64,000 bases of DNA from Pegea sp. RAD2-039 (Eukaryota > Chordata > Thaliacea > Salpida > Salpidae). Below, piece by piece: positions 1-64,000 of this stretch; positions within the stretch are counted from its first letter, which is position 1; each line of letters starts with the position of its first letter. Position numbers and translations under genes: made by a program. The stretch lies in NCBI GenBank assembly GCA_034620365.1, contig JAQGEQ010000255.1, forward strand, positions 744,001 to 808,000, given 5' to 3'. The notes under the pieces are model-generated. The model did no database searches and was not told where the DNA came from. It worked only from the letters and a program-made list of their open reading frames with translations.

Positions 1-371
1 ATGAAAGACAGATGAATATCTACGATAAAAGATATATACCAACAACTCATGAGAAATCTATCTACAATACTTTTAGTAATCAAGTTCCATATGAATTAAG
101 AGTTGATCCTAATAATTTTGTAGTAGATAAAAAATACCAAGACAGAAACAAAATACATATTCCTGTTAGATGCAGTTCAAGCAATCCAGTCACTTCTATT
201 AACTATGCTCCCAGTGATCCAGGCAGATTAGGTAATTTTTCATCAACAGCCTTGTTTGTGCCACAATCGATAGCCTATCAAAGAATTCCAACCTCAGAAT
301 TTCCACCAATGAATCAAGTACCAAACGGTCAGTTTCATAATTATTTCCCACCTGGATTTTACTTCCTTTAA
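1..371 (+). CDS. 3' terminal exon of an unknown gene (partial)
   Basis: An open frame enters from the left edge (codons in phase from position 3), passes an internal ATG at 12 and stops at 369-371, giving about 123 visible residues. The product is rich in Asn, Pro, Ser and Tyr, has no membrane segment and no recognisable domain, and ends in an aromatic tail (PPGFYFL). The composition resembles a disordered C-terminal region like those of the zinc-finger proteins further right (it has SNQV- and SSSNPVTS-like pieces), but the similarity is too weak to call homology. The exon start is not in the window. A possible poly(A) signal AATAAA lies at 778-783. Function unknown. Confidence 0.5.
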   Translation, partial: ERQMNIYDKRYIPTTHEKSIYNTFSNQVPYELRVDPNNFVVDKKYQDRNKIHIPVRCSSSNPVTSINYAPSDPGRLGNFSSTALFVPQSIAYQRIPTSEFPPMNQVPNGQFHNYFPPGFYFL

Positions 372-3300
372 ATCATTGGAAGAAGATTGGAAATGTGAGA
401 GAAACTGGTTACATCGTTTAGGCATTATTTAGTCGCTACTTACAAGCTGTTCACAATAATTTAGTCATGGAAATTTATATTATCTTATTTTAGAAAAAAA
501 GATTTCTTAAAAGTATAAATGTATGTTGTTTAATCTCTAATCTCTATAAAATTCTTTTCTTCTTAATATTTTTGATGATTTAATCGGTTTTGTACCAATT
601 AACTATATTTGTTTGTAATCAGTTTTTTTGGTATGTTTCGTTGTTCACTTTTATTTAAAGCAATTCGTTTTGCATTACTTTTCTCATAGTTTAGAAAATT
701 ATTACCCAAACAATAGATTAGTGTTTCACTCAAAACTTTTTCTGAAACATACTCGAATCTGTGGTATTTGTGTTACGAATAAAGTTTGATTTACAATAAT
801 AAATTCATCCCTCTCTCAGCCGTTTTTTTTTTAACATTTTACCTCGATTGAGTTTCACTGCTTTCTTGTTATTTAATTCAATGCTATTCTTTACTCTAAA
901 TCAAAATCTTTTGTACTTGGAAAATGATATGAATGCTACCCAGTATAGTTAACTATTGGTTAGTAAAGCTAATGGGTTTCGTCGACCCTAGAAAAAATAA
1001 ATTTTATTACTTAACATAATGGTCGCATAAGAACGTTAATTAATGGGAGTTTTAATAGAAAACACTTTATTTTTTGTTTAAAATATTATCGTAGTATCCG
1101 ATAAAGCTTAGAAATTGAGTTAAAAAGTTATTATTGACTGTTGCACACCTCTAAAATCTTATAAAGATTATTAAATCAAATATCATTACGGTAAACAAAG
1201 ATTAAAAGTGTGAAAACCTTTTCATGGTCACAACATAGCATAATCAGCGTAAAACGAAAGAGTATTAACAACATTAGAATTTGTAGATATAATAAGAAGG
1301 TTGAGCAATATAAAAACTGTAATTTACTTAAACTGTAACAGATTTTGCAGTTTACTTCAACATTTAAGCAGTTATTTTTAAACTTTAACTTTTACAACCT
1401 TTTGTAATTTAGAAAACCGTATATTAGTCTTATAAATCAAAATAACGATTGTAGTTTTGTTAAAATGTGATTAAGGAGCTGATGTTATATTTTAGATTAA
1501 GATTTTTAACTTTTCTTTAACTGATTGCATGATCAAACTCAAATTTAAAGTTTTGAAAGTTAACAGACTTGGTATCATTTTTAATAAAGCAAACAAATAA
1601 ATGGTAATTTGATCAACGCCTGGATATTATATAGTCATATTTTAGGAACTTTTAGACTTATTTGAAATCAATTTAAAATAAGGTTAGAAAATACGTTTTG
1701 TTGAAACTACTCTTTTTTGGATGAATTCACGTTGATTTTATGAGACATCTTTAATAATAAAATCACGTTTAAGCTAATCAAGCAAAGTTTTTTAATTTTG
1801 TAGAACTTGCCAAGATTTCATTATGCTTTCAATTTCCTATAAAATAAAATTGTTTTGCCATTTTATTAATTCAATTAATTTACAAATTCTATTTTTACTT
1901 ACAACTTTCCTGCATTTTTCTTTTTCTTTTTTAAACTTTAAAAAAACTAGTACTTGCTGTTAGATGGCACAGCCCAGTTACCTGGGATAGTCAAGTCGAC
2001 TTCAACGGACTATATATTCTTATCTATTTACTGAAAGTTGGGAAAGATACTCGGATGGCATTACATAGCACTCATACCCTCCGATAAAAGATGAAATACC
2101 CCAAATGTAGAAAATACAATAGACAGACAGTCAACTATTTTAGCTAGTAGTTTGCTAATAAAAAAATTTCCAAAATAAATCAATAAGACACTTAAAACGA
2201 ATTATTTTATCAAGAATTGCTCAAGCACTTTCAGTTTATGCTTGACTGGTTACAGATATTTTTGACTTTTTGTTTTGAGAAGAAAATATTTGAAAAACTA
2301 CTACTTATATGACAAAGTTTATCTACTTTTACTCATTATCAGATGAAAATGCAAGTTGATTAGATAAACAAAAGTAGATTGTTTTGTTTTTGCAAACTTA
2401 ATGAAGCTCATATCAATTATTACCTGAACTGTTATTTTATTAGCTATTTCTTCATCAATTAGCTCTTGGCTACTTACTTTAAAATCATTTTTTATATCAA
2501 CTGAAAACTGATCACTATCTTCATTTCAATCAAGTTTGTTTTAAAAACAATTTGTAAACAATTTTATAATTATCATTTTGATTAGTTACCAATCAAATGT
2601 CTTTGAAACTTAAATTACATTAATAATAACCATAAGAAGTTTGTATTCACATTTTTATCAACGAAATCCGTTTTATGAAACATTTAGGAGGGCAGTAAAA
2701 TCCTTTTAAGAATAGAAACTTTGAAATTTCCTAAATTTCCTAAATTTAATTGTTAAAAGTCTTACTTATGGATTATTTATGGATTATTTTTGTAAATTGC
2801 TTTCTGCAAAAAACTTAAAAAATGTAAAGCTTTGTTTTTGTCGGAAATGGAATATTTTGGGAGCCAACAAAACTACAAAACTCGGATCATAACGTTTGTA
2901 AATCTTTGCAGAAAATATTGAAAAGGGCATGTTTATCAACATTAATTACTAAATACTGTTTCATGATAACTTTTGACTGTACAAGTCTACTTCATACAAT
3001 GGATGTTTCTAATTCAAACAATTACTAGTATAAAATACTAAAATATGGTACTTTGATTAATAAGAGAAATACAAGAGAACAAAAACAGACTTCTTTATAT
3101 GAGAAATATCTGATTTTCAAAACTCAACAAAATTATTGTCAAGTTTATTATTAAAAGCTCGATGATTACGTGACCTGTGAAAATCACAAAATGTTATCGG
3201 CAGCAAAGTGTTGAGTAGAATTACATGTGCTAAAAAGTTTGAAGTGGATATTAGAGAAAAGCTGAAGAAAATAGTAAAAAAAATGAATTTTGCAGAAATT

Positions 3301-3529
3301 CGATTTTTAAATTCTTGTAAAAAAGTAGAAAATTTCAATTTACTAACCAAAATATAGTAACTGAGATGCATGTCAAATCTAATATTTTGCAGTAAATTAA
3401 AAAATATGATTTATCACATAAGAAGACATTGCAAAATTAAAATTAGAAAGATCGACCAGTTTAGTATTTCTAATTTGTGAATCTTATTCTGTTTATTTTA
3501 TCTAATTATGTACTGTTATATAGTACTGA
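372..3529. other. Intergenic AT-rich stretch, no gene seen
   Basis: About 3.1 kb of AT-rich sequence with only short chance open frames. A less AT-rich patch at about 1960-2110 may be an old repeat fragment, but I could not place it. Nothing with splice-site and phase support was found. Confidence 0.5.
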
Positions 3530-3694
3530 GATTCATAAACTGCGATGTGTTACACCTATTTATTTTTATAAGTTTTTTACTTACTCTCTTGGATAATTTT
3601 GTTTATGAGTTTGTGTGTTAGCGAAAGGTGTTCTTTTCAGACACTTTTCTTCGCATTTATTGTAATAAATAAATAAGTAAATAAATAAATAAAT
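3530..3694 (+). mobile_element. LINE 3' end with TAAA/AATA-type tail
   Basis: The diagnostic 3' segment of the window's LINE family is present: GTGTGTTAGCGAAAGGTG, then a CTTTTCAGACAC-like stretch and TTCGCATTTATTGTAA. It ends in a tail of AAATAAATAAGT-type repeats at about 3661-3694. The same segment recurs at 9781 (minus), 15618 (plus), 32560 (minus), 56030 and 61300 (plus), and in the SINE at 23311. No coding part of the element remains here. Confidence 0.75.
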
Positions 3695-5201
3695 ATACAA
3701 TACTTTCGTAAATCTTAAAATGATCTAACTTTGAGTAAACATTTTATTCTTTATTTTACTTTTTATGCTACAGTTGTACATCCTTTATCTAGCCAAGAGG
3801 TTGTGTTATTTTCATTCATAAAAAGTATAATATGTTATACTTTGAATTTTTCTTATTTATGAAGGTTTTTAGAAAACTTTTTAAATGACTTTTTTGAGCA
3901 AGTAAGAAATATTATTGAAAATCAGGATTTTCAACGTTTGACATAAAATTCTTAGAAAATCTCTTAAGAGTTTAGTTTGCCGGAGGGTAAAAATGTTACA
4001 AAAAAAGATTCACTCAACTTTGTTTTGCTTTTTTCAAACTGAAATTTCAGTTACAGGTGATTGTTCGAGATAAAGAGAAAAAGTGAAATTTCTTTTTCAT
4101 ACTTTATTAATTTTTAACTCTTTAATTTTAAATGAAAATGATCGAATTTCTTCAATAGTTCAACCTTTGTTCAACACAAAGATTTCAAAATGGGTTTCAA
4201 TTAACTGTAAACATGTTTTTTTTTGTTTTTTTCAATTTATTTACAGTTTTTACAAAAATGAAAGTTATGAGCAAATTAAAGTGAGCCTTATTGTAAATAT
4301 TTTCTTGACAAAGTGAATCTTCTTAAAATATATTATTTTTGTTCAACATTGGATAATGTTTAGCTCAAAATATATGCAAGCTTATTTGTTTTTGTGACTA
4401 TAAAAAATAGAATGAAAGAGATGATTTTTTATACCTATGATTAGGAAATTTCTTTGAAGTATTCATCAACACCTCGAGTTTACATCTTACTTAAAGTGAT
4501 TCAAGAAAGAGTAAATTACTTGCTACCTATTTGATTATCTTAAAGTTGGACAAAACTCAAACATAACCCTTTTAGTGAGAACTATCAGATTGAAAAAAGA
4601 TATTAAATTCTTCAAAACCTACTATTTAAAATAAAAGATTAAAAAGTAAATTTCAGATACCTAAAGATTTTAAAAGTTTAAATAAACAATTATACAGTTT
4701 CAAACTATTTAAGTTAAGGGGTAAACAACTTATTTTTTATTATTAAAGATGTAAAAAAATAATTTTGTTCAAAGCCAGTTTTAGTCAACTTTATCATTAA
4801 AATCTATCAGTTCAGAAAGTTTTCATTTAGTGATGAGAGTTGAGATAATTTTTTCTTACTTTATTTTCTCTTTCCTTTACTCCTAATTTGCAAAATTTAA
4901 GTTAGTAAGAGATTTGAAAGTTAGTAATATTGTTAGTGATTGAAAGTTTTCTAGATAAATTTTATCAAAATAAAGTATAACGTTTGCATACTAACTTTTA
5001 TTTGAAATACAAGTTTTTTTTTTCTTTAAGATAGCCATAATGCATTAGGTAAATTAAAAAATATTAGTTTAGTTTTTTTAGCTAAGGATAAAGTTTAGAT
5101 GAAAAAAGTTTGAATTTCTTTTTCAGATTTTTATAATAAACTAAGGAAATCAGTAAACAATTGTGTCAACTTTTTAGTGATTATTAAGCTTGAACTTAGC
5201 C
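3695..5201. other. Gene-poor stretch upstream of the 5.2 kb gene
   Basis: AT-rich DNA with poly-T tracts. One 77-codon open frame (4083-4316, plus) is AT-driven, Phe/Asn/Ile-rich and has no support. The promoter and 5' UTR of the gene at 5202 should lie near the right edge, but no clear TATA box was identified. Confidence 0.4.
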
Positions 5202-7294
5202 ATGGAGGATAAGGAAATCAGTGAAACTGAAACCAATGGAGTGGAAACAGTTTGTGATGAAAACGATGATAAAACTTCGGCAAAAGACAAAATGACTGTA
5301 AGCCAAATTTTCTTATAGATTTTTCAGCTAATCAAACGTTTTACAACTAAGCAAATCTATTCCTGGTCTTATTTTAAGCTGTAAATTATTTGAAAGAAAT
5401 AATATAACTTATCTTGATATTATTTATTAGTTCAAAACTTTGCTTTATATTATATCAATTACTTTTTAAGTTCTTTTTCAAAGAATTAATTTTGTCAACA
5501 CCCTTGTATACAGTGTTGTTAAATACAGAAATCAGCATCTATATAAAAACTGCCAATTAAATCATCAAATTCATTAAATCTGCCGTTTATTGACACGGTT
5601 GAGAAACCTTGGACAGTCACGTTAAAGTCAGCTGGTTGTAGGTCTTACGTTACCCCTCCTCATTTCTAGATAAGCTGCTAATAAATACCAGAGCCTATAA
5701 AACATACAATAATAAAATACTAAAATCCTTTTAAAAATTCCTTAAAATTGTTAGTTTTTTGCAAAATAATAGATATAAAATTGGAAAATACTTTATACAA
5801 ACAAATTTTTGTTCTACATTTTCAGGATGAATTAACCAGAGAATACAAACCAACTGAAGATTCAACAAATTCAGCTGATGAAAAGTAAAAGTTTAAAATA
5901 ATATTTATCATATCTATGGATGTGTTTAGTCGTGTATAAAATTAAATCAAACAAGTAGAATATATTTTATTTATAAGTCAATTAAAACAAATAAATTTGT
6001 TCAATGACACTGTATATTCATAAAATATTCTGATTAATAACAAAATGAGTATGTTTCCAAAATAATTAAAATCAAATAACATATGTCAAATTTAATATTT
6101 TGTTTTCTGAAATTGAAAGTGAAACTGAAATTAATAAAAGAATCTTTTCAAAATCATAAACAAAATATATAAACTCTATTTCAAGTTTTCTCTACTTCTT
6201 TTTGTAATTTTTATTTCTATTTCAAATAAAACTGAATAACTTAATACAAATAAGTAAATTAAAATTATAATAATTAATTATCTATTAACAGTTTTTGCTA
6301 TGTTTTCTTTGTTGGATAAGATTAAAGGTGAACTTAAAACTTAAAAATTTTTTAAGGAGTTCGATATTTTTTAACTTTTAGTTTACTACGTATAACGAAA
6401 CACTATTCTTTGCAGAAGTAAAAGCCAAGATTTATCTGAAGATGAAAAGTGTTTCGATAAAATAGAATTGTTTAAGTCAAATAAAATAGACAATTTGGTT
6501 GTAAATAAACAGGTTAGTAATAACAGCTTGTTTTTAGTCTGTAAAATTTAAACACTTTTTTAAACCTTATTCTAAGGTTGGAGTTGAAAAGATTGTGGTA
6601 AGAAGATTTGCTTCACAGAAAAATCAGAAAATGTCTTTTGAAGAAAGATGTTTACAAGTTATTATTAATATCATTAAATAAGAAAAATTCATTATTTCTT
6701 TTTTTAAGGTCTCAGATTTTATTTTTGAAAAATTTAATTCGAGCTACAGACTGCTGGTTTTTACTTATAGTAGAACCGAAGCTATCCTGGTAAGCAACCC
6801 TATATTTCAATATTTAAAAAGTTCTTAAACTGATTTTTTCAAGTTCAAGATTACTCTTAAGAAACAACTGAAAGAGCTAGATATTTGTTATAACTATTCG
6901 TGCTATGCACTACCAGAAGAGATTGAAAAGAACAATTGTAAATCGATTGTTTTGTTTATTGGTCTTGACACAATAAAGAAGGTAAACATATGTAAGCTGT
7001 TTAAAGCTAATAACCACTATCTCTTGAAGTATATAGGACTAGTTTTCTTCTGTACGTTTTCCTATAAAGTTTTGATAATTAGTTTTCTGAGAAATTCTGT
7101 GTCTTCAGATGAAGGATTCGGATTTAATAGCAAGTCATTGCAAAGATTTAAATCCAACTCACTTGTTGATTCCTCCTCATTCTGATGAATCTTTTGAACA
7201 GATTCTAAAATTCTGTTTGAAGTTAGTTATAAATTTATCCTCATTTAAAAAAGTGTATAAACGAAATTTGAACTTTAAAGTTTTTAAGAGATAA
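5202..7294 (+). CDS. Seven-exon gene, unknown family
   Basis: Exons fitted by splice sites and phase: 5202-5297, 5826-5884, 6416-6512, 6577-6657 (or 6577-6597), 6709-6789, 6844-6981 and 7109-7294, predicting 245 (or 225) residues. The start is MEDKEIS. The first three exons give an acidic, charged, probably disordered N-terminus rich in Glu, Asp and Lys. Later exons look globular, with hydrophobic strands such as YRLLVFTYS and KSIVLFIGL alternating with charged helices. Exon 4 has two possible donors: a strong GTAAGA after 6597, leaving a 21-nt micro-exon, or a weaker GTTATT after 6657, keeping 20 more coding-like residues. Exon 6 has two in-phase acceptors (6844 or 6850). I do not recognise the fold. 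Confidence 0.6.
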
Positions 7295-7779
7295 CTGTAA
7301 GATCTAAATTAACTATAATTTAATCAAATAACGATTAACTTCCAATTTTAACAAAAACTAAAGTCAGTAAGCGTGAAAAGATAAAATTTAAGTGATTTAA
7401 TTTATAAAGATCTAAAAATCTTTTTTATTTAGATAGAGGAAAGAAGTTGCTCATACCTAACTTCAATTATCAATTGGAAATATTCTAATGCTACTAAAAT
7501 GTTAAACACAATTTTTACGATTAAAAGATTTCTAGGTTTTAATGATTTAAATTTGTTTGAGTTGATTGTATAAACTCATAAGATAAAAATACTTTTGTGG
7601 TGATTTGTTATAATAGGTTAGATCTTATGCATTATTTAAGTTTAATCTAGATAAAAATATACAAATAGAGATAATTAATATAAACTTTCTAAACCATTTG
7701 ATAATAAACTGCTGAAACAGAATTAGTTATATAGCTTTTTAGTGTTGTTTAAACTAGTTTAAAAGTAGAAATTATAGTG

Positions 7780-7870
7780 ACTGCGCAGTTAAGGTGCTAA
7801 ACAAACAGAATTTCCTTAATATTTTAACTGTTAACAAAGCAGTAGGTTCTATTTCCACTTTGTTGTTGCG
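7780..7870 (+). mobile_element. Possible relic of a tRNA-derived SINE head
   Basis: TGCGCAGTTAAGG resembles a pol III box A, and about 60 nt later GGTTCTATTTCC resembles box B (GGTTCGANTCC). The spacing is longer than in a normal tRNA and there is no cloverleaf, so at best this is a decayed SINE. A related CAGTTAAGG-like piece sits at about 8300 in the inverted repeat arm. Confidence 0.25.
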
Positions 7871-7911
7871 GATACGGTACAGTGCGCTTGATTACACCAC
7901 CTATTTAGTGA

Positions 7912-8092
7912 AGAAACTTTATTTTTAAACTATGGTTAGATAGAGACACTACCATAGTCAATCACTACTACTGTCAACTAGATGCTACAGTCACAAATCT
8001 GCTCATAGAGAATGTGTTACATGAGCGTTTTGGTGTTAATACAAAGATCACAACAGCAGCTAAAAAACAAAATACAAATATGTTACAAAGAG
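7912..8092 (+). CDS. Candidate orphan exon ending at a good donor
   Basis: An open frame of about 60 codons runs from just after a TGA (7909) to AG|GTATGT at 8092. Its composition is more balanced than the surrounding AT-rich DNA and includes Cys, His, Gln and Arg (for example the start LDRDTTIVNHYYCQLD). I found no partner exon with matching phase on either side, and a SINE-like relic lies directly upstream, so it may be a repeat fragment. Function unknown. Confidence 0.2.
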
Positions 8093-8198
8093 GTATGTAT
8101 TTTTCCAAGCTTTAATAAATACTTTCATACATTTCCTAAAAACAGCTCAACAAATAATATTTAACACATGAGCCGCAAATGAAAAGTCTTTGTAACGT

Positions 8199-8890
8199 CG
8201 GATCTTTCTTAACAACTAAAGTTTTTAAATAACTAATTATGTCAGCCATTCTGAAAAATTGTTTTAACTTATATAGTGAAGATATTCGTCAATCACTAAG
8301 CAGTTAAGGTTGTTAATAAATAGTCATGATCAGCTTTGTCTTGGAGAAATCATTTTTACTACTTAAAAAGCAAATTAAAACCAACTTCTAAGTATTAAAA
8401 ATTATTTTTTTAAAATAACAATAAATTATAAATAGATTTGTTTAAAGTATTTTAAAGAAATTATTAGATTACCTTCTCACTAATCATAACTATTTTATGA
8501 AATGTCTTCAATCATTTTTTATATGTTTTATAAGTTACCTAAGCACAAATTTTTTGTGTAAAAAACAATTTACTATTTCGAGTAAATAATGAAGCTTCAA
8601 ACATTTTGCTGTTTCAAAAGAATATGATAAAAGTACTTTAAGGAGCAAGGTCAAATATGTCCAGTTTTTATATTCATAGAATTTTTAGTGTCTAAATACT
8701 ACATACTGAAAAACTTCTCTTCTGTTTTTATTTTTTAGCTTAGGTTTATAAAAGTTTAAGTTGGAGTTATTATTTTCCAAGTTGACGCAAAAACAGTAGT
8801 TTTCTCAAAATCTTGTAATTCATATCTTCAAGAGTTGAGCAAAATATTAAAAAAGTACAACAAAATATTTTAGATTAAATTTTTGTTCCA
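8199..8890 (+). repeat. Left arm of a long inverted repeat
   Basis: This stretch matches the reverse complement of about 16015-16731 along nearly its whole length, with many substitutions and small gaps. Examples are GGATCTTTCTTAA against TTAAGAAAGATCC, and AATGAAGCTTCAAACATTTTGC against its complement at about 16335-16360. No coding capacity is seen. The two arms face each other across the TPR-like gene. They could be two copies of an unclassified dispersed repeat. Confidence 0.7.
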
Positions 8891-9780
8891 GCCATTTTTA
8901 TTCCTCTTAATACTTTTGTAGTTAATTTATTAAAACACAATAAAAAGTTTGCTGTTAACAGCATAAACAAACTGTGAAAATGGTAAGATTTGTCTAATAT
9001 ACAGAATTAAACGATTTAAACAAATAAATATCTATTAAATTTTACTATTGTAACTAGCTTCTGCCGAAAACTGTCCTTAATAAAAAAAGACAAATTTTTA
9101 AAAATTTAGAAACAATTTTTTATGATATAATAAAACATATTTTTATACCAGGATGTGATAAAGCATTTTTTTGTATAAGATTTATGATTTACTTTTATGC
9201 AAATCTGTTGTGTATTAAACCAGTTACTATATTGAGTAAATAACTAAACTGTAAGTTGGCTGTTTAAGAAAACTCGGAATGGATATATTTGGCAAAGGAA
9301 GCTCAATAATGTTTATTTTTGAAGTTTATGATATTTAAGTTTTATATAATAAAAAATCTACCTGCTCTACCTATATCTTTTAGATTGAAACTAGTCAAGT
9401 TCGAATCTATTTGATATAAATGTTGTATGTATGTAAATATTTCTATATATAAGTACTACTCAAAACTGTACGAATCAAAAATTGTTGCATTTTTTGTTTA
9501 GTTTCCATATTCAGGTTATAAAGTAATGCTTTAGGATTTAAGATATTGATTTAAAAATGTAGTCAAGTACATACTACATGAACAGTGGAGTTTCGATGTT
9601 TTTGTTCACGAAAAAATATATTTTTTACTTAAATCAAAAAAACATATATCAACAATTACATTTCAATACTTCTTTTATATTCCACAAAAATACCTTTTGG
9701 TGATTTTTCCAGTTTAAAATTCAATGTTTAGTAACAAAGACTAAATAAAAGTTCTTACAAATGGGAAACCTTATCGCTCA
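8891..9780. other. Gene-less AT-rich stretch
   Basis: No open frame with splice support was seen. The stretch separates the inverted-repeat arm from a LINE 3' end. Confidence 0.4.
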
Positions 9781-9950
9781 AACTTATTTATTTATTTATT
9801 TCAATAAATGCGAAGGAGGTAACCTGAAAAGAGCACCTCTCGCTAACACACAATCTCACAAATAACATCTATTTAGCCAAAAATATAGAAAGTAAAAGAT
9901 GTAACACATGGTATTTCGCACCATTTATTGCAGCACCAGGATAGACGGTT
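9781..9950 (-). mobile_element. LINE 3' end, reverse orientation
   Basis: Read on the minus strand, the segment runs from a TGTTACATCTTTTACTTTCTATATTTTTGG-like 3' UTR through TGTGAGATTGTGTGTTAGCGAGAGGTGC to a GCATTTATTG end and an AAATAAATAAATA tail (plus-strand TTATTTATTTATTT at 9785-9800). It is the same family as the plus-strand copy at 15618, facing it on the other side of the TPR-like gene. Confidence 0.75.
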
Positions 9951-11435
9951 CAAAAATATTCTATCTAGCAAATAAATATAGTTATTCGAAGTATTCCAGA
10001 CTGGAACAGGTTTGTAATTGAGTGGCTTACCTTGTAAATCAATAAAACCATAATGATTTTTTGCATTTGTTTGAAACTATGCTGTATGGCAAAATACTGT
10101 GCATTATTACATCAGGTGTGTAAAAAAAGTTTGAGTTTAAATTTTCAATGTCTACTCTTTGCATGAAGCTTGCAGATTGTCAGTTAGTTTTTCACGTTCA
10201 GGAAACATAAAAAATTTCTTAAAATAAATTTAATAAAAAAATATTGTGAAACCCTTTTCCGATATATAGGTTTCAAAAATTAGGTTAACTAGAAATTTAT
10301 TCAGGTCCCAAAGTTTAAAATAGTGATAACAATTTTTTGCTGATTTTATCTCTTCCTTTTTTTGTTAAAGATAAAAACATTATCTTATAAATTTTATTTT
10401 TTTTGTAAATAATCTATATTTTACTATAAAATATCTTGTTTTTGTATTGACAGTTTTTCAACTTATTTGACATATAGGTCACTATATTGAGTATACTTTT
10501 CTTTTAATGCTACTTTTATAAATTTTTTTGTTGAACTGTCTTTTTTTATTTTTAATGATTTAAAAAACATTTATACAAAGTAATTAATATTTTTAAAACA
10601 TTAAATGTTTACTAAGAAAATCTTATATTTTTGAAACACATTAAATGTTCACAACTGATACGACCATTATTTGTTTGTCAACAACTACAAAAATAATCTT
10701 TTTGAATTTTAAATTTGCATAAAACTATTTATTTTTTCTGTTTTGATAAAATTCTTCAATGAAAGAAAAATCTTAATTATTATTTATATATTCTTTGATA
10801 TGTACTTAAGTTGGCATCTTTGGAACTGTTATTTTATAATTATTTTTAAAATTATACACTTTTCTTATTTATTTTTTATTCTACTTTATTTCCATAACAA
10901 AGCTATTTAAAACCTTTGTTTTTATTTATAACTGCAATCATAAATAATTCATAACTGTATATTTGAAATATATAAATATTGTTATTTTGAATTCTACCAA
11001 CAACACTTCAATAAGTTTTAAATAAAAATTTTAAATGGTGTAAATATTTAGATATCAAAAAACTTCCTGAAGTTTGTAATAAACAAATTTAGCTATACTA
11101 AACATTTATAACTTAGTTTTTTCTTCTATGCCTTTATTTAGTTTATTCATAACACTGAAGTAAAAAAGCTGTTAAGCTATATAATTTCATTCTATTTTAA
11201 GGACCTTTTAGGAAGTTTATCATTTTAAGTTCTGCATTTTTGACTAAAATTATTTTAAATTATGTGTTTTATATTTACCTATTTAGCTTTTTCTTGAATT
11301 AACAAAAGTAGTTATTTACTTTTAACTGGTTTAATGCTTGTTTGACCTTTTCCTTATAACTTAACTTTTTAAGCTGTTTCAGGAATCTTGTATGATTTTG
11401 TTAAGTTTTGAATTAAACTTTTAAAGCAACATATA
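9951..11435. other. Intergenic region upstream of the TPR-like gene
   Basis: Very AT-rich with long T and A runs. No exon was found. It presumably contains the promoter and any 5' UTR of the gene at 11436, but no distinctive motif was identified. Confidence 0.4.
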
Positions 11436-13847
11436 ATGGTGGATAACTTGCCTACTGGCACAGCAGCTAATGGTTCAACTCCAATGGATATAATTAGTAT
11501 GTCATTTGAAATCTTATATAGTCTTATTTCTAGTTGTAATAACTAAAATATTCTATAGAATATATGTGATCTCATTAAAAACTTAGTTTTAAAATTGGAT
11601 ATGAAAACACAAGTTTACTTAAAAGCAAACCAATTTAGTTTGATTATAATAACATTATTGCATGTTTAAAACCGGATGTTTTGATGATTTATGGTTTAAA
11701 CATCTTTTTGTGGAGTATAAGATAATATAGTATATATATACTTTAGTTACCGTTTTGTGATATTTTGTAGCATCTACTACTTGTGTTAAGCAGAAACTAT
11801 ACTAGAAAAAAGTTTTAGTATTTAAATTTATCATATAATTTTTTAATATAATTATAATTTGATATGTTTTTACTCTAAAACTATTTTTGTTATTTACTTG
11901 GGACAAAAAATACAAAAAAGGAAAAGAAACTAGTTTTACTTCACTAAGTTTTGACACCTAATAGTGCCTTGCAGAAAATCAGAGTATCTTGCATTGACTC
12001 TTAAAAAGATGCCATAAATAGATCTAAACTTTGTTGACCTGAATTTAGAAGAAAGTTGCAAAGATTAAACGATAGTAGCCACAAGAAAAATTTGTGTATA
12101 GTGTAGAACCACTTAATGTTTTCCTTTAAAAATTATGAAAACGAAGATTTAAAGTTAAAGAATGTAACTTTAAAATGAGTAGTTCCAATAACTTGGAAGA
12201 ACATAGAATGGTCCGTATACTGCTTTTATAAAGTGTTGAAGTATTAGATGAAAATGTGTTAGATTATTTATATGCTTAACAAGCTTACTTTTGACTCTAT
12301 CTTATTATTGCTTTAGAAAAATGAATTCTAATAGAAAATAAAACAATATATAAATCTGCAGTGATTACATCAGTTTCAGTGTATTTACCTTCATATAAGA
12401 TTTAAAAAAGAAAACTTTTGTATGATCTAAATGTACTAAGGATAAGCAACTAAAATGAGAAACTATGAGTTTAGAGCCTCATCCATGAAACATGAAACAA
12501 GGGCTTTTCTAAAACAGAAATATGAATGAAATCATGATGTATCTTGTTTTTGCCTGCTTGGTTCGAAAAAGATATATAAACTTAAGTCAGGGCAAAAGTT
12601 ATGCAGTTCTAGTTGTTGCCCATACAACAAGAGTCCACTACTCTCTATGCCGACAAGGTTATGTAGCAGAAATTTTATTGACTGAGTTAAGCTGCGACTA
12701 ACTGGCGTTAAGGGGCTGCTAGAATGATAATAATACTGAGTAACGATAATGCAGGTGTATACTATATATATATTGTGTTATTATATATTTTTTAGTATTA
12801 TCCATATTTATTATGCTATTATTACTTCTTATTAAGGGTTTATCATTCTAAGCTAAGCTTAACTGAATTATTTTCTAGATCCAGCTATCGTTGAGATGCA
12901 GAATATGTATGATTTTTTGTACGATTTGGCAATAAGGACAGGTAAGACAATCTTTTGTGAGAGTTATTTAATACAATCTACTAAAAAATTGTTTTGTAGA
13001 TGAACCAAGACAAGCTGCCGTAATTAGCAACCATCTACGTTTTGAAATACCCAGTGTAGCCAACGCTTATAAATATATCAGAAGGTACAAGCAGTGTATG
13101 TGTGAAGCAAAAGATTTTAAAGTCGTGAAGGAAAAAGAAATATACGCGCAGACAAGTGTTATTGATTTAAAAGTTCCCTTGGAACATGTCAATTGTTTTT
13201 ATATGGTCGCATGCAGACTCCATGTGGAAGCAAAATATGTTATGGCCCATTTTTACAACAGAGTCGCTCTATTTATGGTGTATTCGAACCACAGAAACGG
13301 AAATGTGTTTCCAGAACAAGCCTTTATTTCTATGTGCGCCATCATATGCAAATCTCTCTTTTTCCTTATTGAAAAAATTCGTTTTGTTGCTACGAAGGAA
13401 TTCAAGAGTAGCTATCTTTATCATAGTATGAAATACGTTACAGATGCACTCGCAGCTTGTTGTTCATGTATTAAAGGTGCTTATTTAGCAGAAGTCTATC
13501 ATGACATTGCTAGCAACTACTACTTCTACTACAGATTGGATGAGACAATTCATTGGTGTGAAGTTGGCATGGCCCGTTTAATTGAGTATCAACCACAAAA
13601 ATCATTAAAACTGGCAATAAGAGGAAAGATAAATCATAAGTTATCTCTTTGCTATGCTAGAAAAGGAAGTAAAGATTTGGCAATCAAGTTGCAAATACTA
13701 GCAATTAATGAAATGGAATCTCTAGTGCAAGCTTATCCTGCATTTAAGCAGGAGTTCGTAGACAACTATAAAATGGTTCTTGAAAAAATAAAACGTGGTG
13801 AGATTGGACCTGGTACTGATAAAAATGACTTTCCTGGACATTTCTAA
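11436..13847 (+). CDS. TPR-like helical repeat protein, three exons
   Basis: Exons 11436-11496, 12879-12941 and 13000-13847 join with matching phases (phase 1 at both introns) and canonical GT-AG borders (ATTA|GTATGT, TTTCTAG, ACAG|GTAAGA, TTGTAG). The product is 323 residues. The N-terminus is short and polar (MVDNLPTGTAANG); the rest is almost entirely helical. Residues from about 185 to 300 read as paired antiparallel helices with TPR-like spacing (AEVYHDIASNYYFYY..., GKINHKLSLCYARKGSKDLA). The C-terminus (GTDKNDFPGHF) is polar. No signal peptide or continuous membrane segment is convincing. Intron 1 (1,382 nt) contains a LINE fragment. The protein probably acts as a scaffold, but no specific family is recognised. 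Confidence 0.8.
12600..12715 (+). mobile_element. LINE fragment inside an intron
   Basis: CAAGAGTCCACT...CCAACAAGGTTAT-type sequence matches the LINE remnants at about 55555-55620 and 60824-60890. Here it reads CAAGAGTCCACTACTCTCTA followed by GCCGACAAGGTTATGTAGCA. It is plus-strand, diverged, and lies in intron 1 of the TPR-like gene. Confidence 0.6.
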
Positions 13848-13994
13848 GAATCTTTGGAGCATCGTCTGTTATCTCTTACATTACTTGTTAATCCTGCTTT
13901 TGATTACTATCTAAACTGTAAACGTACTTTTTATGTACTTTTAAGTCTGTTTAAGTACTTTGGATGTAGTTTTAATTGAGCTAATCAATTCGTC

Positions 13995-14000
13995 AATAAA
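13995..14000 (+). promoter_or_regulatory. Poly(A) signal of the TPR-like gene
   Basis: Canonical AATAAA lies 148 nt after the stop codon and is followed by a T-rich stretch. Confidence 0.65.
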
Positions 14001-15131
14001 CAGATTATAGAATTATTATATTTTCAATTCTTTAATCCCAAGATTACTTTAAATCGTGTTGACTTTGTATCGCTTTAGCTCTTTGCAATCATTTTGCAGC
14101 AGCTTATAGTCTGCGGGAACATTTCCGCTAACAGCATGCCGCCCTTTAGTGTTTAATATCTGCCTGTCACCTAGTAACGAAAACATGAATTTTAAAACAG
14201 TGCAAGGAGGTGGAAGAAACTATTGACGGTGGTTGATATCAAATTAACCATTCATGACAGTTTAGTTTGAGAGTTTCCAAGTGTGTTAACATTTAAAAAA
14301 GATAAACTAATCATGAGCTATTTAAAAAATAAAGTTTTACTTTTGTTTATTCATTTACATGACTCTTTGATTAGTTTATACAGAAGTCCTGTTGAACAAA
14401 TCATATGGAATTAGTATAAAATAAACGAAGTTAAATTTATAACTCTTAAAATATTGTTTGAGCAAATATAAAAATAAATTGAATGAGATAATTATTTTTA
14501 CTGTTTAAAAAATCAACTAGTTTGACATCTGAATAAAAAATATTTGATCAATATATAAATTAGAAGATAAATATCAACATCAGCTTTGATAAGGTCTTTA
14601 GAAAAAATTCAAAAAAACAAGTTGATGAAGGTTTAGCCATTTCAATACTAATTATTTGATAAAAGTAATGATACTAAACTGTAAGACTTAATTATTTGAC
14701 TAAAATTGGAATTTTAACCGATATAAGATGGTATTCAAAAATAATTGTAACAGTAGATATCTGTTACTGAAATGGGATAAGAAGACGTTTTGTTAAAACT
14801 AGTGAAATATTATGAAAAATTGTTAATCAATACTTTACTATTATAAACAAAAGTGTAAATAACAAAATCTAAATTTCATATTTTATTTATATAAGTTTAT
14901 ATTATTGTATTTATATTATTATATAGCTGTATTGGTTAAAGTGGCTTCCAACTTAGGAGAAAATATTTTATATTAAGATTTTTTTTTGTTTTAATACAAG
15001 CCAAGAAGTTTTAGATTTATAAATAAAGTTTTTAAAAACATATTTTTTAATGGTATTCTAAAAAATATTTTTAAAACTATTTCTGTTTTATTTAAAGTAT
15101 AATATAATACAACATAATTTAGCTTGTTTGG
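14001..15131. other. Intergenic stretch with a GC-richer patch
   Basis: A patch at about 14060-14230 is clearly less AT-rich than its surroundings (for example CTGCGGGAACATTTCCGCTAA and CATGCCGCCC). It has no sustained frame and could be a repeat relic or a regulatory region. The rest is AT-rich with nothing recognised. Confidence 0.4.
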
Positions 15132-15602
15132 TCAAGTTATATATCTAAGTTTAGCTGACTGATTTGCTGCAAGTGTTTGGTGGATAAACACATAAACAAT
15201 TTTGAATATTTTAATAAAATTTTGTTTCAATTGACAAAATAACGTCCGAAACAGTTTATGGACTTCAGATGGAGCTTTCCTGTAAAACGACAGCGTTATG
15301 TACTTCTCTAATAAAATATAATGATGTTTTGTAAGCAGAATATTTACACCGACTCTTACAAACAAACCTATATTGGAAGTTTTTGAATTACCTCAACAAA
15401 GTAATCACCTTTCGCTTTGAAGAAAGAATTTCGAAATAGTCTGAAATTAAAAGTAAATACATATATTTTACTTAAGCAGAGTTTGTTCCAAACAACTTAC
15501 TTAAATGCAAAGTAATAACTTTTACGCTTACCTTAGTATAAAAACCTGTAACTCTAATGAACCATACTCTTTTATCAATCTCTTTGAATTGTACTTCCAA
15601 TT
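15132..15602 (-). CDS. Small three-exon gene or 3' gene remnant, unknown
   Basis: On the minus strand, exons 15602-15532 (phase 0 in, phase 2 out), 15440-15392 and 15305-15132 join in one frame through an acceptor TTAAAG, donor CTAAG|GTAAGC, acceptor ATTTCAG, donor GAG|GTAATT and acceptor TTAGAG. The product is about 97 residues and ends ...SAKLRYIT. It is basic, with pieces such as NWKYNSKRLIKEYG, RNSFFKAKGDYFVE and KYITLSFYRKAPSEVHKLF, and has no recognised domain. No initiation codon is visible. A plus-strand LINE 3' end begins only about 15 nt upstream of the first exon, so the gene may have lost its 5' part. Confidence 0.45.
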
Positions 15603-15617
15603 CTTTAATATAATAAC

Positions 15618-15780
15618 AGTGTTCACTGTTATATGCTTTGAGGACTACTGAAATACCATGTGTTACATCATTTTCTTTCTATATTTCTAACTTAATTGAT
15701 ATTATTTTTGAGAATGTGTATTAGTATGTGGTGCTCTCTTCAGGCACCCTTCTTTGCATTTATTAGAATAAATAAGTTTG
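15618..15780 (+). mobile_element. LINE 3' end
   Basis: The family 3' UTR (GTTCACTGTTATATGCTTTG, ACCATGTGTTACAT, TTTCTATATTTCTAAC) leads into GAGAATGTGTATTAG, then GGTGCTCTCTTCAGGCACCC and TTTGCATTTATTAGAATAAATAA. This is one of the best-preserved 3' ends in the window. It abuts the minus-strand gene remnant. Confidence 0.8.
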
Positions 15781-16014
15781 ACAAAATTAAATTCCTCATG
15801 TTTATTTATTTATTTCGGTATTTAAAAAGTATATTTCACTATAAAACATTTTTAGTTCAACCATTTTTGGATTATTTTAGGAGTTGTTTACAAACTTTCA
15901 CCTTATTTCTAGCTGTTATAAAAATAAATAACTTAAACAGTAGATTTTCTATGATGTCATACAAACTGGTTTTTATTAACTAAAAACAAATTAAGAAGAT
16001 TAAAAAGAGCTTTT

Positions 16015-16731
16015 AAAAAAATTTAATGTTAAATATTTTGTTATAAAACCTTCTTATATTATCATCTTAATTTATAAAACCTATGTTTTAGTTTATTAAT
16101 ACTTTGCTCAACTTTTGAAGATATAAATTACAAGATTTTAAGAAAACTACTGTTTTTGCATCAACTTGTAAAAGAATAAATCCAAATAAAAATTTTAGAA
16201 ACTCAAACTAAACAATAAAAACAGAGAACTTTTCAGTATGTAGATTTTAGACACTAAAAGTTCTATAAATATAAAAAATGTGCATGTTTGACCTTGCTTC
16301 CCAAATTACATTTATCTTATTCTTTTTAAACAGCAAAATGTTTGAAGCTTCATTATTTACTCAAAATAGTAAATGGGTTTATACACAGAAAATCTATCTT
16401 AAAGTAACTTATAAAACATATAGAATAATAATTAAAACGTTACATCTGAGGTAAGAAGAGGTGAGAAAATAGTCTAATAATTTCTTTAAACAAATCTACT
16501 TATGATTTTTTATTATTTCATAAAAATTATTTCTAAAACTTAGAAGTTGGTTTTAATTTGGTTTTTAGTTAATAAAAAGGATTTTTCCTTGACAAATTTG
16601 ATCTAGACTATTTATTAACAACCTTAATTGTTTCGTGGTTGACGAATATTTTTAATATATAAGTTGAAAAATTTTTCAAAATGGCTGACATAATTCATTA
16701 TTTTAAAACTTTAGTTATTAAGAAAGATCCG
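16015..16731 (-). repeat. Right arm of the long inverted repeat
   Basis: Reverse-complement partner of 8199-8890. The matching order is continuous from the GGATCTTTCTTAA end (16719-16731) to a CAAAATATTT end near 16020-16045. No protein-coding potential was seen. Confidence 0.7.
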
Positions 16732-16739
16732 TTTCCAAT

Positions 16740-17790
16740 GATTATAAAGATTGTTCTTAAATTATTCTTTTGTAGATTACATCATAAATTTTAAGCTTTC
16801 TTTTACCACCATTAAACAATTAAAAAGCAGTGAGTTTGCCTTCAAGGCTGATCATGATGAACATGCATCTTTGAAATGAACTCAAAAATCACTATGATAT
16901 CACAACTACTTAATCTTTTGTTACACTAGTTTTTAAAATCGAAACCGTTTTATTAAAAAAGCAGAAAATCAATCAAAATTAGAGATAAGGAGCAAATAAG
17001 AAGCAGTAATAACAATTTGTGGTGATATTAAAGGTCAACTATAAAGTTAATCAACCAGTCGAAAGATTCTGTCATTTTAAATCTGATATATTTAGTTATA
17101 TATTTTTCTTCTTACCTGATTACTTGTACCATTTCAAACATACCTCTATTTGCGTCATAAAGTATGTAAAGATTGATCAATGACATCAATACAAAATAAC
17201 TTTCGTTCTGACTTATATAGTGCTCAATTTACAACGCGTGTTATTGCGTCATAATGTCACCATCACTGACATTTCGGAACTTAATAAAGATTTAGATTCT
17301 TAAGATATATTAAACTAAGGATGTTTTTCTAAACCTGGTTACAACAAAGAACTTTCTCTGTAAAATTTAAGAAAGGGCTCAAAATTTAAATAATTGATTG
17401 GAAAGTTTCCGTAAACTTATTTTAGCAAATTAAATTGACCTTTTTGTTAAAACCTGAAAGAAAAGATAGCATTAAAAGTAACAACAATTTTTTTTAACAC
17501 TTCTCTAATTTGAAAGCTTGATGTACAACATCAAATTGGAACTGTTTCTATAATAAATATTATATATTTAATATAATAAAATATTAATTATTATATTTAA
17601 ATCAAATGAAAAACTTTATAATCCGAAAATAAGATGTACAAATTTATTATTTCAAAATTTAATTTACTTCTAAATCACACTTTTCGTTGACAGGAAAAAC
17701 CCTAAGATAATAATTTTAAATTACTATTGAAACACAAATACTTATTCTATCTTCATTTGACAGTTTTAGTCGCACAATTACTATCTTTAG
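16740..17790. other. Gene-less stretch left of the duplication
   Basis: AT-rich. A patch at about 17215-17280 carries several partial CRE-like words (GCGTCATAA) and ACGCGT, but no gene was seen. Confidence 0.35.
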
Positions 17791-17893
17791 TTAACGTCAT
17801 ATTTAGGATTAGTTTTTACAAACTTTCTGCGAAATCATTGTTTTGTGACTTAAAAAACTTTTAAGAGTTATTAATTTCTTATCTTCATGATAA

Positions 17894-17901
17894 TGACGTC
17901 A
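17894..17901. promoter_or_regulatory. Palindromic CRE (TGACGTCA)
   Basis: Perfect 8-bp CREB/ATF-type site downstream of the zinc-finger gene in block A; its counterpart in block B is at 38026. Confidence 0.4.
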
Positions 17902-18613
17902 TTTACAGCTGATAAATTTAAGATACAATTATATCTAATGACTTTGAACTAGAGTAATCAGCTTTTAATTGTATGAAATGAACCCAACTAAATAAAATTT
18001 TTCGTCATCTTCAGTCAACAAAGAATTATTTTACTTAAAAGAATACAATGTTTAGTTAAACATATTTATTGTCAAAAATTTGTGAAAAATTAAGTTTACT
18101 GTGTAAGCTTTTTTAGCATTTTCGTAGTAGAAAAAATTCAATAAATAATATCAAATAATATTGCTATGAAAAACAAAGTAAGTCAAAAAAATACCAAGTT
18201 TGTATATACATCCAAGAAAATAGTAAGATGAAGTTTTCTGACAAGGGAAAGTTTACCCTCCATACAAAGAAAATTAGTTGTTCTAAGCAAATAACGTGAT
18301 GAATAAAATTTTAAAGTTATCACTAAAAGAAGATTGTTGCTTCTAAGTGTTGCTCCTTCGTGTCAACAGCAAGAACAACACATTTGAAAACAAAAAGATC
18401 CTGACTGTAGTTTTCAAATAATATCTTCCACCACTATCGACATAGAACTGTTAGAGGTGCAAGTTGACTAACATACTTCTCTTATTTATGTGCTTTATCT
18501 TTGATTATAATGATAAATGATGTGCGCTGAATTATCCGAACTCATTAGGTTTTAAACTCAATGACACGACCTAATGACAGTGAGAGTACATCAAAGTTAA
18601 TAGAATTAATAAT

Positions 18614-18619
18614 TTTATT
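18614..18619 (-). promoter_or_regulatory. Possible poly(A) signal, zinc-finger copy A
   Basis: AATAAA on the minus strand, about 70 nt past the distal stop at 18687. It is easily expected by chance in such AT-rich DNA. Confidence 0.35.
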
Positions 18620-18686
18620 TTAAACAAGAAACATATCCAAGCAATCGTTAAGATAATTGTTTCAAGATACTACAAAGATAATTTCA

Positions 18687-21600
18687 TTAAAGGATCTGAT
18701 AAAGAATAGAATTGAGCTCTTGCTGGTCAATAGTAGAGAGCTCATTAGTTGGAACTGTTTCGTCAATCAGCGTTTTTGACTCGGAAAGATTTGAAGATAT
18801 TGAACTAGCAAATTTGTGTACCTTGATAGACGAGACTGAATTAATTGTTGTATTGCTAATTGAAATGTAATGGCTTAGTGGTGCTTGTAAGTCACCATGA
18901 CGATGAGTATTCATCTGTTGATATCCATCATCACCGAAGAAGGAATCTAAAATATCTGGTTCCTTGTTAGTAGTGCTAGTGTTAGTAATTTCTTTGTTTA
19001 AGTGATTGGGTCTGTTGTTGTTCATCTTTATCTGGTTCGATACAGATGAACAGATAAAGGAAACAAGGACTTGATTTCTTGGCATATTATCAACTGGAAT
19101 ATCATGTTTTGGTGGTAATTGTAAATCTCCATCAGAATAAGTATCTTGATATTCATCATCAAACAAGGAATCTATAATTTCTTTTTCCTTTTTAGTAAGG
19201 CTAATGTTGGTAATCTCTTTGTTTAACTGAATATACAGATGTTTTGGTGGTAATTGTAAATCTCCATCAGAATAAGTATCGATCGGTTGATATTCATCAT
19301 CAAACAAGGAATCTATAATTTCTTTTTCCTTTTTAGTAAGGCTAATGTTGGTAATCTTCTTTGTTTAACTGCTTGGGTCTGTTGTTGTTCACGTTAATTT
19401 GGTTTGATACAGATGAAGGAATAGAAGAAAAAGGACATTGTGTGACTTGGTTACGTAACATAGCACTGATTGGCATCTGATGTGTTTTGGATAACTGTAA
19501 ATCACCATGACGAGGAGTATTCATCTGCTGATGTCCATCATCAAAAAACCAATTATTTAATACATCTTGGTCTTTATTAGGAGTGCTAATGCTGGTAGCT
19601 TCTCTGTTTAAGTGATTGGGTCTGTTGTTGTTCATATTTATCTGGTTTGATACAGATGAACAGATAAAGGAAGCAGGACAAGGTGTGACTTGATTACTTG
19701 ACATATTACCAACTGGAATATCATGTCTTGGTGGTAATTGTAAATCATCACGGTGATAAGAATTTATCTGGGAATTTCCATTATCATAAAACCAGTACTT
19801 TATTGAATGGTGGTCTTTATTATTAGTGCTAATGTTGGTAATTTTTTTGTTTGAGTAACTTGGCCTGCTGTCGTTCATTTTCATTTGGTTTGATAAAGAC
19901 GAAAGAAAAGTCGAAGAAGGACATGGTGTGACTTGACTACTTGACATACTACCAACTGGAACTTCATTTGTTGGTGGTAATTGTAAATCACAATGAGAAT
20001 AAGTTTCCATCTGTTGATATCCATCATCAAAATACCAATAATTTACTGTATCTTTGTTTTTACTGGGAGTGGTATTTTTGGCTACATTTAAACTTGATTT
20101 TTTGATTATCGTCTTATTCACGTTTACTTGGTTCGATACAGATGAAGAGATAGAATAAGTTTGACATGTTGTGACTTCATTAATTTCCATAATACTATAA
20201 GAAATGTTGGTAGCTTGTACGTTACATTCGTTGATTGTATTATTTACTAATTTATTGTTTGAGGTAGATCTTTCTTTAGATGGAAGGTAAATTGTAGGAA
20301 ATAGATCATTTGATGTCTTGCTGAAAGAAGTCTTCTTTTTTAGTGGTACTTGACCAGCAATACCGAAAGGTTTATTTAGTTGACTGTTAATAACGCCATG
20401 AAATAATCTATCCATCATATCGTGTGAGTTGTTATTAACCACATACGTCGCTACGTTTTTCTTTGACTGGTTAGAATTTGCTCTGTTTCCGATGCATCCA
20501 TCTATTGTAGGTCTATGTAGACTTAGAGAATTGATATTTTGCAGAGTGGTTGTCGAAGAAGTATATTGTTCATAGAACTTCTTATATTTTGACAAATGAA
20601 GTTTGAAGTAATGTTTACGAGTAAACATATTTGCGCAAAAAGGACACCGGAAAGGACGAGTAGGATCAGTAGTCTTATTTTTAGTCATTGATAGAGGTAT
20701 AGCATCTTCAGGAGCGGCTGCTGGTGATAATTGTGATGTGTTTGCAGATTTGGAAGTTGATAAATCCTAAAATATCAAGTTTATAGTAGATCAGCCTACT
20801 ATCTAACAATAACTTACAGTTTTTTTTGAAAAGTTTTCTCCAGGGGTTTTCTTTAAATTCTCACAATTTTTCTTCGATTTAGAGACATGGCGAACTTGGT
20901 AAAGCCTACCCATTTGGTAAGGACTAAAACAACACAAAAAGGTAAGTTTAGCGTTTAAAAATTAAAATTATGATTTCAATAAAAATTGATGTGAAATCAA
21001 AAACTAAAAAAAACTGAAAAAAAGACATTTTGTTAGGCTAGTTAATATTTACAAGTAAAAGTTTTGGATTTACTATTGTTTGTGACTGTATTCGTGGTAA
21101 CTCAAATGACCTTGCTGTCTAAAAGATTTTCCACAACCTGGCCAGTTACAGATGAATTCACGGACTCCAGTATGTATGCTAAAAACCAGTTTATTAGATA
21201 AGTAGTATAAATATCAACTAATCTTAACGAAAATTTAAAAGTTTTTGGACATAATGAAAAGTAGTTAATTTAAAGTTAATAAACATATCTATAAAACATG
21301 ATTTTAATCTCATTACCAACCTATAGTGTTGTCGAAGATGGTCTAATCTCTTATAAGATTTATCACATTTAGGGCACTCATAAGGTTTACATCCACTGTG
21401 AGCTTGTTCATGTTGCTCTAACAAATGCTTAGTCGAAAAACCTTTTAAGCAGTATTTGCATCTGCATCAAGTTTGATTAGATTATGATACAATATAACTC
21501 TAAAAGGCTATGACTAAAACTAATTTTGATTAATTTTACATTGTTTAGGTCTTTTCAGCAATTATAGGTTGCTGATGAACAACACTTAGATATAAGTAAA

Positions 21601-22327
21601 AAAGTGCAAAATTAAAATGCTCTTAATTCATAAAGTTTCATCAACTGGCATTAACTACATCAGTTTTTGTTGATAAACATGCTATTGATTATACATATCT
21701 ACCGGAAAGACTTGTCTTTTTCATCAGTATGGGTGCGTGAATGTAAAGTCAGAGAACTTCTATTGGGAAATGATTCCTATTAAAAAGCATAAAATTTGAA
21801 ATAAACAATTCTTGTAAGAAAAATAAAATGTGAAATTTACCAAGCATAATTTACACGAAAATGTTTTCCTTTCTTTCCTGACGGTTTTGGGATTCTTTTT
21901 TTTAGTTTTAGATGAACGGCTAGTTTTATTGACCACCTTAATATCAAATTGAAAAATTAATAGTTTAAGAAATTACATTAAACCACGATAAATATCACTT
22001 AAGATTTGTAGTTAGCTAGATAAAAATAAAAATTAAAGCACAACTTAATTAATTTAAAATTACAAACAATTTTTAAATCTATGTATACGGAAGCAATAAC
22101 CAAATGATAAAAATTAATTTAGGAGAAAAGTAACTTAGAAAAGTAAACTACAAGAGAGAGAAGCAAAGAGAGAGAAGTAAACTAGAAGTAATTTAGTGGA
22201 TAGGTTGTTGAATAACCTGTGAGCTTTCTCCTTGTGAACTATCAGTTGAACCTTGTGCAACATCTTTGCTGTTAGAATTAACTGACATGACATCCAAATC
22301 TGAAGTGTCCTGCTCTGACAGCTCCAT
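18687..22327 (-). CDS. C2H2 zinc-finger protein with C-terminal tandem repeats, copy A (frameshifted)
   Basis: Exons on the minus strand: 22327-22217, 21936-21841, 21776-21703, 21461-21321, 21178-21074, 20923-20818 and 20766 onward; all phases agree. The N-terminus is acidic (MELSEQ) and is followed by a basic stretch. There are four complete C2H2 fingers: C65/C68/H81/H85, C95/C98/H111/H115, C123/C126/H139/H143 and C151/C156/H169/H173, with an SGCKPYE linker. A fifth finger (C252, C255, H268) lacks its last His. The last exon then encodes about six disordered repeats of up to 80 residues sharing GDLQLPP, NQVTPCP and SVSNQ. One extra base near 19356-19359 shifts the frame and gives a stop at 19342 (685 residues). 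The original frame would continue to 18687. Probable nuclear DNA-binding protein; targets unknown. Confidence 0.75.
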
Positions 22328-23310
22328 TTTCTTTAATGGAAATACACCAAAACTTTAAAATAAAGAAAAATTCTTCAAATAGTCTGAGCGCCAAAAACTA
22401 TTTAGATTTAATTTTTTAATTTTTTTAAATGTTTTTATGTTTCTTACATTGTTAAATTAATTAGTTATATAAAATACAAAAAGAAAACAAGTAAGGGTTA
22501 GTTTTAATTAAAATTAGTATAGTTGAAATGGTTGATATTTAAATAAACGTACTTACCAGTTTTGGAGTCAGCAAATATAAGCTCCTGCGATCCTTCCCTT
22601 TCTTCTAGTCTCCAAAAAGTTCTTTTAGGCAATACTTAATCCTCCGTAATAGGAAGAGTAAAATTGGCAGCCTAATCACTTAAAATCATGAAACTATAAT
22701 ACATCACTGCAAACAATAAAAATAAGAAATTTTAAAAAAACAAAAAAATAGGTTTATCTTTTTTTTGCAGAAAACAACATATTGATCTATCAAATTAATG
22801 AAATCATCTGCTCGAGATATGTTTCCGTAAGTTCAAAACTCATGCAACATCTTATTTTTTGCTATGGCCATGGATATTATAATTTAAGTTTACTCAGTCA
22901 AACGACTGCTGAAAACATGAAAATGACATCACCATTAAAAAATATACAATTTTTTTGCGACTTTATTGTTTGCATCTTAAAAACATTTACATCAAATACA
23001 TTAACTAAATCGTTGTTCTTTTGTTGAGAATCTGTTTGTTTGCTAAACATTATATGTGAATTAGATTAAGATTTCAGTTTTCAGACTGACTGTTTATATA
23101 AAGTTTAAATTTAAGAGTCATTCCATTTGTTATTACAATTTAGAAAATCTAATTTTAACTGTAAATTGAATGAAATAATTATACGAAAAAAACTTCTAGA
23201 GATGTAGAATGCAAATAGAGGTTAAATTGAATAAACATTTGCCAAAAACTATAAAAATAACAATGAAATAAAGGTAATTACTAATTTGATTGTCAGTAGA
23301 TAAGAAATTG
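22328..23310. other. Upstream region of zinc-finger copy A
   Basis: Contains the 5' flank shared with block B (for example CTTACCAGTTTTGGAGTCAGCAAATA, which looks like the complement of a donor and so may mark an untranslated exon at about 22559-22600). Open frame 22782-23027 is not preserved in block B. No further coding exon was seen. Confidence 0.4.
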
Positions 23311-23490
23311 TTATATATATATAAATGCAAATGAGAGTGCTTAAAGAGAGCACATCTCGCTAACACACATTCTCACAAGTTTTTTTAATGGTTTTTTTAG
23401 GAGTTTTAAAAATATGTCTCCACCTGGGGTCGAACCCGGTACTTTCTAGCTAGAAAGTAGGTGTGGTAACTGCTTCGCCACCAAGCAGGA
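23311..23490 (-). mobile_element. tRNA-derived SINE with LINE-like 3' tail
   Basis: Read on the minus strand, the head starts CCTGCTTGGTGGCGAAGCAG. It carries box A (TGGCGAAGCAGT) and a perfect box B (GGTTCGACCCC, plus positions 23426-23436), so it keeps an internal pol III promoter. A body of about 50 nt leads into TGTGAGAATGTGTGTTAGCGAGATGTGCTC-type sequence and GCATTTATATATATA. That 3' segment is the one found at the ends of the LINE copies in this window, so the SINE probably uses that LINE's machinery. The element is absent from the matching place in block B (about 43190-43205), so it inserted after the duplication or was lost from B. Confidence 0.8.
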
Positions 23491-24479
23491 AAGAATTTAA
23501 ACAATTTACAAAAATTATTTCTTTAAGGCAACACTGAATCCTTTTTAAAAGTAAAAAAAGTCATTAGCTTGATTAGCTGAAACTATAAAACTATAATAAT
23601 TCACTGCAAATAAGAGTATAACGAAGCAAATCAGAAAAAAATCAACATATGGTTTTCCATCATTTTTCAAATAACAACGTAGAGGGTTAGCAACAATATT
23701 TACTTATTCTCGTCAATATTGAACCGTTGTTTTGAACTTAATTTCACCTTAAATTAAGTTAATATGTTTTTACATTAACTTACTAGAAAGTTAATTCTAA
23801 CATAATGATGACAGCAAAAAACCTCATGTCAGAGAAATTGATGGTCAATGCAAAAATACTTAAAATAATAAAACAAGTTTTGTCTGAGTTTGCTGTTGGT
23901 AGGTTAGCAAAAAAAATCAAAAATTGTGTTTCTACTATTATATATAACAAAATTCAGAAATTTGTAATAAAGTAAATCTGCTACGTCAGCTCATATATAT
24001 TTTTATTATTAAAAGTGTCTCACAAACTTTGGAAAAAAGTCAATTAGAGAAAAAGAATTTTCAAGAAATATTAGTCTTTCATTGGACGATAATCTTGAAA
24101 CACTTTCTCAATAGTTTAAAACTTAAATTACCACAAGTTTGTTGAAGTAAATTTGAAACTTGACTAAAAACATTTTCAGTTACCTTTCTTAAAGGGAAGA
24201 ATTAATCAGTTTTTATTGATACATGTTAGATTTTAATAACATATTAAAAAAACTTAAAAAGTTTTTTAAAAAGAATTAAACTCAATTGGCATAATCATTA
24301 GAAACAAAATTATAACTAAACAAACATATTGTTTTAGATTTCTTTTATGACTAAAATTAAATAAACTGAACTATTAAAAATTTTGAATTATTAGAATAAC
24401 TTTCATTATAAGTTTTCATTTCCAAAAACATATAAAAACTGATCAACAACTCATACAATAACAAGAATAATTAATTTCA

Positions 24480-24760
24480 GCTAAAATTTAAGAAAAAAGC
24501 AAAAACTTAAGTAAAAGTTCAAAAGCACGTGACCTATCAAAATTCATTTTTATTAAAACTTTTAATTTAATCTAATTAAGGATTTTATTTAAACAATATA
24601 AAATTATCTGTAACTATTAAAGTTATTACGTCATATAGCTTTCTATTCTAAGAGCTTACAGTAAGTTTGACCAGTGGAACTCAATTCTCTCGGTTACCAA
24701 AATTAAGATTAAAACAATTTAGTACAAGATTACATTTAAGAAAGTACAGTGCGAATAGAG
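24480..24760. promoter_or_regulatory. Nearly invariant noncoding block (A copy)
   Basis: About 280 bp with only about four differences from 44116-44398, far fewer than in neighbouring spacer or in the zinc-finger coding exons. It includes an E-box (AGCACGTGACC), a half CRE (TTACGTCATA) and GACCAGTGGAACTC. It may be a shared regulatory element or a recent gene-conversion tract. Confidence 0.45.
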
Positions 24761-25077
24761 GTTAGTTTTAACAAAAATTTACAAACATTGTAATAATTTA
24801 AAAAAAATTAATGTAGTTACCACTTTAGACGTCAGCAAGTAGAAGTTTTAAGTATCTTCTCTGTTTTGTATTCACTCAACTTGATAAAAAGATTCTTTAA
24901 GGAGTCAATTATTCCGCTGTAAATGCAAGAGAAAAATGAACAACTTAGTCAAGCTAAGCCATAAAACTGAATAAATTTTACACATAACAGGCATAAATAA
25001 TATTTTAATTTAAAAAAGATAATAATATGTTTTTCTCTCGTTATGATAATAATATAATCGAGAGTTATCTACAGTAG

Positions 25078-25085
25078 TGACGTCA
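25078..25085. promoter_or_regulatory. Palindromic CRE (TGACGTCA)
   Basis: In the spacer of block A, in context TAGTGACGTCATCTAGTC; conserved at 44722 in block B. Confidence 0.45.
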
Positions 25086-25796
25086 TCTAGTCTGGAAATT
25101 TTTATTTATTTAAAAAATTAATAAATTATTTTTTTGTATGATTTAAACCTAAATTATATTTTATATATCTACTTTACCTCTGTTATAAAGTCTATTAGAA
25201 AATAATAATGACATTATAAGCAAAAATAACTGGAAAAAAAAAGTTAAAAAAGCTAATGTCAAAATATAATTCAAAACAATAATAAAGTCTGGTGCACCAC
25301 TGCTGCTTGAAGATAATAAAATCAACTATCAATTTAAATATTAACTAATCACTAATTACTTATTACTTTTTTAATAAAGAGAATATTTTTTATATTTTTA
25401 TAAATTTGGATAAAACTAGAATTTCGAAAATCTCTTCAAGTTGAGGAATTTTTACAAATGAAGTGATCTTTATCTTTCAACAGATTTAGGTGGTGTAATG
25501 TTTTATCAATTTCCAATTATTCCTGGTAATAAAAATGCTAGGAGATCAGAATTTCTTATTTATTTTAAAACTAGTTGTTGTTGGGTTAAAATTATAAGAT
25601 GTATTGATGGAAGCATATGTGAAAAACTAAATTGAGTTGCCAATAATTAAGTAATCGGTCAATAGTTTAGTACTCAACATAATCTTATCAAAGTTGATGC
25701 TAAATACCAAAATGACATTGAACATTTAAAACTGCTTGATTTAATATAAATATAGATGTGATATTTCTATTTTTAAAAGTTGGTTGATTATGATAA

Positions 25797-25804
25797 TGAC
25801 GTCA
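25797..25804. promoter_or_regulatory. Palindromic CRE (TGACGTCA)
   Basis: 43 nt upstream of the candidate exon at 25847; conserved at 46269 in block B with the same spacing. Confidence 0.45.
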
Positions 25805-25846
25805 TTGTTAAGTAAACTGATACTTATTTTTAATTTAATATAACAG

Positions 25847-25887
25847 AAACAAAGAAACTGAAGAAACCTGTGGCATTACAAGAAAAG
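25847..25887 (+). other. Candidate 41-nt exon, perfectly conserved between blocks
   Basis: Bounded by ATAACAG| and GAAAAG|GTAAATC and identical over all 41 nt to 46319-46359. One frame is open (KKLKKPVALQEK). A second acceptor, CTGTCTTTAG, lies about 30 nt upstream of the 7TM start codon, so this is most simply a 5' untranslated exon of the receptor gene. It could instead be a coding exon of an unrecognised gene. Confidence 0.45.
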
Positions 25888-26404
25888 GTAAATCATATTT
25901 ATAAACAAGATATTACAAAAAGGTTTTTAATATGATGTAGTGACAGAGATCGAAAAATAATTCTAAACTGAGGTTACCCTACAAAAAATAAGTTCTCAGT
26001 TAGGTTGATTTTTAGCGATGCACCTCCAGGCATTAGTTAATTTTTACAATCTTTAAAACTATCATTGAAATAAATGAATTTATACTAAAGTTAGAATGAT
26101 AGCCTCCAAATGAAATGACTGGTATGTCACTAGTAGGTACAGCTTATCTAGTAGATTGTCTGTAAACAGACTTAAGCTTTATTGTATCTTTCTAGAAAAT
26201 AGAACTTTAAACAGCAGAGTTGTATTCTAATTTTGTAATCAGGCAAACTTTTGTATTTAGTATAAACTAGTATTACAAAGAAACAAGTAAGATTAAAGCT
26301 ATCTTATTCAAATTGTGATAAATCAGTATTTATTAATTCATAAATTATAATTCTGGTGATTTATAAATTTTATTTTACATTTGAAAGAATTTTCTACTCT
26401 TACT

Positions 26405-26985
26405 TGTAATCAGTCAGTAGTTTTTCCATTATTTTTTATATCTTTGTTTTGTGTAAATTCCAAAACTAGTTTATTGGCACATAAATTATATTTTAAGCTA
26501 GTAATTTAAGTTTCATTTAGCTTATACAAGTTTCTAGCGGCATTGCTTGGAAATATTCAAATATTACGTGGCTGTGCTTATAATTTAAATGAAACTTCAG
26601 TTAAATGCCTCAAAACAGTTTATAACTGTTGTAAACAATATGAAAATTCCATGAGTGTATAATATAACTCATAGTTACTTGTAAGCTTTCTAAGGCGTGT
26701 CAGCAATGAACTAGTTTAGAGAAAACGGGTTTTCCAGGCTGGAAAGTAGAATAATTTTATTTATCTTTTCGAGTCTAAGATTCTAAATGATTAATCTGAA
26801 CTCCAATTGAGTACTGAGGGACATTTTAGTATACTAGTAACTACTCGTTATTTTAAAGATTCAACTAAAATTATATGTTTTTCTTTTAAAATCTAATTGA
26901 TCAGCTTGTATAAATAAAAAATTATATTTGCTGAGATTTACAAGATTCTAGTTTACCTTTGAAATCATTTTTTAGTACTACTTAT
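26405..26985 (+). repeat. Upstream repeat unit, block A
   Basis: Corresponds to the first of two diverged tandem units present in block B (46866-47450 and 47452-47850). Shared words include GTGCTTATAATTTAAAT and AACAGTTTATAA. Block A has only the start of the second unit. Confidence 0.55.
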
Positions 26986-27184
26986 AACTAGTCAACAGTT
27001 TTTACATTTGTCAGCAAAGTTTTAATTTTTATTTTCCATTTTTAGTAAGTTTTGCTAATTAAACATTGTAGGATGTAATATTTGAACCACTTCTACTTGT
27101 ATTAGAAATATTAGCAACTACAAATAATTCTTATAATTTCTTCATCTGTCTTTAGGTTTTTGTTCAATAAAAGGATATTGAAAT

Positions 27185-28072
27185 ATGAATTCTACACATT
27201 CTAATAGGACCTTGAGAAGAATTCAAGATTTGGGGGTTTACAAGTATATTCTTGAATTGACCAACATTGTCTTTTTGATTCTTACAATTTGGTTAACTGT
27301 CTCTTTCAAGCTTTACATGATTAAGAAAGTCGCTACAAACAAAAGTAAAAAATCGTTGAAAAAATTGCTAAATTTAACATTTTTGATTTGTATCTTTAAT
27401 CTTATAAGATTGGTTTTAACTCAAGCTACTTTTTTTATTGGTCGCTTTGCTGAGATAAATGATATTGGAAACAACTTGTGCAACATAACGATAAAGATAT
27501 CTTCTCTGGAGTTGGCTTTCTGCTATTTGCCTATGAACAGTTTTTTTTGGTTAAGACAAAAGATTGTTTGTAAGAAATCAACATTGAAAATAGAAACGAT
27601 TAAAACAATAAAATTGTTGAGCAACATGACTTTCCTGATCTTCAGCGTGGTTTTATTTTCGTTCCTTCTTATTGTACTTATTTTAGAAGATTATGAAATG
27701 TCAATTGCCGGATGTATAGCAGTTAAACAGCGTAGTGGACATAACTGGTATTCTTACATTGGAGTGAGTTTCTGTATTGTCTTTCATCTAATCATTTTTT
27801 TTCTGTTTGTCTACCCATTCATGGCTCGTCGACGAAACTCTAAAAAGAATAAAAAAGTGACAGATGCCTTAATCATATCGATGCGAACAATGGTTCTTTT
27901 CACGTTGCTGTCCATTATTACTTTTGTACTAAGAATTTTGTTGATTCCTGATTTTTACCCTGTTTGTTTCTTGACAACTTCCTTAAATGTTGTCTTTTTC
28001 TTTAAGCTAATTGTTATTTTAACTTCTTTTGAAGAATACCCGAAAATCTTTCTATCAGCGTCTCGTAATTGA
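27185..28072 (+). CDS. Seven-transmembrane receptor-like protein, copy A
   Basis: Uninterrupted 295-residue frame. Seven hydrophobic segments fall at about 21-45, 61-86, 98-122, 143-167, 188-212, 228-254 and 258-281. The N-terminus is short and extracellular with two N-glycosylation sequons (N2, N7). Cys99 at the start of TM3 and Cys177 in loop 2 are placed for the disulfide typical of GPCRs. The end of TM3 reads FWLRQK rather than DRY. Loop 3 is very basic (ARRRNSKKNKK), as expected on the cytoplasmic side. TM7 lacks NPxxY. I infer an orphan, lineage-specific GPCR-like family with unknown ligand. Compared with copy B it has lost 6 nt near the end and has TGA where B has CGA, which removes the last residues. 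An upstream AG (CTGTCTTTAG) suggests a spliced 5' UTR. Confidence 0.75.
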   Translation: MNSTHSNRTLRRIQDLGVYKYILELTNIVFLILTIWLTVSFKLYMIKKVATNKSKKSLKKLLNLTFLICIFNLIRLVLTQATFFIGRFAEINDIGNNLCNITIKISSLELAFCYLPMNSFFWLRQKIVCKKSTLKIETIKTIKLLSNMTFLIFSVVLFSFLLIVLILEDYEMSIAGCIAVKQRSGHNWYSYIGVSFCIVFHLIIFFLFVYPFMARRRNSKKNKKVTDALIISMRTMVLFTLLSIITFVLRILLIPDFYPVCFLTTSLNVVFFFKLIVILTSFEEYPKIFLSASRN

Positions 28073-28730
28073 GATAAACACTCCCATGAAATTTAAAGAA
28101 GTTTATATCTTGTTTTTTTTCTTATTCATATATACTTGTAACTGTGTATTATTTTCTATAAAGTTCTTTTTTTTTCTATGGAAGAGCTGTATAACGTATC
28201 ATTTAGAATCAGACAAATAGTTAACTAAATAATTTCTGTTGTAAAAACTGATATAAAGTGAAACACTACTATATACATTTTTCTGCGTTGATTTAATAAA
28301 CTTTCTTTTCAAAAATATGTTCAGTAAATTTTGAAAATGTTTATTTCTCTTTAAGACTAAAAGCTCAGAAAATATTTCTTAGTGTTTTTTGTCTGTTAAA
28401 TTTTAACAGTAGTTCTTTAAGATTAGAATAAAAAGTTAAACTTCTAAGACTTTCGTCATACAGTTGTTTTTTTTTAGCTAGTAAAATTACTTGTTAGAGC
28501 CTCTTTAAAATTGTGAAAGTGTTTACACTATTGCTTGATATTGATTCTTTAACAAATGTCAAACTATCGGGTCACTTTTTGTACTTTGCAAGTTTATTGA
28601 GATTAAAAAAACAATTATTGTAAAGAAGTCATTTGTTTTCATTTAATTAAAAGTAGCTTATTTTTGTAATTTAGAAATACAGCTTTACTTCAAAGTCAGA
28701 AGCAAAACAAAGTATATTACTAAATATATA

Positions 28731-29363
28731 GTATATATAGTATATATAGGTATATATAAGTATATATAGTATATATAGTATATATAGTATATATAGTATA
28801 TATAGTATATATAGTATATATAGTATATATAGTATATATAGTATATATAGTATATATAGTATATATAGTATAGTATATATATAGTATATATAGTATATAT
28901 AGTATATATAGTATATATAGTATATATAGTATATATAGTATATATAGTATATATAGTATATATAGTATATATAGTATATATAGTATATATAGTATGTATA
29001 GTATATATAGTATATATAGTATATATAGTATATATAGTAAATATAGTATATATAGTATATATAGTATATATAGTATATATAGTAAATATAGTATATATAG
29101 TATATATAGTAAATATAGTATATATAGTATATATAGTATATATAGTATATATAGTATATATAGTATATATAGTATATATAGTATATATAGTATATATATA
29201 TATAGTATATATAGTATATATATATATAGTATATATAGTATATATAGTATATATAGTATATATAGTATATATAGTATATATAGTATATATAGTATATATA
29301 GTATATGTAGTATATATAGTATATATAGTATATATAGTATATATAGTATATATAGTATATATA
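28731..29363. repeat. Minisatellite, 9-bp unit GTATATATA, about 70 copies
   Basis: Nearly perfect period-9 array over about 630 bp. Variants are GTAAATATA (for example near 29037, 29082 and 29110), one GTATGTATA, one GTATATGTA and two short TATATA insertions that shift the register. Because the period is a multiple of three and lacks in-frame stops, long tripeptide-repeat frames open on both strands. These are artefacts. Confidence 0.95.
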
Positions 29364-30480
29364 AGCAAAATTTGTAACAGAAAACATTTCAGTAGTTCTC
29401 AAAGCTTGCAGCAGTGAACAATTACATAGATTACTAATACTACAGAAAAGGAAAACATCACAGTTTAAAAATGGCAATGTTGGCAATATTATAACGGTCC
29501 TGCTTCTGCTTGACCAACATGAATGACACTGACATGACAATGTGTGATGGCAGATGGTTTCAAGCAAAAATTGTGTGGAATGAGTAACAATTTGCACTGA
29601 TTAAAGTATCAGGTGATATAGGCTTATTAAGATAAAATCAGTGTCGTTTGAGTTTAAAAAAATTAAGAAAAGTACTAATGCATTAGAAATCAACAATTTT
29701 AGTACCAATTAAATTGTGGAAAGTTTCGAAAAAAGAATTATGTCGTACTTAATCTATCAAATTTCTAAATTATCTGAATTTAAAAAGCATAGACAGTGTT
29801 TGTAACTATCTTTTTAATATTAAGTTCCCATTAGAATCGATTTGTTGAAATCACCAACTTATTATAACATACATGCACTAGCATTGTATTCAAGGTTTAG
29901 ATGTACAATCAATTTGAAGAGACAGATAAATAAATATTTAACCTTAAAATAGTAATATGATAGGTTAATGCCAAGGTCTACGACCGAAGATTTTGGTTAA
30001 GTGATAAATCTTTTGATAAAAAATTTGTTTTAAGATTTTGCAGATGGCTTACGGGAGAACACTGTTTCTGCAGTGATATTATCTTCAAAAAAAATATGTA
30101 TAAAGTAAGCAGAAACATTTAAGAACAAAAACATTTAAAAAGCTACGAACTATGCAGGTAAAATAATAAGTAATAAATTTACACTAATTAGTAAATTGTT
30201 TGTTATTTCAGAATACTTTATTAACATTGTAATTGCAACAAAAGAAACTAATCTTATTAATATTAAAGCTATTTAAACTAAATTTCTTACAATAATACTA
30301 GCCTTAAACTTTATGTAAAAAGTTTGGGTTTGGATGGCCTGTGGGAATTACGTAAGCTGTAGAAAAAACTCACAGAGCTCCAAGCTAAATCTCTGTTGTT
30401 TTCAACGAAACTGTTTGCCTGAATTGATCTGGTCGAGTTTTTTCTTCCATGCGTAATATAATTGTGCAGTTTTCTAGATA
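29364..30480 (-). mobile_element. Decayed LINE 3' part in unit X1
   Basis: Minus-strand LINE sequence. It includes the conserved ...CATTGTCATGTCAGTGTCATTC... and TTGGTCAAGCAGAAGCAGGA segments (complement at about 29493-29550) and, higher up, a stretch matching the reverse-transcriptase end (complement of AAGGTCTACGACCGAAGATT at about 29972-29992). The terminal tail is missing because the minisatellite directly abuts the 3' UTR. Confidence 0.6.
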
Positions 30481-31389
30481 ATTTTTTTTAGTTTTTGATA
30501 TTCATTAAATAAGAAATAGGAACTCTTTATTTTGTACATAAAAAAGTATGTATTGTATTAAAGTTGTTCATAATTTTTTAGGAAAATGAAAAAAAGCAAA
30601 ATAAAATTTTAGCACGAATTACAATTTTGATGGTCCTCTAAACAAAGATTTCGTCTCTTTTCAAAAGTTTTAACTCAATAACGGTCCTTATAGATGAATT
30701 AGTAATAAAAAATTGATTATTGCAGTAAATTTTAATGAAATTCCAGAAACAATTAGAAATGTTGAAAGTCTGTAAAAGTAGTCATATTCATATTCAAGAA
30801 AATAGTGCTGAATATGAAATATGTGGATTTCCATAGTTAACAGCAAAACTTAGTATTTAGCAAAAGAATAAACAATAGTGAACGTTTAAATTTATACCTA
30901 AAGTAACTAATTTTTCTCCTTGTAGGTATAAGAAGTCGTACAATTTATAAATGTTAAGATAGAATCCTTTTTTCTATGTGTGTAAAGAAAAACTTTGTTT
31001 CTGGTCTCTTCTAATATGTCTGTAATAAGCTAATTTTAAATATTTTTGTAACTATACAATGTTTCATAAATATTAGTTCAAATACTGTTTAATATACATC
31101 CCTTAAAGAGTCAGTTAAAAGGTTAGCTTATATATTTTTTTCAAAACTACTAATACAAACTCTGAAAGAGTTGTGTCACGTACTTACTAGCTAAATTAAG
31201 TTGTTAATAAAATTTATCTTTCTTTTTAAAATATAACTAACCTAAAGTTACATCACATATTTGTTTCTCTTTCAAACTAATAAACTAATGAATTAAAACA
31301 TTAACAAAGTGTTGTAAAAACCCTTTTAATGAAATCAAATCATAGTAATTAATCAAAATTTAAGTTTTGTTCAATAATCTTTCACGGTA

Positions 31390-34300
31390 GTTCTTCACGA
31401 TTAGGATAAAAAGTTAAAGTTCGAAGACTTTCGTATTAAGGTTGTTTTTTCAGCTAGTAAAATTACTTGTTAGAGCCTCTATAAAATTGTGAAAGTTTTC
31501 ACACCATTTCAGTTATTCACATTTATATAAATATTTATACAAAAGTTTAAACTATTTTATTAAGTTGTTTTGTTAATAAATTGGTTTAATCCATAAGTTA
31601 AAGTGGCTTGATTTACTTTGATGTTTCAAAGTTAGTGCACAAAACAGCCAGTGATAGTTAGATGCACAACCTCCATTAAATTTATTAACAAAAATTTTAT
31701 AGAAATACTTTTGTTTTTCTGATGAATATTTCTAGCAAAAGTAAAACTAAAAAATTGAAATGTTACTGGTCAGACCAATGTAGACTTTAAATAATTTTAA
31801 ATGAAAATTCACAAAAACTCAACTAGATTTCGAAAGACGTTTAACATACATTAATAATAAAAAGGATTATCATTTGTTAAAAGTTTTAAATACTTAATAC
31901 CATTAATAATCTAAAATATTTACGAACATGATCTTAGCACTTTTATGTGCTATCACAGTAAGAGCATACATAACCTTTATATCAACTGTGAGTTAGATAT
32001 TGATTCTTTAACAAGTGTCAAACTGTCGGGTCACTTTTTGTACCTTTGGAAGTTTATTGAGATTATGATAAAAAAATAATTATTGTAAAAAAGTCGTTTG
32101 TTTTGATTTAATTTAAAGTAGCTTATTTTTGTAATTCATGAATACAGCTTTACTTCAAAGTCAGAAGCAAAACTTAGTATATTACTAAATATATAGTATA
32201 TATAGTACTAGCTGCGTACAACTGAATAAATAAAACTAAATTCTGGTTTATAAAAACAGAATAAATTAACAAACATGTAAGTGTTGTACTGAATTTATAA
32301 GTATATATACAAAAATAAAATCTTTAAGAAATGAATTTTTCACTTTGGAAAAAAAATTATATAATAAAGAAAAGTAAATATTCAGAGTTTGTAATAACCA
32401 CCTGTTTGTATTTATTGATGTTTAATTGTTTCTAACAATAAGATGTGAGATGTTGAGTTAAGGAAGACTTCCATTTCACAAGACCAAGTTGGACATTAGA
32501 TAATAGATAGTCATCCACTAAATGCACATTTATTTAATTAGTATATTTGTTTATTTCAGTAAACGCGAAGAAGGGTGCCTGAAGAGAGAGCTTGCCGCTA
32601 CTACACATTCTCTAAAATATAATATATTAAGCTAGAAATATAGAAAGCAAAATTTGTAACACATAACATTTCAGTAGTTCTCAAAGCATGAAGCTGTGAA
32701 CAATTACATAGATTATTAATAATATAGAAAAGAAAAAAATCATGGTTTGAAAATGGCAATGTTGGCAATATTATAACGGTCCTGCTTCTGCTTGACCAAC
32801 ATGAATGACACTGACATGACAATGTGTGATGGCAGATGGTTCCAAGCAAAAATTGTGTGAAATAAGTAAACATTTGCTTCGATTAACGTATCTGGTGATA
32901 TAGGCTTATTAAGATGTAATTGGTGTATTGTGAGTTGATAAAAAATGAAAGAAGTACTAATGCATTAGAAATCAACAAATTTAGTGTCAATTAAATTGTG
33001 GAAAGTTTCAAAAAAAGAGTTATGTCGTACTTAATCTTTCAAATTTCCGAAATATTTGAATTTAGAAATCTTAGACAGTGTTTATAAATATCGTAACTAA
33101 TATTAGGTTCCAATAGAATCAATTTTTAGTAATCACCAACTTATTATAACATACATGCACTAGCATTGTATAAAGGTTTAGACATACAATCAATTTGAAG
33201 AGATAGAAAAAGAAACATTTAACCTTAAAATAGTAATATGATACGTTAATGCCACGGTCTACGACCGAAGATTTTGATGGAATAATAAACCCATTGATAA
33301 AAAATTTTGTTTAAAGATTTTGCAGCTGGCATAAGGGCGAACGCCGTTTCTGCAGTGATATTATCTTCAAAATAAATATGTATAAAGTAAGCAGAAACAT
33401 TAACAACAAAAAAATTTATAAAGCTAAGAACTATGCAGGTAAAATAATAAGTAATAAAATTACACTAATTCATAAAGTGTATATTATTTAAGAATACTTT
33501 ATTAACATTGTAATTGTAACAAAAGAAACTAATCTTATTAATATTAAAGCCATATAAACGATGTTTCTTACAATAATATTAGCCTTAAACTTTATGTAAA
33601 AAGTTTGGGTTTGGATGGCCTGTGGGAATTACGTAAGCTGTAGAAAAAACTCACAAAGCTCCAGGCTGAATCTCTCTTGTTCTCAACGAAACTGTTTGCC
33701 TGAATTGATCATGTCAAGTTTTTTCTTCCTTGCGTAATATAATTGTGCAGCTTTCTAGATGATTTTTTATAGTTTTTGATATTCAGTTAATAAGAAATAG
33801 GAACTCTTTATTTTGTACATCATAAAAGTATGTATTGTATTAAAGTTGTTCATAATTATAAGGAAAATGAAAAAAAGCAAAATAAAATTTTAGCACGAAC
33901 TATAATTTTGATGGTCCTCTAAACAAAGATTTCGTCTCTTTTCAAAAGTTTTAATTAAATAACGGTCCTTATAGATGAATTAGTAATAAAAAATTTATTA
34001 TTGCAATAAATTTTAATAAAATTCCAGAAATAATTAGAAATGTTGAAAGTTTGTAAAAGTATTCATGTTCATATTCAAGAAAATAGGGCTGAATATGAAT
34101 TATGTGGATTTCCATAGTTAACAGCAAAACTTAGTATTTAGCAGTAGAATAAACAATAGTGAACGTTTAAATTTATACCTAAAGTAACTAATTTTTCTCC
34201 TTGTAAGTATAAGAAGTCGTACAATTTATAAATGTTAAGATAGAATCCTTTTTTCTATGTGTGTAAAGAAAAACTGTGTTTCTGGTCTCTTCTAATATGT

Positions 34301-34670
34301 CTGTAATAAGCTAATTTTAAATATTTTTGTAACTATATATTGTTTCATAAATATTAGTACAAATACTGTTTAATGTACATCCCTTAAAGAGTCAGTTAAA
34401 AGGTTAGCTTAGATATTTTTTGCAAAACTACTAATACAAACTCTGAAAGAGCAGTGTCACGTACTTACTAGCTAAATTAAGTTGTTAATTAAATTTATCT
34501 TTCTTTTTAAAATATAACTAACCTAAAGTTACATCACATATTTGTTTCTCTTTCAAACTAATAAACTAATGAATTAAAACATTAACAAAGTGTTGTAAAA
34601 ACCCTTTTAATGATATCAAATCATAGTAATTAATCAAAATTTAAGTTTTGTTCAATAATCTTTTACGGTA
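31390..34670. repeat. Tandem repeat unit X2 (about 3.3 kb)
   Basis: Direct repeat of X1 at high identity over most of its length. The minisatellite locus holds only about two TATATAGTA copies (32190-32206). In addition it holds about 430 bp (32207-32637) missing from X1, including the LINE tail. Confidence 0.7.
32545..33760 (-). mobile_element. Decayed LINE with intact 3' tail in unit X2
   Basis: Minus-strand element. Its tail reads as TTTATTTCAGTAAACGCG on the plus strand at about 32550-32570, followed by AAGGGTGCCTGAAGAGAGAG, the complement of the family's CTCTCTTCAGGCACCC. Further up lie the 3' UTR and reverse-transcriptase-end fragments shared with X1. The frame 32873-32601 has counterparts only in the LINE copies, so it is element sequence and not a host gene. 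Confidence 0.65.
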
Positions 34671-36110
34671 GTTCTTAAAGATTAGGATAAAAAGTTAAAG
34701 TTCGAAGACTTTCGTCTTAAAGTTGTTTTTTTCAGCTAGTAAAATTACTTGTTAGAGCCTCTTTAAAATTGTGAAAGTTTGTTCACCATTTCAGTTATTC
34801 ACATTTATATAAATATTTATACAAAAGTTTAAACTATTTTATTAAGTTGTTTTGTTAACAAATTGGTTTAATCCATAAGTTATAGTGGCTTGATTTACTT
34901 TGATGTTTCAAAGTTTGTACACAAAACAGCCAGTGATAATTAGATGCACAACCTCCAGTATATTTACTAACAAAAAATTTTACAAAAATACTTTGTTTTT
35001 TCTGAAGAATATTTCTTGCAAAAGTAAAACTATAAAATTGACATGTTACTGGTTAGACCAATGTAGACTTAAAATAATTTTAAATGAAACTTAAACAAAA
35101 CTTAAAAAATTTTCGAAAGACGTGTAACATACATTAATAATAAAAAGGATTATCATTTGTTAACACTTTTAAATATTTAATATCATTACTAGCCTAAAAT
35201 ATTTACAAAAATGATCTTAGCACTTTTATGTGCTATTACAGTAAGAGCATACATAACCTTTATATCAACTGTGAGTTAGATATTGATTCTTTAACAAGTG
35301 TCAAACTGTCGGGTCACTTTTTGTACCTTTGGAAGTTTACTGAGATTATGATAAAAAAATAATTATTGTAAAGAAGTCGTTTGTTTTGATTTAATTAAAA
35401 GTAGCTTATTTTTGTAATTTAGAAATACAGCTTTACTTCAAAGTGAGAAGCAAAATAAAGTATATAACTAAATATACAGTATATATAGTATATATTGCTG
35501 TTTAGAACATAACTAATCTAAAGTTTCATTACATATTTGTTTGTCTTTACAACTAATAAACTAATGAATTAAAACATTAACAAAATGTTGTAAAAACCCT
35601 TTTGATTATATAAAATCATAGTAATTAATCAAAATTTTTGTTTTGTTCAATAATCTTTAACGGTAGTTCTTCAAGATTAGGAGAAGAACTTAACCTTCGA
35701 ACACTTTTGTCTTAAAGTTTTTTTTTAGCTACTAAAATTACTTGTTGTGATCTTAGCACTTTTATGTGCTATTACAGTAAGAGCATTCATAACGTTTATA
35801 TCAACTGTAAGTTATATCATGATTCTTTAACAAGTGTCAAACTGTCGGGTCACTTCTTTTCGGTGCTGCCAATATTATACGGTTCTACTTTTGCTTGAAC
35901 AACATGAATGATTCTGACATGACATTTATAAATTAGTGTTTTCTTAATTTTTAAAATGTAACTAACTTAAAGTTTAATCAATTATTTATATCTCTTTCGA
36001 ACTAGTAAAGTAATGAATTAAAATATTAACAAAATGTTATAAATTGCTTTTAATGATATGAAATGATAGTAAGTAATCAAAATTAATGTTTTATACAATA
36101 ATGAAACAAA
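34670..36110. repeat. Tandem repeat units X3/X4, truncated
   Basis: Shortened, more diverged copies. X3 runs to the TATATAG locus (35470-35495, two to three copies). It is followed by partial repeats at about 35515-35760 and 35938-36100 that share TAATGAATTAAAACATTAACAAA. A LINE-like GACATGACATTT piece lies at about 35880-35930. No gene was seen. Confidence 0.6.
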
Positions 36111-37139
36111 TAAACTATCTAAAGTCTAGTCGTTTGCATGAAAAATAATTTATCTATGCTTGATTTGAAAAAAGTCAGTTTAGTTTAGAAAATTTTTAAT
36201 TTTTTGGAATTAAAATATGACTTATAAGTTTTACTGTAATGCTTTTACTTTAACTAAGAAACTATCCACATTCAGAACTTCCTTTAAAAACATTGTTACA
36301 TATAACAAACTAGTTAATTACATTATTTTTCTTTTAAACTTTCTGATAAATATTAATCTACATATTCTTTTTTTTTAAATAAAACTGTTATGACCAGCTT
36401 GCAAGGTAGCAAAACCTACCGGTTTTATTTGGTATGTTCAGTTTCTTCATACCGTAATACTTAATCACAGGATAAAAATTGTTTTCGAACATAAAAAATT
36501 ATTATTAAGTTTTAAGAAATGATTAAGAAATAGGCCATTATTGTCTCTAATAGAAAGAAGATAAGTAAATAAAATTGGGAAATAGCGAAAGTGTGAAAAT
36601 CACTGTGAAATAACTTTTAGTATTAATCTGACTTTACAATTTCAAATGTCTTTTTAAGTTAATAATTTCTTAAACAAGAAGTTATTAACCTTTAACTTTT
36701 AAGTTTAACCTTTAACAAATTTATGTGGTTTAAATTTATAAAAATGTTTTATAATTCCTAAAAGGTTTAAACGAAATTTTCAAGTCATCAATGAAAGCAT
36801 ATTAGGCAGTTTTATTTCTATTTATATTTAAATCAAATGATGTAAGATTACAGTTAACGGCTTTATATTTTGAAAAATGGAAATATATGCCAAAAGCCAA
36901 CTTGAAATGCCGAGGTTTAAGCGACCAGCCACTATTCTTAAATGAAGAATTAAAAGTAAATGAATTAGTAGTGAAAAGTTTAATTTTTCTTAAAAAAAGG
37001 TTAACAATTTTATGGCCATTTTGAAATGATGTGCTTGTGATTGTAATATCTTCAATCTAAGTAATAACAAACAGAACTAATAGCTTTACCTCGGGAAAAC
37101 TAAATTAAACACCAAATAAAGACTTGAAATAGTTATGTT
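36111..37139. other. Gene-less AT-rich stretch
   Basis: No exon supported. One locally structured patch (GGTAGCAAAACCTACCGG at about 36406) could form a short hairpin. Confidence 0.35.
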
Positions 37140-37250
37140 CATCATAACTTGTTATTAAACAAATTGGAGAAAATGTCTTGCGCCATAACTCATAGTAGTT
37201 CAAAAGATCTAGTAAGTCTTTGAATATCCATTAGTATTCTTTACTATAGA

Positions 37251-37725
37251 AACGATCTCTGCAGCAGTTAAAATCTTCAGAAAAGGTCTCAAAGATTTAG
37301 TTGCTGCTAGTAGTACTTATAACGACAAATAATTGGAAGAACTGTTTAATGACCAATTGAGATATTATATTGTAAGTTTTAATTTAAGTCATCCATTACA
37401 ACTTAGTTTGGATGTTCGAAAACTTTTAAAAATCCTGTATTGTTTTTCAACTAAAGTTATTTTTAATCATTTCAACCATATCAAGCCAATATATTTTGTA
37501 TTAAATAGCTGCAAAAATGTATCTTTAACTTGAATTAACTCGTTTACTGTGAATACAAAGCCGAAAACATTCATAGAAACAGTTTAAGCTGTTTTTTCGA
37601 TCATAAAGTTAAAGCCTTGAAGAAAAGGCGTCAAGTAACAAAATCTGCTGTGCTGGTCACTATTAAAGCTTATACAGCCGTAAAAGGCAAATACATCAAT
37701 TTTGATAAGTTATTTTCCTGAATAA
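37251..37725 (+). pseudogene. Degenerate coding fragment, copy 1
   Basis: In one frame it reads VKIFRKGLKDLVAASSTY, then after an in-frame TAA LEELFNDQLRYYI before GTAAGT. Downstream a second patch is readable in shifted frames (NSFTVNTKPKTFI, VKALKKRRQVTKSAVLVTI). The second copy at 45511-45930 preserves the same words with different lesions, which points to an old coding sequence. The source family (gene or transposon) is not recognised. Confidence 0.45.
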
Positions 37726-37876
37726 GGACTTAAAATTTTTTTAATGCTTGAATTAAATCTTAACATTTATAAAAAAAAACAAGGTTTATTCTTTTTTATA
37801 CAAAAACTCATTTAAAAAAATTTAAAAAAAGTTTAGACAAAACTTAATCTGACCAAAATTGATGTAAATAACCTAG

Positions 37877-37884
37877 TGACGTCA
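37877..37884. promoter_or_regulatory. Palindromic CRE (TGACGTCA)
   Basis: At the left edge of block B, inside sequence that recurs with a mutated site (TGACGTCG) at about 46111. Confidence 0.35.
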
Positions 37885-38025
37885 ATACATATGTAATTTC
37901 AGTTATTGAAATGACAAAAAGTATTAATGATCTTACTAAAACTTTTAGGAAGTACATTTCCCCTAAACTTTTATTTTGTGACTATAAAAATTTTTCAGAA
38001 TTTGAATTTCTTATCTTCAAGATGA

Positions 38026-38033
38026 TGACGTCA
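38026..38033. promoter_or_regulatory. Palindromic CRE (TGACGTCA)
   Basis: Counterpart of the block A site at 17894. Confidence 0.4.
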
Positions 38034-38728
38034 ATTACATCTAATGACTTAAAGTAGACTATTCAGCTTTTAATTTTGTAAACACAGCTAAATCAAATAT
38101 TCTGCTATCTTCAAATAACCAAAAATAATCATAATTAAGAGATCAAATCTATAGTTAAACATATTTATTTTCAAAAATGCATCGACAAAATACTGTATAA
38201 ACATTCTTAGTATTTCTGTAGCACAAAACCGTCAAAAAATAATAGCGAATAATATTGTTATGAAAAACAAAGCAAGTCAAAACAACAACAAAGTTTGTAT
38301 TTACATCCAAGAAAAAGTAAGATAAAGTTTTCTTACAGAGTTCTAGCTGTTATTGGCAAACAACATGATGGTTAATGCTTTAAATTTGTGAATAAGACGA
38401 AAATCGTTCCTTTAAAGTGCTGCTGCCACCCTCACATCAACAGCGTATGACACATTTAAATTTGATCATAATGACAAAATACATGCAGTGAACTATCCGA
38501 GCTCATTAGGTCTGAAGAGAATGACACGATCTAATGACAGTGAGAGTGACATCAAAGTGAATAGAGTAAAACATTCCTACAGAATTAAGAAACATATCTA
38601 ACCAACAAATAAAATAATGAAACATAGTTAAAGGATGAGACTAAATTACTTGACATATTGCTAATTGAAACCTTATGGCTTGGTGGTACTTGTAAAGCAC
38701 CATAAACATAAGTTTCCATCTGTTGATA

Positions 38729-41700
38729 TCAATCATCATAAAACAGGCATTTTAAAACATCTTGGTCCATATTAGGAGTGCTAATGTTATAAGTAATTCC
38801 GTTTAAGTTAAATAATCCGTCATCTTTCTCGTTCAATTGGTTTGAATCAGATAAAGGATTAGAGGAAGAAGGACATGGTGTAACTTGATTACTTGAAATA
38901 GTACCGATTGAAAATTTATGTCTTAGTTGTAATTGTAATTCACCCTGTGGATAAATTTCCATCTGTTGATATCTATCATCATAAAACAAAGATTCGAAAA
39001 CATCTTGTTCCTTATTAGGAGTGCTAATATTATAAATATTTCTGTTTAAGTTAACTAATCTGGCGCCATTCATGTTCACTTGGTTTGATACAGTTGAAAG
39101 GACAGTGTAAGAAGGACCTGGTGTGACTTGATTACTTGACGTATTACCAGTTGGTATCTCATGTTGTGGTGGTACTTTTAAGTCAACCTGAGGATAAGTA
39201 TAAACCTGCTGATATCCATTATCAGAAAACAAGGATTCTAAAACAACTTGGTCCTCATCAGGAGTGCTAATGTTATAACTAAATATGTTTAAGTTATTTG
39301 ATCCAGCATCATTCATGTTCACTTGGTTTGAATCAGATAAAGGAATAGAGGAAAAATGACATGGTGTTACTTCGTTATTTAACATAGTACCGATTGGCAT
39401 CTCATGTCTAGCTGGTACTTGTAAATCACCATAAATATAAGTATATACGTGCTGAAATCCATCATTATAAAACAAGCAATTTATAGTATCTTGATCCTTA
39501 TTAGGAGTCATGTTATAACCATTTCTGTTATTCAATGTGGTGTATTTAATGTTCACTTGGTTTGATACAGATGAAGGGATTAAGGAAGAAGAACCTGGTG
39601 TGACTTTGTTTGTTTCCATTTTACTATAAGCATTGTTGCTAGCTTGTAAGTTACATCTGTTGATTCTTATATCTACTGGTTCAATGTTTGAAGTAGATGG
39701 TTGTATAGATGGAAGGTAGATTGATCGAACTAGATCAGTTGATGTCGTGCTAATAGAAGTTTCGTTTGTCAGTGGTACTTGACCAGCAAGAATGAAAGGT
39801 TTCTTTTCATGACTCTTGCCGCAATGGAATAATCTGTCCATCATATCATTTATATTTTTGTTGACCACATACGTCATTACTTTCGTTTTTGACTGGTTAA
39901 ATTCAGCTCTATTTCCAATCCAACTGTTTATTGTAGGTCTAAGTAGACTTGGAGAATTGATTTGTCGCGAAGTGATTGTCGAAGAAGCCGATTGTAATTT
40001 GATGTGTTTCTGGCATTTTGAAAGATTATATGTGTAAGAATTTTCAGGAACAAACATATTTGCGCCAAAAGGACACAATAAAGGATGATTATTAGTTTTA
40101 TTTTTAGTAATTGGTAGAGGTATAGCATCTTCAGGAGCGGCTGCTTGTGATAATTCTGATGTGTTTGCAGATTTGGAAGTTGATAAACCCTAAAATATCA
40201 AGCTTATAGTAGATCAGCATACTATCCAACAATAACTTACAGTTTGTTTTGAAGAGTTTTCTCCAGGGTTTTTTTTTACATGCTTCTGCTTTTTTTTGGA
40301 TTTAGAGTAATGACGAGCTGGATATTCTTCACTCATTTTTTTAGAACTAAAAATGAGAAAAAAAGGCGATAAAAATATTAAAAGCATCAAGTATATCTAA
40401 TGAGAACTTTTCTGCTATCAAAAAACTAAAAAAAGTTAGTTTGATAAGCTAAATGATATTTATAAGTAAAAGTTTTTGATTTACTGTTTTTCGTGGCAGA
40501 ACATGTGCTGGTTAAAGTGACCTCTATGTTTAAATACCTGTCCACAACCTGGCCAGTCACAAATGAATTCACGGACACCAGTATGTATCAGACTAAAACC
40601 AGTTTAGTAGAGAATTAGTATAATTTCAATCAAGTTTAATCAAAACTTAAAAGTTTACAAAGATTACATAAGGAACTTAATTGCAAGTTTATAAACACAT
40701 CTATAAAATCTGATTTTAAATTCATTATGAACCTATAATGAGTTCGAAGATGGTCTATGCGCGTATAAGATTTATCACATTCAGGGCACTCATAAGGTTT
40801 ACATCCACTATGAACTTGTTCATGTTCCTTTACCAAATGCTTAGTAGGAAAACCTTTTTTGCAATACTTGCATCTGCATCAAGTTTGAGTATATTATTAT
40901 ACAACATATATATAAAAAGCTATGATTAAAACTAATTTTGATTAATTTTATATTGCTTAGAATTTTTCAACAATTATAAGTTGTTATTAAACAACACTTA
41001 GATTATAGTAAAAAACGTGCAGAATTAAAATGCTCTAAATTCATAAAAATTTCTATATACCTTTATTAACTACCATTAACTATATTAGTTTCTATTAAAA
41101 AAGATGTCATTGGTTAGTCTGATCTACCTGTAACGATTTGGTTCATCATCATTATGTGTTTGTGAATGTACAGTTAGAGAACTTTTATCGAAAAATAGCT
41201 CCTATAAGAAAGCATAAAACTTGAAGTAAACAACTTTTATAAGAAAGATAAAATTTTGAAATTTACCAAGCAAAATTTACACGAAAATGTTTTCTTTACT
41301 CTTCTGACGGGTTTATGATTCACTTTTTTAGTTTTAGATGAACGGCTATTCTTACGGATCACCTTAATATCAAATTGAAAAATTGTTTAAAACAATTGAG
41401 TAACAGTTTAAAAAATTACATTAAATCAGTATAAATATCAATTAGGATTTGTAGTTAGCTGGATAAAAATAAAAATTAAAGCACAACTTAAATAATATCA
41501 AACTAAAAACAAGTTATAAATATATGTATTAGGCAGCAATAACAAAATGATAAAAATTAATTTAGGAGAAAAGTAACTTAGAAATGTAAACTAGAAGAGA
41601 GAGAAGCAAAGAGAGAGAAGTAAACTAGAAGTATCTAGTGGATAGGTTGTTGAATAACCTGTGAATTTTCTCCTTGTGAACTATCAGTTGAACCTTGTGC

Positions 41701-41769
41701 ACCATCTTTGCTGTTAGAATTAACTGATATGACATCCAAATCTGACTTGTTCTGCTCTGAGAGCTCCAT
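38729..41769 (-). CDS. C2H2 zinc-finger protein with C-terminal tandem repeats, copy B (truncated by TGA)
   Basis: Exons: 41769-41659, 41362-41267, 41201-41128, 40873-40733, 40592-40485, 40346-40241 and 40189-38729; all phases agree, giving 698 residues. Fingers 1-4 keep their Cys and His ligands (CKFC, CKYC, CPEC, CDWPGC; finger 3 has an extra residue between its two His). The relic of finger 5 has lost its second Cys (CPFG) and its His. The last exon has three full repeats of about 81 residues and a fourth broken by TGA at 38729-38731 where the repeat consensus has GGA (Gly). The frame beyond the TGA stays repeat-like for about 35 codons. Protein identity to copy A is high in exon 1 and fingers 2-3 but only about half in the last exon. 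Confidence 0.75.
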
Positions 41770-43210
41770 TTTCTTTAATAGAAATATACCAAAACTTTAA
41801 AATAAAGAAAAATACTTCAAATAGTCTGAGCGCCAAAAACAACAACTTTCAATTTTTATTTTTTTAAATGTTTTTATCTTTCTTACATCTTTAAATTAAA
41901 CGAAAACATTAAAATATTGAAACAATCTGAAACTTATGTTTAAGAAGAAAATCAAACTTTTTACCAGCAATCAAAATTATTTTTGATTTACTAAAACTAG
42001 AAAACTAAGAAAAGATAAATTGAATTAATCATTACAAAAAGTTTTTTTTTAACTAATAACTATTTTTAATAGTGATTACTTCAGGAACTGATTATTATTT
42101 AAATTTCAAGCAAAATTTACTGAGAACATCTGCAAAACAAAAAACAGAAAAAACCCTAAATATTTTTTTAAATTACCTCATTACTTATAGGTGTTGATTA
42201 CAAGTAAACATAATAATAATATTAATTAATTTTTTTATGCTCTAGATCTATTAATATTGTTATTCCTAATAGAGCTTATTGTGAACTTATCTTGTGAAGA
42301 AAAAATATTTGTGTGACAAAATTTTAGGCGTCTGACTTAAACTGTAAATTGAATTAAGTAGCTATATAAAATACAAAAAGAAAACAAGTAAGGGTTAGTT
42401 CTAATTAAAATTAGTATAGTTGAAATGGTTGATATATAAATAAACGTGCTTACCAGTTTTGGAGTCAGCAAATAAAAGTTCCTATGATCTTTCCCTTTCT
42501 TCTAGTCTCCAAGACTAAAAAATTCTTCAAGGCAATACTTAATCCTCCGTAAAAGAAAGAGTAAATTTGGCAGCTTAATCACTTAAAACCATGAAACTAT
42601 AATAAATCACTGGAAAAAATATAAACAAAGAAATTTAAAAAAACAAAAAAAGGTTCTGTAAAAAACAACATATTGATCTATCAAATTAATGACGTCATCT
42701 GCTCAAGATATATTTCCCTTAGTTCACAACTCATGCAACATCTTATTTTTTGCTATGGCCATTGATATTATAATTTAAGTTTACTCAGTCAAACGACTGC
42801 TGAAAACATGAAAATGACATCACCATTAAAAAATCTAAAAAAAAAATTGCGACTTTATTGTTTGCATCTTAAAAACATTTACATCAAATACATTAATTAA
42901 ATTGTTTTTATTTTGTTGAAAATAGTTAACCTGTTAGTTTGCTAAACATTGAATGTGAGTTAGATTAAGCTTTCAGACTGTCTGTTTATATTAAATTTGC
43001 TTTTAAGAGTCATTCCATTTGTTAATACATTTTAGAAAATTTAATTTGAACTGTAATTTGAATGAAATAGTTATATGAAAACAACTTATAGAGATGTAGA
43101 ATGCAAATAGAGGTTAATTCGAATGAGAATTTGCAAAAACTAATTAGAATAACAATGAAACAAAGGTAGTTACTAGTTTGTTTGGCAGTAGATACGATTT
43201 CAAACGATTT
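41770..43210. other. Upstream region of zinc-finger copy B
   Basis: Shares the 5' flank with copy A but has about 460 extra bp at about 41890-42350. No coding exon was seen. A CRE lies at 42690. Confidence 0.4.
42690..42697. promoter_or_regulatory. Palindromic CRE (TGACGTCA)
   Basis: Block B only: the aligned block A sequence near 22797 reads TGAAATCA, so the site was gained or lost after duplication. Confidence 0.4.
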
Positions 43211-44115
43211 GTAAAAATTATTTCTTTAAGGCAATATTGAATCTTTTTTATAAGTAAAAAAGTCATTAGCTTGATTAGCTGAAACTATAAAACTATAATA
43301 ATTCACTGCAAATAAGAGTATAACGAAGCAAATCAGAAAAACATCAACATATGGTTTTCCATCATTTTTCAAATAACAACGTAGAGGGTTAGCAACAATA
43401 TTTACTTATTTTCGTCAATATTGAACCGTTGTTTTGAAATTAATTTCACCTTACTTTAAGTTAATATGCTTTTACATTAACTTGCCAGAAAGTTAAATCT
43501 AACAAAATGATGACATCATCAGCCTAAAACCTCATGTCAGAGAAATTGATGGCTAATGCAAAAATACTTAAAATGATAAAACAAGTTTCATCTGAGTTTG
43601 CTGTTGGTATGTTAGCAAAAAAAAAATCAAAAATTGTGTTTCTACTATTATATATAACAACATTCAGAAATTTGTAATAAAGTATAAATACCTGTTAAGT
43701 CAGCTCAAATATATTTTAATTATTAAAAGTGTCTCACAAACTTTGGAAACAAGTCAATTAGAGAAAAAGAATTTTCAAGAAGTATATGAAGTACATTTAA
43801 GACTTGACTAAAATAATTTTCAATTACCTTTCTTACAGGAAATAATTAATCATTTTGTATTGATATGTATTGAATTTAGTAATATATTGAAAAATAAATT
43901 TTCAATAATTAAAAGTGCTTTTTTAAAAGTATAAAACTCACTGGCTTAGTTATTAGAAACAAAATTATAACTAAGCTGCACAAACATGTTGTTTTTGATC
44001 TTTATTATGGTTAAAATTACATAGGCTGAGATATTAGAATAACTTTCATTATAAGTTTTCATTTCCAAAAACATATAAAAAGTGATCAACAACTCATACA
44101 ATAACAAGAATTATT

Positions 44116-44398
44116 AATTTCAGCTAAAATTTAAGAAAAAAGCAAAAACTTAAATAAAAGTTCAAAAGCACGTGACCTATCAAAATTCATTTTTATTAAA
44201 ACTTTTAATTTAATCTAATTAAGGATTTTATTTAAACAATATAAAATTATCTGTAACTATTAAAGTTATTACGTCATATAGCTTTCTATTCTAAGAGCTT
44301 ACAGTAAGTTTGACCAGTGGAACTCAATTCTCTCGGTTACCAAAATTAAGATTAAAACAATTTAGTACAAGATTACATTTATGAAGGTACAGTGCAAA
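44116..44398. promoter_or_regulatory. Nearly invariant noncoding block (B copy)
   Basis: Partner of 24480-24760, with the same E-box and half-CRE order. Confidence 0.45.
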
Positions 44399-44721
44399 TA
44401 GAGGTTAGTTTTAACAAAAATTTACAAATATTGTAATAATTAAAAAATAAATAAATGTAGTTACCACTTTAGACGTCAGCAAGTAGAAGTTTTAAGTATC
44501 TTCCCTGTTTTGTATTCACTCAACTTGATAAAAAGATTCTTTAAGGAGTCAATTAGTCCGCTGTAAATGCAAGAGAAAAATGAACAACTTAGTCAAGCTA
44601 AGCCATAAGACTGAATAAATTTTATACAAAAAAGGCAATAATAGTTCTTTAATTAGAAAAAGATAAAAATATGTTTTTCTCTCGTTATAAAAAAAATATA
44701 ATCGAGAGATATCTACAGTAG

Positions 44722-44729
44722 TGACGTCA
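44722..44729. promoter_or_regulatory. Palindromic CRE (TGACGTCA)
   Basis: Counterpart of the 25078 site, with the flanks GTAG and TCTAGTC conserved. Confidence 0.45.
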
Positions 44730-45510
44730 TCTAGTCGAGAAATTTTTATTTATTTAAAAGATTTGTAAATTAGTCTTTTGTATGATTTAAACCTAAATTA
44801 TATTTTATATATCTACTTTACCTCTGTTATAAAGTCTATTAGAAAATAATGATGACTTTATCAGCAAAAAAAAATGGAATAAAAAAGTTAATACTAATGT
44901 AAAAATATAATTCAAAACAATAACAAGGTCTGGTGCACCACTTCTGCTGGAATGTTAATAAAATTAACTATTGACTATTAATATTAATGTTAAATATTAA
45001 TTAATCACTAATTACTTATTACTTTTTTACTAAAAAGTCTAATCATTCCTAGTTTTAATAATTCAATGGTAGGTTATTAGAATTTATTTTTTCATAATTA
45101 ATTCAAACTCATTGACGTTGGGTTATAATTAGAACATCTATATATTGAGAAATGGAAACATATGTGAAAAACTAACTTGAGTTACCGATAATTAAGTAAT
45201 CGGTCAGGGGTCTTAAACAAATGAATACAAGTGAGTGATTAGTAAAAATTTTAGTATCATTAGCAAGACTTTATGCAACTTTGTGAAATTAGTGACAAAG
45301 TTTTAATTTCCTCAATAAAACTAATAAAATTTAAGGCTAGTAAGTCTGCGTAAGGGGATACTGACTGGAAAGCGAATAAAAAAGTGAATTAGATTTATTG
45401 GTCATCTTTTGATATTACACAAATTTGAGAAAAAAGCTTGCGCCATAGTTCATAGTAGTTCAGAAGATCTGGATAGTTCTTTGGTTTTCAATCGTAATAA
45501 TTTTTTGTAG

Positions 45511-45930
45511 AAACAAACTCGTGGCAGTTAATATCTTCAGAACTAGTCTAAATGAATACGCTGTTACTAGTGATACCTATAAAAAACGATTGAAAGAACT
45601 TTTTAATGACAAACTGAGATATTATATTAACAGTTTTTTTTTTTATCTCATCTTTCATTTAACTCATTTTGTATGATCGAAGACTTTTAAAGAATCCAGT
45701 ATTAATGTTTCAACGACATTTATCCATGGCAATCCATCTTTTAGCTGGAACATACTCGTTTACAGTCAATACAAATCCCAGAAAAATCATACAAACAATT
45801 TTAAGTAGGTCTATCGACCAAGAAGTTCAAGCTTTGACGAAATGATATCAAATAACAAAAATTTGCTGCGCTATTCACTATTAAAAATTATACATCTGTT
45901 AAAAGTAAATATACAAATTTTGATAACATA
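45511..45930 (+). pseudogene. Degenerate coding fragment, copy 2
   Basis: Frame reads AVNIFRTSLNEYAVTSDTY, KKRLKELFNDKLRYYI and then, in another frame, TYSFTVNTNPRKIIQTIL. It aligns with 37251-37725 but has its own stops and frame changes. It sits in sequence present in block B and missing from block A. Confidence 0.45.
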
Positions 45931-46268
45931 GCTTCATAAATTACAACTTAAAGTGTTTTTAATAAAATAATTTAAAGCAGCAACCATTACAATTTTTCAA
46001 AATAGAAATTATTAAGATGTCTTACAAAAACTCTTTTGTTTTATCTTTAAAGTATATTTTCTAAAAAGAATAAAGAAAACGTTTAGTAATCAACAAAATC
46101 TGATCAAAGTTGATGCTAAATAACAAAATGACGTCGCTATACATGTCATTATTTAGAAGTTTTTACTAAAATTCTGAATGATTTTCTTTAGAATACTTAA
46201 AACTGCTTTTCTTTAATATAAATATAGAAGTGATATTTCTATTTTTAAAAGTTAGTTGATTATGATAA

Positions 46269-46276
46269 TGACGTCA
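46269..46276. promoter_or_regulatory. Palindromic CRE (TGACGTCA)
   Basis: Counterpart of the 25797 site, 43 nt upstream of the conserved candidate exon. Confidence 0.45.
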
Positions 46277-46318
46277 TTGTTAAGTAAACTGATACTTATT
46301 TTTAATTTAATATAACAG

Positions 46319-46359
46319 AAACAAAGAAACTGAAGAAACCTGTGGCATTACAAGAAAAG
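46319..46359 (+). other. Candidate 41-nt exon, block B copy
   Basis: Identical to 25847-25887, with the same acceptor and donor. Probably a 5' exon of 7TM copy B. Confidence 0.45.
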
Positions 46360-46865
46360 GTAAATCATATTTATAAACAAGATATTATAAAAAGGTTTTT
46401 AATATGATGTAGTGACAGAGATCGAAAAATAATTCTAAACTGAGGTTACCCTACAAAAAATAAGTTCTCAGTTAGGTTGATTTTTAGCGATGCACCTCCA
46501 GGCATTAGTTAATTTTTACAATCCTTAAAACTATCATTGAAATAAATGAATTTATACTAAAGATAGAATGACAGCCTCCAAATGAAATGACTGGTATGTC
46601 ACCAGTAGGTACAGCATATCTAGTAGATTGTCTGTAAACAGACTTAAGCTTTATTGTATTTTTCTAGAAAATAGAACTTTAAACAGCAGAGTTGTATTCT
46701 AATTTTGTAATCAGGCAAATTTTTTGTATTTAGTATAAACTAGTATTTCAAAGAAACAAGTAAGATTAAGCTATCTTATTCAAATTGTGATAAATCAGTA
46801 TTTATTAAAACATAAATTAAAATTCTAGTGATTTACAACATTTTATATTACATTTGAAAGAATTT

Positions 46866-47850
46866 TCTATTCTTACTTGTAATCAGTCAGTAGTTTTTCC
46901 ATTATTTTTTATATCTTTGTTTTGTGTAAATTCCAAAACTAGTTTATTGGTAGATATATTATATTTTAAGCTAGTAATTTAAGTTTCATTTAGCTTATAC
47001 AAATTTCTAGCGGCATTGCTTGGAAATATTAAAATATTATGCAGTTGTGCTTATAATTTAAATTAAACTTCAGTTAAATTCCTTAAAACAGTTTATAACT
47101 GTTGTAAACAATATGAAAATTCCATGAGTGTATAATATAACTCATAGTTACTTGTAAGCTTTCTAAGGCGTGTCAGCAGTGAACTAGTTTAGAGAAAACG
47201 GGTTTTCCAGGCTGGAAAGTAGAATAATTTTATTTATCTTTTCGAGTCTAAGATTCTAAATGAATAAGTTGAACTCCAATTGAGTACTGAGGGACATTTT
47301 AGTATACTACTAACTACTCGTTATTTTAAAGATTCAACTAAAATTGCATGTTTTTCTTTTAAAATCTAATTGATCAGCTTGTATTAATAAAAAATTATAT
47401 TTGCTGAGATATACAAGATTTTTATTTACCTTTGAAATCATTTATTAGTACTAATTATAACTAGTCAACAGTTTTTACGTGATTTTAAAAAAATTATTTT
47501 TGTGAAAACTCAAAAATTATTTTGTTGGTCTATATAAATATTAAACTATATTAAGTAAGTATTTTCAGTTTTATTTGTTGTACAAACTATTCTAGTGGCA
47601 CTCCTTTTACTATTTAAAGAACAAGCAGCTGTGCTTATAATTTAAATTAAATATGGTTAAATGCCACATAACAGTTTATAAGCAATGTAGCCAAAATAGA
47701 AACTTGATGACTGTATTATATGACTTATCGTTGCTTGTACCCTACCTTAGGAAAGTCATTCATTTATTAGTTTAGAAACGAAGATTTTTTCAAGGCTTTG
47801 ATTAGTTTAATTCAAATTTTATTTAAAAAATGTCTGTAATATTTAAACAT
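46866..47850 (+). repeat. Two diverged tandem units upstream of 7TM copy B
   Basis: Units at about 46866-47450 and 47452-47850 share GTGCTTATAATTTAAATTAAA, AACAGTTTATAA and TAGTTTAGA-type words in the same order. Block A lacks the 369 bp corresponding to 47479-47847. Confidence 0.55.
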
Positions 47851-48027
47851 TTGTCAGCAAAGTTTTAATTTTTATTTTCCATTTTTAGTAAGTTTTGCTA
47901 ATTAAACATTGTAGGATGTAATATTTGAACCACTTCTACTTGTATTAGAAATATAAGCAACTAAAAATATTTCTTATAATTTCTTCATCTGTCTTTAGGT
48001 TTTTGTTCAATAAAAGGATATTGAAAT

Positions 48028-48945
48028 ATGAATTCTACACATTCTAACACGACCTTGAGAAGAATCCAAGATTTGGGGGTTTACAAGTATATTCTTGAAT
48101 TGACCAACATTCTCTTTTTGATTCTTACAATTTGGTTAACTGTCTCTTTCAAGCTTTACATGATTAAGAAAGTCGCTACAAACAAAAGTAAAAAATCGTT
48201 GAAAAAGTTGCTAAATTTAACATTTTTGATTTGTATCTTTAATCTTATAAGATTGGTTTTAACTCAAGCTACTTTTTTTATTGGTCGCTTTGCTGAGATA
48301 AATGATATTGGAAACAACTTGTGCAACATAACGATAAAGATATCTTCTCTGGAGTTGGCCTTCTGCTATTTGCCTATGAACAGTTTTTTTTGGTTAAGAC
48401 AAAAGATTGTTTGTAAGAATTCAACATTGAAAATAGAAACGATTAAAACTATAAGATTGCTGAGCAACATGACTTTCCTGATCTTCAGCGTGGTTTTATT
48501 TTCTTTCTTTCTTGTCGTACTTCTTTTAGAAGATTATGAAATGTCAATTGCCGGATGTATAGCAGTTGAACAGCGTAGTGGACACAACTGGTATTCCTAC
48601 ATTGGAGTGAGTTTCTGTATTGTTTTTCATCTGATCACCTTTTTTCTGTTTGTCTACCCATTCATGGCTCGTCGACGAAACTCTAAAAAGAATAAAAAAG
48701 TGACAGATGCCTTAATCATATCGATGCGAACAATGGTTCTTTTCACGTTGCTGTCCATTATTACTTTTGTACTAAGAATTTTGTTGATTCCTGATTTTTA
48801 CCCTGTTTGTTTCTTGACAACCTCCTTAAATATTGTCTTTTTCTTCAAGCTAATTGTTATTTTAACTTCTTTTGAAGAATACCCGAAAATCTTTCTATCA
48901 GCGTCTCTGCTTTGTAATCGAGATAAACACTCCAATGAAATTTAA
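48028..48945 (+). CDS. Seven-transmembrane receptor-like protein, copy B
   Basis: 305-residue single-exon frame with the same seven hydrophobic segments, sequons, Cys99/Cys177 pair and basic third loop as copy A. It differs at about 11 residues over the shared part, several of them conservative changes in TM4 (FSFFLVVLLL against FSFLLIVLIL). The C-terminus is longer than in copy A, ending LLCNRDKHSNEI, and includes a Cys-containing tail that could be palmitoylated (inference). It is probably the less altered copy. Spliced 5' UTR as in copy A. Confidence 0.75.
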   Translation: MNSTHSNTTLRRIQDLGVYKYILELTNILFLILTIWLTVSFKLYMIKKVATNKSKKSLKKLLNLTFLICIFNLIRLVLTQATFFIGRFAEINDIGNNLCNITIKISSLELAFCYLPMNSFFWLRQKIVCKNSTLKIETIKTIRLLSNMTFLIFSVVLFSFFLVVLLLEDYEMSIAGCIAVEQRSGHNWYSYIGVSFCIVFHLITFFLFVYPFMARRRNSKKNKKVTDALIISMRTMVLFTLLSIITFVLRILLIPDFYPVCFLTTSLNIVFFFKLIVILTSFEEYPKIFLSASLLCNRDKHSNEI

Positions 48946-49189
48946 AGGAGTTTAAATCTTGTGTTGTTTCTCATTCATATATACTTGTAACTGTGTATTA
49001 TTTTCTTTAAAGTTCTTTTTTTCTGGAAGAGCTGTATATCTTATTATTTAGAATCAGACAAATAATTAACTAAATAATTTCTGTTCTAAAAACTATTATA
49101 AATGGAATCACTACTATTTACATTTTTCTGTGTTGATTTAATAAACTTTCTTTTCAAAAATATGTTCAGTAAATTTTGAAGATGTTTAT

Positions 49190-50165
49190 TTGTCTTTAAG
49201 ACTAAAAGCTCCGAAAATATTTCTTAGTGTTTTTTGTCTGTTAAGATTGATAAGAGAATAAAAGGTTTGGATCCTTAAAATTAAAGGTCTTGATGATAAC
49301 GTAGAAAACATTGGTTGACATTTTTTAATAATTATGCCATTGAAAGTCAGATGATAGATTAGTACCAAGGTATAGGACCGAATATGTTGTTGGAATGATA
49401 ATTCCATTGATAGAATATTGGTTTAAGGTACTTGCAGCAGGTTGACAGAAGAAAGTTATAAGTTCAGACCTTGGGGGCTGCCAGCTCATAGACCAGTTTT
49501 TTTATAGTGTGTATAGCAGTTTAAAGTTTTGAAGGATTGCAAGATGATAAGTTAATGTCATCTGATTGCAGAAAAACATTGACACCATTTACAGTTAGTA
49601 TTTTATAAATAATTTCTTCAATAAAAAGTAAAGAAAGGTACCCAGAAAAGAACTTTGAGGAACACGACTGGTGACTTGTCAAGAAAAAATAACGACCTTT
49701 CAGTACGAGTTTGTTTGATTCTATGAGATAAGGGTGTATCCATCGTATTATAATGCTGTTGAAATTTAACTTTTGTAAAAAATATTGAGCTTTTCATCTG
49801 GTACAGAATCAAAATCTTTAGGTAAATCGAAATATTAATGTCACAAGGTGTGTTATTGTCAGAGTTGGCTCTAAGCTAATTAAGAAATATGAGATTTTGA
49901 GTTTAGAGGATCTCTGTTTTACAACGCCATGTTAGATATCATATGTTAGTTAGTGTTCCATTAAAAAAGTTGGCTTATGTTTATCAACGATCTTTGCACA
50001 ATCAGCATGAAAAGAATATATTTTAAGATTCTTACAAAAATCCTTTTGTTTTAAGAAATCAGTTGATCTCAAGTGTGTGATGCAAACTATTCCATTTTTT
50101 TCATTTGCTGGAAATTTAAACAAATTTAATGTAATATTTTGTTCATATGCAAGTTTAGTCATTAA
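49190..50165 (-). pseudogene. Decayed LINE reverse-transcriptase fragment
   Basis: On the minus strand, broken frames spell the palm of a non-LTR retrotransposon reverse transcriptase in order: KPTFLMEH, then KDFDSVPDEKL (family motif DF.KAFDSVPH..L), LSHRIKQTRTERS, SRVPQSSFLGTFLYF (GVPQGSVLGPLLF), VFLQSDDINL (the YADD box), SINGIIIP and YLGTNLSSDFQWHNY (YLGv.is.dl.W..hi). Several stops and frameshifts make it inactive. Part of it matches the LINE pieces at 29972 and 33255, so it belongs to the same element family. Confidence 0.75.
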
Positions 50166-51005
50166 TTATAAAAAAAAACTTATAATTAATTGAATTGTAA
50201 CAAATGAAAAAGGAATATAAATGTAAGAAACAGTAAGAGATTAAATTTTATATTTCTTAAAGAGTAAGAGGTTCAGCAGAATCTGCTCTAGTAAAGCCAT
50301 TTTCATTTCTTGCATATATTTTCAAAATTTTTAAAATGCTTTTATGTGTTTTGCAACTTTCTGTCAGCAAAAACATTTTAAATTGTAAGGTGTTTATAAG
50401 ATTGTTTGTTAAATAGAAGGATAGAAGGATGTTTGTTAAATAGAAACAAAAAAATTGTAAACTCAGATTTATTTTTATGGATAAAATCTTATTTTTCTAT
50501 TTGTTAAAACATCAAATTCTCTTTTCATTCATCTATTAGTAGTATAGAAATATACATTAAAACGTTTGCATAGAACTCAAAAGCTTAGAATTTATCATAA
50601 CAAATCGAAGAAATATAACATGTAAATAATAATATCAGCCTGAAAATATTAAAATCAAGAAAAATAGTTGTTAAACTTTTATATTCTTAAAATGATTACA
50701 AAAGTGATAACGTTGAAAATTTTAATTAAAATTTGATTTATTTCTTGAATTTACTATTCACCAAAACAATAAAAAAAAATTTTTTAATTTTATAAAGAAG
50801 TTATATTAAACGAAAAATAAATTTATAATTAAGAGTAATAACAACTTTTTCTACTAAGCAGTTATTTGCAATATTAATTTCGTTTATGTTTCACAAATCT
50901 AAAACTACAGTTCTCTTATTATTTAAATACCTTTATATCAATATTCTTCAAATAAAAATTATTAATATCTGGCTTTGGCCAACTAAGGCCATGTTAAAAA
51001 AATAC
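50166..51005. other. Gene-less AT-rich stretch
   Basis: No open frame or repeat was recognised. A run of A at 50996-51002 serves as the pol III terminator of the tRNA gene (T run on the minus strand). Confidence 0.4.
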
Positions 51006-51077
51006 GATCCTGGTGGGACTTGAACCCACAATCTTCGGATTAGGAGTCCGACGCCTTCTCCATTAGGCCACAAGACC
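51006..51077 (-). tRNA. tRNA-Arg (anticodon CCT)
   Basis: 72 nt, minus strand, starting GGTCTTGTGGCCTAATGGAG. Acceptor arms GGTCTTG and CAGGATC pair with two G-T wobbles. Box A is TGGCCTAATGGA and box B is GGTTCAAGTCC. The anticodon stem TCGGA/TCCGA encloses loop CTCCTAA, which gives anticodon CCT reading AGG. There is no intron, the CCA end is not encoded, and a T run follows directly. All features of a functional eukaryotic tRNA gene are present. Confidence 0.95.
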
Positions 51078-51786
51078 GATGATAAATATTTAAAAACTAT
51101 TATAAATTCTTATTTTATATTAATTTTACAGGTTTATTTAAAAAATAAAAAAAAATATTTTAAAATTTGACCATACAGATACTAACTGGTTCTAAACTCA
51201 ACTGTGTTCTGACTCATTTGTAAAAGATCTCAATTGTAAAAGAACTTTGTAATGATGACCTCACTAAGTCACGAATTCTCTATAACAACTTTAGCAAAAC
51301 TGCAAAGGTTGATAAATCGATTATAAAATCAATTTTCATTATAGAGTTTTTCCTGCCATACTGATGTAGTTATATAGAAGAACTTTTAAGTTAATGGACT
51401 GATTGCATGTTTAAAATAGAACTTACTTCAACTTTTGTCAAGTTATTTATTGATAGCTCAAATAGATTATCTCTTTAGCTTTTCTGCAGAAAGTTTGGGC
51501 TAAAAATTGTTACTACAAAACAATTGATTGCAACCAAATTTTTAAGCCTAGTAACAGGAAAGTAATTTATTAGATACTAAAGAAAAATTAATATAACAAA
51601 TGTTTGTACAACAATTAAATATAGAATTATATTATTTCATGTTTCTGTTCAGTTAAAAGAAAAAACTAAAATATCCATCATCAGAAAAGAAGTAATCAAG
51701 ATCGGAATATACTTAAGAAGTTAGAAAAGTGTCTTTCGACAGATCAAAAAATGACCTTTTCATAATCACTAGTCCTTTTCAGAGCT

Positions 51787-54159
51787 CTAAATTTTCTTTG
51801 ACGCCACCAACTTGAAGTCCCATAAATCCTTTAAAAATATTCTTAAATTACTTATCTTCGTACAAATATCAATATTATAATTTTCTTAAATTCAGTAAAA
51901 ACAATTGTGCCGAAGAATAAATCAAAACTAATTTTTGTTAAAACAGTATTTTCAGATACAATACGATCATTTTGAATTAACTATTTTTTGGTATAATCAG
52001 CTTTAATGACCAATAAAAAGATCTTTATATGCAAATAATTGCTTAGACTTGTTTTTTAATGATCTTAATTTAATTTTTTAACGAAATAATAAAACAAATT
52101 AAAATTGTTTTGACTTGTTCATAACTGGAGAAGCGTATCGAAAAAGCATTGAAAACTCCATTACTATAAAAATGCTGCTGTACGCTGTCATCTTGCTATA
52201 AAAAAATATACAGTTGTTTTCCTGAAAAAAGTAGAAACAAGTTAAAACTTAAAAAGTCAGCTGTAACACATATTTGTAATCAAAAGCTGTTTTATCAAAT
52301 AAAGTTAGTTTTCCTGTCAATTAATAACAGCTTCATAATATCTTCAACTCGTTACATAAATAGAATTATTAAATCTTTAAATCATTCATTACACTGAGAA
52401 AGAGAAATTAATTGGTTGAATTAATACTTAGCATATTCCTACTACGATCATTATTAAGAATAGAGGTATATAAGCATAACTAATTGTTTCTTTTTCAGTG
52501 AAAAATGAACTAATTTATTCCAAATGAAAATTTTATGAAAGGTATATCATCAAAGAAGCCTTTAATAAATATAATAAAAAGTCGTTAAATGTAACATTAT
52601 TACTAAGACTATGTAAAGTATTATTTAGTCACTTACCCAGGTAAAAAAAAGTTCAATCAACTCGAGGAAAATTATTGCAAGCTCGAAAAAACAGCGCATG
52701 TAAATTATCTTCTTGTAAGACTTATGATGGACTTCAAGTAAATCAATCTATAAAAGAATGTTTCTTAGACTTTTCAAATTTTAATTTTATATAAATTATT
52801 CTTCAATTTGAAGTTCAAAAAGAAATGCATTTATGTTAGTAATAAATAGAAAGTTTAATTTTTAACAATTTAATCAGAAAAGTGTAAGGTTTCTCACCCT
52901 TTCCTTATTAGATGTTAAATAAAGGAGATCTTTATATTCTTTATTCGCATCGATTATGTTTCCAATTTCCTTTTTAGTTACTGAAATAATGTCTTGATAT
53001 ACGTTTGGTATAATCACAAAAGCTAAAACCTATAACAAAATTTCGATAAATATAACTTATTTACTTTATTCTAATAGAAAATAGTATTTCATTTTATTGT
53101 TAGACTCTCACCAAAAAGAGTAGATAGGGCAGTACCATGTAACCTGCTCTTTTGATCTCAAAGGGGCTAGTAATTTCTCTTATATCCAACAAATCCTTAA
53201 AACCAGGCAAAAGGGCTGCAAGATTAAAAGATTGATTCATTAAAAATTAATTTTATTCTTTAATAATAAATATTAAATTCTAATACTATAAAATGTTAAA
53301 ATAAAAATTACTTGGTGCATAGTGAGACAATTAAAACTGTTATAACTGAGAAAATATATTTGTTTCATTAGTGGTTTCTTCAAACATTATATAACTTAAA
53401 GTATGTTTCATACAAGTAAAAAATTAAAATAAAACTGTAAAAACAGAAAAAACAAAAGTTAAAGTTTTATAAATGTTACTGCATAAAAGTCACAACCTTT
53501 TTTAATATCTAGTATGGAATCTCACACTGTTAGTAAGACTTAAGTACTTGGGTAAATATCTATTTAAATACAGCAAGTTTTATTTCAACATAAATTGCAA
53601 ACATAAGTTGTTTGAATAATTTAGCATATTGAAAAGTAAAATCTTGTCAGTTATGATATCAAGCGAATAAAAACTTATTCGATAGATGATGTTGCTGTAT
53701 GTATGTTTGAGAAAGTTTAAAATTTTGAAAATTAACAAAAATTCATCAAAATATCTTTAGTTCTATTAAAAGTATTGCATATAATTTAAACGAAAAAAAT
53801 TAGAGTTGTAAATCTCTTTAGTTGTTCGTATAAATATTTTTAGAGTAAATATTTAAAAACAGTTTAAGACAAGCTATTTTTCCATTTTTGTAATAAAAAT
53901 TTAAATCATTGTTTAAATTTTTCCCGATAATATTATATATTTTACTAAATTTTTACTGTTTACTATACATTTAAAAATTATTAATTTACTGGACCTAATT
54001 TATTAATCCGAAGAAAGTATCTAAATACAAGTTAATATATACTTACTTGTTACTGTAAACAGTTGAAAAATAAATCCACGGATAGTTAATGATAAATCAC
54101 AGCAAGTGTTGTAAAATTCAATCTTGGAATTTTGTTCAAGTAATGTAGGTCTCAATACC
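51787..54159 (-). CDS. Multi-exon membrane protein gene, unknown family (5' end missing)
   Basis: Minus-strand exons with matching phases: 54159-54047, 53215-53112, 53029-52898 and 52747-52637. Less certain are 52195-52115 and a final exon 51828-51787 ending in TAG. The reading starts VLRPTLLEQNSKIEF and contains a hydrophobic segment built across an exon join (YMVLPYLLFL/VLAFVIIPN) and a second one (RCFFELAIIFLELIEL), separated by a charged stretch of about 55 residues. It is therefore a multi-pass or hairpin membrane protein. About 195 residues are well supported. The upstream exon (phase 2 needed) was not found. The 5.25-kb tandem duplication begins at about 54479, so a rearrangement may have cut the gene. 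Confidence 0.6.
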
Positions 54160-55019
54160 CTAAACGTAAAAACCTTTTTTTGTCATACAAAAATATATAC
54201 TATTAAAGTACTATCTTTATCATGCATTTAATTTCTTTATCTTAATCTTACAGCTACCATTAGTTTTAATTGAAACTTTACAGCTTACAAAGGTTAACAA
54301 AAAGATTTTTGAAGAATTTAATTCAACAACAGACTTATATCACAATTCGAATTAAATCAAAAAATTGTCTTTACTTGTTATTAAGAACTATCATTGTAAT
54401 GATTTGGCAGACAAACTCTTAGAAGTATCGAAGCCACTTTTTTAAAAGGGTTAAGACAAATCTAGTTAAGTTAATACTTTTGAATTGGCTACAAGGTGGG
54501 GGAATTACCGTAACTGTTACCATTAGTATTCATATTTAGTTTCCATTACTTCAATAACAAAGAAGGACTAAGGATTAAAGTACTGAGCTATGAAAAAAAA
54601 AAAATCATTAATATTGTAATCTTTACCAAAATAATATAGAGATAAACTATTTTTTTAAAGTTTTCTTTTATAAATATTATAAAAAAAGTTTTATAATTAT
54701 GTTAAATTCTTTATTAATAATAGGGGCCTTCTATGGTCGAAAACGGCGTAATTTCATTCTAGCATAATTTTCAAATGAAACTCCAAATTGTACAAAATTT
54801 TATAGTATTATGAGATTTGATGATTTCTCAAATACTACTTATTGATTAATAACAATTAGTAAATTTATATTTTTTAAGGAATAAAATAATTTTAGATCTT
54901 TTTTTGAGTCTTCCATCATTGTATTAGATAATATTTGAGTCTTGCAAAAAACTCGTTAATTTGTCTGTTTTAAATTTGAAAATCAAATACTTTGTGCATA
55001 TGGCTAGTCACTGCGATTC

Positions 55020-56118
55020 TCTCAATTCTTTGTGAACTTGAATGTTTCTCAAGAAGCGTTTTCTATGATATCCAGGTGCAAGGCCTCCCTTTCCCACATT
55101 AAAAACATATATTTGATTGAGCTAGATATTTTTAAAAATCATGAATTTTTATCTCAACATTTTAAACCCACCTTCTGTATGGATGCTATCATCGATTCTG
55201 ATTGGTTCTCACTAAGGACCCACTATCTCTTGTGTATCTTCCACCGTTCTGCTGACTCTAGATTATTAGTTGTTGCGTCGGGCATCTTTAAGTTTCACCG
55301 ATTGGTGAAAAGCTTCTGCTAAATTCTTTGAACTAACAACCGTTGTCTTATCTCTGACGAGGATGTTACATCTGTACATGACTCCCTTAGTGATTAACCT
55401 GACTTTTGCCTATAAGCTAGTAGCGAATGACAAACACAAATCTCATTGCATTGATTTTCTTGCATACAACGATTGCAGCATTACTGCAGCTTCTACATAA
55501 TACGGACAGCTCTTAGTTTAGAACTTAGTTTCCATGCGGCAGGATTGCTCATGCGGCAAGAGTCCACTCTCCACGCCAACAAGGTTATCCAGCAAAACAA
55601 AGTGACTGAGCCATTGCAAAAGCTGCCAGAACGATACTGCAGTAACATATTATTGCAACATAGTATTGTAGTAACAAACTGCTTACAAAGCTAAAACTTT
55701 AGGTTTAAGTTCGGAGACTTGCGTCTTGTAGAAGTGTTATCATTAAGCAGACTAACACAGCCCTTCTACCCTGGTTTTATTTGGACTTTTCCCTATTGCA
55801 AATTCCCACCTGAGCTAGTATTTATGACCCTCCGCGAGTTAGGCGAGTATAGTAACCGCTACACAAGTATTATAAATTGCCAATATTGACATTTCTAAAC
55901 TGCGAAGTTTTCCCTTTTTTAATATTATTATAATTCTAATTGTTCACTGTAATATGCTTTGAATGCTATCGAATACCATTTTTTTACTTTCCATATTTTA
56001 GACTAAACAGATGTTATTTGTGAGAATGTGTGTTAGCATGAGGTGCTCACTTCAGGTACCCTCCTTTGCATTTATAATAATAAATAAATAAATGAATAAA
56101 TAAAAACAAATAAATAAA
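55020..56118 (+). mobile_element. Internally deleted LINE, unit 1
   Basis: The left part (55032-55322) reads like the end of an endonuclease domain: FSLRTHYLLCIFHRSADS resembles the ...gvvYRpPnS... strand of LINE endonucleases, by family knowledge. The rest is noncoding-like and ends with the family 3' UTR, GAGAATGTGTGTTAGCATGA, GGTGCTCACTTCAGGTACCC, GCATTTATAATAATAAATAAATA. The reverse transcriptase is missing. The frame 55473-55694 is element sequence. Confidence 0.65.
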
Positions 56119-57100
56119 GTATTTAGGCTTTTGATTTGTTATTCTGGATGTCTGCTTTAAATGAATTTGTGAACTAATTTTAGAAACAACAAGTATTCAA
56201 AAAATAACTTCTTGAGAAAATATAAAGATAAAAAATAATTTGATGCACAATTTATCAAAGATTGTATTGATTTTGTATACGAGCAGACATTCAAAATTTA
56301 AGAATCTAATAGTTATTTTTTGCCCATTGGTAATCATCATTGAAGCCAATAATTCACAGACTCCATAAACGGTTTGTTTGTTTTTAAAATTATTTTTCCT
56401 CAATTGTTAATCTTTTTAGATTTGAGAAGTAAACATTACTATTTTTTTTGTAAAAATATGATTAAATATATACTTTTTGACAAACTTTATGAAAATCTAA
56501 AAACTAATCAAGCAAAGTTTTGCTATTTAAACTCATGATTTAGGAGTTTTCTGAGATGAAATAAAGTAGAGTTTGGTTTGTTTTCTTTGTAATAACTAGT
56601 CAAAATTATTTCAATTTTTGTTACAGATTTTTGTATCAAAAATAAATTATTTATTTTTTCATGAGTTTATAATTTTGTAATATTGCTAGTTGTTAAGATG
56701 AAGAAAATTATGAAAATAATTCTTGGTGATGCACCTTAAAAATTTTTTATAGTTTTATATAATTCTTTATAATTTTTGTTAAAATTTGTACTTGTAAAGA
56801 AAATTTTAATAATAAAGTTTATTAAATTCAGGAAAAAAATAATATTGCATTCTTCATTGTAATGATTTAATTCAATTTTTTTTGTTTTTGTTTTTATTAG
56901 ACATTTAAATTTTTGTTTATATAATATTTTACAAAAATATATATTTTAGATTTATGAGCTTAAGGTCTTGTACACAAGTAATTTTGCTTATTATTCTAAA
57001 CTTTCTATAAGTTTTTTCATTAAGTCATTATTACAAAACTAAAAAGTTAAGATATTTCATGTTTTTTATACTGCAATTAAAGCATTTCATTTCGCTTAAG
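56119..57100. other. Upstream region of SENP8-like copy 1
   Basis: AT-rich flank duplicated in unit 2 (61389-62325). The 68-codon minus-strand frame at 56197-56403 is kept in both units only because the duplication is recent, and it has no support as a gene. Confidence 0.4.
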
Positions 57101-57108
57101 TATAAAAG
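57101..57108 (+). promoter_or_regulatory. TATA box of SENP8-like copy 1
   Basis: TATAAAAG in context CTTAAGTATAAAAGATC, 129 nt before the start codon. Its position and sequence are identical in unit 2. Confidence 0.6.
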
Positions 57109-57229
57109 ATCATTTCACTCCTTAGTTATATGATTTTAGTGTGATGTGTTCATCAGCTTATTTTACTTTTTATAGAAATTATTTATTTAAATTTTGATTC
57201 AAAACCAAAGTGACACTTCCATAAAACAG

Positions 57230-58269
57230 ATGGCTGACAGTAATCAACACATTTTGGAAGAATTAGAAATATTAAAAGACCCGTCAAGCTGGCTTAATGA
57301 TGTAATAATAAACTCTTACATTAAATTAGTTCTAAGGGATAGATCAAATTGGATTGCTGTGGACTCTTTTTTGATTGAACATGTAAGACAGATGAAGAAA
57401 AGAAATTCTACAAGAAAAAGATCTTTTTTACCCTCTGGATGGGTGGAAACTGGTAATATGTTGATTCCAATTTTTAGTGGAAATCACTGGTCACTATTAC
57501 ATGTCCAACCGCTCCAGGGAAAACTGAGGTATTATAACTCACTATCCCCTTCATTTAAAGATACTGAAGCAGTTGATGTAAGTTTTGGTTTAATGTTTTT
57601 TTTCAATTATATATTTGATTATTTAGAAACTTTTAGTTACATGATAAACTAATTTGATAAATGTCTTAAATATTATAGCATCAAAGACACAGTTTGTTGT
57701 AGTAAGACTTAGATAAGAAATGACTCTCAGACTGATCTCAGCATACATTGAAAAGCTCAGACACAACTTGACAACTGAAAGCTTCATTAAAAAGAATATA
57801 ATTAGTGTGAAATTAAACTTACAACTAAGAAAAACTAAATTATATTCTTGAACAGTTAATTGCTGAATATTTAGCTGAGGAGTATCGTTTGGCTCGTGGA
57901 AAAGAAATAGTCTGGGAACGAACCACAGAAATGGTTAATATTTAAGTGATTTATTTAAATACAAAACTTCAATTGTAAGAAGTTCAGAGTTTGAAATGTT
58001 ATTAATTTATTCTACAGTTAAGTAAATAATAGATTTAGCTGGTCTTTTAGTCTTGAAGAACTTTAAATAACTTATAAATTATGAAGCAAAACATTTGATT
58101 TATTATGTTTCAGGAACCATTACAAACCAACTCACATGATTGCGGAGTATTCGTCTGCATCTTTGCAAGAATCGTTGCTGAAGATTTATCTAAACGAATA
58201 ACACCATCAGATGTTCAAAGTTACCGCAAAGTGATCCAAATTGAGCTAACTCAACAAAGCCTTGCTTAA
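57230..58269 (+). CDS. SENP8/NEDP1-like C48 cysteine protease, copy 1
   Basis: Exons 57230-57577, 57856-57933 and 58114-58269, all phase 0 with GT-AG borders, encode 193 residues, close to the compact SENP8 type (about 210). An in-frame TAA at 57188 fixes ATG 57230 as the first start. LKDPSSWLND at about 15-24 is the classic Ulp N-terminal motif. IPIFSGNHWSL carries the catalytic His86, PLQTNSHDCGVF carries Gln146 (oxyanion hole) and nucleophile Cys152. The acid position in YYNSLS is Asn103 and not the usual Asp. Family knowledge: such enzymes remove NEDD8 or SUMO from lysines in cytosol and nucleus; NEDD8 preference is inferred from size and the N-terminal motif. Activity is uncertain because of Asn103, although Asn serves in papain-type triads. 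Confidence 0.9.
57720..57850 (+). other. Open-frame relic inside intron 1
   Basis: LISAYIEKLRHNLTTESF is readable in intron 1 and resembles the exon 2 helix LIAEYLAEEYRLARGKE. Its phase does not fit a clean splice from exon 1, so it looks like a decayed duplicate of exon 2. Also present in unit 2 (from 62945). Confidence 0.35.
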
Positions 58270-58385
58270 AACAGCCAAGAAGATCTATAAGACTACTAGA
58301 AGTTTATCAGCACATTCTACTCCTTTAAGTTATATATTTTCAAACCGTTGCTCTTTAAGTTAAATTTCTATTTGCTATTTTGTTC

Positions 58386-58391
58386 AATAAA
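58386..58391 (+). promoter_or_regulatory. Poly(A) signal, SENP8-like copy 1
   Basis: AATAAA 117 nt past the stop, followed by a T run and TGTTCAATG. Confidence 0.65.
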
Positions 58392-58419
58392 AACCTTATT
58401 TTTTCAAATGTTCAATGAA

Positions 58420-59720
58420 TGGTCTTTAAGGTGATTGATTGAGTTTAAACAAACAAAAAGTTAAAGCTGCGTATGTGGGCATAAATCACATTCTAAATGG
58501 TTGGAAGCTAAGGACTTTATAGTGTATATATCTTATTTCTAATAGAATTTAGTTTAATTCATCTATAACTACCGCTAATATTGATATGACCAAGTTTTCG
58601 TATAGTAGAGCTTATTGATAGCTATCAACATTCCTGTACCCAAGACTATACGAAAATCAAACATAATTAACTTTCTACAACTATTTCTTCCTATTATTGA
58701 CCAAAATTTTGTTTACTTAAAATTTTCAATTAAGTAAAAACTCGTTATTAAATTAAGATGCTTTTAAATAAGAAAAATCTCTTTAAAAATATCAACAGTT
58801 CAAAATTCTACTAGTCAATAGAAAAATTAAGTGTATTATATATAAAAATGTAAAAAATATGCAACACAATTATGCAAAGTTGAACAGCCTGTTCAGACAT
58901 GTATAAAAAAATTGAAAGAACGATGCCGTTGAAAATCGATCTCTGAAATTTAAAACTCATGTCGCCAAAGACTCATGTTTAAACTTACAAAAACATAATC
59001 TAAATGGGATAAAGTAATTAGCAACAAATTTACTGAACACAGATACTCATAACCAGCTAAATAGTTATCTCAGAAGCTTTATTCCAGATCGGCGTTGAGA
59101 CGCGTCAAATGCTGGGAGTTTCTCAAAAAAGAAAACTGCAAAAAATATAACGAGTTAAGATGTCACATTAAAATATGATACTAAAAATAACTTTTTGGAT
59201 TTTCACGAGTTACAATTAGAAATCTGTCAGGTACTTCACACCCTAAAGTGGTTAATGAGGTTTTATTGACTGCAGACTAGTCTTTGATGTTCAGAAATGT
59301 GCTTTAAAGTCGGTTAGGGTCTAGAAAATCATTTGATTGTTATATTAACAAGAAAATCTGCTTATAAATTTTAGTACTAATAGAGGCAATAATGACAGCA
59401 TTTATTGGTGTTAGAGATTCAGTTTAATCATGTACTTTTCCAAAAAATGACAACTTTAACGAAACTACAAGGCTTACATGATCTAAACCTGTTTACAAGG
59501 CCTATAACTGCTATTATAATAAACTTTGCACATCAAAATGCATGATATTATTGTATTCCCAGACTAAAGAAAATGCCATCGCTATCTATCGAATAAATAC
59601 AGAAACTGTCTCTACTTTGGGGAGTTTCCCACGAAGGAAACTGGAAAAAAAAATTATTTATGATTTCACAATCAAATATGATACTAAAGATAACTTTTGA
59701 CATTACAATGTTATGTTATT
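58420..59720. other. Gene-less 3' part of unit 1
   Basis: AT-rich, no exon seen. Positions up to about 58775 are matched by the end of the window in unit 2; the remainder has no partner here. Confidence 0.4.
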
Positions 59721-60294
59721 ACTTTTGAATTGGCCCAAGGTGGGGGATTACCGTAACTGTTACCATTAGTATTCATATTTAGTTTCCATTACTTCAATAA
59801 CAGAGAAGTACTATTTTATAAATTGTTTTTTACAAAAATCAATTGTGATTAAAGTACTGAGCTATGAAAAAAAAATCTTTAATATCATAATCTTTACCAA
59901 AATAATATAGAAATAAACTATTATTTTAAAGTTTTATTTTATAAATTTTATAAAAAAAGTTTTATAATTATGTTAAATTCTTTATTAATAATAGGGGCCT
60001 TCTATGGTCGAAAACGGCGTAATTTCATTCTAGCATAATTTTCAAATGAAACTCAAAATTGTACAAAATTTTATAGTATTATGAGATTTGATGATTTCTC
60101 AAATACTATTTATTGATTAATAACAATTAGTAAATTTATATTTTTTAAGGAATAAAATAACTTTAGATCTTTTTTTGAGTCTTCCATCACTGTATTAGAT
60201 AATATTTGAGTCTTGCAAAAAACTCGTTAATTTGTCTGTTTTAAATTTGAAAATCAAATACTTTGTGCATATGGCTAGTCACTGCGATTCTCTC

Positions 60295-61388
60295 AATTCT
60301 TTGTCAACTTGAATGTTTCTCAAAAGGCTTTTTCTATGATATCCAGGTACAAGGCCTCCCTTTCCCACATTTAAAACATATATTTGATTGAGCTAAATAT
60401 GTTTAAAAATCATGAAGTTTCAATCTCAACATTTTAAACCCACCTGTATGGATGCTATCATCGATTCTGATTGGTTCTCACTAAGGACCCACTATCTCTT
60501 GTGTATCTTCCACCGTTCTGCTGACACTAGATTATTAGTTGTTGCGTCGGGCATCTTTAAGTTTCACCGATTGGTGAAAAGCTTCTGCTAAATTCTTTGA
60601 ACTAACAACCGTTGTCTTATCTCTGACGAGGATGTTACATCTGTACATGACTCCCTTAGTGATTAACCTGACTTTTGCCTTTAAGTTAGTAGCGAATGAC
60701 AAACACAAATCTCATTGCATTGATTTTCTTGCATACAACGATTGCAGCATTATTGCAGCTTCTACATAATTCAGACAGCTCTTAGTTTAGAACTTAGTTT
60801 CCATGCGGCAGGATTGCTCATGCGGCAAGAGTCCACTCTCCACGCCAACAAGGTTATCCAGCAAAACAAAGTGACTGAGCCATTGCAAAAGCTGCCAGAA
60901 CGATACTGCAGTAACATATTATTGCAACATAGTATTGTAGTAACAAACTGCTTACAAAGCTAAAACTTTAGGTTTAAGTTCGGAGACTTGCGTCTTGTAG
61001 AAGTGTTATCATTAAGCAGACTAACACAGCCCTTCTACCCTGGTTTTATTTGGACTTTTCCCTATTGCAAATTCCCACCTGAGCTAGTATTTATGACCCT
61101 CCGCGAGTTAGGCGAGTATAGTAACCGCTACACAAGTATTATAAATTGCCAACATTGGCATTTCTAAAGTGTGAAGTTTTCCCTTTTTTAATATTATTAT
61201 AATTCTAATTGTTCACTGTAATATGCTTTGAGTGCTATCGAAATACCATGTTTTTACTTTCTAAATTTTTGACTAAACAGATGTTATTTGTGAGAATGTG
61301 TGTTAGCATGAGGTGCTCACTTCAGGTACCCTCCTTTGCATTTATAATAATGAATAAATAAATGAATAAATAAAAACAAATAAATAAA
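60295..61388 (+). mobile_element. Internally deleted LINE, unit 2
   Basis: Duplicate of 55020-56118 with the same internal loss, so the element had already decayed before the duplication. The endonuclease-like frame is interrupted here (substitutions and a 3-5 nt deletion near 60443), while the 3' tail is intact. Confidence 0.65.
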
Positions 61389-62325
61389 GTATTTAGGCTT
61401 TTGATTTGTTATTCTGGATGTCTGCTTTAAATGAATTTGTGAACTAATTTTTGAAACAACAAGTATTCAAAAATTAATTTCTTGAGAAAATATAAAGATA
61501 AAAAATAATTTGGTGCACAATTTATCAAAGATTGTATTGATTTTGTATACGAGCAGACATTCAAAATTTAAGAATCTAATAGTTATTTTTTGCCCATTGG
61601 TAATCATCATTGAAGCCAATAATTCACAGACTCCATAAACGGTTTGTTTGTTTTTAAAATTATTTTTCCTCAATTGTTAATCTTTTTAGATTTGAGAAGT
61701 AAACATTACTATTTCTTTTGTAAAAATATGATTAAATATATACTTTTTGACAAACTTTAAGAAAATCTAAAAACTAATCAAGCAAAGTTTTGCTATTTAA
61801 ACTCATGATTTAGTTTGGTTTGTTTCTTTGTAATAACTAGTCAAAATTATTTCAATTTTTGTTACAGATTTTTGTATCAAAAATAAATTATTTATTTTTT
61901 CATGAGTTTATAATTTTGTAATATTGCTAGTTGTTAAGATGAAGAAAAATATGAAAATAATTCTTGGTGATGCACCTTAAAAATTTTTAATAGTTTAATA
62001 TAATTCTTTATAATTTTTGTTAAAATTTGTACTTGTAAAGAAATTTTTAATAATAAAGTTTATTAAATTAAGGAAAAAAATAATATTGCATTCTTTATTG
62101 TAATGATTTAATTCAATTTTTTTTGTTTATGTTTTTAGTAGACAATTAAATTTTTGTTTATATGATATTTTACAAAAATATATATTTTAAATTTATGAAC
62201 TTAATGTGTTGTACACAAGTATTTTTGTTTATTCTAAACTTTCAATAAGTTATTATTATAAAACTAAAAAATTAAGATAATTTATGATTTTTATACTGCA
62301 ATTAAAGCATTTCATTTCGCTTAAG

Positions 62326-62333
62326 TATAAAAG
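62326..62333 (+). promoter_or_regulatory. TATA box of SENP8-like copy 2
   Basis: TATAAAAG, 129 nt before ATG 62455. Confidence 0.6.
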
Positions 62334-62454
62334 ATCATTTCACTCCTTAGTTATATGATTTTAGTGTGATGTGTTCATCAGCTTATTTTACTTTTTATAG
62401 AAATTATTTATTTAAATTTTGATTCAAAACCAAAGTGACACTTCCATAAAACAG

Positions 62455-63494
62455 ATGGCTGACAGTAATCAAACAATTTTGGAAGAATTAGAAAGATTAA
62501 AAAACCCATCAAGCTGGCTTAATGATGTAATAATAAACTCTTACATTAAATTAGTTTTAAAGGATAGATCAAATTGGATTGCTGTGGACTCTTTTTTGAT
62601 TGAACATGTAAGACAAATGAAGAAAAAAAATTCTACAAGAAAACGATCTTTTTTACCCTCCGGATGGGTGGAAACTGGTAATATGTTGATTCCAATTTTT
62701 AGTGGAAATCACTGGTCACTAATACATGTCCAACTGCCCCAGGGAAAACTGAGGTATTATAACTCACTATCCCCTTCATTTAAAGATACTGAAGCAGTTG
62801 ATGTAAGTTTTGGTTTAATGTTTTTTTTCAATTATATATTTGATTATTTAGAAACTTTTAGTTACCTGATAAACTAATTTGATAAATGTCCTAATTATTA
62901 TAGCATCAAAGACACAGTTTGTTGTAGTAAGATTTAGATAAAAAATGACTTTCAGACTGATCCCAGCATACATTGAAAAGCTCAGACACAACTTGACAAC
63001 TGAAAGCTTCATTAAAAAGAATATAATTAGTTTGAAATTAAACTTACAACTAAGAAAAACTAAATTATATTCTTGAACAGTTAATTGCTGAATATTTAGC
63101 TGAGGAGTATCGTTTGGCTTGTGGAAAAGAAATAGTCTGGGAACGTATCACAGAAATGGTTAATATTTAAGTGATTTATTTAAATACAAAACTTCAATTG
63201 TAAGAAGTTCAGAGTTTAAAATTTTATTAATATATTCTACAGTTAAATAAATAATAGATTTAGCAGATCTTTTAGTCTTGAAGAACTTTAAATAATTTAT
63301 AAATTATTAAGCAAACCATTTGATTTATTATGTTTCAGGAACCATTACAAACTAACTCATATGATTGTGGAGTATTCGTCTGCATCTTTGCAAGAATCGT
63401 TGCTGAAGATTTATCTAAACGAATAACACCATCAGATGTTCAAAGTTACCGCAAAGTGATCCAAATTGAGCTAACTCAACAAAGCCTTGCTTAA
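62455..63494 (+). CDS. SENP8/NEDP1-like C48 cysteine protease, copy 2
   Basis: Exons 62455-62802, 63081-63158 and 63339-63494, the same structure as copy 1, 193 residues. About 11 residues differ (among them H7T, I14R, D17N, an Arg to Cys in the exon 2 helix, and His to Tyr just before the DCG motif, giving NSYDCG as is common in SENP8). His86, Asn103, Gln146 and Cys152 are all unchanged, and there is no stop or frameshift. The duplicate is intact and likely expressed from its own TATA box. Confidence 0.9.
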
Positions 63495-63610
63495 AACAGC
63501 CAAGAAGATCTATAAGACTACTAGAAGTTTATCAGCACATTCTACTCCTTTAAGTTATATATTTTCAAACCGTTGCTCTTTAAGTTAAATTTCTATTTGC
63601 TATTTTGTTC

Positions 63611-63616
63611 AATAAA
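63611..63616 (+). promoter_or_regulatory. Poly(A) signal, SENP8-like copy 2
   Basis: AATAAA at the same distance from the stop as in copy 1. Confidence 0.65.
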
Positions 63617-64000
63617 AACCTCATTTTTTCAAATGTTCAATGAATGGTCTTTAAGGTGATTGATTGAGTTTAAACAAACAAAAAGTTAAAGCTGCGTTTG
63701 TGAGCATAAATCACATTCTAAATGGTTGGAAGCTAAGGACTTTATAGTGTATATATCTTATTTCTAATAGAATTTAGTTTAATTCATCTATAACTACCGC
63801 TAATAGTGATATGACCAAGCTTTCGTTTAGTAGAGCTTATTGATAGCTACCAACATTCCTGTACCAAAGACTTTACAAAAATCAAACATAATTATCTTTC
63901 TACAACTATTTCTTCCTATTATTGACCAAATTTTTGTTTAGTTAAAATATTCAATTAAGTAAAAACTCGTTATTACATTAAAATGCTTTTAAATAAGAAA

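Follow-up and report, generated by a model that had tools for sequence, protein, structure and literature searches.

A clade of SENP-like C48-fold genes with asparagine in place of the triad aspartate in a salp, and a possible His-Asn-Cys active site

Two tandem genes of the salp Pegea sp. RAD2-039 encode proteins of the Ulp/SENP (C48) fold in which asparagine stands in place of the aspartate of the His-Asp-Cys triad. Judged from sequence, they would be genuine C48-fold proteases kept by selection, providing an active His-Asn-Cys isopeptidase for a modifier that ends in Gly-Gly; a probability of roughly 0.6 is assigned to this reading. The asparagine is probably part of a functional active site of another design and not the mark of a broken copy. 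The original prediction had offered three explanations, namely a papain-like His-Asn-Cys triad, a slow enzyme, or a NEDD8/SUMO-binding pseudoprotease; the first of these, as a putative triad, appears the best supported. Both genes lie in the window, which is the whole stretch of 64,000 nucleotides analysed here (mean ~26.5% GC), on contig C58 of a 105.7 Mb assembly, whose 71 homeodomain matches mark it as animal.

In the first copy, positions 57527-57541 read AGG TAT TAT AAC TCA, or R-Y-Y-N-S. The AAC codon of Asn103 (57536..57538, plus strand), placed opposite the triad aspartate by reading of the sequence and by a 10-sequence alignment, is followed by the TCA codon of Ser104 (57539-57541). 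The second copy carries the same AAC TCA at 62761-62766, with Asn103 encoded at 62761-62763, which confirms the expectation that both tandem copies would share the replacement. Each gene consists of three exons on the plus strand, encoding 193 amino acids. Exon 1 of copy 1 (57230..57577, from splice reading and tblastn) covers residues 1-116 with Trp21, His86, Trp87, and Asn103; exon 2 (57856..57933) was matched to a counterpart in a third gene, described below, and exon 3 (58114..58269) holds Gln146, Cys152, and the stop. In copy 2, the exons occupy 62455..62802, which includes the Asn103 codon, 63081..63158, and 63339..63494, the last again with Gln146, Cys152, and the stop. All four introns of the two copies are GT-AG and phase 0, at identical positions, and neither frame contains a frameshift or a premature stop; the predicted retention of His86, Gln146, and Cys152 in otherwise intact copies is thus borne out. 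A TATA-box-like TATAAAAG, a putative promoter element, starts 129 bases before the ATG in both genes (57101..57108 and 62326..62333, plus strand), and AATAAA, a likely poly(A) signal, follows each stop (58386..58391 and 63611..63616, plus strand), giving each copy the look of a gene complete in itself. Sequencing error is an unlikely source of the asparagine, since AAC is found at three loci, one of which is ~40% different in protein sequence.

The profile searches link the proteins to the family. Pfam Peptidase_C48 (PF02902) matches the two window proteins with 68.5 and 75.9 bits (E 9.8e-19 and 5.1e-21), the curated cut-off being 20.7 bits. In phmmer searches of the PDB with copy 1, SENP5, SENP2, and SENP1 come out on top (best chains 8.8e-12 to 2.8e-11), followed by Ulp1 (5.4e-8) and SENP8 (5.1e-6). 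A profile of the three asparagine-bearing genes ranks SENP1 first and places SENP1, 2, and 5 above Ulp1, and Ulp1 above SENP8; the third gene alone matches SENP1 at 7.7e-9, and SENP8 is absent from its 17 PDB matches at E<=1. The catalytic columns were compared in the 10-sequence alignment, which comprises the three asparagine-bearing genes, human SENP1, 2, 5, and 8, and three further genes of the same genome (C1, C10, and C3), whose rows were assembled by hand from open frames and are approximate. His86, Trp87, Gln146, and Cys152 are identical in all ten rows and Trp21 in nine. In C48 peptidases the triad is completed by aspartate; at residue 103 the alignment has asparagine in 3/3 members of the clade and aspartate in the 7/7 others, and on this ground the asparagine genes are filed as a C48-fold variant, judged by sequence, and not as canonical members. 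With SENP1/2/5 and Ulp1 (MEROPS C48, ULP1 class) they share the profile fold, His/Gln/Cys, the Trp tunnel residues, and the best PDB scores. Identity to human SENP1/2/5 is 25-30%, the clade differing from these by Asn for Asp, and the window genes have, in contrast to these, no N-terminal extension. In their domain-only size, near 200 residues, and in the C48 fold, they resemble SENP8/NEDP1 (Den1).

C48 genes were found at six or more places in the genome, a lower bound, as the searches listed the best candidates: the two window genes, a paralogue on contig C293, and one gene each on C1, C10, and C3. The C1 gene is of SENP1 type with the motif YLDS, and the C10 gene, classed from its sequence, is of SENP6/7 type with VFDS. 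The C3 gene is of SENP8 type and keeps the aspartate in its motif HYDS; it was detected solely with the human SENP8 query, which hit it weakly over residues 1-42 (E 0.0035), and its remaining exons were picked out visually among open frames. Its pairing with human SENP8 in the tree has a support of 100/99. All three asparagine genes fall into one clade (100/100), whose branch, at 2.9 changes per column, is very long. The label "SENP8-like" given to the window genes beforehand finds no support: PDB scores favour SENP1/2/5 and Ulp1, SENP8 being the lower-scoring match, and a separate His-Tyr-Asp-Ser gene of this genome already pairs with human SENP8. Orthology of the window genes to SENP8 is rejected in view of this distinct gene; a tree with a deeper clade that joins the asparagine genes to SENP8 is not rejected (AU p 0.42). 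The grouping with SENP1/2/5 has a support of just 49/72, in a tree from which SENP3 is absent. Two further same-strand open frames seem to lie inside introns of the SENP8-type gene (C3:1532800-1536800), one long and Ser-rich, the other with a start, GITGGIASGKST, which we take to be like that of dephospho-CoA kinases. Frames that are presumably NEDD8 and exon pieces that are presumably SUMO were also read by eye in the genome, so both modifiers seem to be encoded there.

The C293 paralogue bears on the age of the replacement. Its model has 385 amino acids in four exons, with the introns of the protease part placed as in the window genes, and it carries the motifs IYNS (codon AAC), SHW, and VQDNLNDCG, thus keeping His, Gln, and Cys. 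Over 184 codons it is 59-60% identical to the window proteins. As the asparagine is common to genes at this distance, the change from Asp is older than their split, assuming that it happened once. The original prediction that it preceded the tandem duplication accordingly holds, and the same AAC codon in C293 moves it back even before this older divergence. Relatives in viruses were sought in viral_contigs with the three-member alignment, where none of 62 pattern matches was confirmed; the two peptide patterns used were narrow, which makes this a weak negative.

The retention of Cys, His, Gln, and both Trp in the three genes makes an active His-Asn-Cys enzyme the likeliest reading. An ancestral Asp-to-Asn change would have produced a His86-Asn103-Cys152 triad with Gln146 as the oxyanion residue. 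The side chain of Asn103 may hydrogen-bond the imidazole of His86 and hold it, and Cys152 would attack the bond that follows the terminal Gly-Gly of a ubiquitin-like modifier, whose tail would be threaded under Trp21 and Trp87, presumably the SENP tunnel tryptophans. SUMO is slightly favoured as the putative modifier by the similarity to SENP1/2/5. In papain, Asn175 holds the catalytic His by a side-chain hydrogen bond, and Asn187 is taken to play that part in pS273R, the protease of African swine fever virus (ASFV). Among cysteine proteases of the papain-like superfamily, the third residue can be Asn, Gln, Asp, or Glu, according to the cited part of one account (PMC10318531), and the tail of the modifier in SENP enzymes is described, likewise in an excerpt, as passing a tunnel lined by tryptophans (PMC10919355).

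The closest precedent is the clan CE protease pS273R (C63) of ASFV, for which the cited excerpt gives the triad His168-Asn187-Cys232 (PMC9866604), the same residues as proposed for the salp clade. Its Asn187 mutant is reported, in the relevant passages of two papers, to be inactive (PMC12090767, PMC9067533), so asparagine in the triad slot can be catalytic. As pS273R cleaves viral polyproteins, it serves as a mechanistic analogue and not as proof that a SENP tolerates Asn; it is not among the PDB sequence matches listed for copy 1, the three-member profile, or C293. The ElaD study, in its cited part, searched clan CE with His, Asp (or Glu or Asn), and Cys, and an alignment legend there gives the third residue of ElaD and SseL-type proteases (C79) as aspartate or asparagine, the holder of the asparagine going unnamed in that legend (PMC1847702). 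These proteins are bacterial, and ElaD is a tested deubiquitinase, whereas the clade described here is animal. Two plant reviews, in the passages concerned, list His, Gln (or Asn), Cys for the triad of clan CE; according to one (PMC6759571), an asparagine also helps to stabilise the histidine, and His, Asp, Cys is cited there as well. We read this as a confusion with the oxyanion residue, yet it is a printed statement touching Asn in ULPs. The third residue goes unnamed in the cited portion of a paper on bacterial clan CE enzymes (PMC4961225). Asparagine in the triad slot is thus already known in clan CE outside the eukaryotic Ulp/SENP families. The literature on altered triads yielded no named eukaryotic Ulp/SENP with Asn as third triad residue, in a search that left most subscription journals outside and is therefore weak evidence of absence.

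The main rival to an active enzyme is a binding-only role, in which the Asn form would bind SUMO or another modifier, cleave it too slowly to matter, and act to read or shield conjugates. A pseudo-enzyme is commonly suspected when the acid is lost, and the long branch of the clade, which also fits an altered function, is counted against activity. The C293 protein could be read in the same direction, as its aligned catalytic domain is preceded by a region of 201 residues (24% acidic, 20% Ser/Thr) with three hydrophobic-acidic patches resembling SUMO-interacting motifs. However, four of five patterns for such motifs are not enriched in this protein (P 0.20-0.44), the fifth, which is enriched, was shaped post hoc, and the window copies lack the region altogether. 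A binder, moreover, need not keep the Cys, His, Gln, and two Trp that all three genes retain. A binding-only domain would show a selection signal similar to that described below, which also counts against the active-enzyme reading; on balance the pseudoprotease is considered unlikely, though it is the alternative that survives best.

That the family is dying, with relaxed, decaying duplicates in which the asparagine was an early lesion, is improbable in light of the substitution pattern. The tandem units (54480..59000 as aligned, plus strand, and ~59725 to beyond 64000) differ by 137 substitutions in 4468 aligned bases and by 11 indel events; the duplication is young, at ~3% divergence. Ahead of the stop, 21 of the 579 coding bases are not the same in the two copies, nor are 11 of the 193 residues, and substitution rates are alike in exons and non-exon sequence (0.036 vs 0.030, p 0.44), as decay would have it. 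Decay also finds an echo on contig C22, where two broken C48 fragments with stops were matched up to residue 89 only; as they end before residue 103, they are silent on Asp versus Asn. Against it, none of the 11 indel events falls in an exon, although this would occur by chance with P 0.19 and is not significant alone. Neutral simulations disfavour drift in both comparisons. With the mutation spectrum taken from the flanks, the probability of 11 or fewer amino-acid changes between copies 1 and 2 is ~0.013, and ~0.004-0.005 when the lack of a stop is also demanded. Between copy 1 and C293, 167 bases have changed and 111 of 184 residues are unchanged, whereas 500 neutral simulations kept a mean of 79.9 residues and a maximum of 95, and all 500 gained a stop; drift is disfavoured by this difference. 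The dN/dS ratio is 0.33 (NG86), 0.38 (YN00), and 0.40 (ML) for the tandem copies, and 0.35 (NG86) and 0.27 (ML) for copy 2 against C293. For copy 1 against C293, where synonymous sites are near saturation, it depends on the method (NG86 0.38, YN00 0.20, ML 0.90), the ML value being the discordant one, and the spread of 0.20-0.90 is held against the active-enzyme reading. Taken together with an asparagine common to genes that are 40% diverged in protein, these results argue for purifying selection and against drift. Neither mark of a pseudogene, a broken frame or neutral evolution, was found in the window genes.

It is less probable still that another acid took over and that an Asp/Glu triad persists. 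Asp111, Asp45, and Glu50 are among the acids that are invariant in the clade and not in the other rows of the alignment, but the aspartate column itself is occupied by the asparagine, in the 10-sequence alignment and also in HMMER pairwise alignments, where Asn103 stands opposite the Asp of the YDS/LDS motif in SENP1, 2, and 5; no such acid falls at that column. Very little credence can be given to A-to-I editing by which AAC would be read as GAC and Asp restored in the transcript. A single edit of the type made by ADAR would suffice, and two loci of the genome match the adenosine-deaminase family. Folding of five stretches, however, leaves the site unpaired in each prediction (probability of pairing 0.05-0.16), and editing would be required separately in three genes.

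A more ambitious proposal, offered tentatively and with some doubt, is that these genes make up a fourth stable class of SENP-like isopeptidases with a His-Asn-Cys triad in this animal lineage, beside its canonical SENP1-, SENP6/7-, and SENP8-type genes. On that view, a papain-style active site would have arisen inside an animal Ulp/SENP family and been kept through at least two duplications, perhaps tuned to another pH, redox state, or substrate. A change of Asp to Asn in an Ulp/SENP active site invites the label "inactive", and the clade bears on whether such enzymes get wrongly annotated as dead. A natural animal clade in which selection keeps Asn, in a genome that also encodes paralogues with Asp for comparison, makes it directly testable whether the SENP scaffold works with Asn.

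Several other features were observed in the window. Within the tandem duplication, the segments 55230-55730 and 56230-56730 are ~99% identical to their counterparts in unit 2, the exons being 96.4% identical; no reason for this was found. The minus strand has long ORFs at 18687-20766 and 38729-40189 that contain repeats of 243 bases, the first and larger one with a zinc-finger-like start; two of three frames were scanned and gave no Pfam match over the cut-off. A second duplication, with copies ~20 kb apart (24373-28072 and 44016-48945), is 93-99% identical in the five blocks listed and 81% in a further block (21210 vs 40622). It carries a hydrophobic, apparently seven-pass ORF (27182-28072 and 48025-48945), for which Pfam gave no match at E<=0.1. 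At 28617-29417 there is an array of 9-base units in which several frames are open, and a block adjoining it recurs at a spacing of ~3.28 kb (about 29363-35726).
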